DNA of 40,412 nt, taken from a virus. The stretch is taken from positions 1 through 40,412 of IMG/VR virus record IMGVR_UViG_3300035670_000532; one strand, given 5' to 3'. The notes beneath the pieces were generated by a model, which did not search any database, was not told where the DNA came from, and saw nothing but the letters and a program-made list of their open reading frames with translations. A program made the position numbers and the translations under genes. Shown here piece after piece: positions 1 through 40,412 of this stretch; the stretch's first letter is position 1, and each line of letters opens with the position of its first letter.

Positions 1-127
1 TTGAGCAGGGACGCTCTTTGACATTCCGACGATCTTCATCTTGATATTTTCAACAACAGACTTTATCGAAAGTCCTTTTTCTGGTTTTCTCTTGATCTCG
101 TCCATGATGTTATTTACCCACCCCTGA
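1..127. repeat. Left copy of 127-bp terminal direct repeat (circular-assembly overlap)
   Basis: These 127 bases are identical to the last 127 bases of the window. One minus-strand reading frame continues through the joined ends without a break. A length of exactly 127 is a common assembler k-mer size, so I infer that this is overlap from a circular (or circularly permuted) genome and not a biological terminal repeat. Removing one copy gives a 40,285-bp circle. Confidence 0.95.
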
Positions 128-2973
128 AGACTTGAAAGAGGAATAAGTTGAGTCGGGACGGACGCAAAGAACTTCGATTTTTCTCCGTGCGCGAACTTCA
201 CGAGATCGCCAAGCCCCTGCATATAACTCTGATCTGAGAAAAACCGCATGATCCCCATCATCGCATCCACAATCTTGTCCATATTTGAGTCTGAGAGCGC
301 CTTAGGACTGTCTTTCGTGTAGTAATGTAATGCCGCCGCCATCGCCAGAGGATAGGCCAGCGGACCGATCTTAGAGAACGACACCCAAAAATCACCGATC
401 CTGACGGAATACGGCTGAAGGCCTGCGGCGTAGAACTCGTTTCTCTCTCTCTCGGAGGTCGGGGCCGCCCAAGTCAAAAGATTGTTCGCGGCAAGCCATG
501 ATCCACCGGCGAACACCAGAGATCCGATGAGAGTTTTTCCTGCCTGTTCAGTTTTGTCCTTCGCCCCCTTCAATGTCGCAGCACCGGCGGGAGAGTATTC
601 AATCCCCTGTTTCACGATGTTCATCGGGGTTTGAACAAATCGGATGAACCATTTCATGCCCGGAACGGAGCGGAGTTTGTAAATCGCATTCGTCATCTGA
701 TCGATTGCAGAAAGAAGATCCCCTTGCCCGGTTTCATTCGTAGCGTCAGTTTTCTTTCTAAAAACGTAATACTCTCCTTTTTCTCTGGCTTGTTTTTTGA
801 TGTCTAGTAGCTCTTTAGGACTTGGCGTATGCCCTAGTTTTTTGCTTAAAACTTCAATCTCTCCAGCTTCGACCAAGGTTCTGAAAAATATGTCGCTGGC
901 CTCTAACGCTCTTGGAACGTATTTCCCGATCTTTAAAGTTCCCCAATCCACAAGCTTTGAGAGAGTGGGAAGATGCTGAACGTCCGGTCTTTCAATGGTT
1001 TTCTTGCCCTTCAGAGCGTTCAGCACCCCTTTAAAAGCTTCCGGGACAGCGTTGATCACTCCCTTGAAGAAGGCAGGAACTTCGGAAACATAGTGAGTCC
1101 TTTCAGATCCCGTGAGATTCGACATGAACGCATCCACCGCCCCGCTTGCGAGCTTCGTCAAAGGATTCAGCCCTGCTAACTGAATCAGATTGCTGAAGGT
1201 GTTCACGATATGCGTTATTGGAGAAGATAGAATGTTGATGTAAACAAACTCATCCAACATCTCAGGAAGCGTCGGTTTCACGAACTGTCTATAGAACTTC
1301 GCCACGGCCTGTTCCTGAGTGAAATCAACGCCTTTTGAAGCGTCTAATATCTCCTGAGAAGATTTCCCAAGTTTGATCAGGTTCTTGATCAGCTTGATCT
1401 TCGTCGCGGCATACTCAGGGACAGCGCCAATCTTCATAGATTCAAGGCTTCTCGCGATATCCGTTCCGATGTTCGCCGTTACCCTCAACGAATCAAGGAA
1501 CTCCGGGGTCAGCTCGTTCTGTTCCGCGAGCGCCGCCATGTGCTGTCTGGTCTTCAAAAGACTTGCTTCAAACTGAAGCGTAGCTTCTCTGGAAACTCCC
1601 TTCGTCAACAACTCCGCTTCTTTCGATTTCTCCAAGACTTCCTCGTGGGTGATCGGTTTCCCGGTCTGGTTCTCAATCTCATCTTGAATGATGTTTGTCG
1701 CTTCTCTCAGCTTCGTCTTTGCCTCCTCTGAAGCTTGGATTCTTTCAAGATTGACTGCAGATTCTCCTTCGGGTTCGGGAGTTTTGGCCGGGGCTTGTTG
1801 TTTGAGTGGCAGCTTTGGAGGTTTCTCCGGTTTCGCTAGTTCCTTTGAAGCTTCTTTCTTCACTTCCTTAACTTTCGCCTCTTCCTTCTTCACCTTAAAC
1901 GGCTTGAGCTTCGACAACTCCACTTCAAGAGTCTTTCCTGCTACATTCACAAATGCCATTTCTCCAACAGCTTTGATGAATTTTCCTGTCTCTGAACCGA
2001 TCTTTACCATGTCCCCCGGTCTTATCTCAGGAGGCGTTGGAAAGGTCGCGAGTCTCAGAGTCTTTTTCTGCATTGAATCACGGAACACATCAAAGAGTTT
2101 ATCCATCCACCCGGCACGGCTTTTCATGATCCGTTGGTACGCTTTATTCACAGCATTAAACTCATTGGGATTCCCACCGATATCAGGATGAGTAACCTGA
2201 GCCGCTTTCCGGTAAGCTGATTTCACCTCAGAGGTCTTTGTGTTCATCTTCAAACCCAAAGTCTCAAAGTCTTTTGCAAGAGCTTTCTCCCCTGAGAAAA
2301 TATCTTTCAGAAGAACGGAACGAACATTGGGAGGGAGCTTTGAGAGAGCGGCATTGATAAGCGGAGGCCCAAACTTCTCTACACCATACAACCCCACCCA
2401 ATTACTCGCTTTTGTCCCGAACTCTAAAAGCTGGTCTGGAACAAACTCCGTGAAGAACCACGGAACGGCGGCTACTGGCAAAGGGAGATTCGTAAGAGCT
2501 TCATCAGAAATATCTGTTGCAACCTTCCCGAACTCTGATTCTCGCCACAGATCAAGCCACGGCTTATAAGTGTCCTCAAGCGCTTTCGGTGAGGTTTCCT
2601 CTGAAAAACCTAATGCGGCGGCAGGATCGGCTACGGCAAATTTAAGAGCGGGTTGAATAACGTCAGATTCATACTTCAGAGCTTTTCCAACCCCTTCCAC
2701 GGCTTGCTTGGCAGGAAGAGCATCCACGGCATCATCCAACAGATCAGACGCTCTTATGAACTTCCACCCTTGCTGAAGTTCTCTCAAAGGAAGGAAATTG
2801 ACGTAGTAGTCTTCCGGGGTCTGTCCCCTGACTGTTGTATGCAGATCAAAATCAATCTCGTCATTGGACATCTCTATAGGATATGTCTTGACGATCTCTT
2901 TGTCGGCCACATAGACCGACTGATCCGTATCAATCTGATCCTTCGTCTGCGTAGCTACCACTGAACGCCTCAT
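1..2973 (-). CDS. Large virion/ejection-type protein with internal J domain (N-terminal 991 codons; ends across the junction)
   Basis: The frame is open from an ATG at 2973 to the left edge and continues at the right edge to a stop at 40124, giving about 1,044 residues on the circle. Residues 245-290 read as a J domain: a helix with KSAYRKAAQ, then HPD at residues 262-264, then a second helix. A charged Lys/Glu/Pro-rich linker follows at about 340-400. The C-terminal half (about 560-990) resembles the long, poorly characterised domains of large phage 'polyvalent' or internal virion proteins, with a motif like NILSSPITHIVNTFSNL. It is the third of three genes after the tail tube proteins, the place of the T7 gp14-16-type ejection proteins. 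No lytic transglycosylase motif was seen. The start overlaps the previous gene by 44 nt and has only a weak ribosome binding site, so it is uncertain. Confidence 0.85.
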   Translation of the reverse strand, partial: MRRSVVATQTKDQIDTDQSVYVADKEIVKTYPIEMSNDEIDFDLHTTVRGQTPEDYYVNFLPLRELQQGWKFIRASDLLDDAVDALPAKQAVEGVGKALKYESDVIQPALKFAVADPAAALGFSEETSPKALEDTYKPWLDLWRESEFGKVATDISDEALTNLPLPVAAVPWFFTEFVPDQLLEFGTKASNWVGLYGVEKFGPPLINAALSKLPPNVRSVLLKDIFSGEKALAKDFETLGLKMNTKTSEVKSAYRKAAQVTHPDIGGNPNEFNAVNKAYQRIMKSRAGWMDKLFDVFRDSMQKKTLRLATFPTPPEIRPGDMVKIGSETGKFIKAVGEMAFVNVAGKTLEVELSKLKPFKVKKEEAKVKEVKKEASKELAKPEKPPKLPLKQQAPAKTPEPEGESAVNLERIQASEEAKTKLREATNIIQDEIENQTGKPITHEEVLEKSKEAELLTKGVSREATLQFEASLLKTRQHMAALAEQNELTPEFLDSLRVTANIGTDIARSLESMKIGAVPEYAATKIKLIKNLIKLGKSSQEILDASKGVDFTQEQAVAKFYRQFVKPTLPEMLDEFVYINILSSPITHIVNTFSNLIQLAGLNPLTKLASGAVDAFMSNLTGSERTHYVSEVPAFFKGVINAVPEAFKGVLNALKGKKTIERPDVQHLPTLSKLVDWGTLKIGKYVPRALEASDIFFRTLVEAGEIEVLSKKLGHTPSPKELLDIKKQAREKGEYYVFRKKTDATNETGQGDLLSAIDQMTNAIYKLRSVPGMKWFIRFVQTPMNIVKQGIEYSPAGAATLKGAKDKTEQAGKTLIGSLVFAGGSWLAANNLLTWAAPTSERERNEFYAAGLQPYSVRIGDFWVSFSKIGPLAYPLAMAAALHYYTKDSPKALSDSNMDKIVDAMMGIMRFFSDQSYMQGLGDLVKFAHGEKSKFFASVPTQLIPLSSLQGWVNNIMDEIKRKPEKGLSIKSVVENIKMKIVGMSKSVPAQ

Positions 2974-4441
2974 CACTTTCTAGTTCATTCGCCCCGGATT
3001 GTAGATCCTCGACTGACGCTTCTCCGTCAACGATCTTGTTAGGAAGCCCAGGAAGCTTCGCAACACTTTGGTATCTTTCAATCACCTTATCTCTTAAAAC
3101 AGACTTCGCTTCTTCCATGATTTTTTCAGTGGTATCTGCCCCGCTCAGATAGTTCTTTACGATAAAATCACCAATGGACGCTGATGAAAGATAAGGGTTT
3201 GACGATTTAAGGAACGATACCGCCGCCTTAATCGCATTGAATCTCGTCGCGGAATTTACATCCTGCGGTGTCTGCTGATTGTTTATGTTCGCTTTCAATG
3301 CCGCGAGATTCGCGAAGGCCGCGAGTTTCACGCTCGGGGTTGTTCCGTCCCCCTTCTTATCCAGTTCCCTCAATACAAAATCACCAAGCTTTTCGTTGTC
3401 GTTCTGAAGAAATACGTCCGTGATCGATCTCGCGTAACTTCTCATTGATTTGATCTGGTTCGCGCTCATTAGCCCGGCAGAAGACAATGCCTGTTCGTTC
3501 GGAGGAAGTTTCGGGTTGTAATTCACCATGAAATCTTTTACCTTCGTAAGAGTGGTTGAAAGTTGCGAGTCATATTCCGCGATATCTGCCATATTCAAGT
3601 CTTCTATCCTCATCTGCCCTGAAGCAATCCCCGTGATCATTTCCATTCTGTTCTTCGTCATCGCTTCTACCGCTTGCGCCTGCACCTTCTTCTCAGCGTT
3701 TGTCTGCGCCCTGTCTGCGATCTCAAGGAGGTTCTTCTTTTTTTCTGGGTCGATCGTGACCCCGCCCTGCTCGTAATATCCAGACGTGATATTTTGCTTG
3801 ATCTGATCAACCGCTTCCGGTGTCTGAGCATTATTAAGATCTTTGCTGATCCTGCTCTCCCCGAGGTCGCGATTCGCCTTCTGCAAAAGCTGATACGCGT
3901 CCTTATGATCAAAAATCTTCGCTTGAACTTGAACATCGAGCATATTCTTAATATTGTCCAAGCTTGCTTCTGTCGGGTTGTTTATCTCTGTGTCTATCAA
4001 CCTTAACGCGCTCGCCTGCCCAACATCGATCGCTTTCTTCTTGTAAATTCCACCAAGCTGGATCTCGGCCACCCGTTGAGCGTAATCGAGTTCCATCGCT
4101 GTTTCCGCGGAAGCCGGTCCTCCTATAATCCCTTTTGTAGATTCTTTTCTTAACTTCTGGATCTCCTGAACGTATTGCTTGGAGTTGTTGTAGTCCGGGT
4201 CATTCTCGGCCCTCGACATGATGTCTAACATTCCGGTCTTGAAGTTCGCTTTCGCGGTCGTTGACTGAACCGTGTCATACCAGTTTATAGCCTTGATCGT
4301 AGTTTCCTGGGCCTGTCCCGCGGCCTTCGCAAGCGTGTCATATCCCTTCCCCATATTCATATTGGGAGCCTGGACGTTAGGCGGGTTAGTAGGAAGGTTT
4401 TCCTTCGATTCGTATCTTTCAAAGTCTGGTAGTCTTGGCAT
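2930..4441 (-). CDS. Internal virion (ejection-type) protein, 503 aa
   Basis: The protein is a long, mostly helical and polar sequence that starts MPRLPDFERYESKENL and has many Gln, Asn, Lys and Ala residues. It has no membrane segment and no enzyme motif. It lies between the small 175-residue membrane-like protein and the giant J-domain protein. This order (small, about 500 aa, then over 1,000 aa) is that of ejection proteins that line the portal channel or form a transient conduit in podoviruses. The start ATG lies 2 nt after the stop of the upstream gene, so the genes are likely co-translated. The role is inferred from position and composition, not from a recognised domain. Confidence 0.7.
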   Translation of the reverse strand: MPRLPDFERYESKENLPTNPPNVQAPNMNMGKGYDTLAKAAGQAQETTIKAINWYDTVQSTTAKANFKTGMLDIMSRAENDPDYNNSKQYVQEIQKLRKESTKGIIGGPASAETAMELDYAQRVAEIQLGGIYKKKAIDVGQASALRLIDTEINNPTEASLDNIKNMLDVQVQAKIFDHKDAYQLLQKANRDLGESRISKDLNNAQTPEAVDQIKQNITSGYYEQGGVTIDPEKKKNLLEIADRAQTNAEKKVQAQAVEAMTKNRMEMITGIASGQMRIEDLNMADIAEYDSQLSTTLTKVKDFMVNYNPKLPPNEQALSSAGLMSANQIKSMRSYARSITDVFLQNDNEKLGDFVLRELDKKGDGTTPSVKLAAFANLAALKANINNQQTPQDVNSATRFNAIKAAVSFLKSSNPYLSSASIGDFIVKNYLSGADTTEKIMEEAKSVLRDKVIERYQSVAKLPGLPNKIVDGEASVEDLQSGANELESDEAFSGSYADEGSD

Positions 4442-4443
4442 GG

Positions 4444-4971
4444 TTATACCCCCCCCAATCGTCTCAATAAGCCTTTACCAAAACTCGCAAATGACCCTCC
4501 GCTGCCCATCGTCGCGGCGCTCATCCCGGTCTGGAGAAGCGTCGAGAAAGCGTTCATGTACCCTGTATTTTTCGCCTGCCGGGCCTGAACGCCTCCGGAC
4601 CATCTTGACCACTCAGCACCGGACTGCACCCGTCTTCGGTCTACCTCAAGGCCGTACTGCCCGGTCATCTTGTCAAGCTCAATCTGAGTCTCGTTATCAA
4701 CCATAATCGCGGCAGGGCTTCCTGAGAGAAGAATCCCAGCTCCCCCGGCCCGCGCGACGTTCGCCCCACGAATCCTCGCCGCCTGCCGGTTATATCTATA
4801 TTCTTCCAGTTTTTTCTGATGCTGGATCATCTCCGCTTGCTGTTCGTAGACTTGGGCGTTGTACTCCCCCTGCTGTTTTAAGTATTTCGATTCCGCTTTC
4901 CCTGACTGAACCTGACCGTACGCTGCCATCGCTCCAAGCCCGATCATCGCCCCCGCCGCTACTAAAGCCAT
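4444..4971 (-). CDS. Small internal virion protein (gp14-like), 175 aa
   Basis: The N-terminus is small and hydrophobic, Ala/Gly-rich with the look of a membrane-inserting helix. A charged coiled-coil-like stretch follows at about residues 25-70, and the C-terminal third is Gly/Ser/Met-rich. This pattern (alpha-helical hydrophobic start plus Gln-rich coil) is common in the smallest podovirus ejection protein. It is the first of three genes downstream of the tail-tube gene and is closely spaced on both sides (7 nt and 2 nt). Function is inferred from position and composition; no catalytic motif is visible. Confidence 0.6.
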   Translation of the reverse strand: MALVAAGAMIGLGAMAAYGQVQSGKAESKYLKQQGEYNAQVYEQQAEMIQHQKKLEEYRYNRQAARIRGANVARAGGAGILLSGSPAAIMVDNETQIELDKMTGQYGLEVDRRRVQSGAEWSRWSGGVQARQAKNTGYMNAFSTLLQTGMSAATMGSGGSFASFGKGLLRRLGGV

Positions 4972-4978
4972 AACTCCC

Positions 4979-7900
4979 TCACTTGTCGAAGGTTTCTAAT
5001 TTTGTAATAAGACTCAGTAATTCGATCGGAAGCGGGTTCGTGTTCTTGATGTAAACCTGGCTCCCCCGCTGATACCCGCCCCTAAACGGTACATTCCCGA
5101 TAACGGTCGTCGTAAGACTCTGCGTCAACGTTGAATCTACGGTCGTTAAAAGATCGAGGTTGTTTGCATCCAGCCCGTAATAGAACCCGAGATAAGATCG
5201 ATTCAGTTTGAACGCCAGTTCATTTATCCTCTGAAGTTTCCCCTGGGCGGTCCCTATCGGACTCCCGGCTTCTTTCGGAAGCGTTTTAATTACTTGGTTG
5301 TACGAAAGCCCGGCGGTCACGACAAAGTAATTACTTCCCAAAGCAATAACCCCGGACGCAACTGTCCTCGTCAATGACTCCACGGTGCCGTCCGCTAGAA
5401 TCCCGACGGTCTTCGATTCCAGATGATCAAGTCCTGATACACTTGATACCGAGATCCCCCAAAGTCCAGAGGTGTAACTCAAAGCATTAAACGTCGTGGT
5501 AATGCTAAGAGTTAATGACGTCGTCGAGGAGGTGGCTGTGATAATCCCTTCCCCGATCGTCGCGCCGTCCGCGTCAATCGCGCGAAGCCGTTTATTGACG
5601 TGTTCCCCGACAAAATAAGCCGTGGAACAAGTAACGGTCACGGACCCGGAGCTTGCCGAAAGTGAGATCGTCGCGGAGGAGGAGGAACTCACGGAATACG
5701 CGTCGTACGTCAATGCGGAATGAAGGTACACGCACTGATCCTGTCGATCTGGAACATCGATATTCTCAAAATACTCGACGTACTTCCTCCGGCTCCCATT
5801 CACCCACCTCTCCACAATCACCCATGCCTCGTCGTAGTCGTAGGTCTGAGAAGGAATGATCGCGATCGAGGTATAAGTACCGTCCGTCGTCTGGCGCGCC
5901 CATCCCGTCACGTCCTGGTCCACCTCGCGGGTAAGCGTCGCTAAAGTCCCGTCCGTTCTCACGCAGTAGAGAATTGTGTCCGGGTTCTGCTGGTAGTCCA
6001 TGTCCACAATTCCATCCCCTAAAACGTGCGGGGAGAGAATGGTCCTGTCAACGGCCTTGTACACGTCCTGATCCCAGAAATAGAATAGCTCGCGGAGTCT
6101 TTTCCCGAACCTCTGGATGTAATAGAGCATACTCCCGATCCTTCTTGGGATCACTTCCTCCACCCCGAATCCTACCTCCTCCGTTGCCTTCACATTCTCA
6201 GGAGTAATTGGATCCGTAGACCCGGAATTGACTACAAACGCGCCCCCGAAAGTCCCGGGCACTAGAGATTTCCCGGAGGCCAACCACCTTATCTGGTTCG
6301 ACTCGTTTGAGACTAACGCAATATTGATCCCGTCATCGTCATCCTGAGAGTCAAGGGCGTAGTTTTCGTAATCATAGATCTTTGACCCCCATACCTTTTG
6401 CGGTTCTTGGCTGGTTCTGGCAAACCAGAGTCTCGCTTCGTGGAGAGTCACGCACTTCGGATATCCTCTGACCGCGGACCACGCCCCCTCCGCCCAGTCA
6501 ACGGTCCCCGTTGTGGCTCTAAGGTTTTTTATGACTGTTGCCGTCGCCGTATACGAGTTGATGACGTGAACAATCTCCACATACCCCTGCTCCTGAAGTC
6601 CCGTGGTCGTATTAGTCTGCGCTAACCCTCCGATCTTCCAGAAAGAGCCATGATGTCCCAAAGTCGTTCCTGAGAGAGTGAAAATCCCGGTCGTAGACGC
6701 TGTGATATTGATCGTCCCGGTGGTCGAGGACATGGAGAGCTTTGTGGTTGTCGTGTTGTCATCCAGGAACGGCCCCCCCTTGAAATTAAATTCGGAGATC
6801 GCCCAGCTATTCGCCGCCGTCCTTACAAGCTTCTGAGGCAAATGATTCGGGTGGGTGAGCCAGATGACGTCATTCAACTGCGTGTATTGGATGTCCCAAA
6901 GCTCATCCTCGGTGAAGACCGTGGTAATCGCATACCCTGTCTCTGAATAAAGTCCCGCAATCTCAGTTGACGTTAACGCTTGGTGAATGAATGCGACATT
7001 ATCAATTTTGTCCGCGAAATTGTTCGCGCCCGCCGCAGAACTCGCCCCTATCCTGAAGAGAGAAGATGTGTCAGTCATCCTCACGAAACTCGCGTCTGAA
7101 GTATATGTCAATGCTTTTATCGCACCATCAAGGTATAACTTGCAATCTCCTTCCAGGGTTCCGTCTCCGTTGAACACAGCCGAGAAGAAATGCCACCCTT
7201 CTGTGACGGCCTCATCCATGCTCCATGAATTTTGAGCCGCGCCTTGATATGGTTCTGCCGGAACGGAAAAATTGCTCGTATATAGATTAGAGCCTTTAAT
7301 AATCCTAGCCTCGTCGATCCATCCTTTGAAGAATTGATTCCCGACCGTACTCGCTCCTACGGCGAGAACCCCTGTGTCGGATACGTTAAAGCTTGAAACC
7401 CCAGTAGCGCCCATCACCCCATTAACCGCGGCATAAACTGTAGTTCCAGAGCGTCCTCCGTATAAGTGATACCAAGTGTTTGCTACTGGCGACCAAGGAA
7501 TTTCAACTTCAGGAAGTCCTCCGATGTAAAAAGCAAATGTCCCAATCGCCTCTTTAACAAAAGCAAAATCGTTGTTCTCGTTGTATGAAATGATAAACTG
7601 CGCCCCGGACGTGTCGGAAAACCGGACCCAGCAGTCCATGCAAAAATCCCCGGTTCCCATGTTCCAGTCAGCGTGGTTCGCGAACGTGATATAGTCAGAG
7701 TTTCCGTCAAACAATCCGGAGGCAGTCCCAAATTTCTTCTGCGCGGTGTCTAACTGTGAGGTCCCGACCGTGGTTGCGACATGAGCGGACGCTGAAGAAT
7801 CGGTGAATATGGTGCTTCCATCCGACCCGTCACAATGAAGTAAAAGTTTTGTGTCTGCGTTCCCGGACTCTACCTTGAACGACATCTGATCGGAGGCGTC

Positions 7901-8527
7901 TATGGACAGCTCATACTCCCCAGACTTTGAGATCAAGACCTGCTTCGCGCTGTTTTTGGAATAATAAAACCATCCCAAAATACTCATCGGTTGCCCGGAG
8001 GCGGTTCTCGTGAAATCGGCATGGTCCGGACAAGAGACTTGATATCTCCCGTCAAGGTCAAAGCAGGTCCCGGAGATCCCCGTGGTGCTAAGAGTCATTG
8101 TGTTGACGCTTGAGGTGGCGCTAAAAGTCCCGACAGAGTCAATGACCGCCGTTGAATTTGTGTTGTCGTTGCATTTCCAGTGTGCTTTCAGATTCGCGGA
8201 ATACGCGGAGAGGTCTTCTGTCCCGGCGGGGAACGTCACCTGCCCTCTATTTGTAAAGAAGCGGAAGTATTTGTCACCCGCCTCAATAACGTATGCGTCC
8301 TCACGGTTAAACACGAACTTCATCAGACGGGTGTTCAAAGTTGAGTTGGATACCGCGGCGACGTACTTCGTCCCGGGAGTGGAGATCAATGAGCCATAAG
8401 GCCGCACAAGGAAGTTCTCTACAGTCTCGCAGGCGTTCGCGTACTGCGCGATATCGGTCCTCCCGAATAGAGAAGAACCAACCTCCCCGGCCGCGAAAGA
8501 CGTCTGAATTACGTCAACTCTCGCCAT
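4979..8527 (-). CDS. Tail tubular protein B-like nozzle protein with nested LamG domains, 1,182 aa
   Basis: The N-terminus MARVDVIQTSFAAGEVG and the following NFLVRPYGSLISTPGTKYV are typical of podovirus tail nozzle proteins, and the long beta-rich C-terminal half fits too. A region at residues 110-530 interrupts it and reads as concanavalin-like (LamG) domains. One LamG starts at about 110 and breaks at about 222. A second, complete LamG fills 224-430. The first then resumes at about 433 (GWHFFSAVFNGDG) and ends near 530. LamG domains often bind glycans, so this insertion may give the nozzle a receptor-binding surface. I place the start at the ATG at 8527, preceded by AAGGAG; an upstream ATG would add 21 Arg-rich residues inside the previous gene. 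Confidence 0.85.
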   Translation of the reverse strand: MARVDVIQTSFAAGEVGSSLFGRTDIAQYANACETVENFLVRPYGSLISTPGTKYVAAVSNSTLNTRLMKFVFNREDAYVIEAGDKYFRFFTNRGQVTFPAGTEDLSAYSANLKAHWKCNDNTNSTAVIDSVGTFSATSSVNTMTLSTTGISGTCFDLDGRYQVSCPDHADFTRTASGQPMSILGWFYYSKNSAKQVLISKSGEYELSIDASDQMSFKVESGNADTKLLLHCDGSDGSTIFTDSSASAHVATTVGTSQLDTAQKKFGTASGLFDGNSDYITFANHADWNMGTGDFCMDCWVRFSDTSGAQFIISYNENNDFAFVKEAIGTFAFYIGGLPEVEIPWSPVANTWYHLYGGRSGTTVYAAVNGVMGATGVSSFNVSDTGVLAVGASTVGNQFFKGWIDEARIIKGSNLYTSNFSVPAEPYQGAAQNSWSMDEAVTEGWHFFSAVFNGDGTLEGDCKLYLDGAIKALTYTSDASFVRMTDTSSLFRIGASSAAGANNFADKIDNVAFIHQALTSTEIAGLYSETGYAITTVFTEDELWDIQYTQLNDVIWLTHPNHLPQKLVRTAANSWAISEFNFKGGPFLDDNTTTTKLSMSSTTGTINITASTTGIFTLSGTTLGHHGSFWKIGGLAQTNTTTGLQEQGYVEIVHVINSYTATATVIKNLRATTGTVDWAEGAWSAVRGYPKCVTLHEARLWFARTSQEPQKVWGSKIYDYENYALDSQDDDDGINIALVSNESNQIRWLASGKSLVPGTFGGAFVVNSGSTDPITPENVKATEEVGFGVEEVIPRRIGSMLYYIQRFGKRLRELFYFWDQDVYKAVDRTILSPHVLGDGIVDMDYQQNPDTILYCVRTDGTLATLTREVDQDVTGWARQTTDGTYTSIAIIPSQTYDYDEAWVIVERWVNGSRRKYVEYFENIDVPDRQDQCVYLHSALTYDAYSVSSSSSATISLSASSGSVTVTCSTAYFVGEHVNKRLRAIDADGATIGEGIITATSSTTSLTLSITTTFNALSYTSGLWGISVSSVSGLDHLESKTVGILADGTVESLTRTVASGVIALGSNYFVVTAGLSYNQVIKTLPKEAGSPIGTAQGKLQRINELAFKLNRSYLGFYYGLDANNLDLLTTVDSTLTQSLTTTVIGNVPFRGGYQRGSQVYIKNTNPLPIELLSLITKLETFDK

Positions 8528-9156
8528 TATCCGAAGCTCCTTGCCTGGTTCCCGCTCCCGCCTCCGTTGTAGTACTTTGACCCGAGCCATTCATCATCAT
8601 TCGGAGTTTGATGAGTGCCGGTCTGCGAGTTCGCGGATCTTGCCGCGGGAAGGGACGCTTTCTCGTATTTTTCAAGAAATGCTTGCGCTTTCGTCGCGGA
8701 ATTTAAGATCATGAAACTAATGTCCGCGCAAAGTTTGTCTATGAACGCTGAGACGAACGTCGGCGGCCAGAGTCCGACCTCGGAGTGATCCGTGACGTAT
8801 TTCACGCCCAGCTCATTGGTATCTGAAACGATGTAACTCCCTTCCTCCCTCCACATCGCGGCTTTATCGCTGACGTCAAAGATCCTGAGAGCGGCGGTCG
8901 GCCGGTCATAAACATACGCTTCATCGTCATAGTCCCAGCCAAACGTAGAAATGGTGAGAGTCGCGGAAGTCGCGAGAGTGCTTCTTGAGGTCGCGAACGT
9001 CCAGCAGTTCTCGCAAAGAATGGACTTTCTCGCGAGTTCGTAGACGGTGTTTAACGCCCTCGCGTTCGGAGTGTCGTCAGTAAGAGTAGAAACCGTCGTC
9101 GCCCCACAAAGAACAAGAGCCGTGTTAATGATCGAAACAGTCGTGTAAGTCGCCAT
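8527..9156 (-). CDS. Tail tubular protein A-like adaptor, 209 aa
   Basis: The start MATYTTVSIINTALVLCG, the following ARALNTVYELARKSILCENCW and a mixed alpha/beta body match the style of gp11-type adaptor proteins. These ring proteins join the portal to the tail nozzle. It is immediately upstream of the nozzle gene, and its TAA stop overlaps that gene's ATG, so the two are likely translated together. The C-terminal 30 residues are Gly/Asn/Ser-rich and probably flexible. Confidence 0.75.
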   Translation of the reverse strand: MATYTTVSIINTALVLCGATTVSTLTDDTPNARALNTVYELARKSILCENCWTFATSRSTLATSATLTISTFGWDYDDEAYVYDRPTAALRIFDVSDKAAMWREEGSYIVSDTNELGVKYVTDHSEVGLWPPTFVSAFIDKLCADISFMILNSATKAQAFLEKYEKASLPAARSANSQTGTHQTPNDDEWLGSKYYNGGGSGNQARSFG

Positions 9157-9212
9157 TCGTCACCTCCTTGAGGAATAGAGAGGGGACCTTTCGATCCCCC
9201 CCCTGATTCGGT

Positions 9213-9722
9213 TTAGGTGTAACGAACGATCGTTTTGACGGTTCCGGTCGTCATGGTCCAGTTGTTGAGTTTCACGGCAATCGTAGTCTGAGTTCCCGTG
9301 ATCTCTTTCTGGAACATCGCGATCTTCCCACCCGGCTGTGTCAATGCAACAGCCGCTCCGACAATGCCACCCTGCGGAAATGTCAGGGTAGAGATCGTCT
9401 GGTTGTGAGTGATCGTGACGGGTTCAACGATCGAACCCCAAGTTGCGCCATCCGCATCGGAAGCAAAACCGATCGCAATCGTCCCGCTCGTCTGCGACGC
9501 CGATGTCTCGACGATCACTTGGACGGACGTGAGCTTGTTCCCCGGTTTCAGATTCGCGATGCTGATCGTGGTGTTCGTCAGAGTAACATTGCTCGTCAGG
9601 GTATAAGAATCCATCCACACTTTCTCGACGGTCTTAATGTACCCGTTCGCGACAATGTTATCCCCACTGCCACCCGCGTCGTACTTCGTTACGTTCCCGG
9701 CTTTCACTGATGCTGTAGCCAT
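9213..9722 (-). CDS. Beta-rich virion protein next to the capsid gene (possible head decoration protein), 169 aa
   Basis: The sequence is almost all short beta strands with many Thr, Val, Ile and Gly residues, and it has few charged residues, no Cys and no signal peptide. It sits between the major capsid gene and the tail adaptor gene. Small beta proteins encoded here in other phages are often head-decoration or cement proteins. That role is an inference from place and composition; I do not recognise a named family. Confidence 0.5.
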   Translation of the reverse strand: MATASVKAGNVTKYDAGGSGDNIVANGYIKTVEKVWMDSYTLTSNVTLTNTTISIANLKPGNKLTSVQVIVETSASQTSGTIAIGFASDADGATWGSIVEPVTITHNQTISTLTFPQGGIVGAAVALTQPGGKIAMFQKEITGTQTTIAVKLNNWTMTTGTVKTIVRYT

Positions 9723-9770
9723 GTTATTTCTCCTTTTCGCCTATAGCGTTATTCAAATAACGTAGGCCAT

Positions 9771-10646
9771 TTATGCTTCGTTAACGTCAACCTTCACCAC
9801 TCTGGCCTCTTCCAAACGAACCGCACCAATGTTCAGTTCGTAGTAGACCTGCCAGGAATAGGAAAGGTCAGTTCTCTCGTCAGTCCTGACGATCGGCTCG
9901 GCAGACATCGCAACGCAAATGCCATAGCGTTGGAACGCGGCGCAAGTCGTGGTCGTCCCGGACGCCGGGAGAACATTTGAGGTGATCCACTTGAAACCCA
10001 TCCAAGTGTCGATCTCGCCGCGGATAAGGGCTTTCACGGCGTTATAGTCCGAACTCGTCGCTTCACTCGCCCCTAAGAGCTGTTCAAGCCCGTAAGGATT
10101 CGTGAGAAAGAAGCGATCTTCCATCTCAACATCTTCGAGATCGAGGATCCGCTTCGCCGCGCGAACGCGAGCAAACGTCAGCGTCGCGGCTGTACCGGCA
10201 ATATGCGAGATCCCGGAGATAGCATCAGTCCCAAGAGTAATACTGGAAGTTCCGGTTTCCCCATAGTACGCGGTCCCGACCAGCGCGGCAGCGATCACGG
10301 TGTCGATCTTTCTCGCGAGAGATTGAGCGGCGGCGATCGTGTAGGCGCTGCGAGGATCAGACAGCATCCTCAATTCATCACCACGATCTAACAAACGGGC
10401 ATCATGGTAATCGACCATCGTTGCCATACGTCTCGCCAGCACCGGGTCATTGTTCGGTGTTTGGACATTTCGTCCGGACTTCGTTTCCATCGACCATTCA
10501 CCGATCTGGTCCTGATAGAAAACCTTGCCTCTGACATTCGGCTTCATGTAGACAGCCGGAAGTAGCTTGGAATACTTCTGCTGGGCAAGCTGCATGATAT
10601 TCCTGGCGTACGCTTGCGCGTATACCGTTGATTGAGTGTCGGCCAT
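9771..10646 (-). CDS. Major capsid protein, 291 aa
   Basis: The protein starts MADTQSTVYAQAYARNIMQL and contains the pattern of capsid proteins found in podovirus and siphovirus genomes: an N-terminal helix, a long 'SARKID'-type spine helix (QSLARKIDTVIAAALVG, about residues 108-124), a TNPYGLEQLL-type segment and a C-terminal beta strand set (LSYSWQVYYELNIGAVRLE). About 290 residues is normal for a small HK97-fold subunit without a long delta domain. It follows the scaffold gene. A strong AAAGGAGGG ribosome binding site lies just upstream, fitting high expression. Confidence 0.85.
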   Translation of the reverse strand: MADTQSTVYAQAYARNIMQLAQQKYSKLLPAVYMKPNVRGKVFYQDQIGEWSMETKSGRNVQTPNNDPVLARRMATMVDYHDARLLDRGDELRMLSDPRSAYTIAAAQSLARKIDTVIAAALVGTAYYGETGTSSITLGTDAISGISHIAGTAATLTFARVRAAKRILDLEDVEMEDRFFLTNPYGLEQLLGASEATSSDYNAVKALIRGEIDTWMGFKWITSNVLPASGTTTTCAAFQRYGICVAMSAEPIVRTDERTDLSYSWQVYYELNIGAVRLEEARVVKVDVNEA

Positions 10647-10792
10647 TGGAAGGCCCTCCTTTTAAGTTATCAATAAAGAACTAAAGATTTGATTGTCCCC
10701 TAAAAAGAGGGTCGCCTCTTCCACGATCCTTTGCCGGGTCCTCTCAGATTGTCCGGCCCATCACCTGCCAACGAACCAAAGGCCCTCTCGGG
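10647..10792. other. 146-nt gap between scaffold and capsid genes, with the capsid leader
   Basis: No gene is seen here. On the minus strand this is the leader of the capsid gene. It holds a small hairpin with a short U run (10701-10720) and, nearer the capsid start, an A/T-rich stretch and a strong AAAGGAGGG site. A promoter for the capsid is possible but I see no convincing -35/-10 pair. Confidence 0.5.
10701..10720 (-). terminator. Small hairpin with U run between scaffold and capsid
   Basis: On the minus strand AAGAGG and CCTCTT pair across a CGAC loop and are followed by TTTA. The six-base stem is weak, so this could be a leaky terminator that separates scaffold from capsid levels, or a 5' mRNA stabiliser. 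Confidence 0.35.
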
Positions 10793-11671
10793 TTATCCCT
10801 GCTTCGCTCTGTTGATTGTTGCATATAGATTATTCACATAATCGATCGCTCGCTCCCTCTCCTTCTGCGGAGCGCGATCGTTATTGTACGGATGCTTTGG
10901 GTCACCGACGATCTTATCGATCTCGATCTGAGCCTGGTCCGGGGCGAGGCTGAACGTCTTCATCGCGAAGTCCCCGATCTTATTCTCAGCAAACTGACTC
11001 CCGATCCCGGCGAGGAACTTGATCCCTCTCGGGTCTTTCACGAGCTGGCTCGTAATGAAATCCTGAGTTTCCTGATCAGACGCGAACTTATTGATCACCA
11101 TCTGCCCAAGCTCCACCTTCGTCTCGTACGCGTCCCCCCACTCTGAACGCATCCGGTTCACAACCTGGGTCATTTGCTCTTTCACGTTATTCAGATGGCT
11201 CGCGTACTGTTCCTTCGTCTTCGTCGTAAAAATACTCCATAGCTCCTTCGTTTGGTTCGGCGTCAGCTTCAGGGAGTGCGCCACCTCCGAGAACTGCCGT
11301 TTATCGAACGATAACGGCTTCATCTCGGCCGGGATCTCGACATCCGGAAGGCCGTACTGCTCCGCTTTGTCCGGAACTCCCAAAGCTTTCGACAACCTGT
11401 TCCATCCTTCCGTGTCCTCCGGGCCTTTCGGAAGCGGGACTTTCTCGTGACCTAACAACTGCTCCAATGATAAATGACTTCTTACCGCCTCATTGAACCC
11501 GGCTTTGTCGTCACTGAACTTCTGCATCGTCGGACTATTCGCGAAATCCGGGGCAAGCTGAGACTTCCAGGAAAACGAAACCTCTGACGGAGATACCGTC
11601 GTCGTTCCGGCTGGGGTCGCAGTTGTCCCGGCGTCTACCGGGGCTGGATTGTCCACTGTTGTTTCTTCCAT
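10793..11671 (-). CDS. Capsid scaffolding protein, 292 aa
   Basis: An N-terminal Pro/Thr/Val-rich, acidic and low-complexity stretch (first about 30 residues) leads into a long charged helical body with many Lys, Glu and Gln residues. The gene lies between the portal/Bbp19-like genes and the capsid gene, the standard place for scaffold. Such proteins guide procapsid assembly and then leave the head. Identification rests on position and composition. Confidence 0.75.
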   Translation of the reverse strand: MEETTVDNPAPVDAGTTATPAGTTTVSPSEVSFSWKSQLAPDFANSPTMQKFSDDKAGFNEAVRSHLSLEQLLGHEKVPLPKGPEDTEGWNRLSKALGVPDKAEQYGLPDVEIPAEMKPLSFDKRQFSEVAHSLKLTPNQTKELWSIFTTKTKEQYASHLNNVKEQMTQVVNRMRSEWGDAYETKVELGQMVINKFASDQETQDFITSQLVKDPRGIKFLAGIGSQFAENKIGDFAMKTFSLAPDQAQIEIDKIVGDPKHPYNNDRAPQKERERAIDYVNNLYATINRAKQG

Positions 11672-11683
11672 CGAATTACTCCT

Positions 11684-11938
11684 TTACGTTTGTACTGCTT
11701 TTCTCGCTACTGCCGCTACCTGCTCAGGGGAATGCTCGAGCAGGGTCTTAACCGTCGCAAGCACTTGCCTACGCCCGGTTAAAAGCTGATTGATATCCTT
11801 ATCCGACTCCGTGAAATCGTACCACCCGCAAATCTGGTCGAGAAACTTCATCACCTCTCGTCCTGATGGGTTGTCGAACACGGTCCTAACCTCAGTCTGA
11901 AGCTGACGGACTTGATCCACCTTCGTCAAATCAATCAT
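11684..11938 (-). CDS. Bbp19-like structural protein, 84 aa
   Basis: The order of key residues (FDNPSGREVMKFL, then ICGWYDF, then TGRRQVLATVKTLLE) resembles the small Bbp19 family first noted in Bordetella phage BPP-1. Members are encoded next to the portal. The exact role is not known; a head-completion or portal-associated part is usual. The start overlaps the end of the portal gene by 4 nt (ATGA), so its translation is likely coupled to that of the portal. Confidence 0.65.
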   Translation of the reverse strand: MIDLTKVDQVRQLQTEVRTVFDNPSGREVMKFLDQICGWYDFTESDKDINQLLTGRRQVLATVKTLLEHSPEQVAAVARKAVQT

Positions 11939-13602
11939 TTGTTCGTCTCCTTGGCTTTAGCAAACCCAGCGGCCGCGGCTCCCGCATCCTTCCCGACCTG
12001 CGCCGTCGCCGCCGCTTCCATCATCTCAGCTTGCTTGTTGGCCTGTTCTGCTCTCGCGTCGCGGATCTTATCGATCTCAGCATCATCTCTAAGCACCTTA
12101 ACAGGAGCGCCGGTGATCGCCCACACCTCATCAACCACTCTGTCAGCGCTCACCTTGTCCAGAATCTCAGGCGTGAACTGCGACATCTGCCCCATCATCG
12201 TAAGACCAGTGATCAACGTGTTAAGCTCTGACCGCCTCTGCGCCTGGGCCAAAGACCCGACGAAATCGATCTCGTAGTTCGGGTCCATCATCATCTCATC
12301 CGGAGGTTTCGGAAGTCTTCCCCTTCTCCACAAAATACCAATGGTCCTTTGGACAATCGGGTTCAATACCTCAGAGAGATACCGTCCCACGGCGGGGCCG
12401 AGCATCGTCATCTTCTCGTTGATTCGCTCCATAATCTCTGGATTATTCATATCCTTCGTGATGTTCGAGAATGCTAAAAATGTATCGTGAAACATCAGAG
12501 TCTTTACCTTCGTCGAGTAATACTCAACCGCGGCAAGGCCAACCTGGGGATCTCCGAAGTTCCCGAACGGGAACAAATCCTTCCCGCTCATAGCATCCTT
12601 CTTGTAGTAATTTACAGCCCGTGGGTTCATGTTGAACGGAAGAATGAACGCGTTGTCAGGTAACGCTAATGGCGGGTCCGTATGCTTCATCATGCTTCTC
12701 AGGTTTGTCTTTGCAATGGCGTTAAGCAACCTAGCGAACGGCAATGCTTTCATCGCCGGACTGAATCCCCAAGGAATGAACGGGCGCTTATCGAACCTAT
12801 GCACCATCGCAGGGAACTCGTTATACCCGGACTCTTCGATGATCTTTTTGCCTTTCAAATCTATCCACGTCGCTTCGATCGGAAGGTTTTTCTTATCCGA
12901 CTTCTGGATCTCACGGACTATGCGTTTTGCGATATACAGGATGAACTTCTGCTTCGAATCACCCTTCCCAGCCTTAAGCTCCTCTTTCATAGCGTCCGAC
13001 AATGCTTCTCTTCCCCACCGGCTCTCTGCCTGGCGTGCGGTATACTCAAAATCAAGATAGAACTCAGACGCTCTTCCCTTCGCGTCCTCAACGATCAGAC
13101 ATTGATTTAAGGGCATATTGTAGAACCTAGCACCGTCCTTCTCGTCCTCTTCCTCAAACACGAAGCTTGTGCCATACACCCCAGACGACTTATAGCTCGG
13201 GAACATCTGATCGTAGAAGTTCGAGCGGTTGATTGTGTAATTCACCTCATCAGTTACGTCATCTAAGAAATCTCCGATCGCTTTATTCTCGCTTAACGCT
13301 GGGCTTCTATGCCGGAGCCTAAACCACTTCGAGGTGGGAGGCGTAAGATAATTCATAAACCCTGACGCGAACACGTCAGCTGACTCCAATGTCGTCGCGT
13401 CCCAAAGGTATGACGAATCAAGCTCATTACCCATGGCATAAGATTTGTTGTGATCTGTCGATTCAAGATAGAAATAATCATGGAGCGATTGCCAGTAGCT
13501 CTCGAAGTTCTTGCGCCCGGACTTCAGCTCCTCGTACCTAGTGATCAATTCATCGACCCTTGGCCTCTGGACGGTCTTCATCTCTTCCTGCTGTTTATCC
13601 AT
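11935..13602 (-). CDS. Portal (head-tail connector) protein, 555 aa
   Basis: The length and sequence (WDATTLESADVFASGFMNYL near the N-terminus, PPTSKWFRL, and a long C-terminal helix with Ala and Lys repeats) fit the podovirus head-tail connector family. The protein forms the twelve-subunit ring at the capsid vertex through which DNA enters and leaves. The C-terminal 60 residues are Ala/Glu-rich and probably coiled. It lies between the packaging genes and the scaffold/capsid genes, and starts 3 nt after the stop of the acetyltransferase gene. Confidence 0.85.
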   Translation of the reverse strand: MDKQQEEMKTVQRPRVDELITRYEELKSGRKNFESYWQSLHDYFYLESTDHNKSYAMGNELDSSYLWDATTLESADVFASGFMNYLTPPTSKWFRLRHRSPALSENKAIGDFLDDVTDEVNYTINRSNFYDQMFPSYKSSGVYGTSFVFEEEDEKDGARFYNMPLNQCLIVEDAKGRASEFYLDFEYTARQAESRWGREALSDAMKEELKAGKGDSKQKFILYIAKRIVREIQKSDKKNLPIEATWIDLKGKKIIEESGYNEFPAMVHRFDKRPFIPWGFSPAMKALPFARLLNAIAKTNLRSMMKHTDPPLALPDNAFILPFNMNPRAVNYYKKDAMSGKDLFPFGNFGDPQVGLAAVEYYSTKVKTLMFHDTFLAFSNITKDMNNPEIMERINEKMTMLGPAVGRYLSEVLNPIVQRTIGILWRRGRLPKPPDEMMMDPNYEIDFVGSLAQAQRRSELNTLITGLTMMGQMSQFTPEILDKVSADRVVDEVWAITGAPVKVLRDDAEIDKIRDARAEQANKQAEMMEAAATAQVGKDAGAAAAGFAKAKETNK

Positions 13603-13605
13603 ATC

Positions 13606-14055
13606 TCACCCTAAGTTCTTTAAGTAATGCGATTCGATGAACTTGAATCCGAGGTTGTCGTACATTCTCTTCACCTTCCCAGCTTTCTCACCCTCCAAAA
13701 CCGACATCACAAACATATCGTATCCCTGACTTCTAAGCATTCGCTCGACCTGGTGTATGAACCAGACGGCGTAACGGCCGTACGGCTGATCCACGAAGAA
13801 AAAGTTCTCGCTGAACACACGTTTATTGTTACCGCGGTGCCAGATCTCAATTCCGGAGATAATACCAACACACTTATCCCCTTCGATGAGTAGGAACGAG
13901 TTCTTTGATTTCTCACCTTCATATTCAACAATCGCTTTCTCGATCTCGGCCGGGTCCAGCACCGGATCGTACTTCTGAAAGAACTGTGCGTGAAACTTCT
14001 CGATCAATTCCGTGACATCATTCAGCCATTTAGGATCGTAATGCTTAATGTTCAT
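13606..14055 (-). CDS. GNAT-fold acetyltransferase-like protein, 149 aa
   Basis: The order of elements fits the GNAT fold: an N-terminal helix pair, a beta strand with FLLIEGDKCVGIISG, a strand with FFFVDQPYGRYAVWFIHQ in the place of the acetyl-CoA-binding strand and helix, and a C-terminal NLGFKFIESHYLKN. GNAT genes are often found beside portal genes in phages of this type, with unknown substrates. The usual Q/RxxGxG/A loop is not clear (the sequence here is QPYGRYA), so acetyl-CoA binding is not proven. The ATG overlaps the small upstream gene by four bases (ATGA). Confidence 0.65.
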   Translation of the reverse strand: MNIKHYDPKWLNDVTELIEKFHAQFFQKYDPVLDPAEIEKAIVEYEGEKSKNSFLLIEGDKCVGIISGIEIWHRGNNKRVFSENFFFVDQPYGRYAVWFIHQVERMLRSQGYDMFVMSVLEGEKAGKVKRMYDNLGFKFIESHYLKNLG

Positions 14056-14246
14056 TGTCCGAGTAGCGATTTCTGCATCACCTGGGCTTGTCCCGATAAC
14101 CCCATTGGCGAAGAATAAACCGTTTGTGTTGGTGTCGTCCGCTTCTTCTTCGCCTTATCTGAAGCCTCTTCAACCTTCGGAGGCTCTGGAAGCGGTTGCG
14201 GCTTCGGAGCCTCTGGGGATTTGTTTCCACCAAACATAAATGACAT
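14052..14246 (-). CDS. Small proline/lysine-rich protein between terminase and portal, 64 aa
   Basis: The sequence starts MSFMFGGNKSPEAPKPQPLP, continues as a charged, Pro/Lys-rich low-complexity stretch, and ends with a short helix-like segment. A GGAG site lies about nine bases before the ATG. Small proteins of this kind between terminase and portal genes are common in podovirus-type genomes and have no assigned function. No family was recognised. Confidence 0.6.
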   Translation of the reverse strand: MSFMFGGNKSPEAPKPQPLPEPPKVEEASDKAKKKRTTPTQTVYSSPMGLSGQAQVMQKSLLGQ

Positions 14247-14258
14247 AGATCTGACTCC

Positions 14259-15638
14259 TTATCTTATGCCGGCGATACCAAAGAGAGACTCCTCTTTCGC
14301 ATACGCCGGGTTGGTTCTTGGTCTGTACTGCTGGTCCTGCTCCTGTTTCACATTCCCGATCAAGCTGCACGCCATGATCAACGCGTCTGCCATGTTCGGG
14401 CTTGGGAATCCATCCTTCCGCATCTTGTCTTTCGACACGAGGATCCTTCGCTGATTATGATCGAACGTATATTTGATCGTCATCAGCTCATTGATCAGTT
14501 TATCCTCTTTGATGTGGATATGTCCTTTCATCAGGAGATCTTTCAGCTTGTAGGCATGGACGGTCCTGTTGTTCGCGAACTCTTTATTATCCTGGTATCC
14601 GATTTGCGGATTCCTGAACCCTACGAACATCTCAAGACCGCGGCCCTTCGTCAGCGTATCAAACGGGCCTGCACCTAATCCATCTTCGTCAATGATCGCC
14701 CTAAGGACGTTATGTTCATTTGTGGTATGGAGGATTCGGCCCGTTGTGTAGTTGAGGTCCCTGTGATCCCATTCATCGACAAGGATTGTTTCCCAGTGTA
14801 ATGCTCCCATCTGTTGCAGTACGACTACAGCGCATTTGTCATCGCCGTATCTTGCGATATCAAAACCCGCGACGCGAATACCGTAGCCCTCTTTCAGCGC
14901 ATAACTATCTGCTTTGCTTCGCTCAAGTTCTCCGCGGGAATAAACTGAGTCTTCAGCCATGTCCAGAGGCTCCCCCATCCAGATATGACTATAATCCTTC
15001 TCAGAGATCTTCTTGCACTCAGCCGCCTCTTTCTGCAATGCTAGAGTGCAATACGGATTCTCATCGAAATTGATCTTGATGTGGAGGCAGTCCTCGCGGT
15101 TTACGAACGTGGAATACGCAGGATCGTTTGCGACGTGCCTATTCATGGAGAAAAATATCTTCGCATTGTCTTTGCGGATGGTAGGAATTAAGACATCTAG
15201 GGTTTGTTTCGTGATCGCCTGAGCTTCGTCAATCCAGACGATATCAACGCCTTCCATCCCCTGGATGTTAAAAGCGCCCTGCTCCCGGAACCCTCTGAAG
15301 TTGATAGTGGACCCGGTTATCTTGTGGGATATCTTCTGAGACTGGATCTCAAACATATGCAAATCATTTGTACGAATGAGATCGCAAAGGAGGGAGTAGA
15401 CTGATTCGTTGATTGAAACCTGAACTTCGCGGCCACAAGCAACGCGAATCTTATACTTCTCGCAAAGATAGAGAATGAACCGCCCGATCGATTGACTTTT
15501 CCCGCCGCCACGGCCTCCCTCGATGAGGAAGTACCGATAATCGTCGAGCCGGTCAATTATCGGATACAGTTTCGGGGGGAGCTGTAAGATTTTCGGGAGA
15601 TAAATCGCTTCCAATGTTATACCTTTTCGGCGCGCCAT
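14259..15638 (-). CDS. terL: Terminase large subunit, 459 aa
   Basis: This is the DNA-packaging motor. The ATPase half has a Walker A at residues 41-48 (GGRGGGKS) and a Walker B with the catalytic acid at 131-138 (VDIVWIDE). The nuclease half has the usual acidic residues: D260 in GFDIARYGDDK, the IIDEDGLGAG segment, and the NMADAL segment near the C-terminus. The set is that of PBSX-type or related phage terminases. I use the ATG at 15638, which gives a normal N-terminus; the longer frame adds 31 Arg-rich residues inside the upstream gene. It overlaps that gene by 86 nt. Confidence 0.9.
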   Translation of the reverse strand: MARRKGITLEAIYLPKILQLPPKLYPIIDRLDDYRYFLIEGGRGGGKSQSIGRFILYLCEKYKIRVACGREVQVSINESVYSLLCDLIRTNDLHMFEIQSQKISHKITGSTINFRGFREQGAFNIQGMEGVDIVWIDEAQAITKQTLDVLIPTIRKDNAKIFFSMNRHVANDPAYSTFVNREDCLHIKINFDENPYCTLALQKEAAECKKISEKDYSHIWMGEPLDMAEDSVYSRGELERSKADSYALKEGYGIRVAGFDIARYGDDKCAVVVLQQMGALHWETILVDEWDHRDLNYTTGRILHTTNEHNVLRAIIDEDGLGAGPFDTLTKGRGLEMFVGFRNPQIGYQDNKEFANNRTVHAYKLKDLLMKGHIHIKEDKLINELMTIKYTFDHNQRRILVSKDKMRKDGFPSPNMADALIMACSLIGNVKQEQDQQYRPRTNPAYAKEESLFGIAGIR

Positions 15639-15867
15639 CTTCCCGCTTAATCTCACCCATGATAACAATTTGCTTCTGATCCATACCTTCAACCTTCTGC
15701 GGGATGTTCTTAGTAGAAATTGCGATGGCAACTTTTATCTTGTTTGCTTCAGTGAGTTTATGAAAATTATCATTGAGATAACTCCAGCATTTCTCAATGA
15801 CGATCTCCCTGACTCCAAGAACTGACTTTACATGACTGACTTCGCTCATAATAAAACCATAGCACAT
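15553..15867 (-). CDS. Candidate terminase small subunit, 104 aa
   Basis: It sits immediately before the large terminase gene and overlaps it by 86 nt. The N-terminal half is helical, and a strand-type C-terminus holds MDQKQIVIMGEIKRED, like the C-terminal part of some small terminases that bind the pac site. The helix-turn-helix is not obvious, so the call rests mostly on place and size. The start may instead be the ATG at 15849 (MSEVSHVKS), since neither start has a clear ribosome binding site. Confidence 0.5.
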   Translation of the reverse strand: MCYGFIMSEVSHVKSVLGVREIVIEKCWSYLNDNFHKLTEANKIKVAIAISTKNIPQKVEGMDQKQIVIMGEIKREDGAPKRYNIGSDLSPENLTAPPETVSDN

Positions 15868-15882
15868 TTTAAAAATTCATGC

Positions 15883-16224
15883 TTATTTCTCCCCCTGTCG
15901 GGACTTAGAGAGTGCTTGGCTCAAGAATGTTACTGCGTTATGAATTGGAGCTGGATAGTCTGGAGTAGGAACGCCAAGCTCATTCAATGATGCTTGAATT
16001 GCCTCCTCAAGCTCGGAAATCCTCTTGAGGTTGTCGCTATGCCATATCTGATAATTCTTTAGAACCTCACTCTCATCCTCCCCCTTGAAAGCTAGAAGGG
16101 CGGTCTTAATGTCCTTGTGAAGCTCCTTGAATCCATCGACTGACATGAACACAGGCAGGAACTTCTTGATGATTCCTTGCGTTAATTCTTCAGCCTCGAC
16201 CTCATCCCGCAGTTTGTTGGTCAT
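15883..16224 (-). CDS. Hypothetical helical protein, 113 aa
   Basis: The protein is acidic and almost wholly alpha-helical, with coiled-coil-like heptads (NLKRISELEEAIQASLNEL), no Cys and no membrane segment. Its ATG overlaps the stop of the upstream 58-residue gene as ATGA. It lies just upstream of the terminase genes. No family was recognised; a packaging-accessory role is possible from position only. Confidence 0.6.
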   Translation of the reverse strand: MTNKLRDEVEAEELTQGIIKKFLPVFMSVDGFKELHKDIKTALLAFKGEDESEVLKNYQIWHSDNLKRISELEEAIQASLNELGVPTPDYPAPIHNAVTFLSQALSKSRQGEK

Positions 16225-16397
16225 AGTTCACGAACCTCCACTTTTCTGACGCTCCATCTGGGAATAAATGCTTCTGGTTTATATGGCATTTTGTGAACGC
16301 TCCAGAATTGGTCGTTGAGGGTGCATAGGTTTCCATCTTCGTCAAACATTCCCCAACCATTCCAAACCTTCCTTTTCTTCCCCGATTTAGTTTTCAT
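16221..16397 (-). CDS. Small hypothetical protein, 58 aa
   Basis: A short frame starts at the ATG at 16397 and ends at a TGA that overlaps the next gene's ATG (ATGA). It also overlaps the end of the Gp37/Gp68-type gene by 11 nt. The translation begins MKTKSGKKRKVWNG and has aromatic and basic residues plus a WSV segment near the C-terminus. It fills the only gap in an otherwise coupled gene run, which supports it as a real gene. No family was recognised. Confidence 0.55.
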   Translation of the reverse strand: MKTKSGKKRKVWNGWGMFDEDGNLCTLNDQFWSVHKMPYKPEAFIPRWSVRKVEVREL

Positions 16398-17073
16398 GGG
16401 ATGGCTCCTTTGGAAATTCTTGAACGAAGTCTTTTACATAATTTCTTAAACTTTGTTTCATGAAAATAGGGCAACCAATTACGCTGGCCCAATCCTGAAC
16501 ATCCGTTATCCATTGATATTTAATAGGTGCTTTCTTTGCCCCTGTCATTGCTCCTAAAATAATCCAAGAAGGACACGCCTCATTTTCGTAATTAACTTTT
16601 AGGGGCCCAAGCATCGGCTCATAAGAAACAAACCACCTCCGAGGTCTTGATGTAAACTTTTCCTCTAACGCACTCATGCGCCATTGATCTTTTTCGCTTG
16701 TGATCGTCACGCCAAGAATTACATTGTCACATGGGATATGTTCAATTTCGCAATCAGGAATGTTCTCAGGCCGTTTTGTTAAAATTTGAAATATGTTGCT
16801 CGGACATTTATTTATAATCTGATAAACCTGCATCCTCCACGCTTGAGCTATTCCTTTACCAAAAAAATCAGAGGTTGAGCAAACGAAAATCCTCTTTCCT
16901 TTGACGCTTGTCGGCTGGTAAAGACGCTCTGGATGAAAAGATGGTTTAAAGGATTTCTTGAACCTCTCATAAACCTTTCTGGCGTAACAATAAGCGCACC
17001 CTTGAAGGCATCCTGTGATAGGATTCCAGGTGTAATCCGTCCATTCGATTTTGCGGGAGCCTTGCTTATTCAT
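16387..17073 (-). CDS. Gp37/Gp68-family (DUF5131) radical SAM-type protein, 228 aa
   Basis: The N-terminus has the family's IEWTDYTWNPITGC followed by a CX3CX2C iron-sulfur motif (C22, C26, C29), as in radical SAM enzymes. Later come ILTKRPENI, VTITSEKD, FVSYEPMLGP and WIILGAMTG, all in the usual order for this phage and plasmid family. Substrate and reaction are not known. I use the ATG at 17073, with GGAGGAAGGAGA just upstream, over a GTG one codon earlier. It is the first gene of the run down to the terminase. Confidence 0.85.
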   Translation of the reverse strand: MNKQGSRKIEWTDYTWNPITGCLQGCAYCYARKVYERFKKSFKPSFHPERLYQPTSVKGKRIFVCSTSDFFGKGIAQAWRMQVYQIINKCPSNIFQILTKRPENIPDCEIEHIPCDNVILGVTITSEKDQWRMSALEEKFTSRPRRWFVSYEPMLGPLKVNYENEACPSWIILGAMTGAKKAPIKYQWITDVQDWASVIGCPIFMKQSLRNYVKDFVQEFPKEPSHEN

Positions 17074-17116
17074 CACACTCTCCTTCCTCCTAAGAGGGGT
17101 TGGGGGTTAGTTTTCT

Positions 17117-17329
17117 TTACAAAATACCACCACCTAAAGCATTGAGAATCCACATAATCGCATACCTGATTCGGTGCTTGCTTATCCAAAGTTTTTTGAC
17201 CTTCTCCGCTTGCTCCGTCCAGCAGGAACAGGAAAGATTTCCGTTCAGGATATAAAACGGGCATCCATCAACAACAGCATCTATCACAGCGATTTGCCCC
17301 ATGAGTTCATGCTCCATATTTTTTTTCAT
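17117..17329 (-). CDS. Small Cys-containing protein, 70 aa
   Basis: The protein starts MKKNMEHELMGQIAV and holds a CSCW pair near the middle, with a hydrophobic C-terminus (RYAIMWILNALGGG). It overlaps the end of the upstream small membrane gene by 23 nt in another frame. A longer frame with an upstream start is open but its extra part coincides with that neighbour. No family was recognised. Confidence 0.45.
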   Translation of the reverse strand: MKKNMEHELMGQIAVIDAVVDGCPFYILNGNLSCSCWTEQAEKVKKLWISKHRIRYAIMWILNALGGGIL

Positions 17330-17507
17330 GGTCAACACGCTCCTTTTCTTTCTGGTCTGCACGCATTTCAAAACCAATAGAGCTAAACATTTCAAGAACC
17401 ATAACAATCCAGAACCAATGCCATTCGAGTTTCCCGAAAGCACATAAGGCAAGGACTGTGGCTTGGAACATATCTCCCGAACAAACAAACACTTTATGGA
17501 ACTTCAT
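17307..17507 (-). CDS. Small membrane protein, 66 aa
   Basis: A central hydrophobic stretch (ATVLALCAFG and WHWFWIVMVLEMF) reads as one or two membrane segments, followed by a charged tail ending KKYGA. The ATG at 17507 follows a GAGGGG-like site. A GTG start three codons earlier is also possible. Upstream in the same frame there is a Cys/Trp-rich stretch without a start codon. No function was recognised. Confidence 0.5.
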   Translation of the reverse strand: MKFHKVFVCSGDMFQATVLALCAFGKLEWHWFWIVMVLEMFSSIGFEMRADQKEKERVDHEKKYGA

Positions 17508-17656
17508 TCCCCTCACCCCATAGTTTTCCCGATGCCATTCGCACCAAGCGCAGGGACACCACCAATGAAATTACGGACACTAAAAAGTTGGACGGCTCGG
17601 TTTTATCTCACCGTACTTGCCACCGATAGTTGTCTCGGACACCGCCCAACACACTC

Positions 17657-18403
17657 TCATAACCCCTCGTATTCCATTATTCTTTTTCCGATCCAAAATA
17701 GTGTTTGCGGTATTTGGCCGTTACCGAGGATCTGCAATCTGTCCAATGCGTAGGCATCCCCATCATCATCTCCACAAACGATATCTTGATACTCTTTCCA
17801 TCGCTCATTAATTTGATAAGCTCCGGCAGGGATAGACTGAAATTGTTTCCAGAGTTTTGGTTTCGGGATACGACTTTCCTCAAAGACTTTACCGTGAAAC
17901 GCAACCGCTTCCCGTCGCTCGCTCTTGGGGTAGGCCAATATCCAGACTCTCTCACGGCGATGGAAGGCTCCGAACCATGAAGCCGGAATAACTTGCCATT
18001 CCGCATCAAACCCGATGGATGCCAAGTCTCCGATAACTTTTCCAAGCCCTCGCCCAAGAAGTGCTGATACGTTCTCCACGATTGCGTAGCGTGGTCGTAA
18101 TGAGCGTATGATTCTGAACTGGTCTCCCCATAATCCCGACCTCGCCCCTGCAATTCCTTCTGGATCGTTGTTGGCGATTGATATGTCTGTGCAAGGGAAT
18201 CCACCGGAAATAACATCAGCTCTTGGCAACTCGTCTGTGTTGACTTCTCTGATATCTTTCCATTTCGGGACATCGGGCCACCTCAGTTTTAATATTTTTT
18301 GACAGTAATCATCAATCTCGACTTGTCCGACAATTTCCATTCCCGCAAGAGTAAGACCGTAATCTCCAAGCCCCCCCCCAGAAAACAACGACAACACTCT
18401 CAT
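17657..18403 (-). CDS. DNA cytosine-C5 methyltransferase, 248 aa
   Basis: The protein transfers a methyl group from SAM to cytosine in DNA. All main motifs are present in order: motif I SLFSGGG (residues 5-11), motif IV GGFPC with catalytic C71, motif VI ENV (110-112), motif VIII RRERV (149-153) and the C-terminal LGNGQIP (226-232). The target-recognition region between about 160 and 215 is short. Phages use such enzymes to protect their DNA from host restriction; no partner restriction enzyme is seen. About 600 nt of this gene can also be read as a second, +1-shifted frame. Confidence 0.92.
   Translation of the reverse strand: MRVLSLFSGGGLGDYGLTLAGMEIVGQVEIDDYCQKILKLRWPDVPKWKDIREVNTDELPRADVISGGFPCTDISIANNDPEGIAGARSGLWGDQFRIIRSLRPRYAIVENVSALLGRGLGKVIGDLASIGFDAEWQVIPASWFGAFHRRERVWILAYPKSERREAVAFHGKVFEESRIPKPKLWKQFQSIPAGAYQINERWKEYQDIVCGDDDGDAYALDRLQILGNGQIPQTLFWIGKRIMEYEGL
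17677..18273 (-). CDS. Alternate-frame ORF inside the methyltransferase gene (doubtful overlapping gene), 198 aa
   Basis: This open frame lies wholly inside the C5-methyltransferase gene, shifted by +1. Its translation contains QSWRTYQHFL, SETWHPSGLMRNGK, ESGYWPTPRASDG and MMMGMPTHWTDC. From memory, motifs of this type (SWRTSQ, FSxTWPRSGMMRNG, WPTP, LMGFPxGWTDL) occur in many phage and plasmid database proteins, often annotated as methyltransferase-related. Here they are exactly the other reading of ENV, RRERVWI and LGNGQIP. It may be a true overlapping gene, or a frame whose family exists in databases only through gene prediction. No ribosome binding site was seen at the first ATG. Confidence 0.25.
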   Translation of the reverse strand: MSRNGKISEKSTQTSCQELMLFPVDSLAQTYQSPTTIQKELQGRGRDYGETSSESYAHYDHATQSWRTYQHFLGEGLEKLSETWHPSGLMRNGKLFRLHGSEPSIAVRESGYWPTPRASDGKRLRFTVKSLRKVVSRNQNSGNNFSLSLPELIKLMSDGKSIKISFVEMMMGMPTHWTDCRSSVTAKYRKHYFGSEKE

Positions 18404-18418
18404 AACGAACTCCTAAGA

Positions 18419-19777
18419 TTAAAGCAGGATCGGAAGCTTCCCGGCCTTGTGTTGCTTGATAAACTCTTTAGCTTCCTTCTCTTGGCCAGGGACGATGTTT
18501 TCTTCGGCAAGCTTTAGAAACTGATCTGCTTCTTGATTGTTCTTCAAAAGCCTGAGGCACGTTGCGATATTCATCAAAATCTTAAATTCCTTCGGAGAAA
18601 TCATCTTCGCCATCACCCAGAGGATTAGCGCTTCCTTGTAGCTTTCGGTGTCCCACCGCTTCATCGCCCGGCAGTGCCATGCCCACCATGCGTGGGGATC
18701 TTCCATGACTGCCATTTCAGTTATGAAATACTCGTCCTTGTAAAGATTGATCGTGTAATACGTCCTTGTCGCGTAGAACGTCAGGAATATAGCTACGATC
18801 ATCGGGAATGGAGCGATCAAATGCGCGAGCGCGAACATCAGGAACACATTCGGGAGCGCCGCGAATCGTTCCGCGATCTCCTGATTTGCTCTCTTAAAAT
18901 TGCAGAATGGCGCAATCGTGATGCACCACGCGAGGAGCGCCCAAGACAGAGTGTTCCACGGAACATAGATCCAGCAGAGGGTCATTCCCGCGAGCGCCAT
19001 AACACCGATCCAGAAGTACCGACAGAGAGAATATGCCTTGTGCTTCATGGACCCGGAACAACTTTGCAAAAAATTATGATAAAAAGTAATACGGAACGGG
19101 ATCAGACAGAGCGTCGTATAAAACCCGAAGGTTTTGATCGCCAGCACGAATTTCTTCGGATGAAACGATAGCTTATCTTCCGTGAAACTCTCAGACCCGG
19201 CTTTATTCTTAACCGCCGTAATGAACTTATGAGCGTGTATCGCCCAAATAACGACCATCACCCCTAAGAGCCACCACTTCGTTGAACCGATGAGGCAAAG
19301 CGGCGCAAGAAACCCTACCGTGAACCAGCTCGCAAAGAATAATGCGACCGGGGCGAGCCAAACGCTGTAGATCGCCGTCAGGATCCCCAAGATCGGGAGA
19401 GCGTAACCTCTACCCCCGGGCCATATCGTTCCCTGATTATTCACAGGGTTTACCGCGTACAGGAGTGCCGCGACAAACGATACGGAGCCAGACCCGAGGG
19501 CGAGGTAAATCATCACACAGATCGCCGTGTGGATTAGGAGCGCGATCAAATGCTCCACTTCTTCAGTAGGCGCCTTATGAATCTTCCCACGACGGATCAC
19601 ATACGAATTATTCTTCAGCTTGATCTGTCCTGTGAACCGGAGCCAGTACTTGTGCCAGCGGTTCTTAAATGCCGGCGGGTTCATGAACACCGCGTAGTCG
19701 TCAGAGACAAACTTAAACCGGAGTGTTTTGAAGTAGAGAAGAAAATTGACGATGATGATCCAGCAGATTTTATCCAT
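18419..19777 (-). CDS. TMTC-like multi-pass membrane glycosyltransferase (GT-C type) with TPR-like tail, 452 aa
   Basis: The N-terminus has one membrane helix followed by FKFVSDDYAVF. An acidic pair (DD) in this place is the catalytic motif of GT-C enzymes. Six or more further hydrophobic segments follow through about residue 340. The segment VNPVNNQGTIWPGGRGYAL is in the place of the conserved loop of TMTC/DUF1736 proteins. The C-terminal 110 residues form helical repeats like TPRs. GT-C enzymes use lipid-linked sugars at the outer face of the membrane. It is the last gene of the glycan cassette and overlaps the radical SAM gene by 8 nt. Confidence 0.65.
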   Translation of the reverse strand: MDKICWIIIVNFLLYFKTLRFKFVSDDYAVFMNPPAFKNRWHKYWLRFTGQIKLKNNSYVIRRGKIHKAPTEEVEHLIALLIHTAICVMIYLALGSGSVSFVAALLYAVNPVNNQGTIWPGGRGYALPILGILTAIYSVWLAPVALFFASWFTVGFLAPLCLIGSTKWWLLGVMVVIWAIHAHKFITAVKNKAGSESFTEDKLSFHPKKFVLAIKTFGFYTTLCLIPFRITFYHNFLQSCSGSMKHKAYSLCRYFWIGVMALAGMTLCWIYVPWNTLSWALLAWCITIAPFCNFKRANQEIAERFAALPNVFLMFALAHLIAPFPMIVAIFLTFYATRTYYTINLYKDEYFITEMAVMEDPHAWWAWHCRAMKRWDTESYKEALILWVMAKMISPKEFKILMNIATCLRLLKNNQEADQFLKLAEENIVPGQEKEAKEFIKQHKAGKLPILL

Positions 19778-20738
19778 TAAATAACCCCGCTTTTATTTGT
19801 CTGAAGAAATATCCAAGATCTTCTTTGCTTTTAATATTTGCGATTTTGTTAATCCAGAACCGGGGCGAGATGGCCGCTTGATAGATTCGTCCAACATACT
19901 TGCGATGATCTTCGTTTCCAGTTCGGTCGCTATCCGTGTAAAAAGATGCTTGCGCTGTTTTGAGGATGCCAAGTTTGAGAAGATCATGAACGCTCCTAAG
20001 AGTTCTCTGCGCATCTTCTTCCGTTTCCCATGGGTATCCGAACATGAACGCCCCGTGACAATCCAGCCCAGCTTGTGCCGCCCGTTCGACCCATCGAATA
20101 TCTTCAACCTTCACCCCCTTGTTTATTTTGTCTAAAGTTTTTTGGTTCGCAGATTCGATCCCAAATAAGATCATCCTAAAACCAATGTCCCGCATCGCCC
20201 GGTAAGGAGCGTCTACCATTCGCATATTGCATCCGAGACGAAACCTAAAACTATTGCCGTTCATTGCAAATATAAATTCATCGAGCCATTCATCCACCGG
20301 GAATGTCCCGGAGTCATCGAATACCTCTTTAAAGCCAAGACGATCTATCTCTTTTAACTCCCGCATCACATCCCATACCGGACGTACCTGCCAGTTGTTA
20401 TTTTTTTCAACACAGAACGAGCATTTTCCCCACCAGCAGCCGTTCGCGACCTGAATGTAAGTCGCGGGCTTATATTTAAAATTGCCGTTATTCTGATATT
20501 TCCTGTCAAACGCTCTTGTCCAAATCCTGTCCGGGGCCGGAAGGTTCACAAAGTTGATGTTCTCCGGTCTTATAATAACCTTGTCAACGGCATCAAGAGG
20601 AACTTGATCCCAATAGACCGTATGCCCCAGGTTCCGGTAATGCTGGGCCTGCATCGCGAGAAGCACAGGATAGATCCATCGCTTTTTCTCGCGCTGTCTT
20701 TGCTGGGCGTATTGATCAGGCCTGTATAAGATCTTCAA
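19770..20738 (-). CDS. Radical SAM enzyme, 322 aa
   Basis: A Cys cluster at residues 101, 106 and 109 (GCWWGKCSFC) would hold the 4Fe-4S cluster. Its spacing is CX4CX2C, one residue longer than the common CX3CX2C; this form also occurs in some cobalamin-type radical SAM groups. FGIESANQKTLDKINKG and HGAFMFGYPWETEED are typical of the barrel and SAM-binding parts. The first 90 residues could be a reduced cobalamin-binding-type region but I cannot prove it. The start is a TTG, overlapping the epimerase gene. The position inside the sugar cassette suggests sugar or lipid modification, but the substrate is unknown. Confidence 0.75.
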   Translation of the reverse strand: MKILYRPDQYAQQRQREKKRWIYPVLLAMQAQHYRNLGHTVYWDQVPLDAVDKVIIRPENINFVNLPAPDRIWTRAFDRKYQNNGNFKYKPATYIQVANGCWWGKCSFCVEKNNNWQVRPVWDVMRELKEIDRLGFKEVFDDSGTFPVDEWLDEFIFAMNGNSFRFRLGCNMRMVDAPYRAMRDIGFRMILFGIESANQKTLDKINKGVKVEDIRWVERAAQAGLDCHGAFMFGYPWETEEDAQRTLRSVHDLLKLGILKTAQASFYTDSDRTGNEDHRKYVGRIYQAAISPRFWINKIANIKSKEDLGYFFRQIKAGLFNG

Positions 20739-21693
20739 GGATGTCGTCCTGTTTCATTTCGTATCTCCATCCTGGATAATGATTCTGAAACTTGCTCACG
20801 TCAGAGATATACCAGATGTGATCCCCGACTCTTGCTTCGTCGATGTAGTCGTATGGAACATTAAAAATCTTCAGCGCTTCTAAGACTGATAAGTTGCAGT
20901 TTTCTCCACCACCCATGTTATAAGCTTCTCCGGGCCTTGGATTTTGGAAGAAATGATCAAAGGCATTGACGAGATCGCGGGCGTGAATGTTATCCCTCAC
21001 CTGCTTCCCCTTGTACCCGTAGATCTTGTAAACCTTCCCGGCTTTCTTGCACTTCACGACGTACGACAGAAACCCATGAAGCTCCACACCGGCGTGCCGG
21101 CCTCCAGTAATGCACCCGCACCGGAAGATCCCGGTTTTCAAGCCAAAGTTCTTCCCATACTCCTGGCACATCAAATCAGCGGCGGTCTTCGACACGCCAA
21201 ACACAGAATGAACGCAGTGGTCAAGCGACATCGATTCGTCAATCCCAGCGATATCTGCGTGATATCGATTTTTTCCTTCGTGGAGCGTGAGCTTGTTCGG
21301 GTTGTCACCGTACACCTTATTCGTGGATGCAAAGATAAATACCGCATGGGGGCATTGTTGCCTTACTCCTTCCAAGAGCAGTAAGGTCCCGACCGCGTTC
21401 ACTCCAAAATCAAGAAGTGGGTTCTTTGCTGACCAATCATGACTTGGTTGTGCCGCGCAGTGGATGATTAAATCAAAGCTTGGGGACAGGATTTTGTGTG
21501 CTTCTGCGATGTCTAGGTCGTGATGGATGTAATTCTCGTGTTCAATCCTGTTCTTCTTCACCGAGCCTTCAGGACCAAAGAACTTCGCCCGCATATCGTT
21601 ATCGATCCCGATCACCTTATGCCCACGATCGAGATAAAACCGACAAGCTTCCGCTCCGACAAGCCCTAATGATCCTGTGACTAATACCTTCAC
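20716..21693 (-). CDS. CDP-tyvelose/paratose epimerase-like NAD-dependent sugar dehydratase/epimerase, 325 aa
   Basis: The N-terminal GxxGxxG (GSLGLVG, residues 7-13) binds NAD. Conserved parts (AAQPSHDW, NKVYGDNPN, IDESMSLDHC, GYKGKQVRDNIH) match the CDP-paratose 2-epimerase-like extended SDR group. The usual catalytic YxxxK is FxxxK here (F165 and K169); from memory many relatives in this subgroup also have Phe, so activity may differ from the textbook enzyme. It probably acts on a nucleotide sugar feeding the neighbouring glycosyltransferases. The GTG start overlaps the preceding stop (GTGA) and follows GGAGG. Confidence 0.85.
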   Translation of the reverse strand: MKVLVTGSLGLVGAEACRFYLDRGHKVIGIDNDMRAKFFGPEGSVKKNRIEHENYIHHDLDIAEAHKILSPSFDLIIHCAAQPSHDWSAKNPLLDFGVNAVGTLLLLEGVRQQCPHAVFIFASTNKVYGDNPNKLTLHEGKNRYHADIAGIDESMSLDHCVHSVFGVSKTAADLMCQEYGKNFGLKTGIFRCGCITGGRHAGVELHGFLSYVVKCKKAGKVYKIYGYKGKQVRDNIHARDLVNAFDHFFQNPRPGEAYNMGGGENCNLSVLEALKIFNVPYDYIDEARVGDHIWYISDVSKFQNHYPGWRYEMKQDDILEDLIQA

Positions 21694-22391
21694 GATGGCC
21701 TCCTTATGAAAAGTCCCTTAAAAAAGTTGATAATGTAAGTGAACACGGACGTGACCCATGCCAGCACCGCGAGCTTGATGAAGTTTCCACGGTGCTTGCC
21801 GTACGTCGCCACCTGCTTCCAGAGAGGCTTAAAAGCTCCCCTTCGGTTGTGATACACAAGAATGGACGGATGATAAAAAATCCCGCCTTTGATCTTCCGG
21901 CAGAAAAGACTGTCTTCTCCAGTGAGATAATTTTCAAAGTCTGTGGCAACATCCTTTTTGACGATCAGATTAAACGTAGGATATTCTGCGACCACCCTCG
22001 GAGCTTTCGGAGTGACCCGGTACGAGTAGGGAAGGAAATTAAAAACGGCATCCGCTATGATCTCATGCGTAGGAGCATCAGCCGGCAGGACGCCTGGGCC
22101 ACAAACGGCATCTGAAATCCGTAAGTACTTTAACGCCTCTTTCAGCCAGTGGAAGGATGGATAAGCATCCGAGTCGATGAACGCAAAGACATCCCCATGC
22201 GCGTGCTTCATCGCCCAGTTCCGTTTTGCAGACGGATACCCCGGGCAGATGTTATCCGGGACGACAATGATCTCTTTGTTCTCTAAAAGAGTTTCGCAGT
22301 ATCCGACACATCTTGCAACGTCATCATCGAGCTTTCGGCACGGGATGATAATGCTAACCAGAGGATCAGACTTTCCGTGAATGTTCTCCAT
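21690..22391 (-). CDS. GT2 family glycosyltransferase, 233 aa
   Basis: The order LVSIIIPCRKLDDD, PSAKRNWAMKHA, GDVFAFIDSDAYP (DxD motif) and TGEDSLFCRKI is that of GT-A fold family 2 transferases. They move a sugar from a nucleotide donor to a growing glycan at the inner face of the membrane. The C-terminus has a hydrophobic stretch (LAVLAWVTSVFTYIINFF) that could anchor it. The start is the ATG at 22391, after GGGGAG. The upstream GT2 gene overlaps it by 109 nt, unusually long. Confidence 0.85.
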   Translation of the reverse strand: MENIHGKSDPLVSIIIPCRKLDDDVARCVGYCETLLENKEIIVVPDNICPGYPSAKRNWAMKHAHGDVFAFIDSDAYPSFHWLKEALKYLRISDAVCGPGVLPADAPTHEIIADAVFNFLPYSYRVTPKAPRVVAEYPTFNLIVKKDVATDFENYLTGEDSLFCRKIKGGIFYHPSILVYHNRRGAFKPLWKQVATYGKHRGNFIKLAVLAWVTSVFTYIINFFKGLFIRRPS

Positions 22392-22912
22392 AACGCTCCC
22401 CAAGACATTTGTTTCGTTATCTCCGCTTCGATTGGAACCTCGATCATCCTAACTCCGCGGCGCTTCGCTCGTGCTAAGATCTCAACATCAAAAATGAAAC
22501 CGTTCATCCTCCAACAGCAGATCGCACTCCTTTTGAACAGTTTAATCCCGGTCTGCGTGTCCACATTAAGCCCGAACAGAAATCGAATAAACATCCTCGA
22601 TAGATGCGTGATCATTTTCCTCAACAGCGGAGCTTTCCATATCCTTTTCGATCCAACTACGATGTCGAAATCTTCGAGGAACGGCAACATCCGTGAAAGC
22701 ATTCTCGCCGGGATATCCCCATCTCCATCGATGAACGCGACCACGTCCCCTTTCGCCTGTAGAAGCGCCTGTCTTATTGCCCATCCCTTCCCCCTCATGT
22801 CCCTGTCGTTGCAAATGACGATCTCGTATGGAATGTAAAGCTTCTCAAGTTGCTCGATGAACGAGTTGATGTTCCTGTCATTATGCGACGGCAGAAGGAT
22901 AGACAGTTTCAC
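22283..22912 (-). CDS. GT2 family glycosyltransferase, DPM1-like, 209 aa
   Basis: The start MKLSILLPSHNDR, the KGWAIRQALLQAKGDVVAFI segment and the acidic DGDGDIP are those of the dolichyl/undecaprenyl-phosphate sugar transferase branch of GT2. LFGLNVDTQTGIKLFKR and GFIFDVEILARAKR are also typical of that branch. Such enzymes make the lipid-phosphate sugar used by GT-C transferases, so this may supply the TMTC-like protein at 18419-19777. That link is an inference. The start is a GTG after AAGGGG. The C-terminal 36 residues overlap the next gene. Confidence 0.85.
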   Translation of the reverse strand: MKLSILLPSHNDRNINSFIEQLEKLYIPYEIVICNDRDMRGKGWAIRQALLQAKGDVVAFIDGDGDIPARMLSRMLPFLEDFDIVVGSKRIWKAPLLRKMITHLSRMFIRFLFGLNVDTQTGIKLFKRSAICCWRMNGFIFDVEILARAKRRGVRMIEVPIEAEITKQMSWGALWRTFTESLILWLALSSRAESSMMTLQDVSDTAKLF

Positions 22913-23687
22913 AGAACCCCTTGATCAGTTGTCTTTGCTTGTTCTGGATCTCAATAAGATTCAATCCCGATGCTAAGGCGTAAGCTTGAAGAAAATCATT
23001 CCCGGTGAACGGAAACTCATTCTCGGTCAGAATCGCAAGGTCCACCCAGTTATCGATCACCCGTCCGGTGGATCCATACACGATCTTTCGGACCCTCACG
23101 GTGTCCCCAGAGGCCGGCAGCTCTTTCCAGATCACGTCCTCGAACATGAACGGCATCAGCTTCGCCCGGAGAGTATTCAGGGCCAACTCAACCTTTTCCA
23201 CGAACGAAAGTTGAATGCCGCAGTCTTTTACCGTCCTGTTGCTAAAACAACTTCTAGTGATCTTCTTGTACGGTTTCGCCCATCCGTCATAGATTAACGT
23301 GTATTCCTCAGAGATCAGTTTTCCTCCCTCCGTGAGCATTTTGTAGGTCTGGTAAGTCTTCCCGGAGTTTGGAAATCCGACGATCAAGGTATCGTCTACG
23401 CATGACGCATGAAGGAACAACTGTCCCACCAAAGCCATCTTCATCACGTCAATTTCTCGGAGCAGGATGTCGAGATTGATCCAACCCTTCAAAATGAACG
23501 GAAGTTTCAGGAACATCGGCGTCACTTGGCACTTGGAAAGCCCGTTCGAGATCAAGATCTGCACCGGGAACGGATACGGTGCTTCAAAATAAAGAGCGTC
23601 CTGATCCTCGAAGTAAACGTACTGCCCGTACTTCTTCCCAATCCCGAGCCTATTGATATTGATTTTTGGTACGACCTGATAGTCCAT
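22881..23687 (-). CDS. HprK-like P-loop protein, 268 aa
   Basis: The phosphate-binding loop GFPNSGKT is at residues 104-111, after LHASCVDDTLIV, an arrangement like the C-terminal domain of HPr kinase and its distant relatives. ISEEYTLIYDG follows in the place of the next acidic motif. Genes of this type are found in surface-glycan and peptide-modification clusters with unknown substrates. It may phosphorylate a sugar, lipid or protein, or be only an ATP-dependent accessory. The start follows AAGGGGG and overlaps the preceding GT gene by 38 nt. Confidence 0.65.
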   Translation of the reverse strand: MDYQVVPKININRLGIGKKYGQYVYFEDQDALYFEAPYPFPVQILISNGLSKCQVTPMFLKLPFILKGWINLDILLREIDVMKMALVGQLFLHASCVDDTLIVGFPNSGKTYQTYKMLTEGGKLISEEYTLIYDGWAKPYKKITRSCFSNRTVKDCGIQLSFVEKVELALNTLRAKLMPFMFEDVIWKELPASGDTVRVRKIVYGSTGRVIDNWVDLAILTENEFPFTGNDFLQAYALASGLNLIEIQNKQRQLIKGFCETVYPSAVA

Positions 23688-24450
23688 CGAACACCCCCTT
23701 CAAAAAGTGCGGGATCAGTGAGAATTTCTTGCGGTACACTAGCGCGGCGCAGTATGCGAAAACCATCGCCGGACTTGAGAAAAGCGCGAGATAGTCCCGG
23801 TGTTTCTTCGCATACAGAATTTTATTGCGCCCCATAAAATATGCGTTCTTCGGACGCCTGAAATCTGGGAGCCACGAGTACGTCTGAGACTTGTGACAAC
23901 ACTGGGCCTGTGGATTCATCACGATCTTAAATCCCATATCCTTTACGCGCCGGCAGATATCTGCCTCGTCAAGATCAATCGGAAAATTAACCTCGTCAAA
24001 CCCGCCAATCCATCGGTGGAGTTGCCTTCGCATCACGAAAGCGTTCGCCACTTCGTTCACCTCATAGGGGAGTTGCGGAAGGCGCTTAACCTTCGCGTTC
24101 GTGAATTTTCCTTCCATGAACCCTGTCGCGTAGTTCCTTACCGACCCACCGTCCGCGACAACCTCCGGGTTTGAGTCGTAACACGCGACAAGACCCATCA
24201 CCCCGATCGAGATGTCGAAATGCTTCAGGATAGCTTCGACCGCTCCCGGTTTCAGGTAGTTATCGTCATCGATGAAAAGGATGTATTTTCCTTTCGCTTG
24301 CAACGCTCCCTTGTTTCTTTTTGCCGCCAGAGGTAGATCCTCATCACGGATGATGAGCTTTTCCATCGACTTAGGAAGCGAGTCGAGAAGCTTCTGGAGA
24401 AGTTCCTCACGGCCTTTTATCGTCGGAATAACTGCAGTAATCGTCGCCAC
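23650..24450 (-). CDS. GT2 family glycosyltransferase, 266 aa
   Basis: MATITAVIPTIKGREELL opens the GT-A fold, followed by PLAAKRNKGALQAKGKYIL, FIDDDNYL (DDD motif) and WIGGFDEVNFPIDLDEADIC, with ED-type acidic residues in the acceptor site. A hydrophobic segment follows at about 220-240. The start codon is GTG. This is one of four GT2 genes in the cassette, which differ enough in sequence to suggest different sugar linkages rather than recent duplication. Confidence 0.85.
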   Translation of the reverse strand: MATITAVIPTIKGREELLQKLLDSLPKSMEKLIIRDEDLPLAAKRNKGALQAKGKYILFIDDDNYLKPGAVEAILKHFDISIGVMGLVACYDSNPEVVADGGSVRNYATGFMEGKFTNAKVKRLPQLPYEVNEVANAFVMRRQLHRWIGGFDEVNFPIDLDEADICRRVKDMGFKIVMNPQAQCCHKSQTYSWLPDFRRPKNAYFMGRNKILYAKKHRDYLALFSSPAMVFAYCAALVYRKKFSLIPHFLKGVFDGLSGRTKNQYQ

Positions 24451-25214
24451 AATAAATATCCCCCCATGAGTGAAAAATACACGAACATCTTGTAATGAAA
24501 CTTTGAATGTCTCTTATGAAACCGAAGCCAGTTTTTCAAGCGGCTTTTAATTTCAAATCGCTCATTGAAGTGACTTCCCTTCTCGACCAAATGCCAGAGG
24601 TGCGCTTTCCTCCGGTACACAAGCTTGTATCCAAGTTTCTTAACTTTAAAAACAACATCGTCGTCGTACCACTCGCATACCCCATCAAAAGACTCGTCAA
24701 ACCCACCGACCTTGCGGATCAGATCGGTTCGCATCGCCCAATTCGTCGCCTCCAAGTGATCGATATCGAAGAAGTTGAAATGCTTCATGTGTTCCATGAA
24801 ATTTGATCCATAGGAAACAGACCCGCATTTATAAATCTTCGCGGGAGCATATGGATCGTTATCAAAGAGCCATTTCAAAAACCAGTTCGGTTTCTCTGCC
24901 CACCTAAGACTATCCCTGTTTTTCCTTAGATTCATCGGAACGAACGTCGGACCCGTTACCCCAGCCACGAATGAATCAAAGTGAAACGGTCTGATCAATT
25001 CCTTCAGCCAGTTCGGAGGGATCTCAACATCGTCATCGATCCTTACAAAATATTTACCCTGTGCGCGGTTCAAAGCGTCGTTCATCGCAGAAACGATGCC
25101 TTTTTTATTCGCATAAATGATCTCAAAGTTCTTATACGTCTGTGCCTTCAGGTCTTTTTCGACCTTAATAGCTTTCTTCAGACTCAGGATGCAAACCGTG
25201 ACAACAGGGTCCAT
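24417..25214 (-). CDS. GT2 family glycosyltransferase, 265 aa
   Basis: The sequence reads MDPVVTVCILSLKKA, then GIVSAMNDALNRAQGKYFVR with IDDDVEIP (DDD motif), and later ATNWAMRTDLIRKVGGFDE and CEWYDDDVVFKVKKLGY. These are donor- and acceptor-binding parts of family GT2. The C-terminus has a basic and aromatic membrane-surface stretch. It overlaps its neighbours on both sides by about 30 nt, as do most genes of the cassette. Confidence 0.85.
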   Translation of the reverse strand: MDPVVTVCILSLKKAIKVEKDLKAQTYKNFEIIYANKKGIVSAMNDALNRAQGKYFVRIDDDVEIPPNWLKELIRPFHFDSFVAGVTGPTFVPMNLRKNRDSLRWAEKPNWFLKWLFDNDPYAPAKIYKCGSVSYGSNFMEHMKHFNFFDIDHLEATNWAMRTDLIRKVGGFDESFDGVCEWYDDDVVFKVKKLGYKLVYRRKAHLWHLVEKGSHFNERFEIKSRLKNWLRFHKRHSKFHYKMFVYFSLMGGYLLWRRLLQLFRR

Positions 25215-26185
25215 ATTTGGTCACCGATAAGTTGAGCGCTGTGGTGTTCTAAAACGTACTCCCGCATTTTCTTCCCCTCTTCCGATCTTGCCATAAGTTC
25301 ATTGATCCCGTGGACCAGATCGTCAGCCGTAGTAAACTGCCAAGGATAATCTCCGTAGACCTGACGCTTTGTAACCAAACATGGTTTTGCGAGGATCGAA
25401 TACTGGAGGAACGGCGAGGTTACGACGTAATCGTTTCCCGGATTATCGCTTCTTAAAGCCACCCCGACAGAACAGGTGTTTAGAATATGCACGATCCGCT
25501 TGAACGGAACCCATCCGGTAAACCTCACATTGTGGGGTGCGATCTTTTCAAGACGCTCCCGGTCCGGGCCATCCCCGACGATCACGAAAAGGATATGAGG
25601 AAGCTTCCTCGCGGCTTCAAGAAGCACGTCCGCGTTCTTGTTTTTTGTGAGTAAGCCGTGGAACATCACAGTCTTATGATCGTCTTTTCTCTCAATGGGA
25701 AAATCATTCGGGTCAACAGGGTCAAGCGCGACATAACATTTCTTCCCTGACTCTTTTTCGATATGCTCGGCCATCGGTTTTGAGATCGAAATTATTCCAT
25801 CAACCAACTTCCATTCCAAAACCTCAAACCAGTGAATCAGGTGATACCAAAAGCCGGTGACGTAATACATCAGGTGAAAATCCCCCATCCGCTTAATGAC
25901 CTTTGATTTGGGGGAGGCGAGCTTCACAAAGGCAGGGTAAAAAGGGAACGAATCATCGCAATAAATGACACTATACCCACGACCCAATACAAGAAACGGA
26001 GCAAAGAAGATCCAAGCAATACTTTTCGCAATTTTATAAGCATTGTGTAACCTCTCAAATTTCTTAAATGTCAGAACGTCCGCTTCCCCGAAGTAAGGGA
26101 ATGCCGCGTTCGTTTCCTTGATTTGATCCTTTGGAAACCTGTGAAGGATCGCTATTTTCTTCTGAGCTTGTACCAACACTGCCAC
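25184..26185 (-). CDS. GT4 family glycosyltransferase, 333 aa
   Basis: The GT-B fold pattern is visible: a Rossmann-like N-terminal half, then VMFHGLLTKNKNADVLLEAA, FVIVGDGPDRERLEKIAP and VRFTGWVPFKRIVHIL, as in family 4 transferases. The C-terminal E-x7-E-type donor motif is less clear. It probably adds the first or a side sugar to the glycan. The start is uncertain: GTG at 26185, a second GTG at 26179 with AAGGA seven bases upstream, and a TTG at 26176 are all possible. Confidence 0.85.
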   Translation of the reverse strand: MAVLVQAQKKIAILHRFPKDQIKETNAAFPYFGEADVLTFKKFERLHNAYKIAKSIAWIFFAPFLVLGRGYSVIYCDDSFPFYPAFVKLASPKSKVIKRMGDFHLMYYVTGFWYHLIHWFEVLEWKLVDGIISISKPMAEHIEKESGKKCYVALDPVDPNDFPIERKDDHKTVMFHGLLTKNKNADVLLEAARKLPHILFVIVGDGPDRERLEKIAPHNVRFTGWVPFKRIVHILNTCSVGVALRSDNPGNDYVVTSPFLQYSILAKPCLVTKRQVYGDYPWQFTTADDLVHGINELMARSEEGKKMREYVLEHHSAQLIGDQIWTLLSRFAS

Positions 26186-26808
26186 GTCCTTGTTTTTTTA
26201 ATCTCGACAACATCAAAGCATTCTCTAGCGAACCTACGAATGTCTTTTTCTCTCCAGATGTAAAGCAGATGTGTCTCCGAAACTTGAAATTCGTTTAGAT
26301 TTTCATAACCAGTAAGAAAAATCTTCATAGAAGCAACTTTCCCGTTGTAGCTCCTCGGCCAAACATAGCGCTCGATCTCTCCTACGTTCCGAATCCTTGA
26401 GCTGAATCCGTCACGGTCAACCTTCTCTTTATCCCAAATATCGAAGATAAAATACCCGCCTTTCTTGATCGGTAAGTTCCCCCACCAGGAATGTTCGGGG
26501 ATGTAATTCATCACGTCAAAAAGAGCGGTCACGCAGTCGTATGGATGTTTCGGAAGGATTGAGTTCCTGATGTCGGCTTGTTGGATTTTGTCCCTAAAAA
26601 TGCTCCGCTGGACCATATGATAAGATCTCTCGATGCCGGCGAGCGTTACTTTCCTCGGGTAATACCTCCAGTAATCGGCGGTTCCGCATCCGATATCGAG
26701 AATACTTTTTGGGTGTTTCGCCCAGCGGTACACGAATTTTATTTCCTTCTCGTACGACTTATCCCTGTTCATGAGATCGTAATATTGAGCGTATTTATCC
26801 GCGAACAT
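26152..26808 (-). CDS. SAM-dependent methyltransferase (class I), 218 aa
   Basis: Motif I is DIGCGTADYWRYY, after a helix FADKYAQYYDLMNRD typical of small methyltransferases in sugar clusters. GGYFIFDIWD is the later acidic-strand motif. It could methylate a sugar in the glycan or cap the chain. I use the ATG at 26808 (MFADKYAQ), which gives the usual family N-terminus and has GGGG upstream; an ATG at 26823 is also open. It overlaps the aminotransferase gene by 14 nt. Confidence 0.8.
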   Translation of the reverse strand: MFADKYAQYYDLMNRDKSYEKEIKFVYRWAKHPKSILDIGCGTADYWRYYPRKVTLAGIERSYHMVQRSIFRDKIQQADIRNSILPKHPYDCVTALFDVMNYIPEHSWWGNLPIKKGGYFIFDIWDKEKVDRDGFSSRIRNVGEIERYVWPRSYNGKVASMKIFLTGYENLNEFQVSETHLLYIWREKDIRRFARECFDVVEIKKTRTWQCWYKLRRK

Positions 26809-27385
26809 AGCTGATATCCCCATGTGTCATTTCAAGATCTTCCGGATCTTTCCTCCCGAATATTCGCCAGTAGTACAAGGACAACCCCTGCGCCGCATCA
26901 GCCGGAGTCATGTAAAAGTTCCATCCCATCAGTTTCACATGGTCTAACTCCTTCGGGATCTCCCGGCGCCCGTCATTCCTCATCACCTGGAACCATTCAA
27001 CGGCGTCCTTGTTGTTAGTCAGAATCATCCCGCCGCGGCCAATCGGAATATGTTTCGCGTAATGGAAAGAGAGGCAGTGGAAAGTTCCGGGAACGTACAT
27101 ATCTTTTTTGAACCTCATCGCACTATCGACGATTGGATACGGCTCTAGGTAATAAGCCCCCCTCCACTTCTTGCTCTTGTATTTCACGGTCCCGCCGGCA
27201 TGGATCACGCTCATCGGAACGCTAAAGTATGTTTTCTTCGGAAGCGTCACCTCTTTCACTTTCAGATACAAACAACTCAAGAATAATGCCGCGGTGCAAC
27301 TTTCAACTGCGATCCCATATTTCGCACCACAGTGCTTCGCTATCGTTTTCTCAAATTCACGAATGACGTTATTTCTCTCGTACAT
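26795..27385 (-). CDS. Short DegT/DnrJ/EryC1-type PLP aminotransferase, 196 aa
   Basis: These enzymes put an amino group on a keto sugar. The PLP lysine is in SFHYAKHIPIGRGG (K111), and the acid that contacts the ring is in PIVDSAM (D87). The N-terminal part (EFEKTIAKHCGAKYGIAVES) also fits. At 196 residues it is half the usual 370-400: it ends after the large-domain core and lacks most of the C-terminal small domain. Since the next gene begins just after, this could be a natural minimal form rather than damage. A GAGG site lies six bases before the ATG. Confidence 0.75.
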   Translation of the reverse strand: MYERNNVIREFEKTIAKHCGAKYGIAVESCTAALFLSCLYLKVKEVTLPKKTYFSVPMSVIHAGGTVKYKSKKWRGAYYLEPYPIVDSAMRFKKDMYVPGTFHCLSFHYAKHIPIGRGGMILTNNKDAVEWFQVMRNDGRREIPKELDHVKLMGWNFYMTPADAAQGLSLYYWRIFGRKDPEDLEMTHGDISYVRG

Positions 27386-27387
27386 AA

Positions 27388-27819
27388 TTACCTCATCTGT
27401 TCGTAAGGAGGCACTTGCTCCTTGATAAATTCCTTGTCCTCAGACACCACGGTGTACTGCCCGGCTTTAAGCTCATAAAAAACCGCATCATCCAACACAC
27501 GGACACCATGACATCCTCGGTATACAAAAACAGCTTCACCGTCCTGCGCTTGAAGACTCCCTAATAAGTTTCCAAACTTGTCATAAATATCCACGGCGAT
27601 TTTTCCTTTAACCACGATAAACGCTTCCTGGGTATACTTAATCGTCCTCGGGTTTAAGATGTGCCGATGAACGCGGAACCCTGTTCCGGCTTTACAACTC
27701 ATCCGCGCCGCCTGTAATGGTTCATGGTTCTCTCCAAACCACTCACGCCCATCTTTAACGTCTTTCATGGATGCTAAAATTGCAAAAACCTCATCACCGT
27801 CAAAAATTTTTTTATTCAT
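27388..27819 (-). CDS. WbuC-type cupin, 143 aa
   Basis: A single cupin barrel with GTGFRVHRHILNPRTIKY as the metal-site stretch, then EAFIVVKGKIAVDIYDKFGN and VFVYRGCHGVRVLDDAVFYELKAG. WbuC family cupins occur in O-antigen clusters with poorly known function. The first His motif is HRH. Start ATG at 27819 overlaps the NinG-like stop (ATGA) and has AAGGAG upstream; a longer frame from 27885 is less likely. It is the first gene of the glycan cassette and joins it to the replication genes without a gap. Confidence 0.75.
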   Translation of the reverse strand: MNKKIFDGDEVFAILASMKDVKDGREWFGENHEPLQAARMSCKAGTGFRVHRHILNPRTIKYTQEAFIVVKGKIAVDIYDKFGNLLGSLQAQDGEAVFVYRGCHGVRVLDDAVFYELKAGQYTVVSEDKEFIKEQVPPYEQMR

Positions 27820-28184
27820 CTTGAATGCTCCTTCACAAGCTTCGTGTAATGCTTTATCAAGACTTCGTATTGCCACCGCTGCCAAGGGTCTTGTTTTATC
27901 GTTCTTCTAACTTCTAAGTTCATAACATAATCAGGACCATATCTCCTATGAAGACCTTTTATGTATCCATGTCTATTCCCTTCTTGGAATATATTGCACC
28001 GGATACATTGTCCATGGACGTTTTGCTCGTTAAAAACCATTGCGGGTTGAGGACATTGAGAAGTTGAATAATAATGCCCGGCCTGCTGGACAGGACCTCC
28101 ACAAGAGATACATCCTTTTGTTCTGTCACGAAGGCGAATGTATTTATTAAAAACAATCTTCAGTTTCGCTTTGAGTTTTCTCAT
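27816..28184 (-). CDS. NinG (Rap)-like recombination protein, 122 aa
   Basis: Four Cys residues form two CxxC pairs (C25/C28 and C60/C63) around a GGPVQQAGHYYST segment, as in the zinc-binding part of lambda NinG/Rap. QPAMVFNEQNVHGQC, RHGYIKGL and a basic C-terminus also fit. NinG family proteins resolve Holliday-like junctions during phage recombination. Start ATG at 28184 overlaps the previous stop (ATGA). Confidence 0.8.
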   Translation of the reverse strand: MRKLKAKLKIVFNKYIRLRDRTKGCISCGGPVQQAGHYYSTSQCPQPAMVFNEQNVHGQCIRCNIFQEGNRHGYIKGLHRRYGPDYVMNLEVRRTIKQDPWQRWQYEVLIKHYTKLVKEHSR

Positions 28185-28474
28185 AATAAAAACTCCTTCT
28201 GCGCTCTGTCCCTTCGCGCGAGTCTCCAAGTGATCGATGTTTTTCCAGTGACCTTGCATTTACGTTTCAGGTCCGGTTCAACAACACCTTCTCTCACCAG
28301 TTCAAACCTGCGAGGTCTGACAAAATTAGGATCTGTGGCATACAGCGCCGCCGCGATCTCCTGATCCGTTACCGGCCCCTGCCTTGCGATCACGTCAAAA
28401 ACTTTCATCTGCCTTTCGGACAAGCCCTTCACCTTTTCTTCGTGATAGCTTATCCGGGAGGTGTCTTGGATCAT
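28181..28474 (-). CDS. Winged-helix DNA-binding protein, 97 aa
   Basis: KGLSERQMKVFDVIARQG and TDQEIAAALYATDPNFVRPRR read as the helices of a winged helix-turn-helix domain; a beta hairpin (KRKCKVTGKTSITW) follows. ATG at 28474 overlaps the stop of the replication gene (ATGA). A longer frame from 28525 begins inside the upstream gene and is less likely. It may control early genes or help replication, but no target is seen. Confidence 0.65.
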   Translation of the reverse strand: MIQDTSRISYHEEKVKGLSERQMKVFDVIARQGPVTDQEIAAALYATDPNFVRPRRFELVREGVVEPDLKRKCKVTGKTSITWRLARRDRAQKEFLL

Positions 28475-29202
28475 TGGAAACACCAACACTTCTTCCCGTC
28501 CGGAAGTTTCCCGGTCGAATTGCACGCGGTACAGGTTTTGGAAGGTGTTCTAGGTCTTGAGGTGTTAAAAGCTATTGACCCAGATCGTTCATGAGTCTTT
28601 GTTTGAAAGTTTGGTTTATTTCGTATCCAGTTTCTAGCGGCGGCCTTCCAGTCTTTCATTGGTGCTTTCCCGGATACGCGCCAACCATTTGAGGTAAAAT
28701 GATCAAAGAATTTATCTGCATCGTTCGGATGGCTTTGTTCTAAAAAGTAAGCTTTTGCATCCTGCAAAGACGGTGGGATATCTTGTTTTCCCCCACACCC
28801 CCTTTCTTTATCCTTATCCTTGTTCTTGTTCTTAACCCTATCGATAGGGTATGCATACCCTTTGGATACCCTATGTCCCTCAATCAAGTTCAAAACCGAT
28901 TCATGAACCCTGCTATTAGGGGTTAAAGTACCAAACTGAAATTGAACGAAATCCTTTACCTGCCAATAGGTTCCATGATTTAAAACAGCAACCCTTTCTT
29001 TTGAATCATTCAAAAATCTTAGGGCTTCTTCGGAGTCAAAAGCCTCACCGATCTGGAACACCGCTAGGTCAAGGTCAACTTTCCAAACACCGGCGTTGTC
29101 GCAGTTGTCGCACAGGTACTTCCAGAGGCATTTATATTTGACAGGAAGCTTGCGGAACCACTTATCCCCCCAGATCGTCGTGTCAACAAAACGCTTTGCC
29201 AT
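28471..29202 (-). CDS. Replication initiator / replisome organiser-like protein, 243 aa
   Basis: The N-terminus (FVDTTIWGDKWFRKLP, then LWKYLCDNCDNAGVW) is like that of phage replisome organisers. A central Lys/Asn/Asp-rich linker follows, then a helical part with KDWKAAARNWIRNK as in DnaD/DnaT-type helicase loaders. The last 22 residues hold two Cys pairs (CxxC and CxC) like a small zinc ribbon. Origin-like palindromes lie within its own coding sequence, as in lambda gene O. It likely starts theta replication and recruits the host helicase. Confidence 0.75.
   Translation of the reverse strand: MAKRFVDTTIWGDKWFRKLPVKYKCLWKYLCDNCDNAGVWKVDLDLAVFQIGEAFDSEEALRFLNDSKERVAVLNHGTYWQVKDFVQFQFGTLTPNSRVHESVLNLIEGHRVSKGYAYPIDRVKNKNKDKDKERGCGGKQDIPPSLQDAKAYFLEQSHPNDADKFFDHFTSNGWRVSGKAPMKDWKAAARNWIRNKPNFQTKTHERSGSIAFNTSRPRTPSKTCTACNSTGKLPDGKKCWCFQ
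28835..28874. other. Candidate replication origin: overlapping palindromes inside the initiator gene
   Basis: Two perfect 16-bp palindromes overlap: ACCCTATCGATAGGGT at 28835-28850 and AGGGTATGCATACCCT at 28846-28861. A further ATACCCTATG copy follows at 28865-28874. The half unit ACCCTA/TAGGGT (or ACCCTT) therefore occurs four times in alternating orientation within about 40 bp. It lies in the linker of the replication initiator gene, with a purine-rich tract (minus strand) alongside, the same arrangement as the iterons of lambda ori. Initiator binding is inferred. Confidence 0.55.
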
Positions 29203-29250
29203 AGCTACAATCCCTTACTCAATTAAGAGAGAAACCCTTACGTTGAATGG

Positions 29251-29306
29251 AAAAAAAATTTTGCACTTATTTGCTCACTTGTTTTATTCCGGTTGTAAAA
29301 TAAGTG
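29251..29306 (-). terminator. Candidate terminator between NinB-like and initiator genes
   Basis: On the minus strand CACTTATTT and AAATAAGTG are perfect 9-bp inverted repeats (arms at 29298-29306 and 29264-29272) with a 25-nt loop. They are followed by GCAAAA and a run of eight T. It separates the recombination genes from the replication gene. The stem is A/T-rich and the loop long, so it could instead be a regulatory site. Confidence 0.45.
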
Positions 29307-29320
29307 GGCCGTGTAATCAT

Positions 29321-29752
29321 TCAGTTCACCGAAAAATTTTTCCTGTATTCTTCCCAGAACCCGGATGTATCGATCTCAAAGAAGTCCTTCACAAACTCAT
29401 CAACCTTGTCCATGTACTCGCCAAATTCAACTTTGGTGAGGTCGGTGGTGGTTGACTCCTCGATTGCCTTAAATTCAGCCCGGGAGAGGGTTTTTTGCGC
29501 AAGGAAATGGGCTTTTAAATCAAGATGCAGAGCGTCCGCGCTGAAATGACCCATGTCCTTAAGACCACCGAACTCAATAAGCCAGTTCAGAAAAAGCCAG
29601 TAGAGACTATTTTGTGATAAAGTCCGGGTACTTCCCCACTTCGCGGTAAAAAGCTCGCCGTCTTTAGGGCATTTCTGATCGAACTGCACTTTGGCGAGAA
29701 GCTTCCCATCCACAAACTTCTGAGCAAGTACCCGGCACTTTACCTTTGGCAT
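29321..29752 (-). CDS. NinB/Orf-like recombination mediator, 143 aa
   Basis: RTLSQNSLYWLFLNWLIEF and STTTDLTKVEFGEYMDKVDEF match the order of two conserved blocks of lambda NinB (Orf), SLDQN and TSRM..GEF. NinB helps load recombinases on SSB-covered DNA. It follows the exonuclease and Erf-type recombinase genes, a complete single-strand annealing set. Its ATG overlaps the exonuclease stop by one base. Confidence 0.65.
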   Translation of the reverse strand: MPKVKCRVLAQKFVDGKLLAKVQFDQKCPKDGELFTAKWGSTRTLSQNSLYWLFLNWLIEFGGLKDMGHFSADALHLDLKAHFLAQKTLSRAEFKAIEESTTTDLTKVEFGEYMDKVDEFVKDFFEIDTSGFWEEYRKNFSVN

Positions 29753-30351
29753 TACTTGATCCTTTTCACAATGTCAGCCAGCTCGTCGCAGAATTTCGCA
29801 AGCTCAACGTCAAGTACCGCGATGAACTTCTCATCACGCTTAACCTCGATATGGATCGGTTTCATGCACGGGACATAGCTGAAGAAATGCCACTTCTTGA
29901 ACCCGGTCACATATAGGCTGAACTGTACCTGACCGAAATATTCAGAAGGGATATCTCCGTCCAGTAGGTACTTCACCTGAGTTTTCGCGAGAGGGTTCTT
30001 GCACTCAAACCCTTCCTTCCCGCCGATAAGACCGTCCGGTGAGCATAGGAACCGCTTCTGCTCGTCCTTGTAGATCACCCCGGTCTGCTGTATCTCGACG
30101 TTCTTCATCATGCAAAAGAAGTCACGGGCCTCCTGCTCCCGGTTATTTCCCTCTTCCATCGCGGCGTTCTTGTATCCGTTCGCTTTCTGCCCGGTAAGAA
30201 TTTCACCGGCGAGGTCGTAGAGATATCCTTCCCGCTGTTTGGATGGTTTCCCGTCATTCGTGATGATCTTGGAGCAGTTGGAAGCAGACGGTTTCCCAAG
30301 CTTCTCCTTTTCCCACTCCGGGGATCCTTGCTGAAGATCGACGATAATCAT
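29752..30351 (-). CDS. YqaJ-type 5'-3' exonuclease (lambda exonuclease-like), 199 aa
   Basis: Family motifs are present in order: QQGSPEWEKEKLGKPSAS near the start, MEEGNNREQEARDFF, FLCSPDGLIGG with the catalytic Asp, GFECKNP with the catalytic Glu and Lys, and QVQFSLYVTG. It would make 3' single-stranded ends for the Erf-type annealing protein encoded next to it. The start overlaps the Erf stop by four bases (ATGA). Confidence 0.88.
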   Translation of the reverse strand: MIIVDLQQGSPEWEKEKLGKPSASNCSKIITNDGKPSKQREGYLYDLAGEILTGQKANGYKNAAMEEGNNREQEARDFFCMMKNVEIQQTGVIYKDEQKRFLCSPDGLIGGKEGFECKNPLAKTQVKYLLDGDIPSEYFGQVQFSLYVTGFKKWHFFSYVPCMKPIHIEVKRDEKFIAVLDVELAKFCDELADIVKRIK

Positions 30352-31064
30352 TTTTTCACCTTCGCGCCTTTCGCCTTGAGAGCCGCGAGGGCTTTGTTGA
30401 ACTGACTTGCCATGATCTTGTCGAGGGATTCAACCTTGAGGTAGGTGAGGAACTTTTCCTCGTTCACGTTGTAGGCTGTGATGTACTCCTTGATCGTGGC
30501 GATCTGCTCGTCTGTGATCGGAGTATCAGCAACAGCGGTCACGCCATCATCGTCCATGTCGTGAGCGGCAAGACCAAGCACCGACAGCAGGGAATACCGC
30601 TGAAGGTACGAGATCGTGCTTCCGATAGCTTGGATAGCGTTCTTGGAGCCGGACGTATCTGCCGGCGCTTGGAGCGTGGTTTCCTGAGAGTGACCCAAAA
30701 CGTGGGTAATCCTGCAAGTCACACCGATCATCCCGTTCTGGTGAGTCACCCAAGACGCGGAAAGCCCGTACTTGGAAAGCTCTTTCGTGATCTTCTCAAC
30801 CACGTTGTAAAGCGAAGCGTGACTGTACTTCGTGTTCCCGAAAGAAACTTTCTTATCCTTCCCGATGTTCGGAGGGTTGGCCTTGAAATCAGCCATGGCC
30901 TGCTGGAACGCTTTCTTCGCCTGGATCGCTTCCCACCGCTCCTGAATATCAAGAAGCTTGGTCAGCTTTTCAAGGTCAGCCCCCTTATCAACGGCTACCC
31001 GGATCAGATCTGCCGGGGAGTTGTCAACCTTCTGCAATTCGTTAGAACTCAAGTGGTTCGTCAT
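30348..31064 (-). CDS. erf: ERF family single-strand annealing recombinase, 238 aa
   Basis: FQQAMADFKANPPNIGKDKK, then KYSHASLYNVVEKITKELSK, then HVLGHSQETTLQAPADTSG and QAIGSTISYLQRYSLLSVLG are the standard Erf motifs of phage P22 and relatives. The last 60 residues are a separate helical part. The protein anneals homologous strands and helps circularise or concatemerise phage DNA. A strong AAAGGAG site precedes the ATG. It works with the adjacent exonuclease. Confidence 0.9.
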   Translation of the reverse strand: MTNHLSSNELQKVDNSPADLIRVAVDKGADLEKLTKLLDIQERWEAIQAKKAFQQAMADFKANPPNIGKDKKVSFGNTKYSHASLYNVVEKITKELSKYGLSASWVTHQNGMIGVTCRITHVLGHSQETTLQAPADTSGSKNAIQAIGSTISYLQRYSLLSVLGLAAHDMDDDGVTAVADTPITDEQIATIKEYITAYNVNEEKFLTYLKVESLDKIMASQFNKALAALKAKGAKVKK

Positions 31065-31257
31065 GATTTTTTTCTCCTTTATTTTCCTTTTGTTTTGGTT
31101 CCCTGATGTTCAGCGTGATGTTCTCCCCTGCCGGGACGTAATCAAGAAAGCAGTTGAGCGACCCGTCCTTGCACTCGTGTGCGATCCCGATCCTCGTCCA
31201 GAAGGATTTTTCTTCTCCGTTCCTTGTTACCTTTTTGATCCCGTAGACCTCTTTCAT
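31042..31257 (-). CDS. Small OB-like hypothetical protein, 71 aa
   Basis: Short beta strands (KEVYGIKKVTRNGEEKSFW, then TRIGIAHECKDGSLN) and a basic/acidic tail suggest a small OB- or SSB-like fold, common just before recombination genes. No family is certain. Its tail overlaps the start of the Erf gene by 23 nt. A TTTCTCC-complement (GGAGAAA) site precedes its start. Confidence 0.5.
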   Translation of the reverse strand: MKEVYGIKKVTRNGEEKSFWTRIGIAHECKDGSLNCFLDYVPAGENITLNIREPKQKENKGEKNHDEPLEF

Positions 31258-31268
31258 TTTTTCTCCTT

Positions 31269-31610
31269 TCAGTTGGTTTGCGCGAAGCTGTTGGAAACGC
31301 CCATCTGCACCCGCTTCAACGCCTGATCATTTTCAAACTTCACCGCCGCCGAGATCAGTTCAGCGAGTCTTTTTGAAAGCTCCTTGTACCGGTTGAGATC
31401 ATCGAACCGGTTCAGGATGATCGCCTTCGTGAACGCCGCCGTGATCTCCTCAAGTTTCTGTTCGTCCTTATCCAGCGGCCTTGCTTCCGGAACGCACTCC
31501 TTGCAGAACCACTCACTCAGCCCATCTTCATCCACTTCAGTCATTTCTGTCTCTAAATCCTCAATCCCACACGAACAACATTTGTGTTTTTCATTTCCGT
31601 TCATGCTCAT
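31269..31610 (-). CDS. Small zinc-finger-like protein, 113 aa
   Basis: Two Cys pairs (CCSC near residue 11 and CKEC near residue 36) around an acidic stretch suggest a zinc knuckle. The C-terminal 70 residues are helical and charged (ELSKRLAELISAAVKFEND). It overlaps the previous gene as ATGA. It may be an early regulatory or DNA-transaction protein; no family was recognised. Confidence 0.55.
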   Translation of the reverse strand: MSMNGNEKHKCCSCGIEDLETEMTEVDEDGLSEWFCKECVPEARPLDKDEQKLEEITAAFTKAIILNRFDDLNRYKELSKRLAELISAAVKFENDQALKRVQMGVSNSFAQTN

Positions 31611-32119
31611 TTTTTCTCTCCTTTTTTCTCCTTAAAAAAATAATGACCGCCAACCTGCGCGGTCATTTCGTAACTCTTGAACCATTTTGTTTTCTTGAAC
31701 TGTTCAACGTCCTTCGCATTTCCCCAAACGGTCGCACCCCGGACGTAATTCGTGTCAGACTGAGTGACGCTGAGCCATGCCCTTGTGCAGTCAGCCCACA
31801 CACGCCGGGATGCGAGAGAGATCCGTTTGGAGTTGATACCGTAAACGCCCTTTAGTGACCCCCTATTACGCAGGGCTTCGGCGGTAGCAAGTTTGCACTG
31901 GAAGGATTCGCCCTCAACTTCACCAACGAGGGCTTTGATGCAGTTATCTGAGTTGAAGCTCCATTTGACCGCCGTAGGCTCTGTCGTTGTTGAACAGATA
32001 GCGGTCCCGCTCGTCGTCAGAAAGAGACTCAAGATAATCCCATAAAGGGAAATCTTTTGTCCCGATCTTGAGAGCCTCGTCGTGGCATCCTTTTGATTCC
32101 AGAACGAGAACTTTCGCAA
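31607..32119 (-). CDS. SleB-type cell-wall hydrolase with signal sequence (candidate endolysin)
   Basis: The order (CIKALVGEVEGESFQCKLATA, EALRNRG, GVYGIN, AWADC-like region, NYVRGATVWGN, VGGHYFFKE) resembles the SleB/hydrolase-2 fold: a catalytic Glu in a GE-GE segment and a C-terminal GGHYF. A hydrophobic stretch (SLYGIILSLFLTTSGTAICS) precedes it and looks like a Sec or signal-arrest-release segment. The start is uncertain because no ATG lies close by in frame: TTG at 32119 gives a charged N-terminus before the hydrophobic part, TTG at 32032 is the shortest choice. The ATG at 32266 would add unlikely sequence. It overlaps the next gene in another frame. Confidence 0.6.
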   Translation of the reverse strand: MRKFSFWNQKDATTRLSRSGQKISLYGIILSLFLTTSGTAICSTTTEPTAVKWSFNSDNCIKALVGEVEGESFQCKLATAEALRNRGSLKGVYGINSKRISLASRRVWADCTRAWLSVTQSDTNYVRGATVWGNAKDVEQFKKTKWFKSYEMTAQVGGHYFFKEKKGEKK

Positions 32120-32180
32120 GGCGGTCCTGAACCGCCATGAGTTTAAACTCGATTCGTCCACGCTTTGATACGGTACGCAT
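31944..32180 (-). CDS. Small helical protein overlapping the hydrolase gene, 78 aa
   Basis: The ATG at 32180 has AAGGAAG about eight bases upstream and comes soon after the terminator at 32206-32244, so it is probably the first gene of a new early transcript. The protein is charged and helical (RLAKVLVLESKGCHDEALKIG, SLSDDERDRYLFNN). Its 3' two-thirds overlap the start of the hydrolase in another frame. No family was recognised. Confidence 0.5.
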   Translation of the reverse strand: MRTVSKRGRIEFKLMAVQDRLAKVLVLESKGCHDEALKIGTKDFPLWDYLESLSDDERDRYLFNNDRAYGGQMELQLR

Positions 32181-32205
32181 GGATCACTTCCTTCGACTCT
32201 GTTTG

Positions 32206-32244
32206 AAAATAAAAAACCCGCTTCGGCAGAACGGCCTAGCGGGT
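32206..32244 (-). terminator. Rho-independent terminator after the tRNA/AP2 remnant
   Basis: On the minus strand ACCCGCT and AGCGGGT form a 7-bp stem (arms 32238-32244 and 32216-32222) closed by a 15-nt loop and followed by TTTTTTATTTT. This is a clear intrinsic terminator for leftward transcription from the promoter at 32887-32916, or from the tRNA. The early recombination genes lie beyond it, so antitermination or a second promoter is needed. Confidence 0.85.
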
Positions 32245-32258
32245 ACGATAAGAGTCCA

Positions 32259-32425
32259 TTAAACATTTGGCACCTCGTTCAACAGAGCGAAGGAGCCAAA
32301 CAATTCTTTTGCTTTTGTGTTATAGGCTAATGCCGCATCATTCTCATTTTTAAAAAATCCTAATTGGGAGACAACAGAATAATCAGAAGCGTCAACGTAT
32401 GTAACGCTTCCATTGGAGAGAGGTA
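32259..32425 (-). pseudogene. Remnant of an AP2-domain (homing-endonuclease-type) protein
   Basis: In the frame that ends at 32259 the last 45 codons read LGFFKNENDAALAYNTKAKE followed by LFGSFALLNEV. This is the C-terminal half of an AP2 domain, as found at the ends of HNH homing endonucleases (G-x-F-x-x-E-x-x-AA-x-AY). No HNH part, start codon or AP2 N-terminal half is present. The longer frame that contains it (32259-32717) also runs through the tRNA and tRNA-like sequence, so it is not a gene. It lies directly after the tRNA, a common insertion place for mobile endonucleases. Confidence 0.55.
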
Positions 32426-32498
32426 AGCTGGCTGAGCGATTCGAACGCTCGACCTGCTGTTTACGAAACAGCTGCTCTACCGACTGAGCTAAGCCAGC
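32426..32498 (-). tRNA. tRNA-Thr (anticodon CGU)
   Basis: A full cloverleaf is seen on the minus strand: acceptor GCTGGCT/AGCCAGC, D arm GCTC...GAGC, anticodon arm GCTGT/ACAGC with loop TTCGTAA, variable AGGTC, and T arm GAGCG-TTCGAAT-CGCTC. The anticodon CGT reads ACG. CCA is not encoded, so the host must add it. ACG is a frequent Thr codon in the readable phage genes, which would favour the phage, but I did not count it. Confidence 0.93.
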
Positions 32499-32539
32499 TT
32501 GTAAATCTAATTCTAGCTGAGAGTCAGTTTTTTGTGTAG

Positions 32540-32580
32540 AGCGTTCGTCGGCGTTGAACCGACGACCTGCTGTTTTAGAA
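32540..32580 (-). other. tRNA 3'-half sequence (candidate attP core or tRNA remnant)
   Basis: On the minus strand an anticodon-loop-like TTCTAAA and a 3' anticodon-stem ACAGC are followed by variable AGGTC, a T arm GTCGG-TTCAACG-CCGAC and an acceptor 3' strand GAACGCT. The 5' half (matching acceptor, D arm and left anticodon stem) is missing: AGCGTTC does not occur in the expected place. A tRNA 3' half next to an integrase is the usual sign of an attP core, where integration rebuilds the host tRNA. It could also be a broken duplicate of the nearby tRNA-Thr, which shares GACCTGCTGTTT. Confidence 0.35.
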
Positions 32581-32588
32581 GCAAAAGA

Positions 32589-32659
32589 CCCCGGTGCGGA
32601 CGCAACGCCGGGCTGCGACACCCGTGAGCATTTAAACTCTGGAGGGTTCGACACCGGGG
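32589..32659. repeat. 7-bp inverted repeat CCCCGGT...ACCGGGG around a 57-nt loop
   Basis: CCCCGGT at 32589-32595 is perfectly complementary to ACCGGGG at 32653-32659. The size of the enclosed element (71-72 nt) and a TTCGA near one arm first suggest a tRNA, but T and D arms do not fold in either orientation. It lies between the tRNA-like half and the zinc-finger gene and may be part of the attachment region or an RNA structure. Confidence 0.5.
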
Positions 32660-32724
32660 AAAGATTTTTTTTATCGCTCATTTTATTTTTCGTCGCAGTT
32701 TGCATTACATCCTCCATGACCAGA

Positions 32725-32880
32725 TTATACTCCTTCGTTTTTTTCTTGCAACAGTTTTGCTTTCTTTAAAATCCATCCGTTCATGCGACACTTTTTGCCA
32801 CAATACTTTTTCCAGAAAACCTTTAATTCAATCGGTTTTCCGCACACTTCACATTTCGCGACCACGTTTACCTTTTCCAT
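32725..32880 (-). CDS. Small zinc-ribbon protein, 51 aa, apparent leaderless gene
   Basis: The sequence MEKVNVVAKCEVCGKPIELK holds a CxxC, and YCGKKC gives a second CxxxC, so one zinc-binding site is likely; a basic helix follows. The ATG at 32880 lies only six bases after the -10 element of the promoter at 32887-32916, so its mRNA probably has no leader. A longer frame from 32934 would start before the promoter. It is the first gene of the early transcript and could be a regulator, but this is inferred. Confidence 0.6.
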   Translation of the reverse strand: MEKVNVVAKCEVCGKPIELKVFWKKYCGKKCRMNGWILKKAKLLQEKNEGV

Positions 32881-32886
32881 GTTTGA

Positions 32887-32916
32887 AGTATACCATGAAC
32901 CGTTAACATATGTCAA
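32887..32916 (-). promoter_or_regulatory. Strong sigma-70-type early promoter
   Basis: On the minus strand TTGACA (32916-32911), an 18-bp spacer and TATACT (32892-32887). The -35 is perfect and the -10 matches five of six. It drives leftward transcription toward the zinc-ribbon gene, tRNA and beyond. Six bases separate the -10 from the ATG. Confidence 0.7.
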
Positions 32917-32947
32917 ATTAATGTTTTTTTCCATGTTACGTTAACGG
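32900..32947. promoter_or_regulatory. Paired GTTAAC operator-like boxes around the early promoter
   Basis: CCGTTAAC at 32900-32907 and GTTAACGG at 32940-32947 are perfect 8-bp inverted repeats, each with a palindromic GTTAAC core. One lies in the spacer between -35 and -10, the other about 24 bp upstream of the -35. This is the pattern of a repressor or activator site. No gene for a matching regulator was recognised. Confidence 0.45.
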
Positions 32948-32987
32948 CATGCGTCAAAAAACCTTTAGGGGGCATATATAATGAAGA

Positions 32988-33842
32988 TCATCCGACTAAG
33001 GCATCGTAGATCTCCCGGCTTCTGCCTTTCGAGTAGTGAATGTAATGTTGTGTCATGTTGAGGTTGGAATGACCTAAAATTCTTGCGACGTAACTTTCAT
33101 TTGCTCCGCGATTTAAAAGTCTCATGGCTAAAGAATGACGGAGCGCGTGTAAATGTAAACGAATCGGCTCGTGGCCCGGAACACGAATATTTCCAATCTC
33201 TCTGATTCGCTTATCACACGCGGAAACGTCTAATCGGTTCCAGTCGTGGTCAACGAAAACGTACATGATCTTGTACGATTTCATACACTCGATCTGCTTT
33301 GATAAATATTCTCCGGTCAATTTTGTGAACGGAACAACCCGGTTTCCATACCCGCCTTTTGAATGACGGATGTTTATTACGTTTTCTGCAAGGTCTATGT
33401 CCTTCTGATCCAGAGATAACATCTCTGACCTCCTGGCCCCGGTGTCCCATGCCAGCCTAAGAAGCGTCTGGTCCTGATGCGTCAGCATTGGGTTACTGAT
33501 TATAAAATCAAATTCCTGCTGCGTGAGATAATCCGGTTCCTTTGGCCGGGGTCGTTTAAAACGGTTTACGATGTATGGGTTATAAGGGATAAGATTCTCT
33601 GCGGAAAGCCATTTAAAATAACTCATCACCACAATCGAAACCTTCGCGGTATATTGCTGCGACCATTTCACGGACCCGGAGTCCCGCGCTTGGATAATCT
33701 TCTTCTCGATCTCCGACTGATCTCCTGGGTGGAGATAGTCTAAATACCTGCCTATCGTCTTTAGGATATAGAAATACTCTTTGATCGTCTTTTCTCTCAG
33801 GGAACGAACGTCGCGGCAGAACGCCAAATAACGGTCAAGCAT
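32988..33842 (-). CDS. int: Tyrosine recombinase / phage integrase, 284 aa
   Basis: An N-terminal SAM-like core-binding part (about residues 1-90) is followed by the catalytic domain. The active-site residues can be read: R137 in TGARRSEML, K162 in HSKGG, H232 and R235 in HALRHSLAMR, H258 in GHSN and the nucleophile Y267 in TQHYIHY. It inserts and excises phage DNA at att sites, so the phage is temperate. The ATG at 33842 has a GGAGG site five bases upstream; a GTG at 33848 is possible. That GGAGG sits in a hairpin (33848-33881). Confidence 0.9.
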   Translation of the reverse strand: MLDRYLAFCRDVRSLREKTIKEYFYILKTIGRYLDYLHPGDQSEIEKKIIQARDSGSVKWSQQYTAKVSIVVMSYFKWLSAENLIPYNPYIVNRFKRPRPKEPDYLTQQEFDFIISNPMLTHQDQTLLRLAWDTGARRSEMLSLDQKDIDLAENVINIRHSKGGYGNRVVPFTKLTGEYLSKQIECMKSYKIMYVFVDHDWNRLDVSACDKRIREIGNIRVPGHEPIRLHLHALRHSLAMRLLNRGANESYVARILGHSNLNMTQHYIHYSKGRSREIYDALVG

Positions 33843-33847
33843 AGTCA

Positions 33848-33881
33848 CCTCCGAAACAGCTAGATTTTACTGCTTCAGAGG
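33848..33881 (-). promoter_or_regulatory. RNA hairpin over the integrase ribosome binding site
   Basis: In the minus-strand RNA CCUCUGAAGCAG pairs with CUGUUUCGGAGG (12 pairs, two of them G-U) around a 10-nt loop. The last bases GGAGG are the ribosome binding site of the integrase. Folding would hide it. Opening by an RNA, protein or translating ribosome would switch integrase on. The fold is seen; the regulation is inferred. Confidence 0.6.
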
Positions 33882-33934
33882 TAACAGTGAGTTAATAACT
33901 TTGCAAGAGGCAGGACATTTATTTTTAGCAAAAG

Positions 33935-33949
33935 TCTATTAATAATAGA
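33935..33949. repeat. 15-bp palindrome TCTATTAATAATAGA
   Basis: A perfect palindrome around one central base, in the A/T-rich gap between the lysis-type genes and the integrase hairpin. It may be a DNA-binding site for integrase, an excisionase or a repressor. The A/T content makes chance more likely than for a G/C-rich site. Confidence 0.35.
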
Positions 33950-33956
33950 TTAAACT

Positions 33957-34250
33957 CTATCCAAAGAAGTAGGAGGCGATCTCCCAGAGAGAAACGCCAA
34001 GAAGAACGCAGATGCCCCAGTAAGAGGCCCACCACCATTGTTTCCGGAGAATAAGAAGAAGCTCACAGCCAACCCCACCAGCGATCATCACGATCAGCCC
34101 GACCGTTCGCCATAGCCCAGACAGGATCCAGAGATGCACGATCAGCCCGACAAAGGATAGGGCCATTAAAGAAAGGGCCGCATACGCCCAGCCCGGCTCC
34201 TTAATAGCCCAGTCCCGCCACCTTGTAGAGATCGTCTTTCCTTTACTCAT
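33957..34250 (-). CDS. Three-helix membrane protein, 97 aa
   Basis: Three hydrophobic segments are visible (about residues 20-42, 45-65 and 72-93, rich in Trp, Leu and Ile), with a charged N-terminus MSKGKTISTRWRDW. Location at the end of a group of small membrane and lipoprotein genes suggests a holin- or antiholin-like role, but no family was recognised. It overlaps its upstream neighbour by 8 nt. Confidence 0.55.
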   Translation of the reverse strand: MSKGKTISTRWRDWAIKEPGWAYAALSLMALSFVGLIVHLWILSGLWRTVGLIVMIAGGVGCELLLILRKQWWWASYWGICVLLGVSLWEIASYFFG

Positions 34251-34482
34251 CTTTCTTTTTCCTCGCGAAGAAAAGAACTAGAAACGCGGTCAGCCCGCCG
34301 GCGGCGGCCCCGGCCCATGGAATACCTGTCGCATCCCCCACCGCTTTCCCGGCCTTCCCGGCCCCGATCACCCTTTCGATACACGATTGATCGTTCCCGC
34401 ACTTCGCCATCGCGTCGGTCCGTTCCTCAAAATAAGCGCATCCAGAAACCGCGAGCAGAAGCGCCAAAGCAAACAACCTCAT
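34243..34482 (-). CDS. Small lipoprotein, possible outer-membrane spanin, 79 aa
   Basis: The N-terminus MRLFALALLLAVSGCAYFEE is a short signal peptide ending in the lipobox VSGC, so the protein is likely lipid-anchored. Two more Cys residues lie at about 28 and 34. A Gly/Ala-rich hydrophobic segment (AGAAAGGLTAFLVLFFA) and a KKKDE tail follow, an unusual second anchor for a spanin. Small phage lipoproteins near holin genes are often o-spanins, so this role is likely but not proven. Confidence 0.55.
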   Translation of the reverse strand: MRLFALALLLAVSGCAYFEERTDAMAKCGNDQSCIERVIGAGKAGKAVGDATGIPWAGAAAGGLTAFLVLFFARKKKDE

Positions 34483-34664
34483 TTCGGGCGATCCGCAGGC
34501 CCATACTTATCAAGAGCCAGATACTTCCCGATGAACTTAATGACCGGAAGAATGAGAGCGTCATCCTTCGCGGTCGGAGTAAGTTTAACAATTATCGAAG
34601 CAATAAAGACAACGTACGCCGCGATGTCCAACAGGTCTTTCCAGTTACTTAGGATCCATTCCAT
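34479..34664 (-). CDS. Small one-helix membrane protein, holin-like, 61 aa
   Basis: One hydrophobic helix (LLDIAAYVVFIASIIVKL) follows a short polar start (MEWILSNWKD), and a charged and Pro-containing tail follows. Size and context, just before a lipoprotein gene, fit a small holin. The stop overlaps the lipoprotein ATG by four bases. Confidence 0.5.
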   Translation of the reverse strand: MEWILSNWKDLLDIAAYVVFIASIIVKLTPTAKDDALILPVIKFIGKYLALDKYGPADRPK

Positions 34665-34839
34665 CTTTAACCTCCTTAGTTAAAATCTCATCCGGTAAAA
34701 TCGTGAACGCCTCGATCTCGTCTTTTATTTTTAATGCGATCTTCCGCTCTTTTCCCATAATAAGCGGCATCCTCGTCAAAGCTATCCGCATTTCTCCGTG
34801 AATCATGTTCAAGATGTGCGCAAACTCGTGATGATTCAT
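34645..34839 (-). CDS. Small hypothetical protein, 64 aa
   Basis: I use the ATG at 34839 (MNHHEFAHILNMIHGEM), just after the previous gene's stop. An upstream ATG would add residues from inside that gene. The protein is helical with several His, Met and Ile residues. HEFAH resembles the zinc-protease motif HExxH only in appearance (H-E-F-A-H), at the very N-terminus, so function is unclear. It overlaps the holin-like gene by 20 nt. Confidence 0.45.
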   Translation of the reverse strand: MNHHEFAHILNMIHGEMRIALTRMPLIMGKERKIALKIKDEIEAFTILPDEILTKEVKDGMDPK

Positions 34840-34841
34840 GT

Positions 34842-35168
34842 TTACACGTTGATTTTGAAGCCATACGATACCGCCCATCCGATGGTTCCGATCATCACGA
34901 GAAGTAGAGTCGTCGCTAACGTCCATCCGAGAGTTTCAATGCGTTTTACGATGTCCGCATGATGCCCGATGGTCGGTTCAAGGGATGTAAGAGTTTGCTT
35001 AATGCCCTCTATCGTCCGAGACATCCCGTTATCAATACGGGATTTTATATGCCTCACATCCCCCTGAATCTCCACCTGACGCACTTCGATTTCTTGAAGT
35101 TTTTTAACCTTATCGTCATGGAACGTGAACAGCTTGGTTATGTTTTCTTCCTGTTTACAAGGCTCCAC
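34842..35168 (-). CDS. Coiled-coil protein with C-terminal membrane anchor (XhlA-like), 108 aa
   Basis: The N-terminal two-thirds form coiled-coil-like helices (VKKLQEIEVRQVEIQGDVRH), and the last 30 residues one membrane helix (LATTLLLVMIGTIGWAVSYG). This layout is that of XhlA-type hemolysin/lysis proteins of phages. GTG start at 35168 with AAGGAG upstream. It leads the group of small membrane genes. Confidence 0.55.
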   Translation of the reverse strand: MEPCKQEENITKLFTFHDDKVKKLQEIEVRQVEIQGDVRHIKSRIDNGMSRTIEGIKQTLTSLEPTIGHHADIVKRIETLGWTLATTLLLVMIGTIGWAVSYGFKINV

Positions 35169-35178
35169 AACTAACTCC

Positions 35179-35550
35179 TTATTCCGGTGTTAAAGTGACC
35201 GATCCATCTTCCGCAAACGTCAAGGCGTAAGGAGGCGTAAGAGGAACCCAGGACGGATTCACCGATTTTATGAACGTCTGCCACGCCTGGTGGTGCAGGA
35301 ACACCGCCGTTGCATTTGTCCCAAGAAGCTCAAGAAGTTCAGTCGCCACTTCTCTGCTAATCGGGTTCTGCGGAACTCGACGCATGATGCCGCCTATCTC
35401 CACCTCGATAAAATCACCGCCACCCCAAAAATCTGTGAACGCCGATAGACAGCGGTTCTCCTCACCCTGCTTCAAGAGCGGGGCTTTCTCCATGATTGAT
35501 TCGTACCTCATTTGTGCTTCTGATTTTTGTACTCCGTCAAATATGCTCAT
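35179..35550 (-). CDS. Hypothetical tail-associated protein, 123 aa
   Basis: The protein starts MSIFDGVQKSEAQMRYESIM, with a beta segment near residues 45-60 (GGDFIEVEIGGIMRRVP), a helix ISREVATELLELLG and a C-terminal LTFAEDGSVTLTPE. It follows the tail fibre gene directly. It may be a fibre-assembly or virion protein; no family was recognised. Ribosome binding AAAGGAG before the ATG is clear. Confidence 0.5.
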   Translation of the reverse strand: MSIFDGVQKSEAQMRYESIMEKAPLLKQGEENRCLSAFTDFWGGGDFIEVEIGGIMRRVPQNPISREVATELLELLGTNATAVFLHHQAWQTFIKSVNPSWVPLTPPYALTFAEDGSVTLTPE

Positions 35551-35567
35551 TGTTTTTCTCCTTTAGT

Positions 35568-38500
35568 TTAAACGCCAATCATTACAACATTGTCTGGAAG
35601 CGTGGCGTGTGACGCTGTTTTCCAAAGCTCTCCCGCCGCCGCTCCTGCTCCCGCCTGTGTCGCTCCAGATTTAATGACCTTCACGAAAGCTCCACCAGAA
35701 GTAACTCTGAAAACTTCCGTTGCGTTGGAGCCAAACACTATCGGAACGTCATAACTTCCAGTTCCGATTACAAGAGCGGAGGGACTTCCATATGGAACAA
35801 TCTCGACCGCATCGGCTAGGGAAACACCATACCTCGATGTTCCGTATGAACTGTTATACGCTCCGAGTGTGAGAATGGCGTTCTCTGCGGTGACTTGAAA
35901 GATAGATTCAGCACTGCTTCCAGAGGATGTGTTATTGACAGATACTACCGTTGGAGCGTCCTGAGTTTTCGTGAAGGATGCTGGGGTCCCGATGGTCAAC
36001 GCAGAAGCCGTAAGTTGCATATACTCCGATGCACCAATATTGAAATATATTCCATTCGTCCCGCCACGGAGGAGGAGACTGTCTGTAGCAGTAGTGTTAT
36101 CACTCTGGACTTGGAACTGCGTCCCTGTGAATTGTAAAAGTGCGTCATCGCCCGCACCGAAGGATAATTTCTTTGAGTCAGCCTTTATCTTTAAATCTCC
36201 ACCAGCGTCTATTCTGAATCTCTCGGTGTTGTTGTTCCCGAATATAATGGGCTTATCCGCACTCGATAACCCTATCATCATTCCGTTTGCGGAAGCGTTT
36301 GTTTCGACAAATTCTGCAAATCCACCGAGGGCTGTTCCGTATCGTGACGCTACGGTTCTTCCAGAGGAATGTCCGATGACCGCCGCTGTGTTCACATCCG
36401 TCTGAAACCTTATAGCGGCAATCGCAGACTGAGATGTCTGGTCGTTCTGAATGTGAATCCCAGTCCTTCCGTCTTGGTCTTTCTCGATTATGAGTAAGTC
36501 ATTGCCAGTTGCTGCGGCGGCAGGAACAGAAGTTGTTCCTATGAGGATATCACCAGCCCCCGTAATCCGCATCCTTTCGACATCTTGAGTCCCGAAAATA
36601 ATGGGTTTATTGAGAGTGTATGTTCCTATCATCAGCCCATTACAGCTTCCAGCAGAGGCATCCATAGCTATTAACTCAGAAAACCCTCCCAAGGCTGTTC
36701 CGTATCTCGTTGTTACTCTCGTTGAACCATGAGATGTCAAAACCGATTGAGCCCCAGTTGTCTTGGCTACAAACTGTGCTTGGGTGGATGTTCCAACATT
36801 AGGATTGTAAACCTGAAGCACACCAGCGGCGTTGGTGTCGTAATTTACAATCGCACTGCCAGTTCCAACTTCTTGAGGGTTAATTAAAAGATTCGTGCCG
36901 TTGTATGTGATGGAAGCATCATACCCCGTACCGAACAATAATTTTGCGGAGTCGTTTGGGAGCATTACGTCAGAGGTGGTTCCAGACATCTGAAGATTAT
37001 CAGCACTTAAAGTCCCACTATCTGCCGCCCTGAAAGAGAAACGGTTATTCGTGATGTCGTAGTAAATCTGCGCCCTGTAATTCGTGCCCGAAAGAAGCCC
37101 TGAATTTTCTTCAAAAGTGATGTCAGGATTGAGGGTTTGGGCGTTTATTCGGAGTTCATTGGAGGGGTTGCCGACAATCATTACGCCGTTAGCGTCAGAG
37201 ATTACCATCTTCGGTTTATCGTTTGTTCCGATGATGATGGGTTTATTGGTCGTTCCTTCCCCAAGAAGAAGCCCGTTTCCACCACCAAGAAGTTCACTAT
37301 ATCCCGCAACAGTTATCCCATACCTTGTGATCGTTCTCCCGCTACCGTGAGAAAGAAGATATGCAATCCCTGTATCGGTCTGCGTTGTTAGAGAAGCCAC
37401 CCCGCTTGTGCCCGTGTTTGTGTTTCTGATCCAAGCTCCCGTTGCGGCGTTTTGAGATTTTTCAATTTGCAGAGGATAAAAAGTTTCGCTTTGAGAGGCG
37501 GTTGTAACTCCCCCCATCAAGACAGCTCCGCCAGTAGCTAAAAATAATTGGTCTGTTGTTGCACTCGTAGATATGCTTAAAGCCTTTGCAGATTGTGTCC
37601 CCGCTGCGTCTGTGTTTATTCTGTAATATCCACTAGCGGGATTCCACTGCCCTATAATCATTCTATGCCTGTTTGTGAAATTTCCAGGAAGTCCATATCC
37701 ATAAACCAAGAAAGAAATATAATCTGTCCCATCCCCATCTTTTGTAAATGCCTGAATACCACCCGACTGTCCTGATAGACTTGACTGGACGTCGAGTAAA
37801 TGATTGAAGGAATCAACCGAAAGCAAAGCATCTTGCGTCGCTCCCTTAATCCCAACTGAACCAGTACCAACCTCTCTCGGATTGATTAAAAGATTTGTCC
37901 CATCGTAAGTTAACGACGCATCCTTTCCAGTCCCCAAATAGGTTTTCTGATTATCGGGGAATACCAAATCACCTGACGAGTCTATATAAAACTGCTCAGT
38001 CCCTGCGTTCTCAAATGACAGGTACTTTGAGTTGATAGTGTATTTCCCGCCCGATGTCCCCCACTCTCCATATTCCGTGTATGTAGCGTCATCAGAGTCT
38101 TGATGCTGAAGGAATGTATATTCTCCCTCAACTGGTTCTGCGGAAACTTTACCAGCCTCGTAATCTCCCGCCGCTATGTTATAGCCAGTTCCGTTATATC
38201 CGTTCCCGCTTGAATCAAGTAAATCTCCGTCAAGATGCCAAATTGCACGAAGATTTGTAGACATCGATGTGCCAGTAGAAGAAAAAGATTTAGAAGTGGA
38301 TGCATAATTCCCGCTTCCAGAGTTATGAAGCTCCGCTATCTCATCATCCGTCAGCACTCTGCTCCATACTGCGATTTCATCAAGTAATCCAGCCCAATCT
38401 GGTGTGCCGTTATAACTGCCGCCGAGCCAAGTATATCCAGACGGTATACTTCCAGAAGTTGTGAGGGTGTGGACTTTTTTTACTCCATCCACATAAAGAA

Positions 38501-39242
38501 TAACTGTTGTTCCGTTATACACCCCAACGCAATGATGCCATTGGTTATTATTAAGAGAACTAGAATCGGAATATACAATAACCCATCCTCCGCTCGGAAC
38601 TACTTGCCAAGCTATATTTCCACCGCTCGAAAGAAATCTAAGAAGAGTCGAACCATTACTGATGCTAAATAAATGCCCAGATGTGTCAGTCCCTTTGAAC
38701 CAAAATGAAATAGTTATTGCATTCGTAAGACCAAGGCTTGTGTTACTTAAAACCACCTTCTCCGTGCTTCCATCAAAGTTAATCCCATAAGAACTCGGCC
38801 CAGGAGCTTGTGACCTATTCTTGAAGGTGAGAATATTTGAAGTATCAGCCCTCGTAATCCTTGAGTATTCCGAAGTCCCCGTTAGTTTTAACTCAGGAGT
38901 AGCTTTTGAGATATTGAGGTCCCCCGTGAACGGCTGATTCGTTCCGTCAAGGAGAGCGTATGGCGTTAAATCTGAAGCTGTAAGATAGGTGTTTGTATCG
39001 AGCCCAAGCTCTCCGCTCGTTACATTAAGAAGTCCAGAGCCAGATACCGCACCCGCCGAGAATGACTGAGGAGTGGTCTGGTCGAGATGAAGGGAGAGGG
39101 GGTCGGTTTCAGAAGGCGGAGGATTATTCGGGGTGTACACCTCCATTGATGTATCTGTAGGGTAACGCCTTGCGTATTCCTTACCGGCAAATGCCGGGGA
39201 ACAAAGCAACATTAAAGATAAAAAAATGATTGTTTTTTTCAT
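35568..39242 (-). CDS. Tail fibre / receptor-binding protein with Sec-type signal peptide, LamG domain and internal repeats, 1,224 aa
   Basis: The first 19 residues (MKKTIIFLSLMLLCSPAFA) have a basic start, a hydrophobic core and AFA before the likely cut site: a Sec signal peptide, very unusual for a phage tail fibre. A LamG (concanavalin-like) domain spans about residues 150-308. The rest holds repeated fibre modules. KTYLGTGKDASLTYDGTN recurs as LLFGTGYDASITYNGTN and again in weaker form. A block with RYGTALGGF, KPIIFG and ERxRI recurs about four times from residue 610 on. The C-terminus (AGAAAGELWKTASHATLPDN) has no S74 chaperone-type motif. Start overlaps the upstream stop (ATGA). Confidence 0.75.
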   Translation of the reverse strand: MKKTIIFLSLMLLCSPAFAGKEYARRYPTDTSMEVYTPNNPPPSETDPLSLHLDQTTPQSFSAGAVSGSGLLNVTSGELGLDTNTYLTASDLTPYALLDGTNQPFTGDLNISKATPELKLTGTSEYSRITRADTSNILTFKNRSQAPGPSSYGINFDGSTEKVVLSNTSLGLTNAITISFWFKGTDTSGHLFSISNGSTLLRFLSSGGNIAWQVVPSGGWVIVYSDSSSLNNNQWHHCVGVYNGTTVILYVDGVKKVHTLTTSGSIPSGYTWLGGSYNGTPDWAGLLDEIAVWSRVLTDDEIAELHNSGSGNYASTSKSFSSTGTSMSTNLRAIWHLDGDLLDSSGNGYNGTGYNIAAGDYEAGKVSAEPVEGEYTFLQHQDSDDATYTEYGEWGTSGGKYTINSKYLSFENAGTEQFYIDSSGDLVFPDNQKTYLGTGKDASLTYDGTNLLINPREVGTGSVGIKGATQDALLSVDSFNHLLDVQSSLSGQSGGIQAFTKDGDGTDYISFLVYGYGLPGNFTNRHRMIIGQWNPASGYYRINTDAAGTQSAKALSISTSATTDQLFLATGGAVLMGGVTTASQSETFYPLQIEKSQNAATGAWIRNTNTGTSGVASLTTQTDTGIAYLLSHGSGRTITRYGITVAGYSELLGGGNGLLLGEGTTNKPIIIGTNDKPKMVISDANGVMIVGNPSNELRINAQTLNPDITFEENSGLLSGTNYRAQIYYDITNNRFSFRAADSGTLSADNLQMSGTTSDVMLPNDSAKLLFGTGYDASITYNGTNLLINPQEVGTGSAIVNYDTNAAGVLQVYNPNVGTSTQAQFVAKTTGAQSVLTSHGSTRVTTRYGTALGGFSELIAMDASAGSCNGLMIGTYTLNKPIIFGTQDVERMRITGAGDILIGTTSVPAAAATGNDLLIIEKDQDGRTGIHIQNDQTSQSAIAAIRFQTDVNTAAVIGHSSGRTVASRYGTALGGFAEFVETNASANGMMIGLSSADKPIIFGNNNTERFRIDAGGDLKIKADSKKLSFGAGDDALLQFTGTQFQVQSDNTTATDSLLLRGGTNGIYFNIGASEYMQLTASALTIGTPASFTKTQDAPTVVSVNNTSSGSSAESIFQVTAENAILTLGAYNSSYGTSRYGVSLADAVEIVPYGSPSALVIGTGSYDVPIVFGSNATEVFRVTSGGAFVKVIKSGATQAGAGAAAGELWKTASHATLPDNVVMIGV

Positions 39243-39526
39243 TGTGCGAATAGGTTATAAAACTCAACGTAAGTCAGTCCGGCTCTCCCGGCCCAATCAG
39301 CGGCAAACTGTAGCGGTTTCTTCCCAACCGCGTAATACTCGTGGATCCTGATAGATCCGGTCCCCGCTGTGGTAGTCCTCTGAATAACGTATGATCCCGC
39401 TTCATTCATAAACGCGAAATACTGAGCGCCGTCAGACTCGTAATCCTCACGCACCGCGTTAAATACCCCCCGCTGATCCCCGGTCTTTGTGAAACTTCTC
39501 TCAAAATCCTTCAACTCAAATGCCAT
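39239..39526 (-). CDS. Hypothetical protein, 95 aa
   Basis: MAFELKDFERSFTKTGDQRG starts a charged, helical N-terminus, followed by beta strands (SYVIQRTTTAGTGSIRIHEY) and a helix. Its stop overlaps the fibre ATG (ATGA), so the two are coupled. A small virion or fibre-attachment role is possible by place. Confidence 0.55.
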   Translation of the reverse strand: MAFELKDFERSFTKTGDQRGVFNAVREDYESDGAQYFAFMNEAGSYVIQRTTTAGTGSIRIHEYYAVGKKPLQFAADWAGRAGLTYVEFYNLFAQ

Positions 39527-39731
39527 TTTCCTGTCCTTTCGACATTAAATCCGCAAATCGCCATCTCCATGCGATATCAACACGAACCCAGAACTTCGTC
39601 CATTGAAGATCTGTCGCCCCTGCCCCTGGAACAGCAACCCCTGTCCTCCGGCTCGCTTCATCCGGGTTCGTCTTGTCGATCCACGTTAAGTCAGCGTGTC
39701 CTGCGAAAAAGTCCCGTACAGAAATCGTCAT
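39516..39731 (-). CDS. Hypothetical protein, 71 aa
   Basis: The N-terminus MTISVRDFFAGHADLTW and several Trp/Arg residues suggest a small structural or nucleic-acid-binding protein. It is the first gene of the leftward fibre transcript, with GGAG nine bases before the ATG. It is divergent from the plus-strand gene at 39773. No family was recognised. Confidence 0.5.
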   Translation of the reverse strand: MTISVRDFFAGHADLTWIDKTNPDEASRRTGVAVPGAGATDLQWTKFWVRVDIAWRWRFADLMSKGQENGI

Positions 39732-39735
39732 TTTA

Positions 39736-39766
39736 TTTACTCCGATCTTTGAAAAAGTGGTATATT
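39736..39766 (+). promoter_or_regulatory. Candidate promoter for the only plus-strand gene
   Basis: TATATT at 39761-39766 is a good -10; TTTACT at 39736-39741 is a weak -35 with a 19-bp spacer, longer than ideal. The ATG lies six bases after the -10, so the transcript is probably leaderless, as at 32880. Confidence 0.4.
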
Positions 39767-39772
39767 GATGTC

Positions 39773-40135
39773 ATGAAGTTCAGCAAAGAAAACATATTCT
39801 GGCTGGCATTTTCTTTCTTGATAATATCCGCTCTATTTTTTTTCATTCGCGCTATCGACAAAAAAGCGCCTGCTCCCCCGGCTATTGGATCAAGATATGA
39901 GCTGAACATCCTCGCCAAAAAGCACGGAATCCCTATAGAACTCGCGCATAGTCTTTTCAAGAGAGAAACAAAAGTTCTCTTTCCTGACGGCAGAGTGAAC
40001 TGGCCTGCAACCATAGAAAAAATATCGTTAGAAACAGGCATAAAAGAAACCGTCATTTCCGCGTTCCTTGTTGATATGAAATTGATCTATGATTTTCAAG
40101 GAAGCTACGCTGAAGACGAGCGGTCATTGGCTTAA
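39773..40135 (+). CDS. Lone plus-strand membrane protein (candidate lysogenic-conversion gene), 120 aa
   Basis: This is the only gene on the plus strand. The start MKFSKENIFWLAFSFLIISA gives one membrane helix (about residues 8-27); a Pro linker follows, then a helical soluble part (ELNILAKKHGIPIELAHSLF, PATIEKISLETGIKETVISA). No enzyme motif was seen. An inner-membrane anchor with a cytoplasmic or periplasmic helical domain is the form of many superinfection-exclusion and lysogenic-conversion proteins. A minus-strand frame over the same bases looks like a shadow. Its tail overlaps the giant virion gene by 12 nt tail to tail. Confidence 0.6.
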   Translation: MKFSKENIFWLAFSFLIISALFFFIRAIDKKAPAPPAIGSRYELNILAKKHGIPIELAHSLFKRETKVLFPDGRVNWPATIEKISLETGIKETVISAFLVDMKLIYDFQGSYAEDERSLA

Positions 40136-40412
40136 CTCCTTTTTAATCTTGTTTTCTTCCTGTTTGTCTTTAACGTTTTCCTTGTACTCCGAAAGCTTCC
40201 CTTTGTTGACCTTCGACACTCTCATGGGAGAAACGGCGTTTACCACGCGCATTTCTTTCTTGACGGGAATCTCGTCCTGATCAATTTGAGCAGGGACGCT
40301 CTTTGACATTCCGACGATCTTCATCTTGATATTTTCAACAACAGACTTTATCGAAAGTCCTTTTTCTGGTTTTCTCTTGATCTCGTCCATGATGTTATTT
40401 ACCCACCCCTGA
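40124..40412 (-). CDS. C-terminal part of the giant J-domain virion protein (continues at the left edge)
   Basis: The frame enters from the right edge and ends at the stop at 40124. The segment MDEIKRKPEKGLSIKSVVEN also occurs near position 105 at the left edge, in the same frame. The tail is Lys/Glu-rich (KENVKDKQEENKIKKEL). Together with 1-2973 it makes the 1,044-residue protein. It overlaps the plus-strand gene by 12 nt. Confidence 0.85.
   Translation of the reverse strand, partial: QGWVNNIMDEIKRKPEKGLSIKSVVENIKMKIVGMSKSVPAQIDQDEIPVKKEMRVVNAVSPMRVSKVNKGKLSEYKENVKDKQEENKIKKELSQ
40286..40412. repeat. Right copy of 127-bp terminal direct repeat
   Basis: Identical to 1-127. See the left copy for the argument that this is an assembly overlap from a circle. 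Confidence 0.95.

Follow-up and report, generated by a model that had tools for sequence, protein, structure and literature searches.

Phage surface-glycan genes are usually viewed as small, mobile cargo. Why, then, would a podovirus spend roughly one quarter of its 40 kb on a multi-enzyme glycan pathway, and does this locus belong to one phage or to a whole lineage? We find that the cassette is not the cargo of a single phage but belongs to the core of a whole clade of uncultured 37-41-kb podoviruses, and that it is conserved like the virion module. The window (the whole stretch of DNA analysed, 40,412 nucleotides) is the complete, circular 40.3-kb genome of an uncultured bacterial podovirus. 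We regard the genome as closed because the record ends form a 127-nt direct terminal repeat, which leaves 40,285 unique bases; the cassette at 18419-27819 takes up 9,401 nt, or 23%, of these.

Organization of the cassette

The original prediction of a 9-kb glycan cassette had its coordinates exactly right: the cupin ATG lies at 27819 and the GT-C gene stops at 18419. It had counted eleven genes ahead of the GT-C gene; the families were correct, but there are twelve same-strand glycan genes in all, GT-C included, in the order cupin, DegT, methyltransferase, GT4, GT2a, GT2b, HprK-like, GT2c, GT2d, epimerase, radical SAM and GT-C. The near-universal, operon-like overlaps that it described are present as well (4-121 nt, with a single 2-nt gap between cupin and DegT). 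The cassette and its neighbours are arranged as follows.

27816..28259, minus strand: NinG-like protein (PF05766, E 1e-21), upstream neighbour, its stop codon sharing ATGA with the cupin start
27388..27819, minus strand: WbuC-family cupin metalloprotein, 143 aa from the ATG (the mechanical ORF runs to 27885)
26795..27385, minus strand: short DegT/DnrJ/EryC1/StrS sugar aminotransferase, 196 aa (PF01041, E 6e-21)
26152..26823, minus strand: SAM methyltransferase, candidate amino-sugar N-methyltransferase (PF13649, E 1.4e-6)
25184..26185, minus strand: GT4 (Glycos_transf_1) glycosyltransferase (PF00534, E 1.4e-11)
24417..25214, minus strand: GT2a glycosyltransferase (PF00535, E 1.9e-12)
23650..24450, minus strand: GT2b glycosyltransferase (PF00535, E 9e-9)
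22881..23687, minus strand: P-loop protein (GFPNSGKT) of the HprK/PEPCK fold, a candidate kinase of sugars or proteins (AlphaFold model)
22283..22912, minus strand: GT2c, DPM1/GtrB-like polyprenyl-phosphate sugar synthase (PHROG 841, GtrB-like)
21690..22403, minus strand: GT2d glycosyltransferase, MftF-like (PF00535, E 2.9e-9; ATG at about 22391)
20716..21693, minus strand: CDP-tyvelose/paratose-2-epimerase-like SDR (ASTNKVYG motif; PDB matches)
19770..20738, minus strand: radical SAM enzyme (CWWGKCSFC), HpnJ/PhpK-like (PF04055, E 1e-15)
18419..19777, minus strand: GT-C membrane glycosyltransferase carrying a C-terminal TPR in a TMTC-like layout; the VSDD motif is conserved (AlphaFold)
15883..18403, minus strand: accessory block separating the cassette from terL, with a DNA cytosine methylase, DUF5131 and small ORFs
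14259..15731, minus strand: terminase large subunit (PHROG 2; synteny), conserved downstream neighbour

The cassette is situated on the late-gene strand between the recombination/nin region and terL, co-directional with the nin and late genes and about 5 kb from the tyrosine integrase gene (32988-33848). A consensus scan revealed no clear promoter or terminator of its own. No repressor was identified in the window phage; the label 'temperate' comes from the tyrosine integrase.

Sugar-synthesis and tailoring enzymes

Families were assigned using Pfam and NCBIfam profiles, PDB sequences, and AlphaFold models with a fold search. These searches uphold the calls against the possibility that most of the genes belong to unrelated families; those tested, namely the CDP-tyvelose-type epimerase, the DPM1/GtrB-like GT2, the HprK/PEPCK fold, the GT-C protein with TPR and the half-length DegT, all hold. 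The cupin is a candidate WbuC protein whose family match falls slightly below the curated cut-off (TIGR04366, E 9.5e-10, 38.5 bits vs 42), and the gene is present in seven of the nine compared genomes. The DegT protein, whose best PDB match is perosamine synthetase, has about half the usual length: it retains the lysine motif SFHYAKHIPIGRGG but lacks the C-terminal third and some of the middle. This short form occurs in five of the nine genomes and a full-length form in the remaining four (dN about 0.09-0.17; dS 2-3 or saturated). The PDB matches of the methyltransferase include the sugar N,N-dimethyltransferases 3bxo and 6m81, both weak (E 0.001-0.005).

The epimerase finds its best PDB matches in a pair of CDP-tyvelose 2-epimerases (E 2e-36 and 9e-34), compared to 1e-19 for the best 4,6-dehydratase, and in its ASTNKVYG motif TNK replaces the catalytic TDE. 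The SDR is nearer to CDP-tyvelose 2-epimerase than to the 4,6-dehydratases or GalE, which gives a predicted substrate class only. The radical SAM enzyme matches NCBIfam HpnJ below cut-off (E 4e-18), with no profile match for a B12 domain. The HprK-like protein matched no Pfam or NCBIfam family; its AlphaFold model (pLDDT 80.6) aligns in VIA with PEPCK/HprK at Z ~10 (rmsd 3.9-4.5, 192-209 aligned), as befits a predicted P-loop protein of the HprK/PEPCK fold with a putative kinase role.

Glycosyltransferases

The sole PDB match of GT2c is dolichol-P-mannose synthase 5mlz, and it is weak (E 6e-4); the protein fits a GtrB-type polyprenyl-phosphate sugar synthase, its activity being predicted. GT2d matches TIGR03965 below cut-off (E 4.8e-17). 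For the GT-C protein no GT-C family match was found in Pfam, NCBIfam or PHROGs, and Foldseek by itself placed TPR proteins above GT-C folds for its AlphaFold model (pLDDT 77.5). VIA-align lifted GT-C enzymes to the top (Pmt4 Z 16.8, ALG12 16.5, ArnT 14.4, PglB 13.8). The fold is thus common to the phage protein and TMTC, Pmt, ALG12, ArnT and PglB (VIA Z 13.8-16.8), although sequence identity is just 7-12%; the TPR tail, at about 350-447, is TMTC-like, and the invariant S25-D26-D27 corresponds to the acidic motif in the first outer loop.

The GtrA flippase (PF04138) had no match in the window or seven relatives, while control genomes gave matches; Wzx (PF01943) and an initiating transferase (PF02397) were likewise absent from these eight records. 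The pathway must therefore draw on functions of the host or on proteins that went unrecognised.

Conservation and descent

The search for the same gene order in other genomes, proposed with the original prediction, recovered the full type I order beside terL in seven of eight long records that had been found via portal only (G002-G007 and G017), and also in G009 and several fragments. Many independent assemblies share the cassette-terL-portal order, and two of them also carry terminal repeats; a chimeric join is thereby excluded in practice. Of the TerL phage clusters with at least 1.5 kb of upstream sequence, all 23 have the GT-C gene upstream of terL, including all 13 found by portal and not by GT-C. 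Outer relatives retain GT-C, mostly together with the radical SAM gene, GT2c or both, and have the other cassette genes swapped. The accessory block at 15883..18403 is missing in 16 of 16 related records and lies outside the conserved cassette.

An unrelated phage (G011), with a different MCP and TerL, carries homologs of GT2c (46% identity), GT2d (53%), the radical SAM enzyme (50%), the epimerase (38%) and GT-C (29%) in three separate places, so the gene set is kept without linkage, which indicates functional coupling. In INPHARED (50,697 GenBank phages) the HprK-like, GT-C and GT2d proteins had no match, and the radical SAM enzyme had partial matches of 26-33%, none of them close.

Mean pairwise identity is 50-68% for ten core cassette genes, compared to 55-77% for six virion genes, and the two divergences are correlated (Mantel r 0.71, p 0.007). 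With dN of 0.04-0.28 and dS above 1.5 or saturated, the core cassette proteins are shown to be under strong purifying selection, and descent of the cassette roughly follows that of the virion genes, with local exchange. Codon use, the other comparison suggested at the outset, correlates at r = 0.82 with virion genes vs 0.53 with other genes. The cassette is long-resident, not recent cargo.

When 84,980 genomes were scanned with the portal profile, just four MAG contigs matched, and these had been assigned to lineages with no relation to each other (Methanoperedens, Gastranaerophilales, Saccharibacteria and an unnamed bacterium). Every one of them has the look of a phage contig or fragment that was binned with the MAG, and we claim no host from them. 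The core of the phage tRNA-Thr, which is encoded at 32425-32499, was not found in IMG/VR and matched three of the four MAGs at only 76-78%. A search of 380 genomes belonging to the same phylum as G018 gave no further portal match and only weak GT-C matches.

Proposed function and alternatives

What could such a pathway do? We lean, somewhat beyond an even chance, towards a clade-fixed lipid-phosphate-sugar and GT-C pathway that remodels a Gram-negative envelope during infection and limits re-adsorption or superinfection. Judging from family knowledge, nucleotide-4-keto sugars of the host would be converted by DegT, the cupin, the tyvelose-type epimerase, the methyltransferase and the radical SAM enzyme to an unusual sugar, probably an amino or N-methyl deoxy sugar. 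GT4 and three GT2s may extend the glycan, and GT2c would charge polyprenyl phosphate with one sugar. GT-C would then work on the outer face of the inner membrane and move the sugar to a Gram-negative host's envelope glycan or to one of its exported proteins, assisted by host flippase and ligase functions. Expressed with the late genes, the cassette would alter the surface of the doomed cell and keep progeny and competitors from adsorbing to it; its debris would be avoided likewise, and the surface of a lysogen would change too if the genes are expressed there. We infer use at the infection stage from where the genes lie, from their codon use and from a single closed relative in which no integrase was detected. 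In favour of a diderm host we count a signal-peptide outer-membrane beta-barrel gene immediately before the cupin in G003 and G004 (signal peptide by an in-house heuristic; Pfam scores below curated cut-off). Co-inheritance with the particle genes suggests that surface redecoration of the infected cell is a core part of the life of these viruses.

The original prediction had the glycan mask the receptor after lysogeny. Classical lysogenic conversion, in which a prophage-expressed cassette alters the host surface glycan and excludes other phages as gtrABC does, seems to us unlikely, if deserving of serious weight. It would account for the tyrosine integrase in the window phage and two relatives (G005 and G007), for the GtrB-like GT2c and for a GT-C protein in the role of GtrC. 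However, gtrABC-type conversion genes usually lie near att, whereas the cassette runs with the nin and late genes away from int, no clear promoter or terminator of its own emerged from the consensus scan, its codon use is that of virion genes, GtrA is absent from all eight records, and the closed, circular G009 retains the full cassette while no integrase of the tyrosine or serine type was detected in it. Masking in the lysogen is less supported for these reasons. A coat on the cell or virion had been proposed too; coating of the virion is hard to square with an extracytoplasmic GT-C. In a virion-glycosylation reading the cassette would decorate a capsid or tail protein, and glycosylated virions are known from mycobacteriophages, according to a citation in PMC12619734. 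The cassette is inherited with the virion genes, always beside terL, and in G011 the GT-C gene is located among virion/tail genes. Virions assemble in the cytoplasm, however, while the GT-C fold is active at the extracytoplasmic face, and cytoplasmic decoration needs no 12-gene pathway with a lipid-phosphate-sugar synthase; we consider virion glycosylation improbable.

More doubtful still is a phage-built surface glycoprotein layer, with a late-expressed core GT-C system glycosylating phage-encoded exported lectin/fibre or surface proteins; if true, this virus-built layer on the infected cell would replace borrowed O-antigen tailoring. In this picture the GT-C gene keeps a constant place ahead of the terminase gene, while the sugar modules around it can be exchanged. 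A related and quite improbable version has GT-C glycosylate large exported LamG/fibre-like proteins with Sec-type signal peptides, which would function at the cell surface or be added late as fibres. The window protein at 35568-39242 starts MKKTIIFLSLMLLCSPAFA|GK and has a LamG domain, signal-peptide fibre/LamG-like proteins occur in G002, G005, G007 and G009, and GT-C resembles protein O-mannosyltransferases (Pmt4) with its TMTC-like TPR tail; but the LamG/fibre proteins are not conserved with the cassette, and the signal-peptide calls are heuristic. Hypermodification of DNA with sugars against restriction was rejected as very improbable: a cytosine methylase and DUF5131 adjoin the cassette, and phage glycosyltransferases can glycosylate DNA (cited in PMC12619734), yet the methylase block is missing in all cassette-bearing relatives, no base hydroxymethylase or related enzyme occurs among the scanned proteins, and a membrane GT-C with a DPM1-like GT2 does not fit. 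A recently captured bacterial LPS locus or a chimeric assembly has a negligible probability. All the families are typical of bacterial surface-glycan loci, but the same order and place in many independent records, three with terminal repeats, refutes recent or random capture, and the virion-like codon use agrees.

Envelope remodelling during infection remains our preferred reading, and the claim of a phage-specified pathway of unusual size, with a lipid-phosphate-sugar synthase and an outer-face GT-C, is supported. The transferase core is constant and the sugar modules are interchangeable. A new surface glycan during lytic growth as a core viral strategy can now be tested, and the half-length DegT, the HprK-like protein and the stand-alone radical SAM enzyme form an unusual enzyme set for joint testing.

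Comparison with known systems

A Wzx/Wzy O-antigen locus differs in its Wzx and initiating phosphoglycosyltransferase, neither of which was found in the window or the seven relatives. In pelagimyophages and cyanomyophages, glycosyltransferases and nucleotide-sugar enzymes are credited with changing the O-chain of the host as a defence against co-infection (PMC7029224); those genes lie in hypervariable host-recognition islands or in scattered pairs and triplets, whereas here they form one ordered, constant podovirus cassette. The groundwater virus vir_325 is reported to carry glycosyltransferase and nucleotide-sugar dehydratase AMGs identical to those of MAG nzgw24, and the two genes were treated as shared with an archaeal host (PMC10980836). 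Our relative G017, a phage contig of 40.8 kb that belongs to nzgw24, has the full cassette and is probably the same virus; the account of vir_325 describes neither a cassette and how it is conserved nor the chance of a binning artefact.

Three-component extracytoplasmic glycosylation (the GT136 pathway, with one Caudoviricetes example; PMC11127046) likewise joins a lipid-linked donor to a periplasmic GT-C, and the GT2 plus GT-C logic of the cassette is that of three-component seroconversion. In contrast to that pathway, no GtrA or Polysacc_synt flippase was found here, the donor synthase is DPM1-like and not a phosphoribose synthase, and there are many more accessory genes.

GtrABC of P22/Sf-type phages, which are also temperate and of podovirus size, shares with the cassette a GtrB-like synthase and a polytopic outer-face transferase (PMC2629481). 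The modelled GT-C fold matches the GT-C type of the GtrABC transferase, its serotype role in the phage being putative. GtrABC has three genes, whereas the cassette has twelve, lacks GtrA, and adds sugar synthesis, four further glycosyltransferases, and the HprK-like and radical SAM proteins. The cassette lies before terL, about 5 kb from int, and not near int/att as is usual for GtrABC. GtrABC is described as highly mobile (PMC2629481), whereas the cassette is fixed in its clade.

Phage genome

The first and last 127 bases of the window, a complete record of IMG/VR, are identical; the genome is therefore closed, with 40,285 unique bases. Its gene content is that of a podovirus (T7-like portal and adaptor, terminase, major head protein and tail proteins), and it also encodes the recombination proteins ERF and YqaJ. 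Among isolates, the portal relatives (Pelagibacter phage HTVC010P and others) reach only about 30% identity. The integrase and the tRNA gene lie at:

32988-33848: tyrosine integrase, near tRNA-Thr
32425-32499, minus strand: tRNA-Thr (CGT; CCA not encoded), close to the integrase and a candidate attP core

The C-terminal part of a protein encoded at 31607-32266 (minus strand) resembles a SleB-type cell-wall hydrolase by eye, with no Pfam match, and its start is possibly extended wrongly upstream. A block of cytosine methylase and DUF5131 genes (15883-18403, minus strand) that is absent from the relatives is inserted between terL and the cassette; its methylase has 248 residues and matches the Pfam domain over the first half only.

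Organization of the cassette

The glycan cassette is real and occupies the predicted positions (18419-27819, minus strand), with twelve genes instead of the eleven originally counted: cupin, short (half-length) DegT aminotransferase, methyltransferase, GT4, GT2a, GT2b, HprK-like P-loop protein, GT2c, GT2d, epimerase, radical SAM enzyme (rSAM) and the membrane glycosyltransferase GT-C, in the order of their transcription. The junctions overlap by 4 to 121 nt, with a single 2-nt gap, and the ATG of the cupin gene shares bases with the NinG stop codon. Pfam, NCBIfam and PDB sequence searches backed the family assignments; in the PDB searches the epimerase is clearly nearest to CDP-tyvelose 2-epimerases, and the sole match of GT2c is dolichol-phosphate-mannose synthase. 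Dehydratases carry a TDE motif at a site where the cassette epimerase has TNK. For the two family-less proteins structure models were made: the modelled GT-C candidate matches Pmt4, ALG12, ArnT and PglB (Z 16.8 to 13.8) with a predicted TPR domain at its end, and for the HprK-like model the matches are to PEPCK and HprK folds.

Conservation and variable modules

The cassette is a core trait of the phage clade. Scanning IMG/VR with the window portal gave 26 loci (68-78% identical); long records were fetched and every window protein was mapped onto them. Seven of the eight sufficiently long portal-found records (G002-G007 and G017) have the same order before terL, the exception being G020; the cupin was not found in G002 by this mapping. 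The cassette also occurs in G009 (closed, 38,450 bp, found via rSAM) and several fragments. Its codon use correlates at 0.82 with the virion genes and at only 0.53 with other phage genes. GT-C lies upstream of terL in all 23 TerL clusters with enough sequence (13 of 13 when only portal-found clusters are counted). In G015 (L105 5342-7224) the GT-C reading frame seems split in two, possibly by a frameshift or insertion.

Across nine phages, the ten core cassette genes have mean pairwise identities of 50-68%, and six virion genes have 55-77%. Because the two divergences correlate (Mantel r 0.71, p 0.007) and the trees have groups in common, yet are not identical, descent is mostly vertical with some exchange. 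Every cassette gene tested is under strong purifying selection, and the integrase, fibre and most replication and lysis genes are not common to the relatives.

Some relatives have a second SDR gene inserted after HprK, or additional SDR genes upstream. A half-length DegT is present in the window, G002, G003, G004 and G007, and a full-length DegT, 27-29% identical, takes the same position in G005, G006, G009 and G017. The short DegTs of the window and G003, G004 and G007 are 77-82% identical against about 57% for the remaining cassette, suggesting that this one putatively sugar-specifying gene has been exchanged. Within the tail module of G017 lies a sulfotransferase-like gene (L075 14391-15041).

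In an outer set (G020, L106, L107, L109, L110 and L112; GT-C identity 39-46%), GT-C remains before terL and most members keep rSAM and/or GT2c, the other genes being replaced; G020 and L109 share an alternative set of amine-oxidase-like protein, three GT2s, SDR, rSAM, GT-C and GT2c. The unrelated 47-kb phage G011 (L058-L060), with a different head protein and terminase, has homologs of GT2c, GT2d, rSAM, epimerase and GT-C dispersed over three places, its GT-C sitting among virion/tail genes. The right half of the cassette therefore behaves as one functional set, linked or not. G011 also has a B12/radical SAM gene and an ATP-grasp gene adjoining further glycosyltransferases.

Proposed pathway and timing

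With the genes, folds, conservation, order and linkage of the cassette established, we infer a pathway from sugar synthesis to outer-face transfer. Nucleotide sugars would be made and tailored in the cytoplasm by cassette enzymes, the GT4 and GT2 enzymes would extend the glycan, GT2c would load one sugar on polyprenyl phosphate, and GT-C would transfer it on the outer face, on the model of three-component periplasmic glycosylation (PMC11127046). GtrA, Wzx (PF01943) and initiating transferase (PF02397) were not found in the eight records searched, so these steps must be supplied by the host. A diderm host is probable, since two relatives carry an outer-membrane beta-barrel-like gene (predicted signal peptide, weak Pfam scores) directly before the cupin:

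L042 354-1046 (G003): outer-membrane beta-barrel-like protein
L044 17786-18421 (G004): outer-membrane beta-barrel-like protein

Masking of the phage receptor in the lysogen, as first proposed, is less favoured: the cassette runs in the late-gene direction, its codon use is virion-like, and it is retained by a closed relative in which no integrase was detected. The same evidence favours use during infection, when the glycan would keep progeny or rivals from adsorbing to the infected cell and debris. The acceptor could be a phage-encoded exported protein, a live but less likely option suggested by a 1,224-residue LamG/fibre-like protein (35568-39242, minus strand) with a convincing predicted Sec signal peptide at its start (MKKTIIFLSLMLLCSPAFA|GK) and by similar predicted N-termini on fibre/LamG-like proteins of G002, G005, G007 and G009. 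A Sec-type N-terminus is odd for a virion fibre. A LamG domain is also internal to the big tail protein of the window (4979-8590, minus strand) and of several relatives; in G007 (31030-31758; L052 11030-11758) it is split out and forms a protein by itself, which has a predicted signal peptide.

Comparison with known systems

No homolog of HprK-like, GT-C or GT2d was found in the GenBank phages searched, where rSAM matches were partial and weak only; no PHROG was found for any of these four, and our literature search returned no published description of this cassette. Two of its genes were reported in a groundwater study as host-shared AMGs between vir_325, a probable member of this group, and Methanoperedens nzgw24 (PMC10980836). 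That host link may be circular, because a 40.8-kb phage contig, probably from that virus (JAHFDG010000034.1; L066/L074-L076), is itself binned within the nzgw24 MAG. Phage serotype-conversion genes, marine myophage LPS genes and virion glycosylation are already known (PMC2629481, PMC7029224, PMC12619734); the present cassette is of interest for its size, its fixation and its layout of constant core and variable modules.
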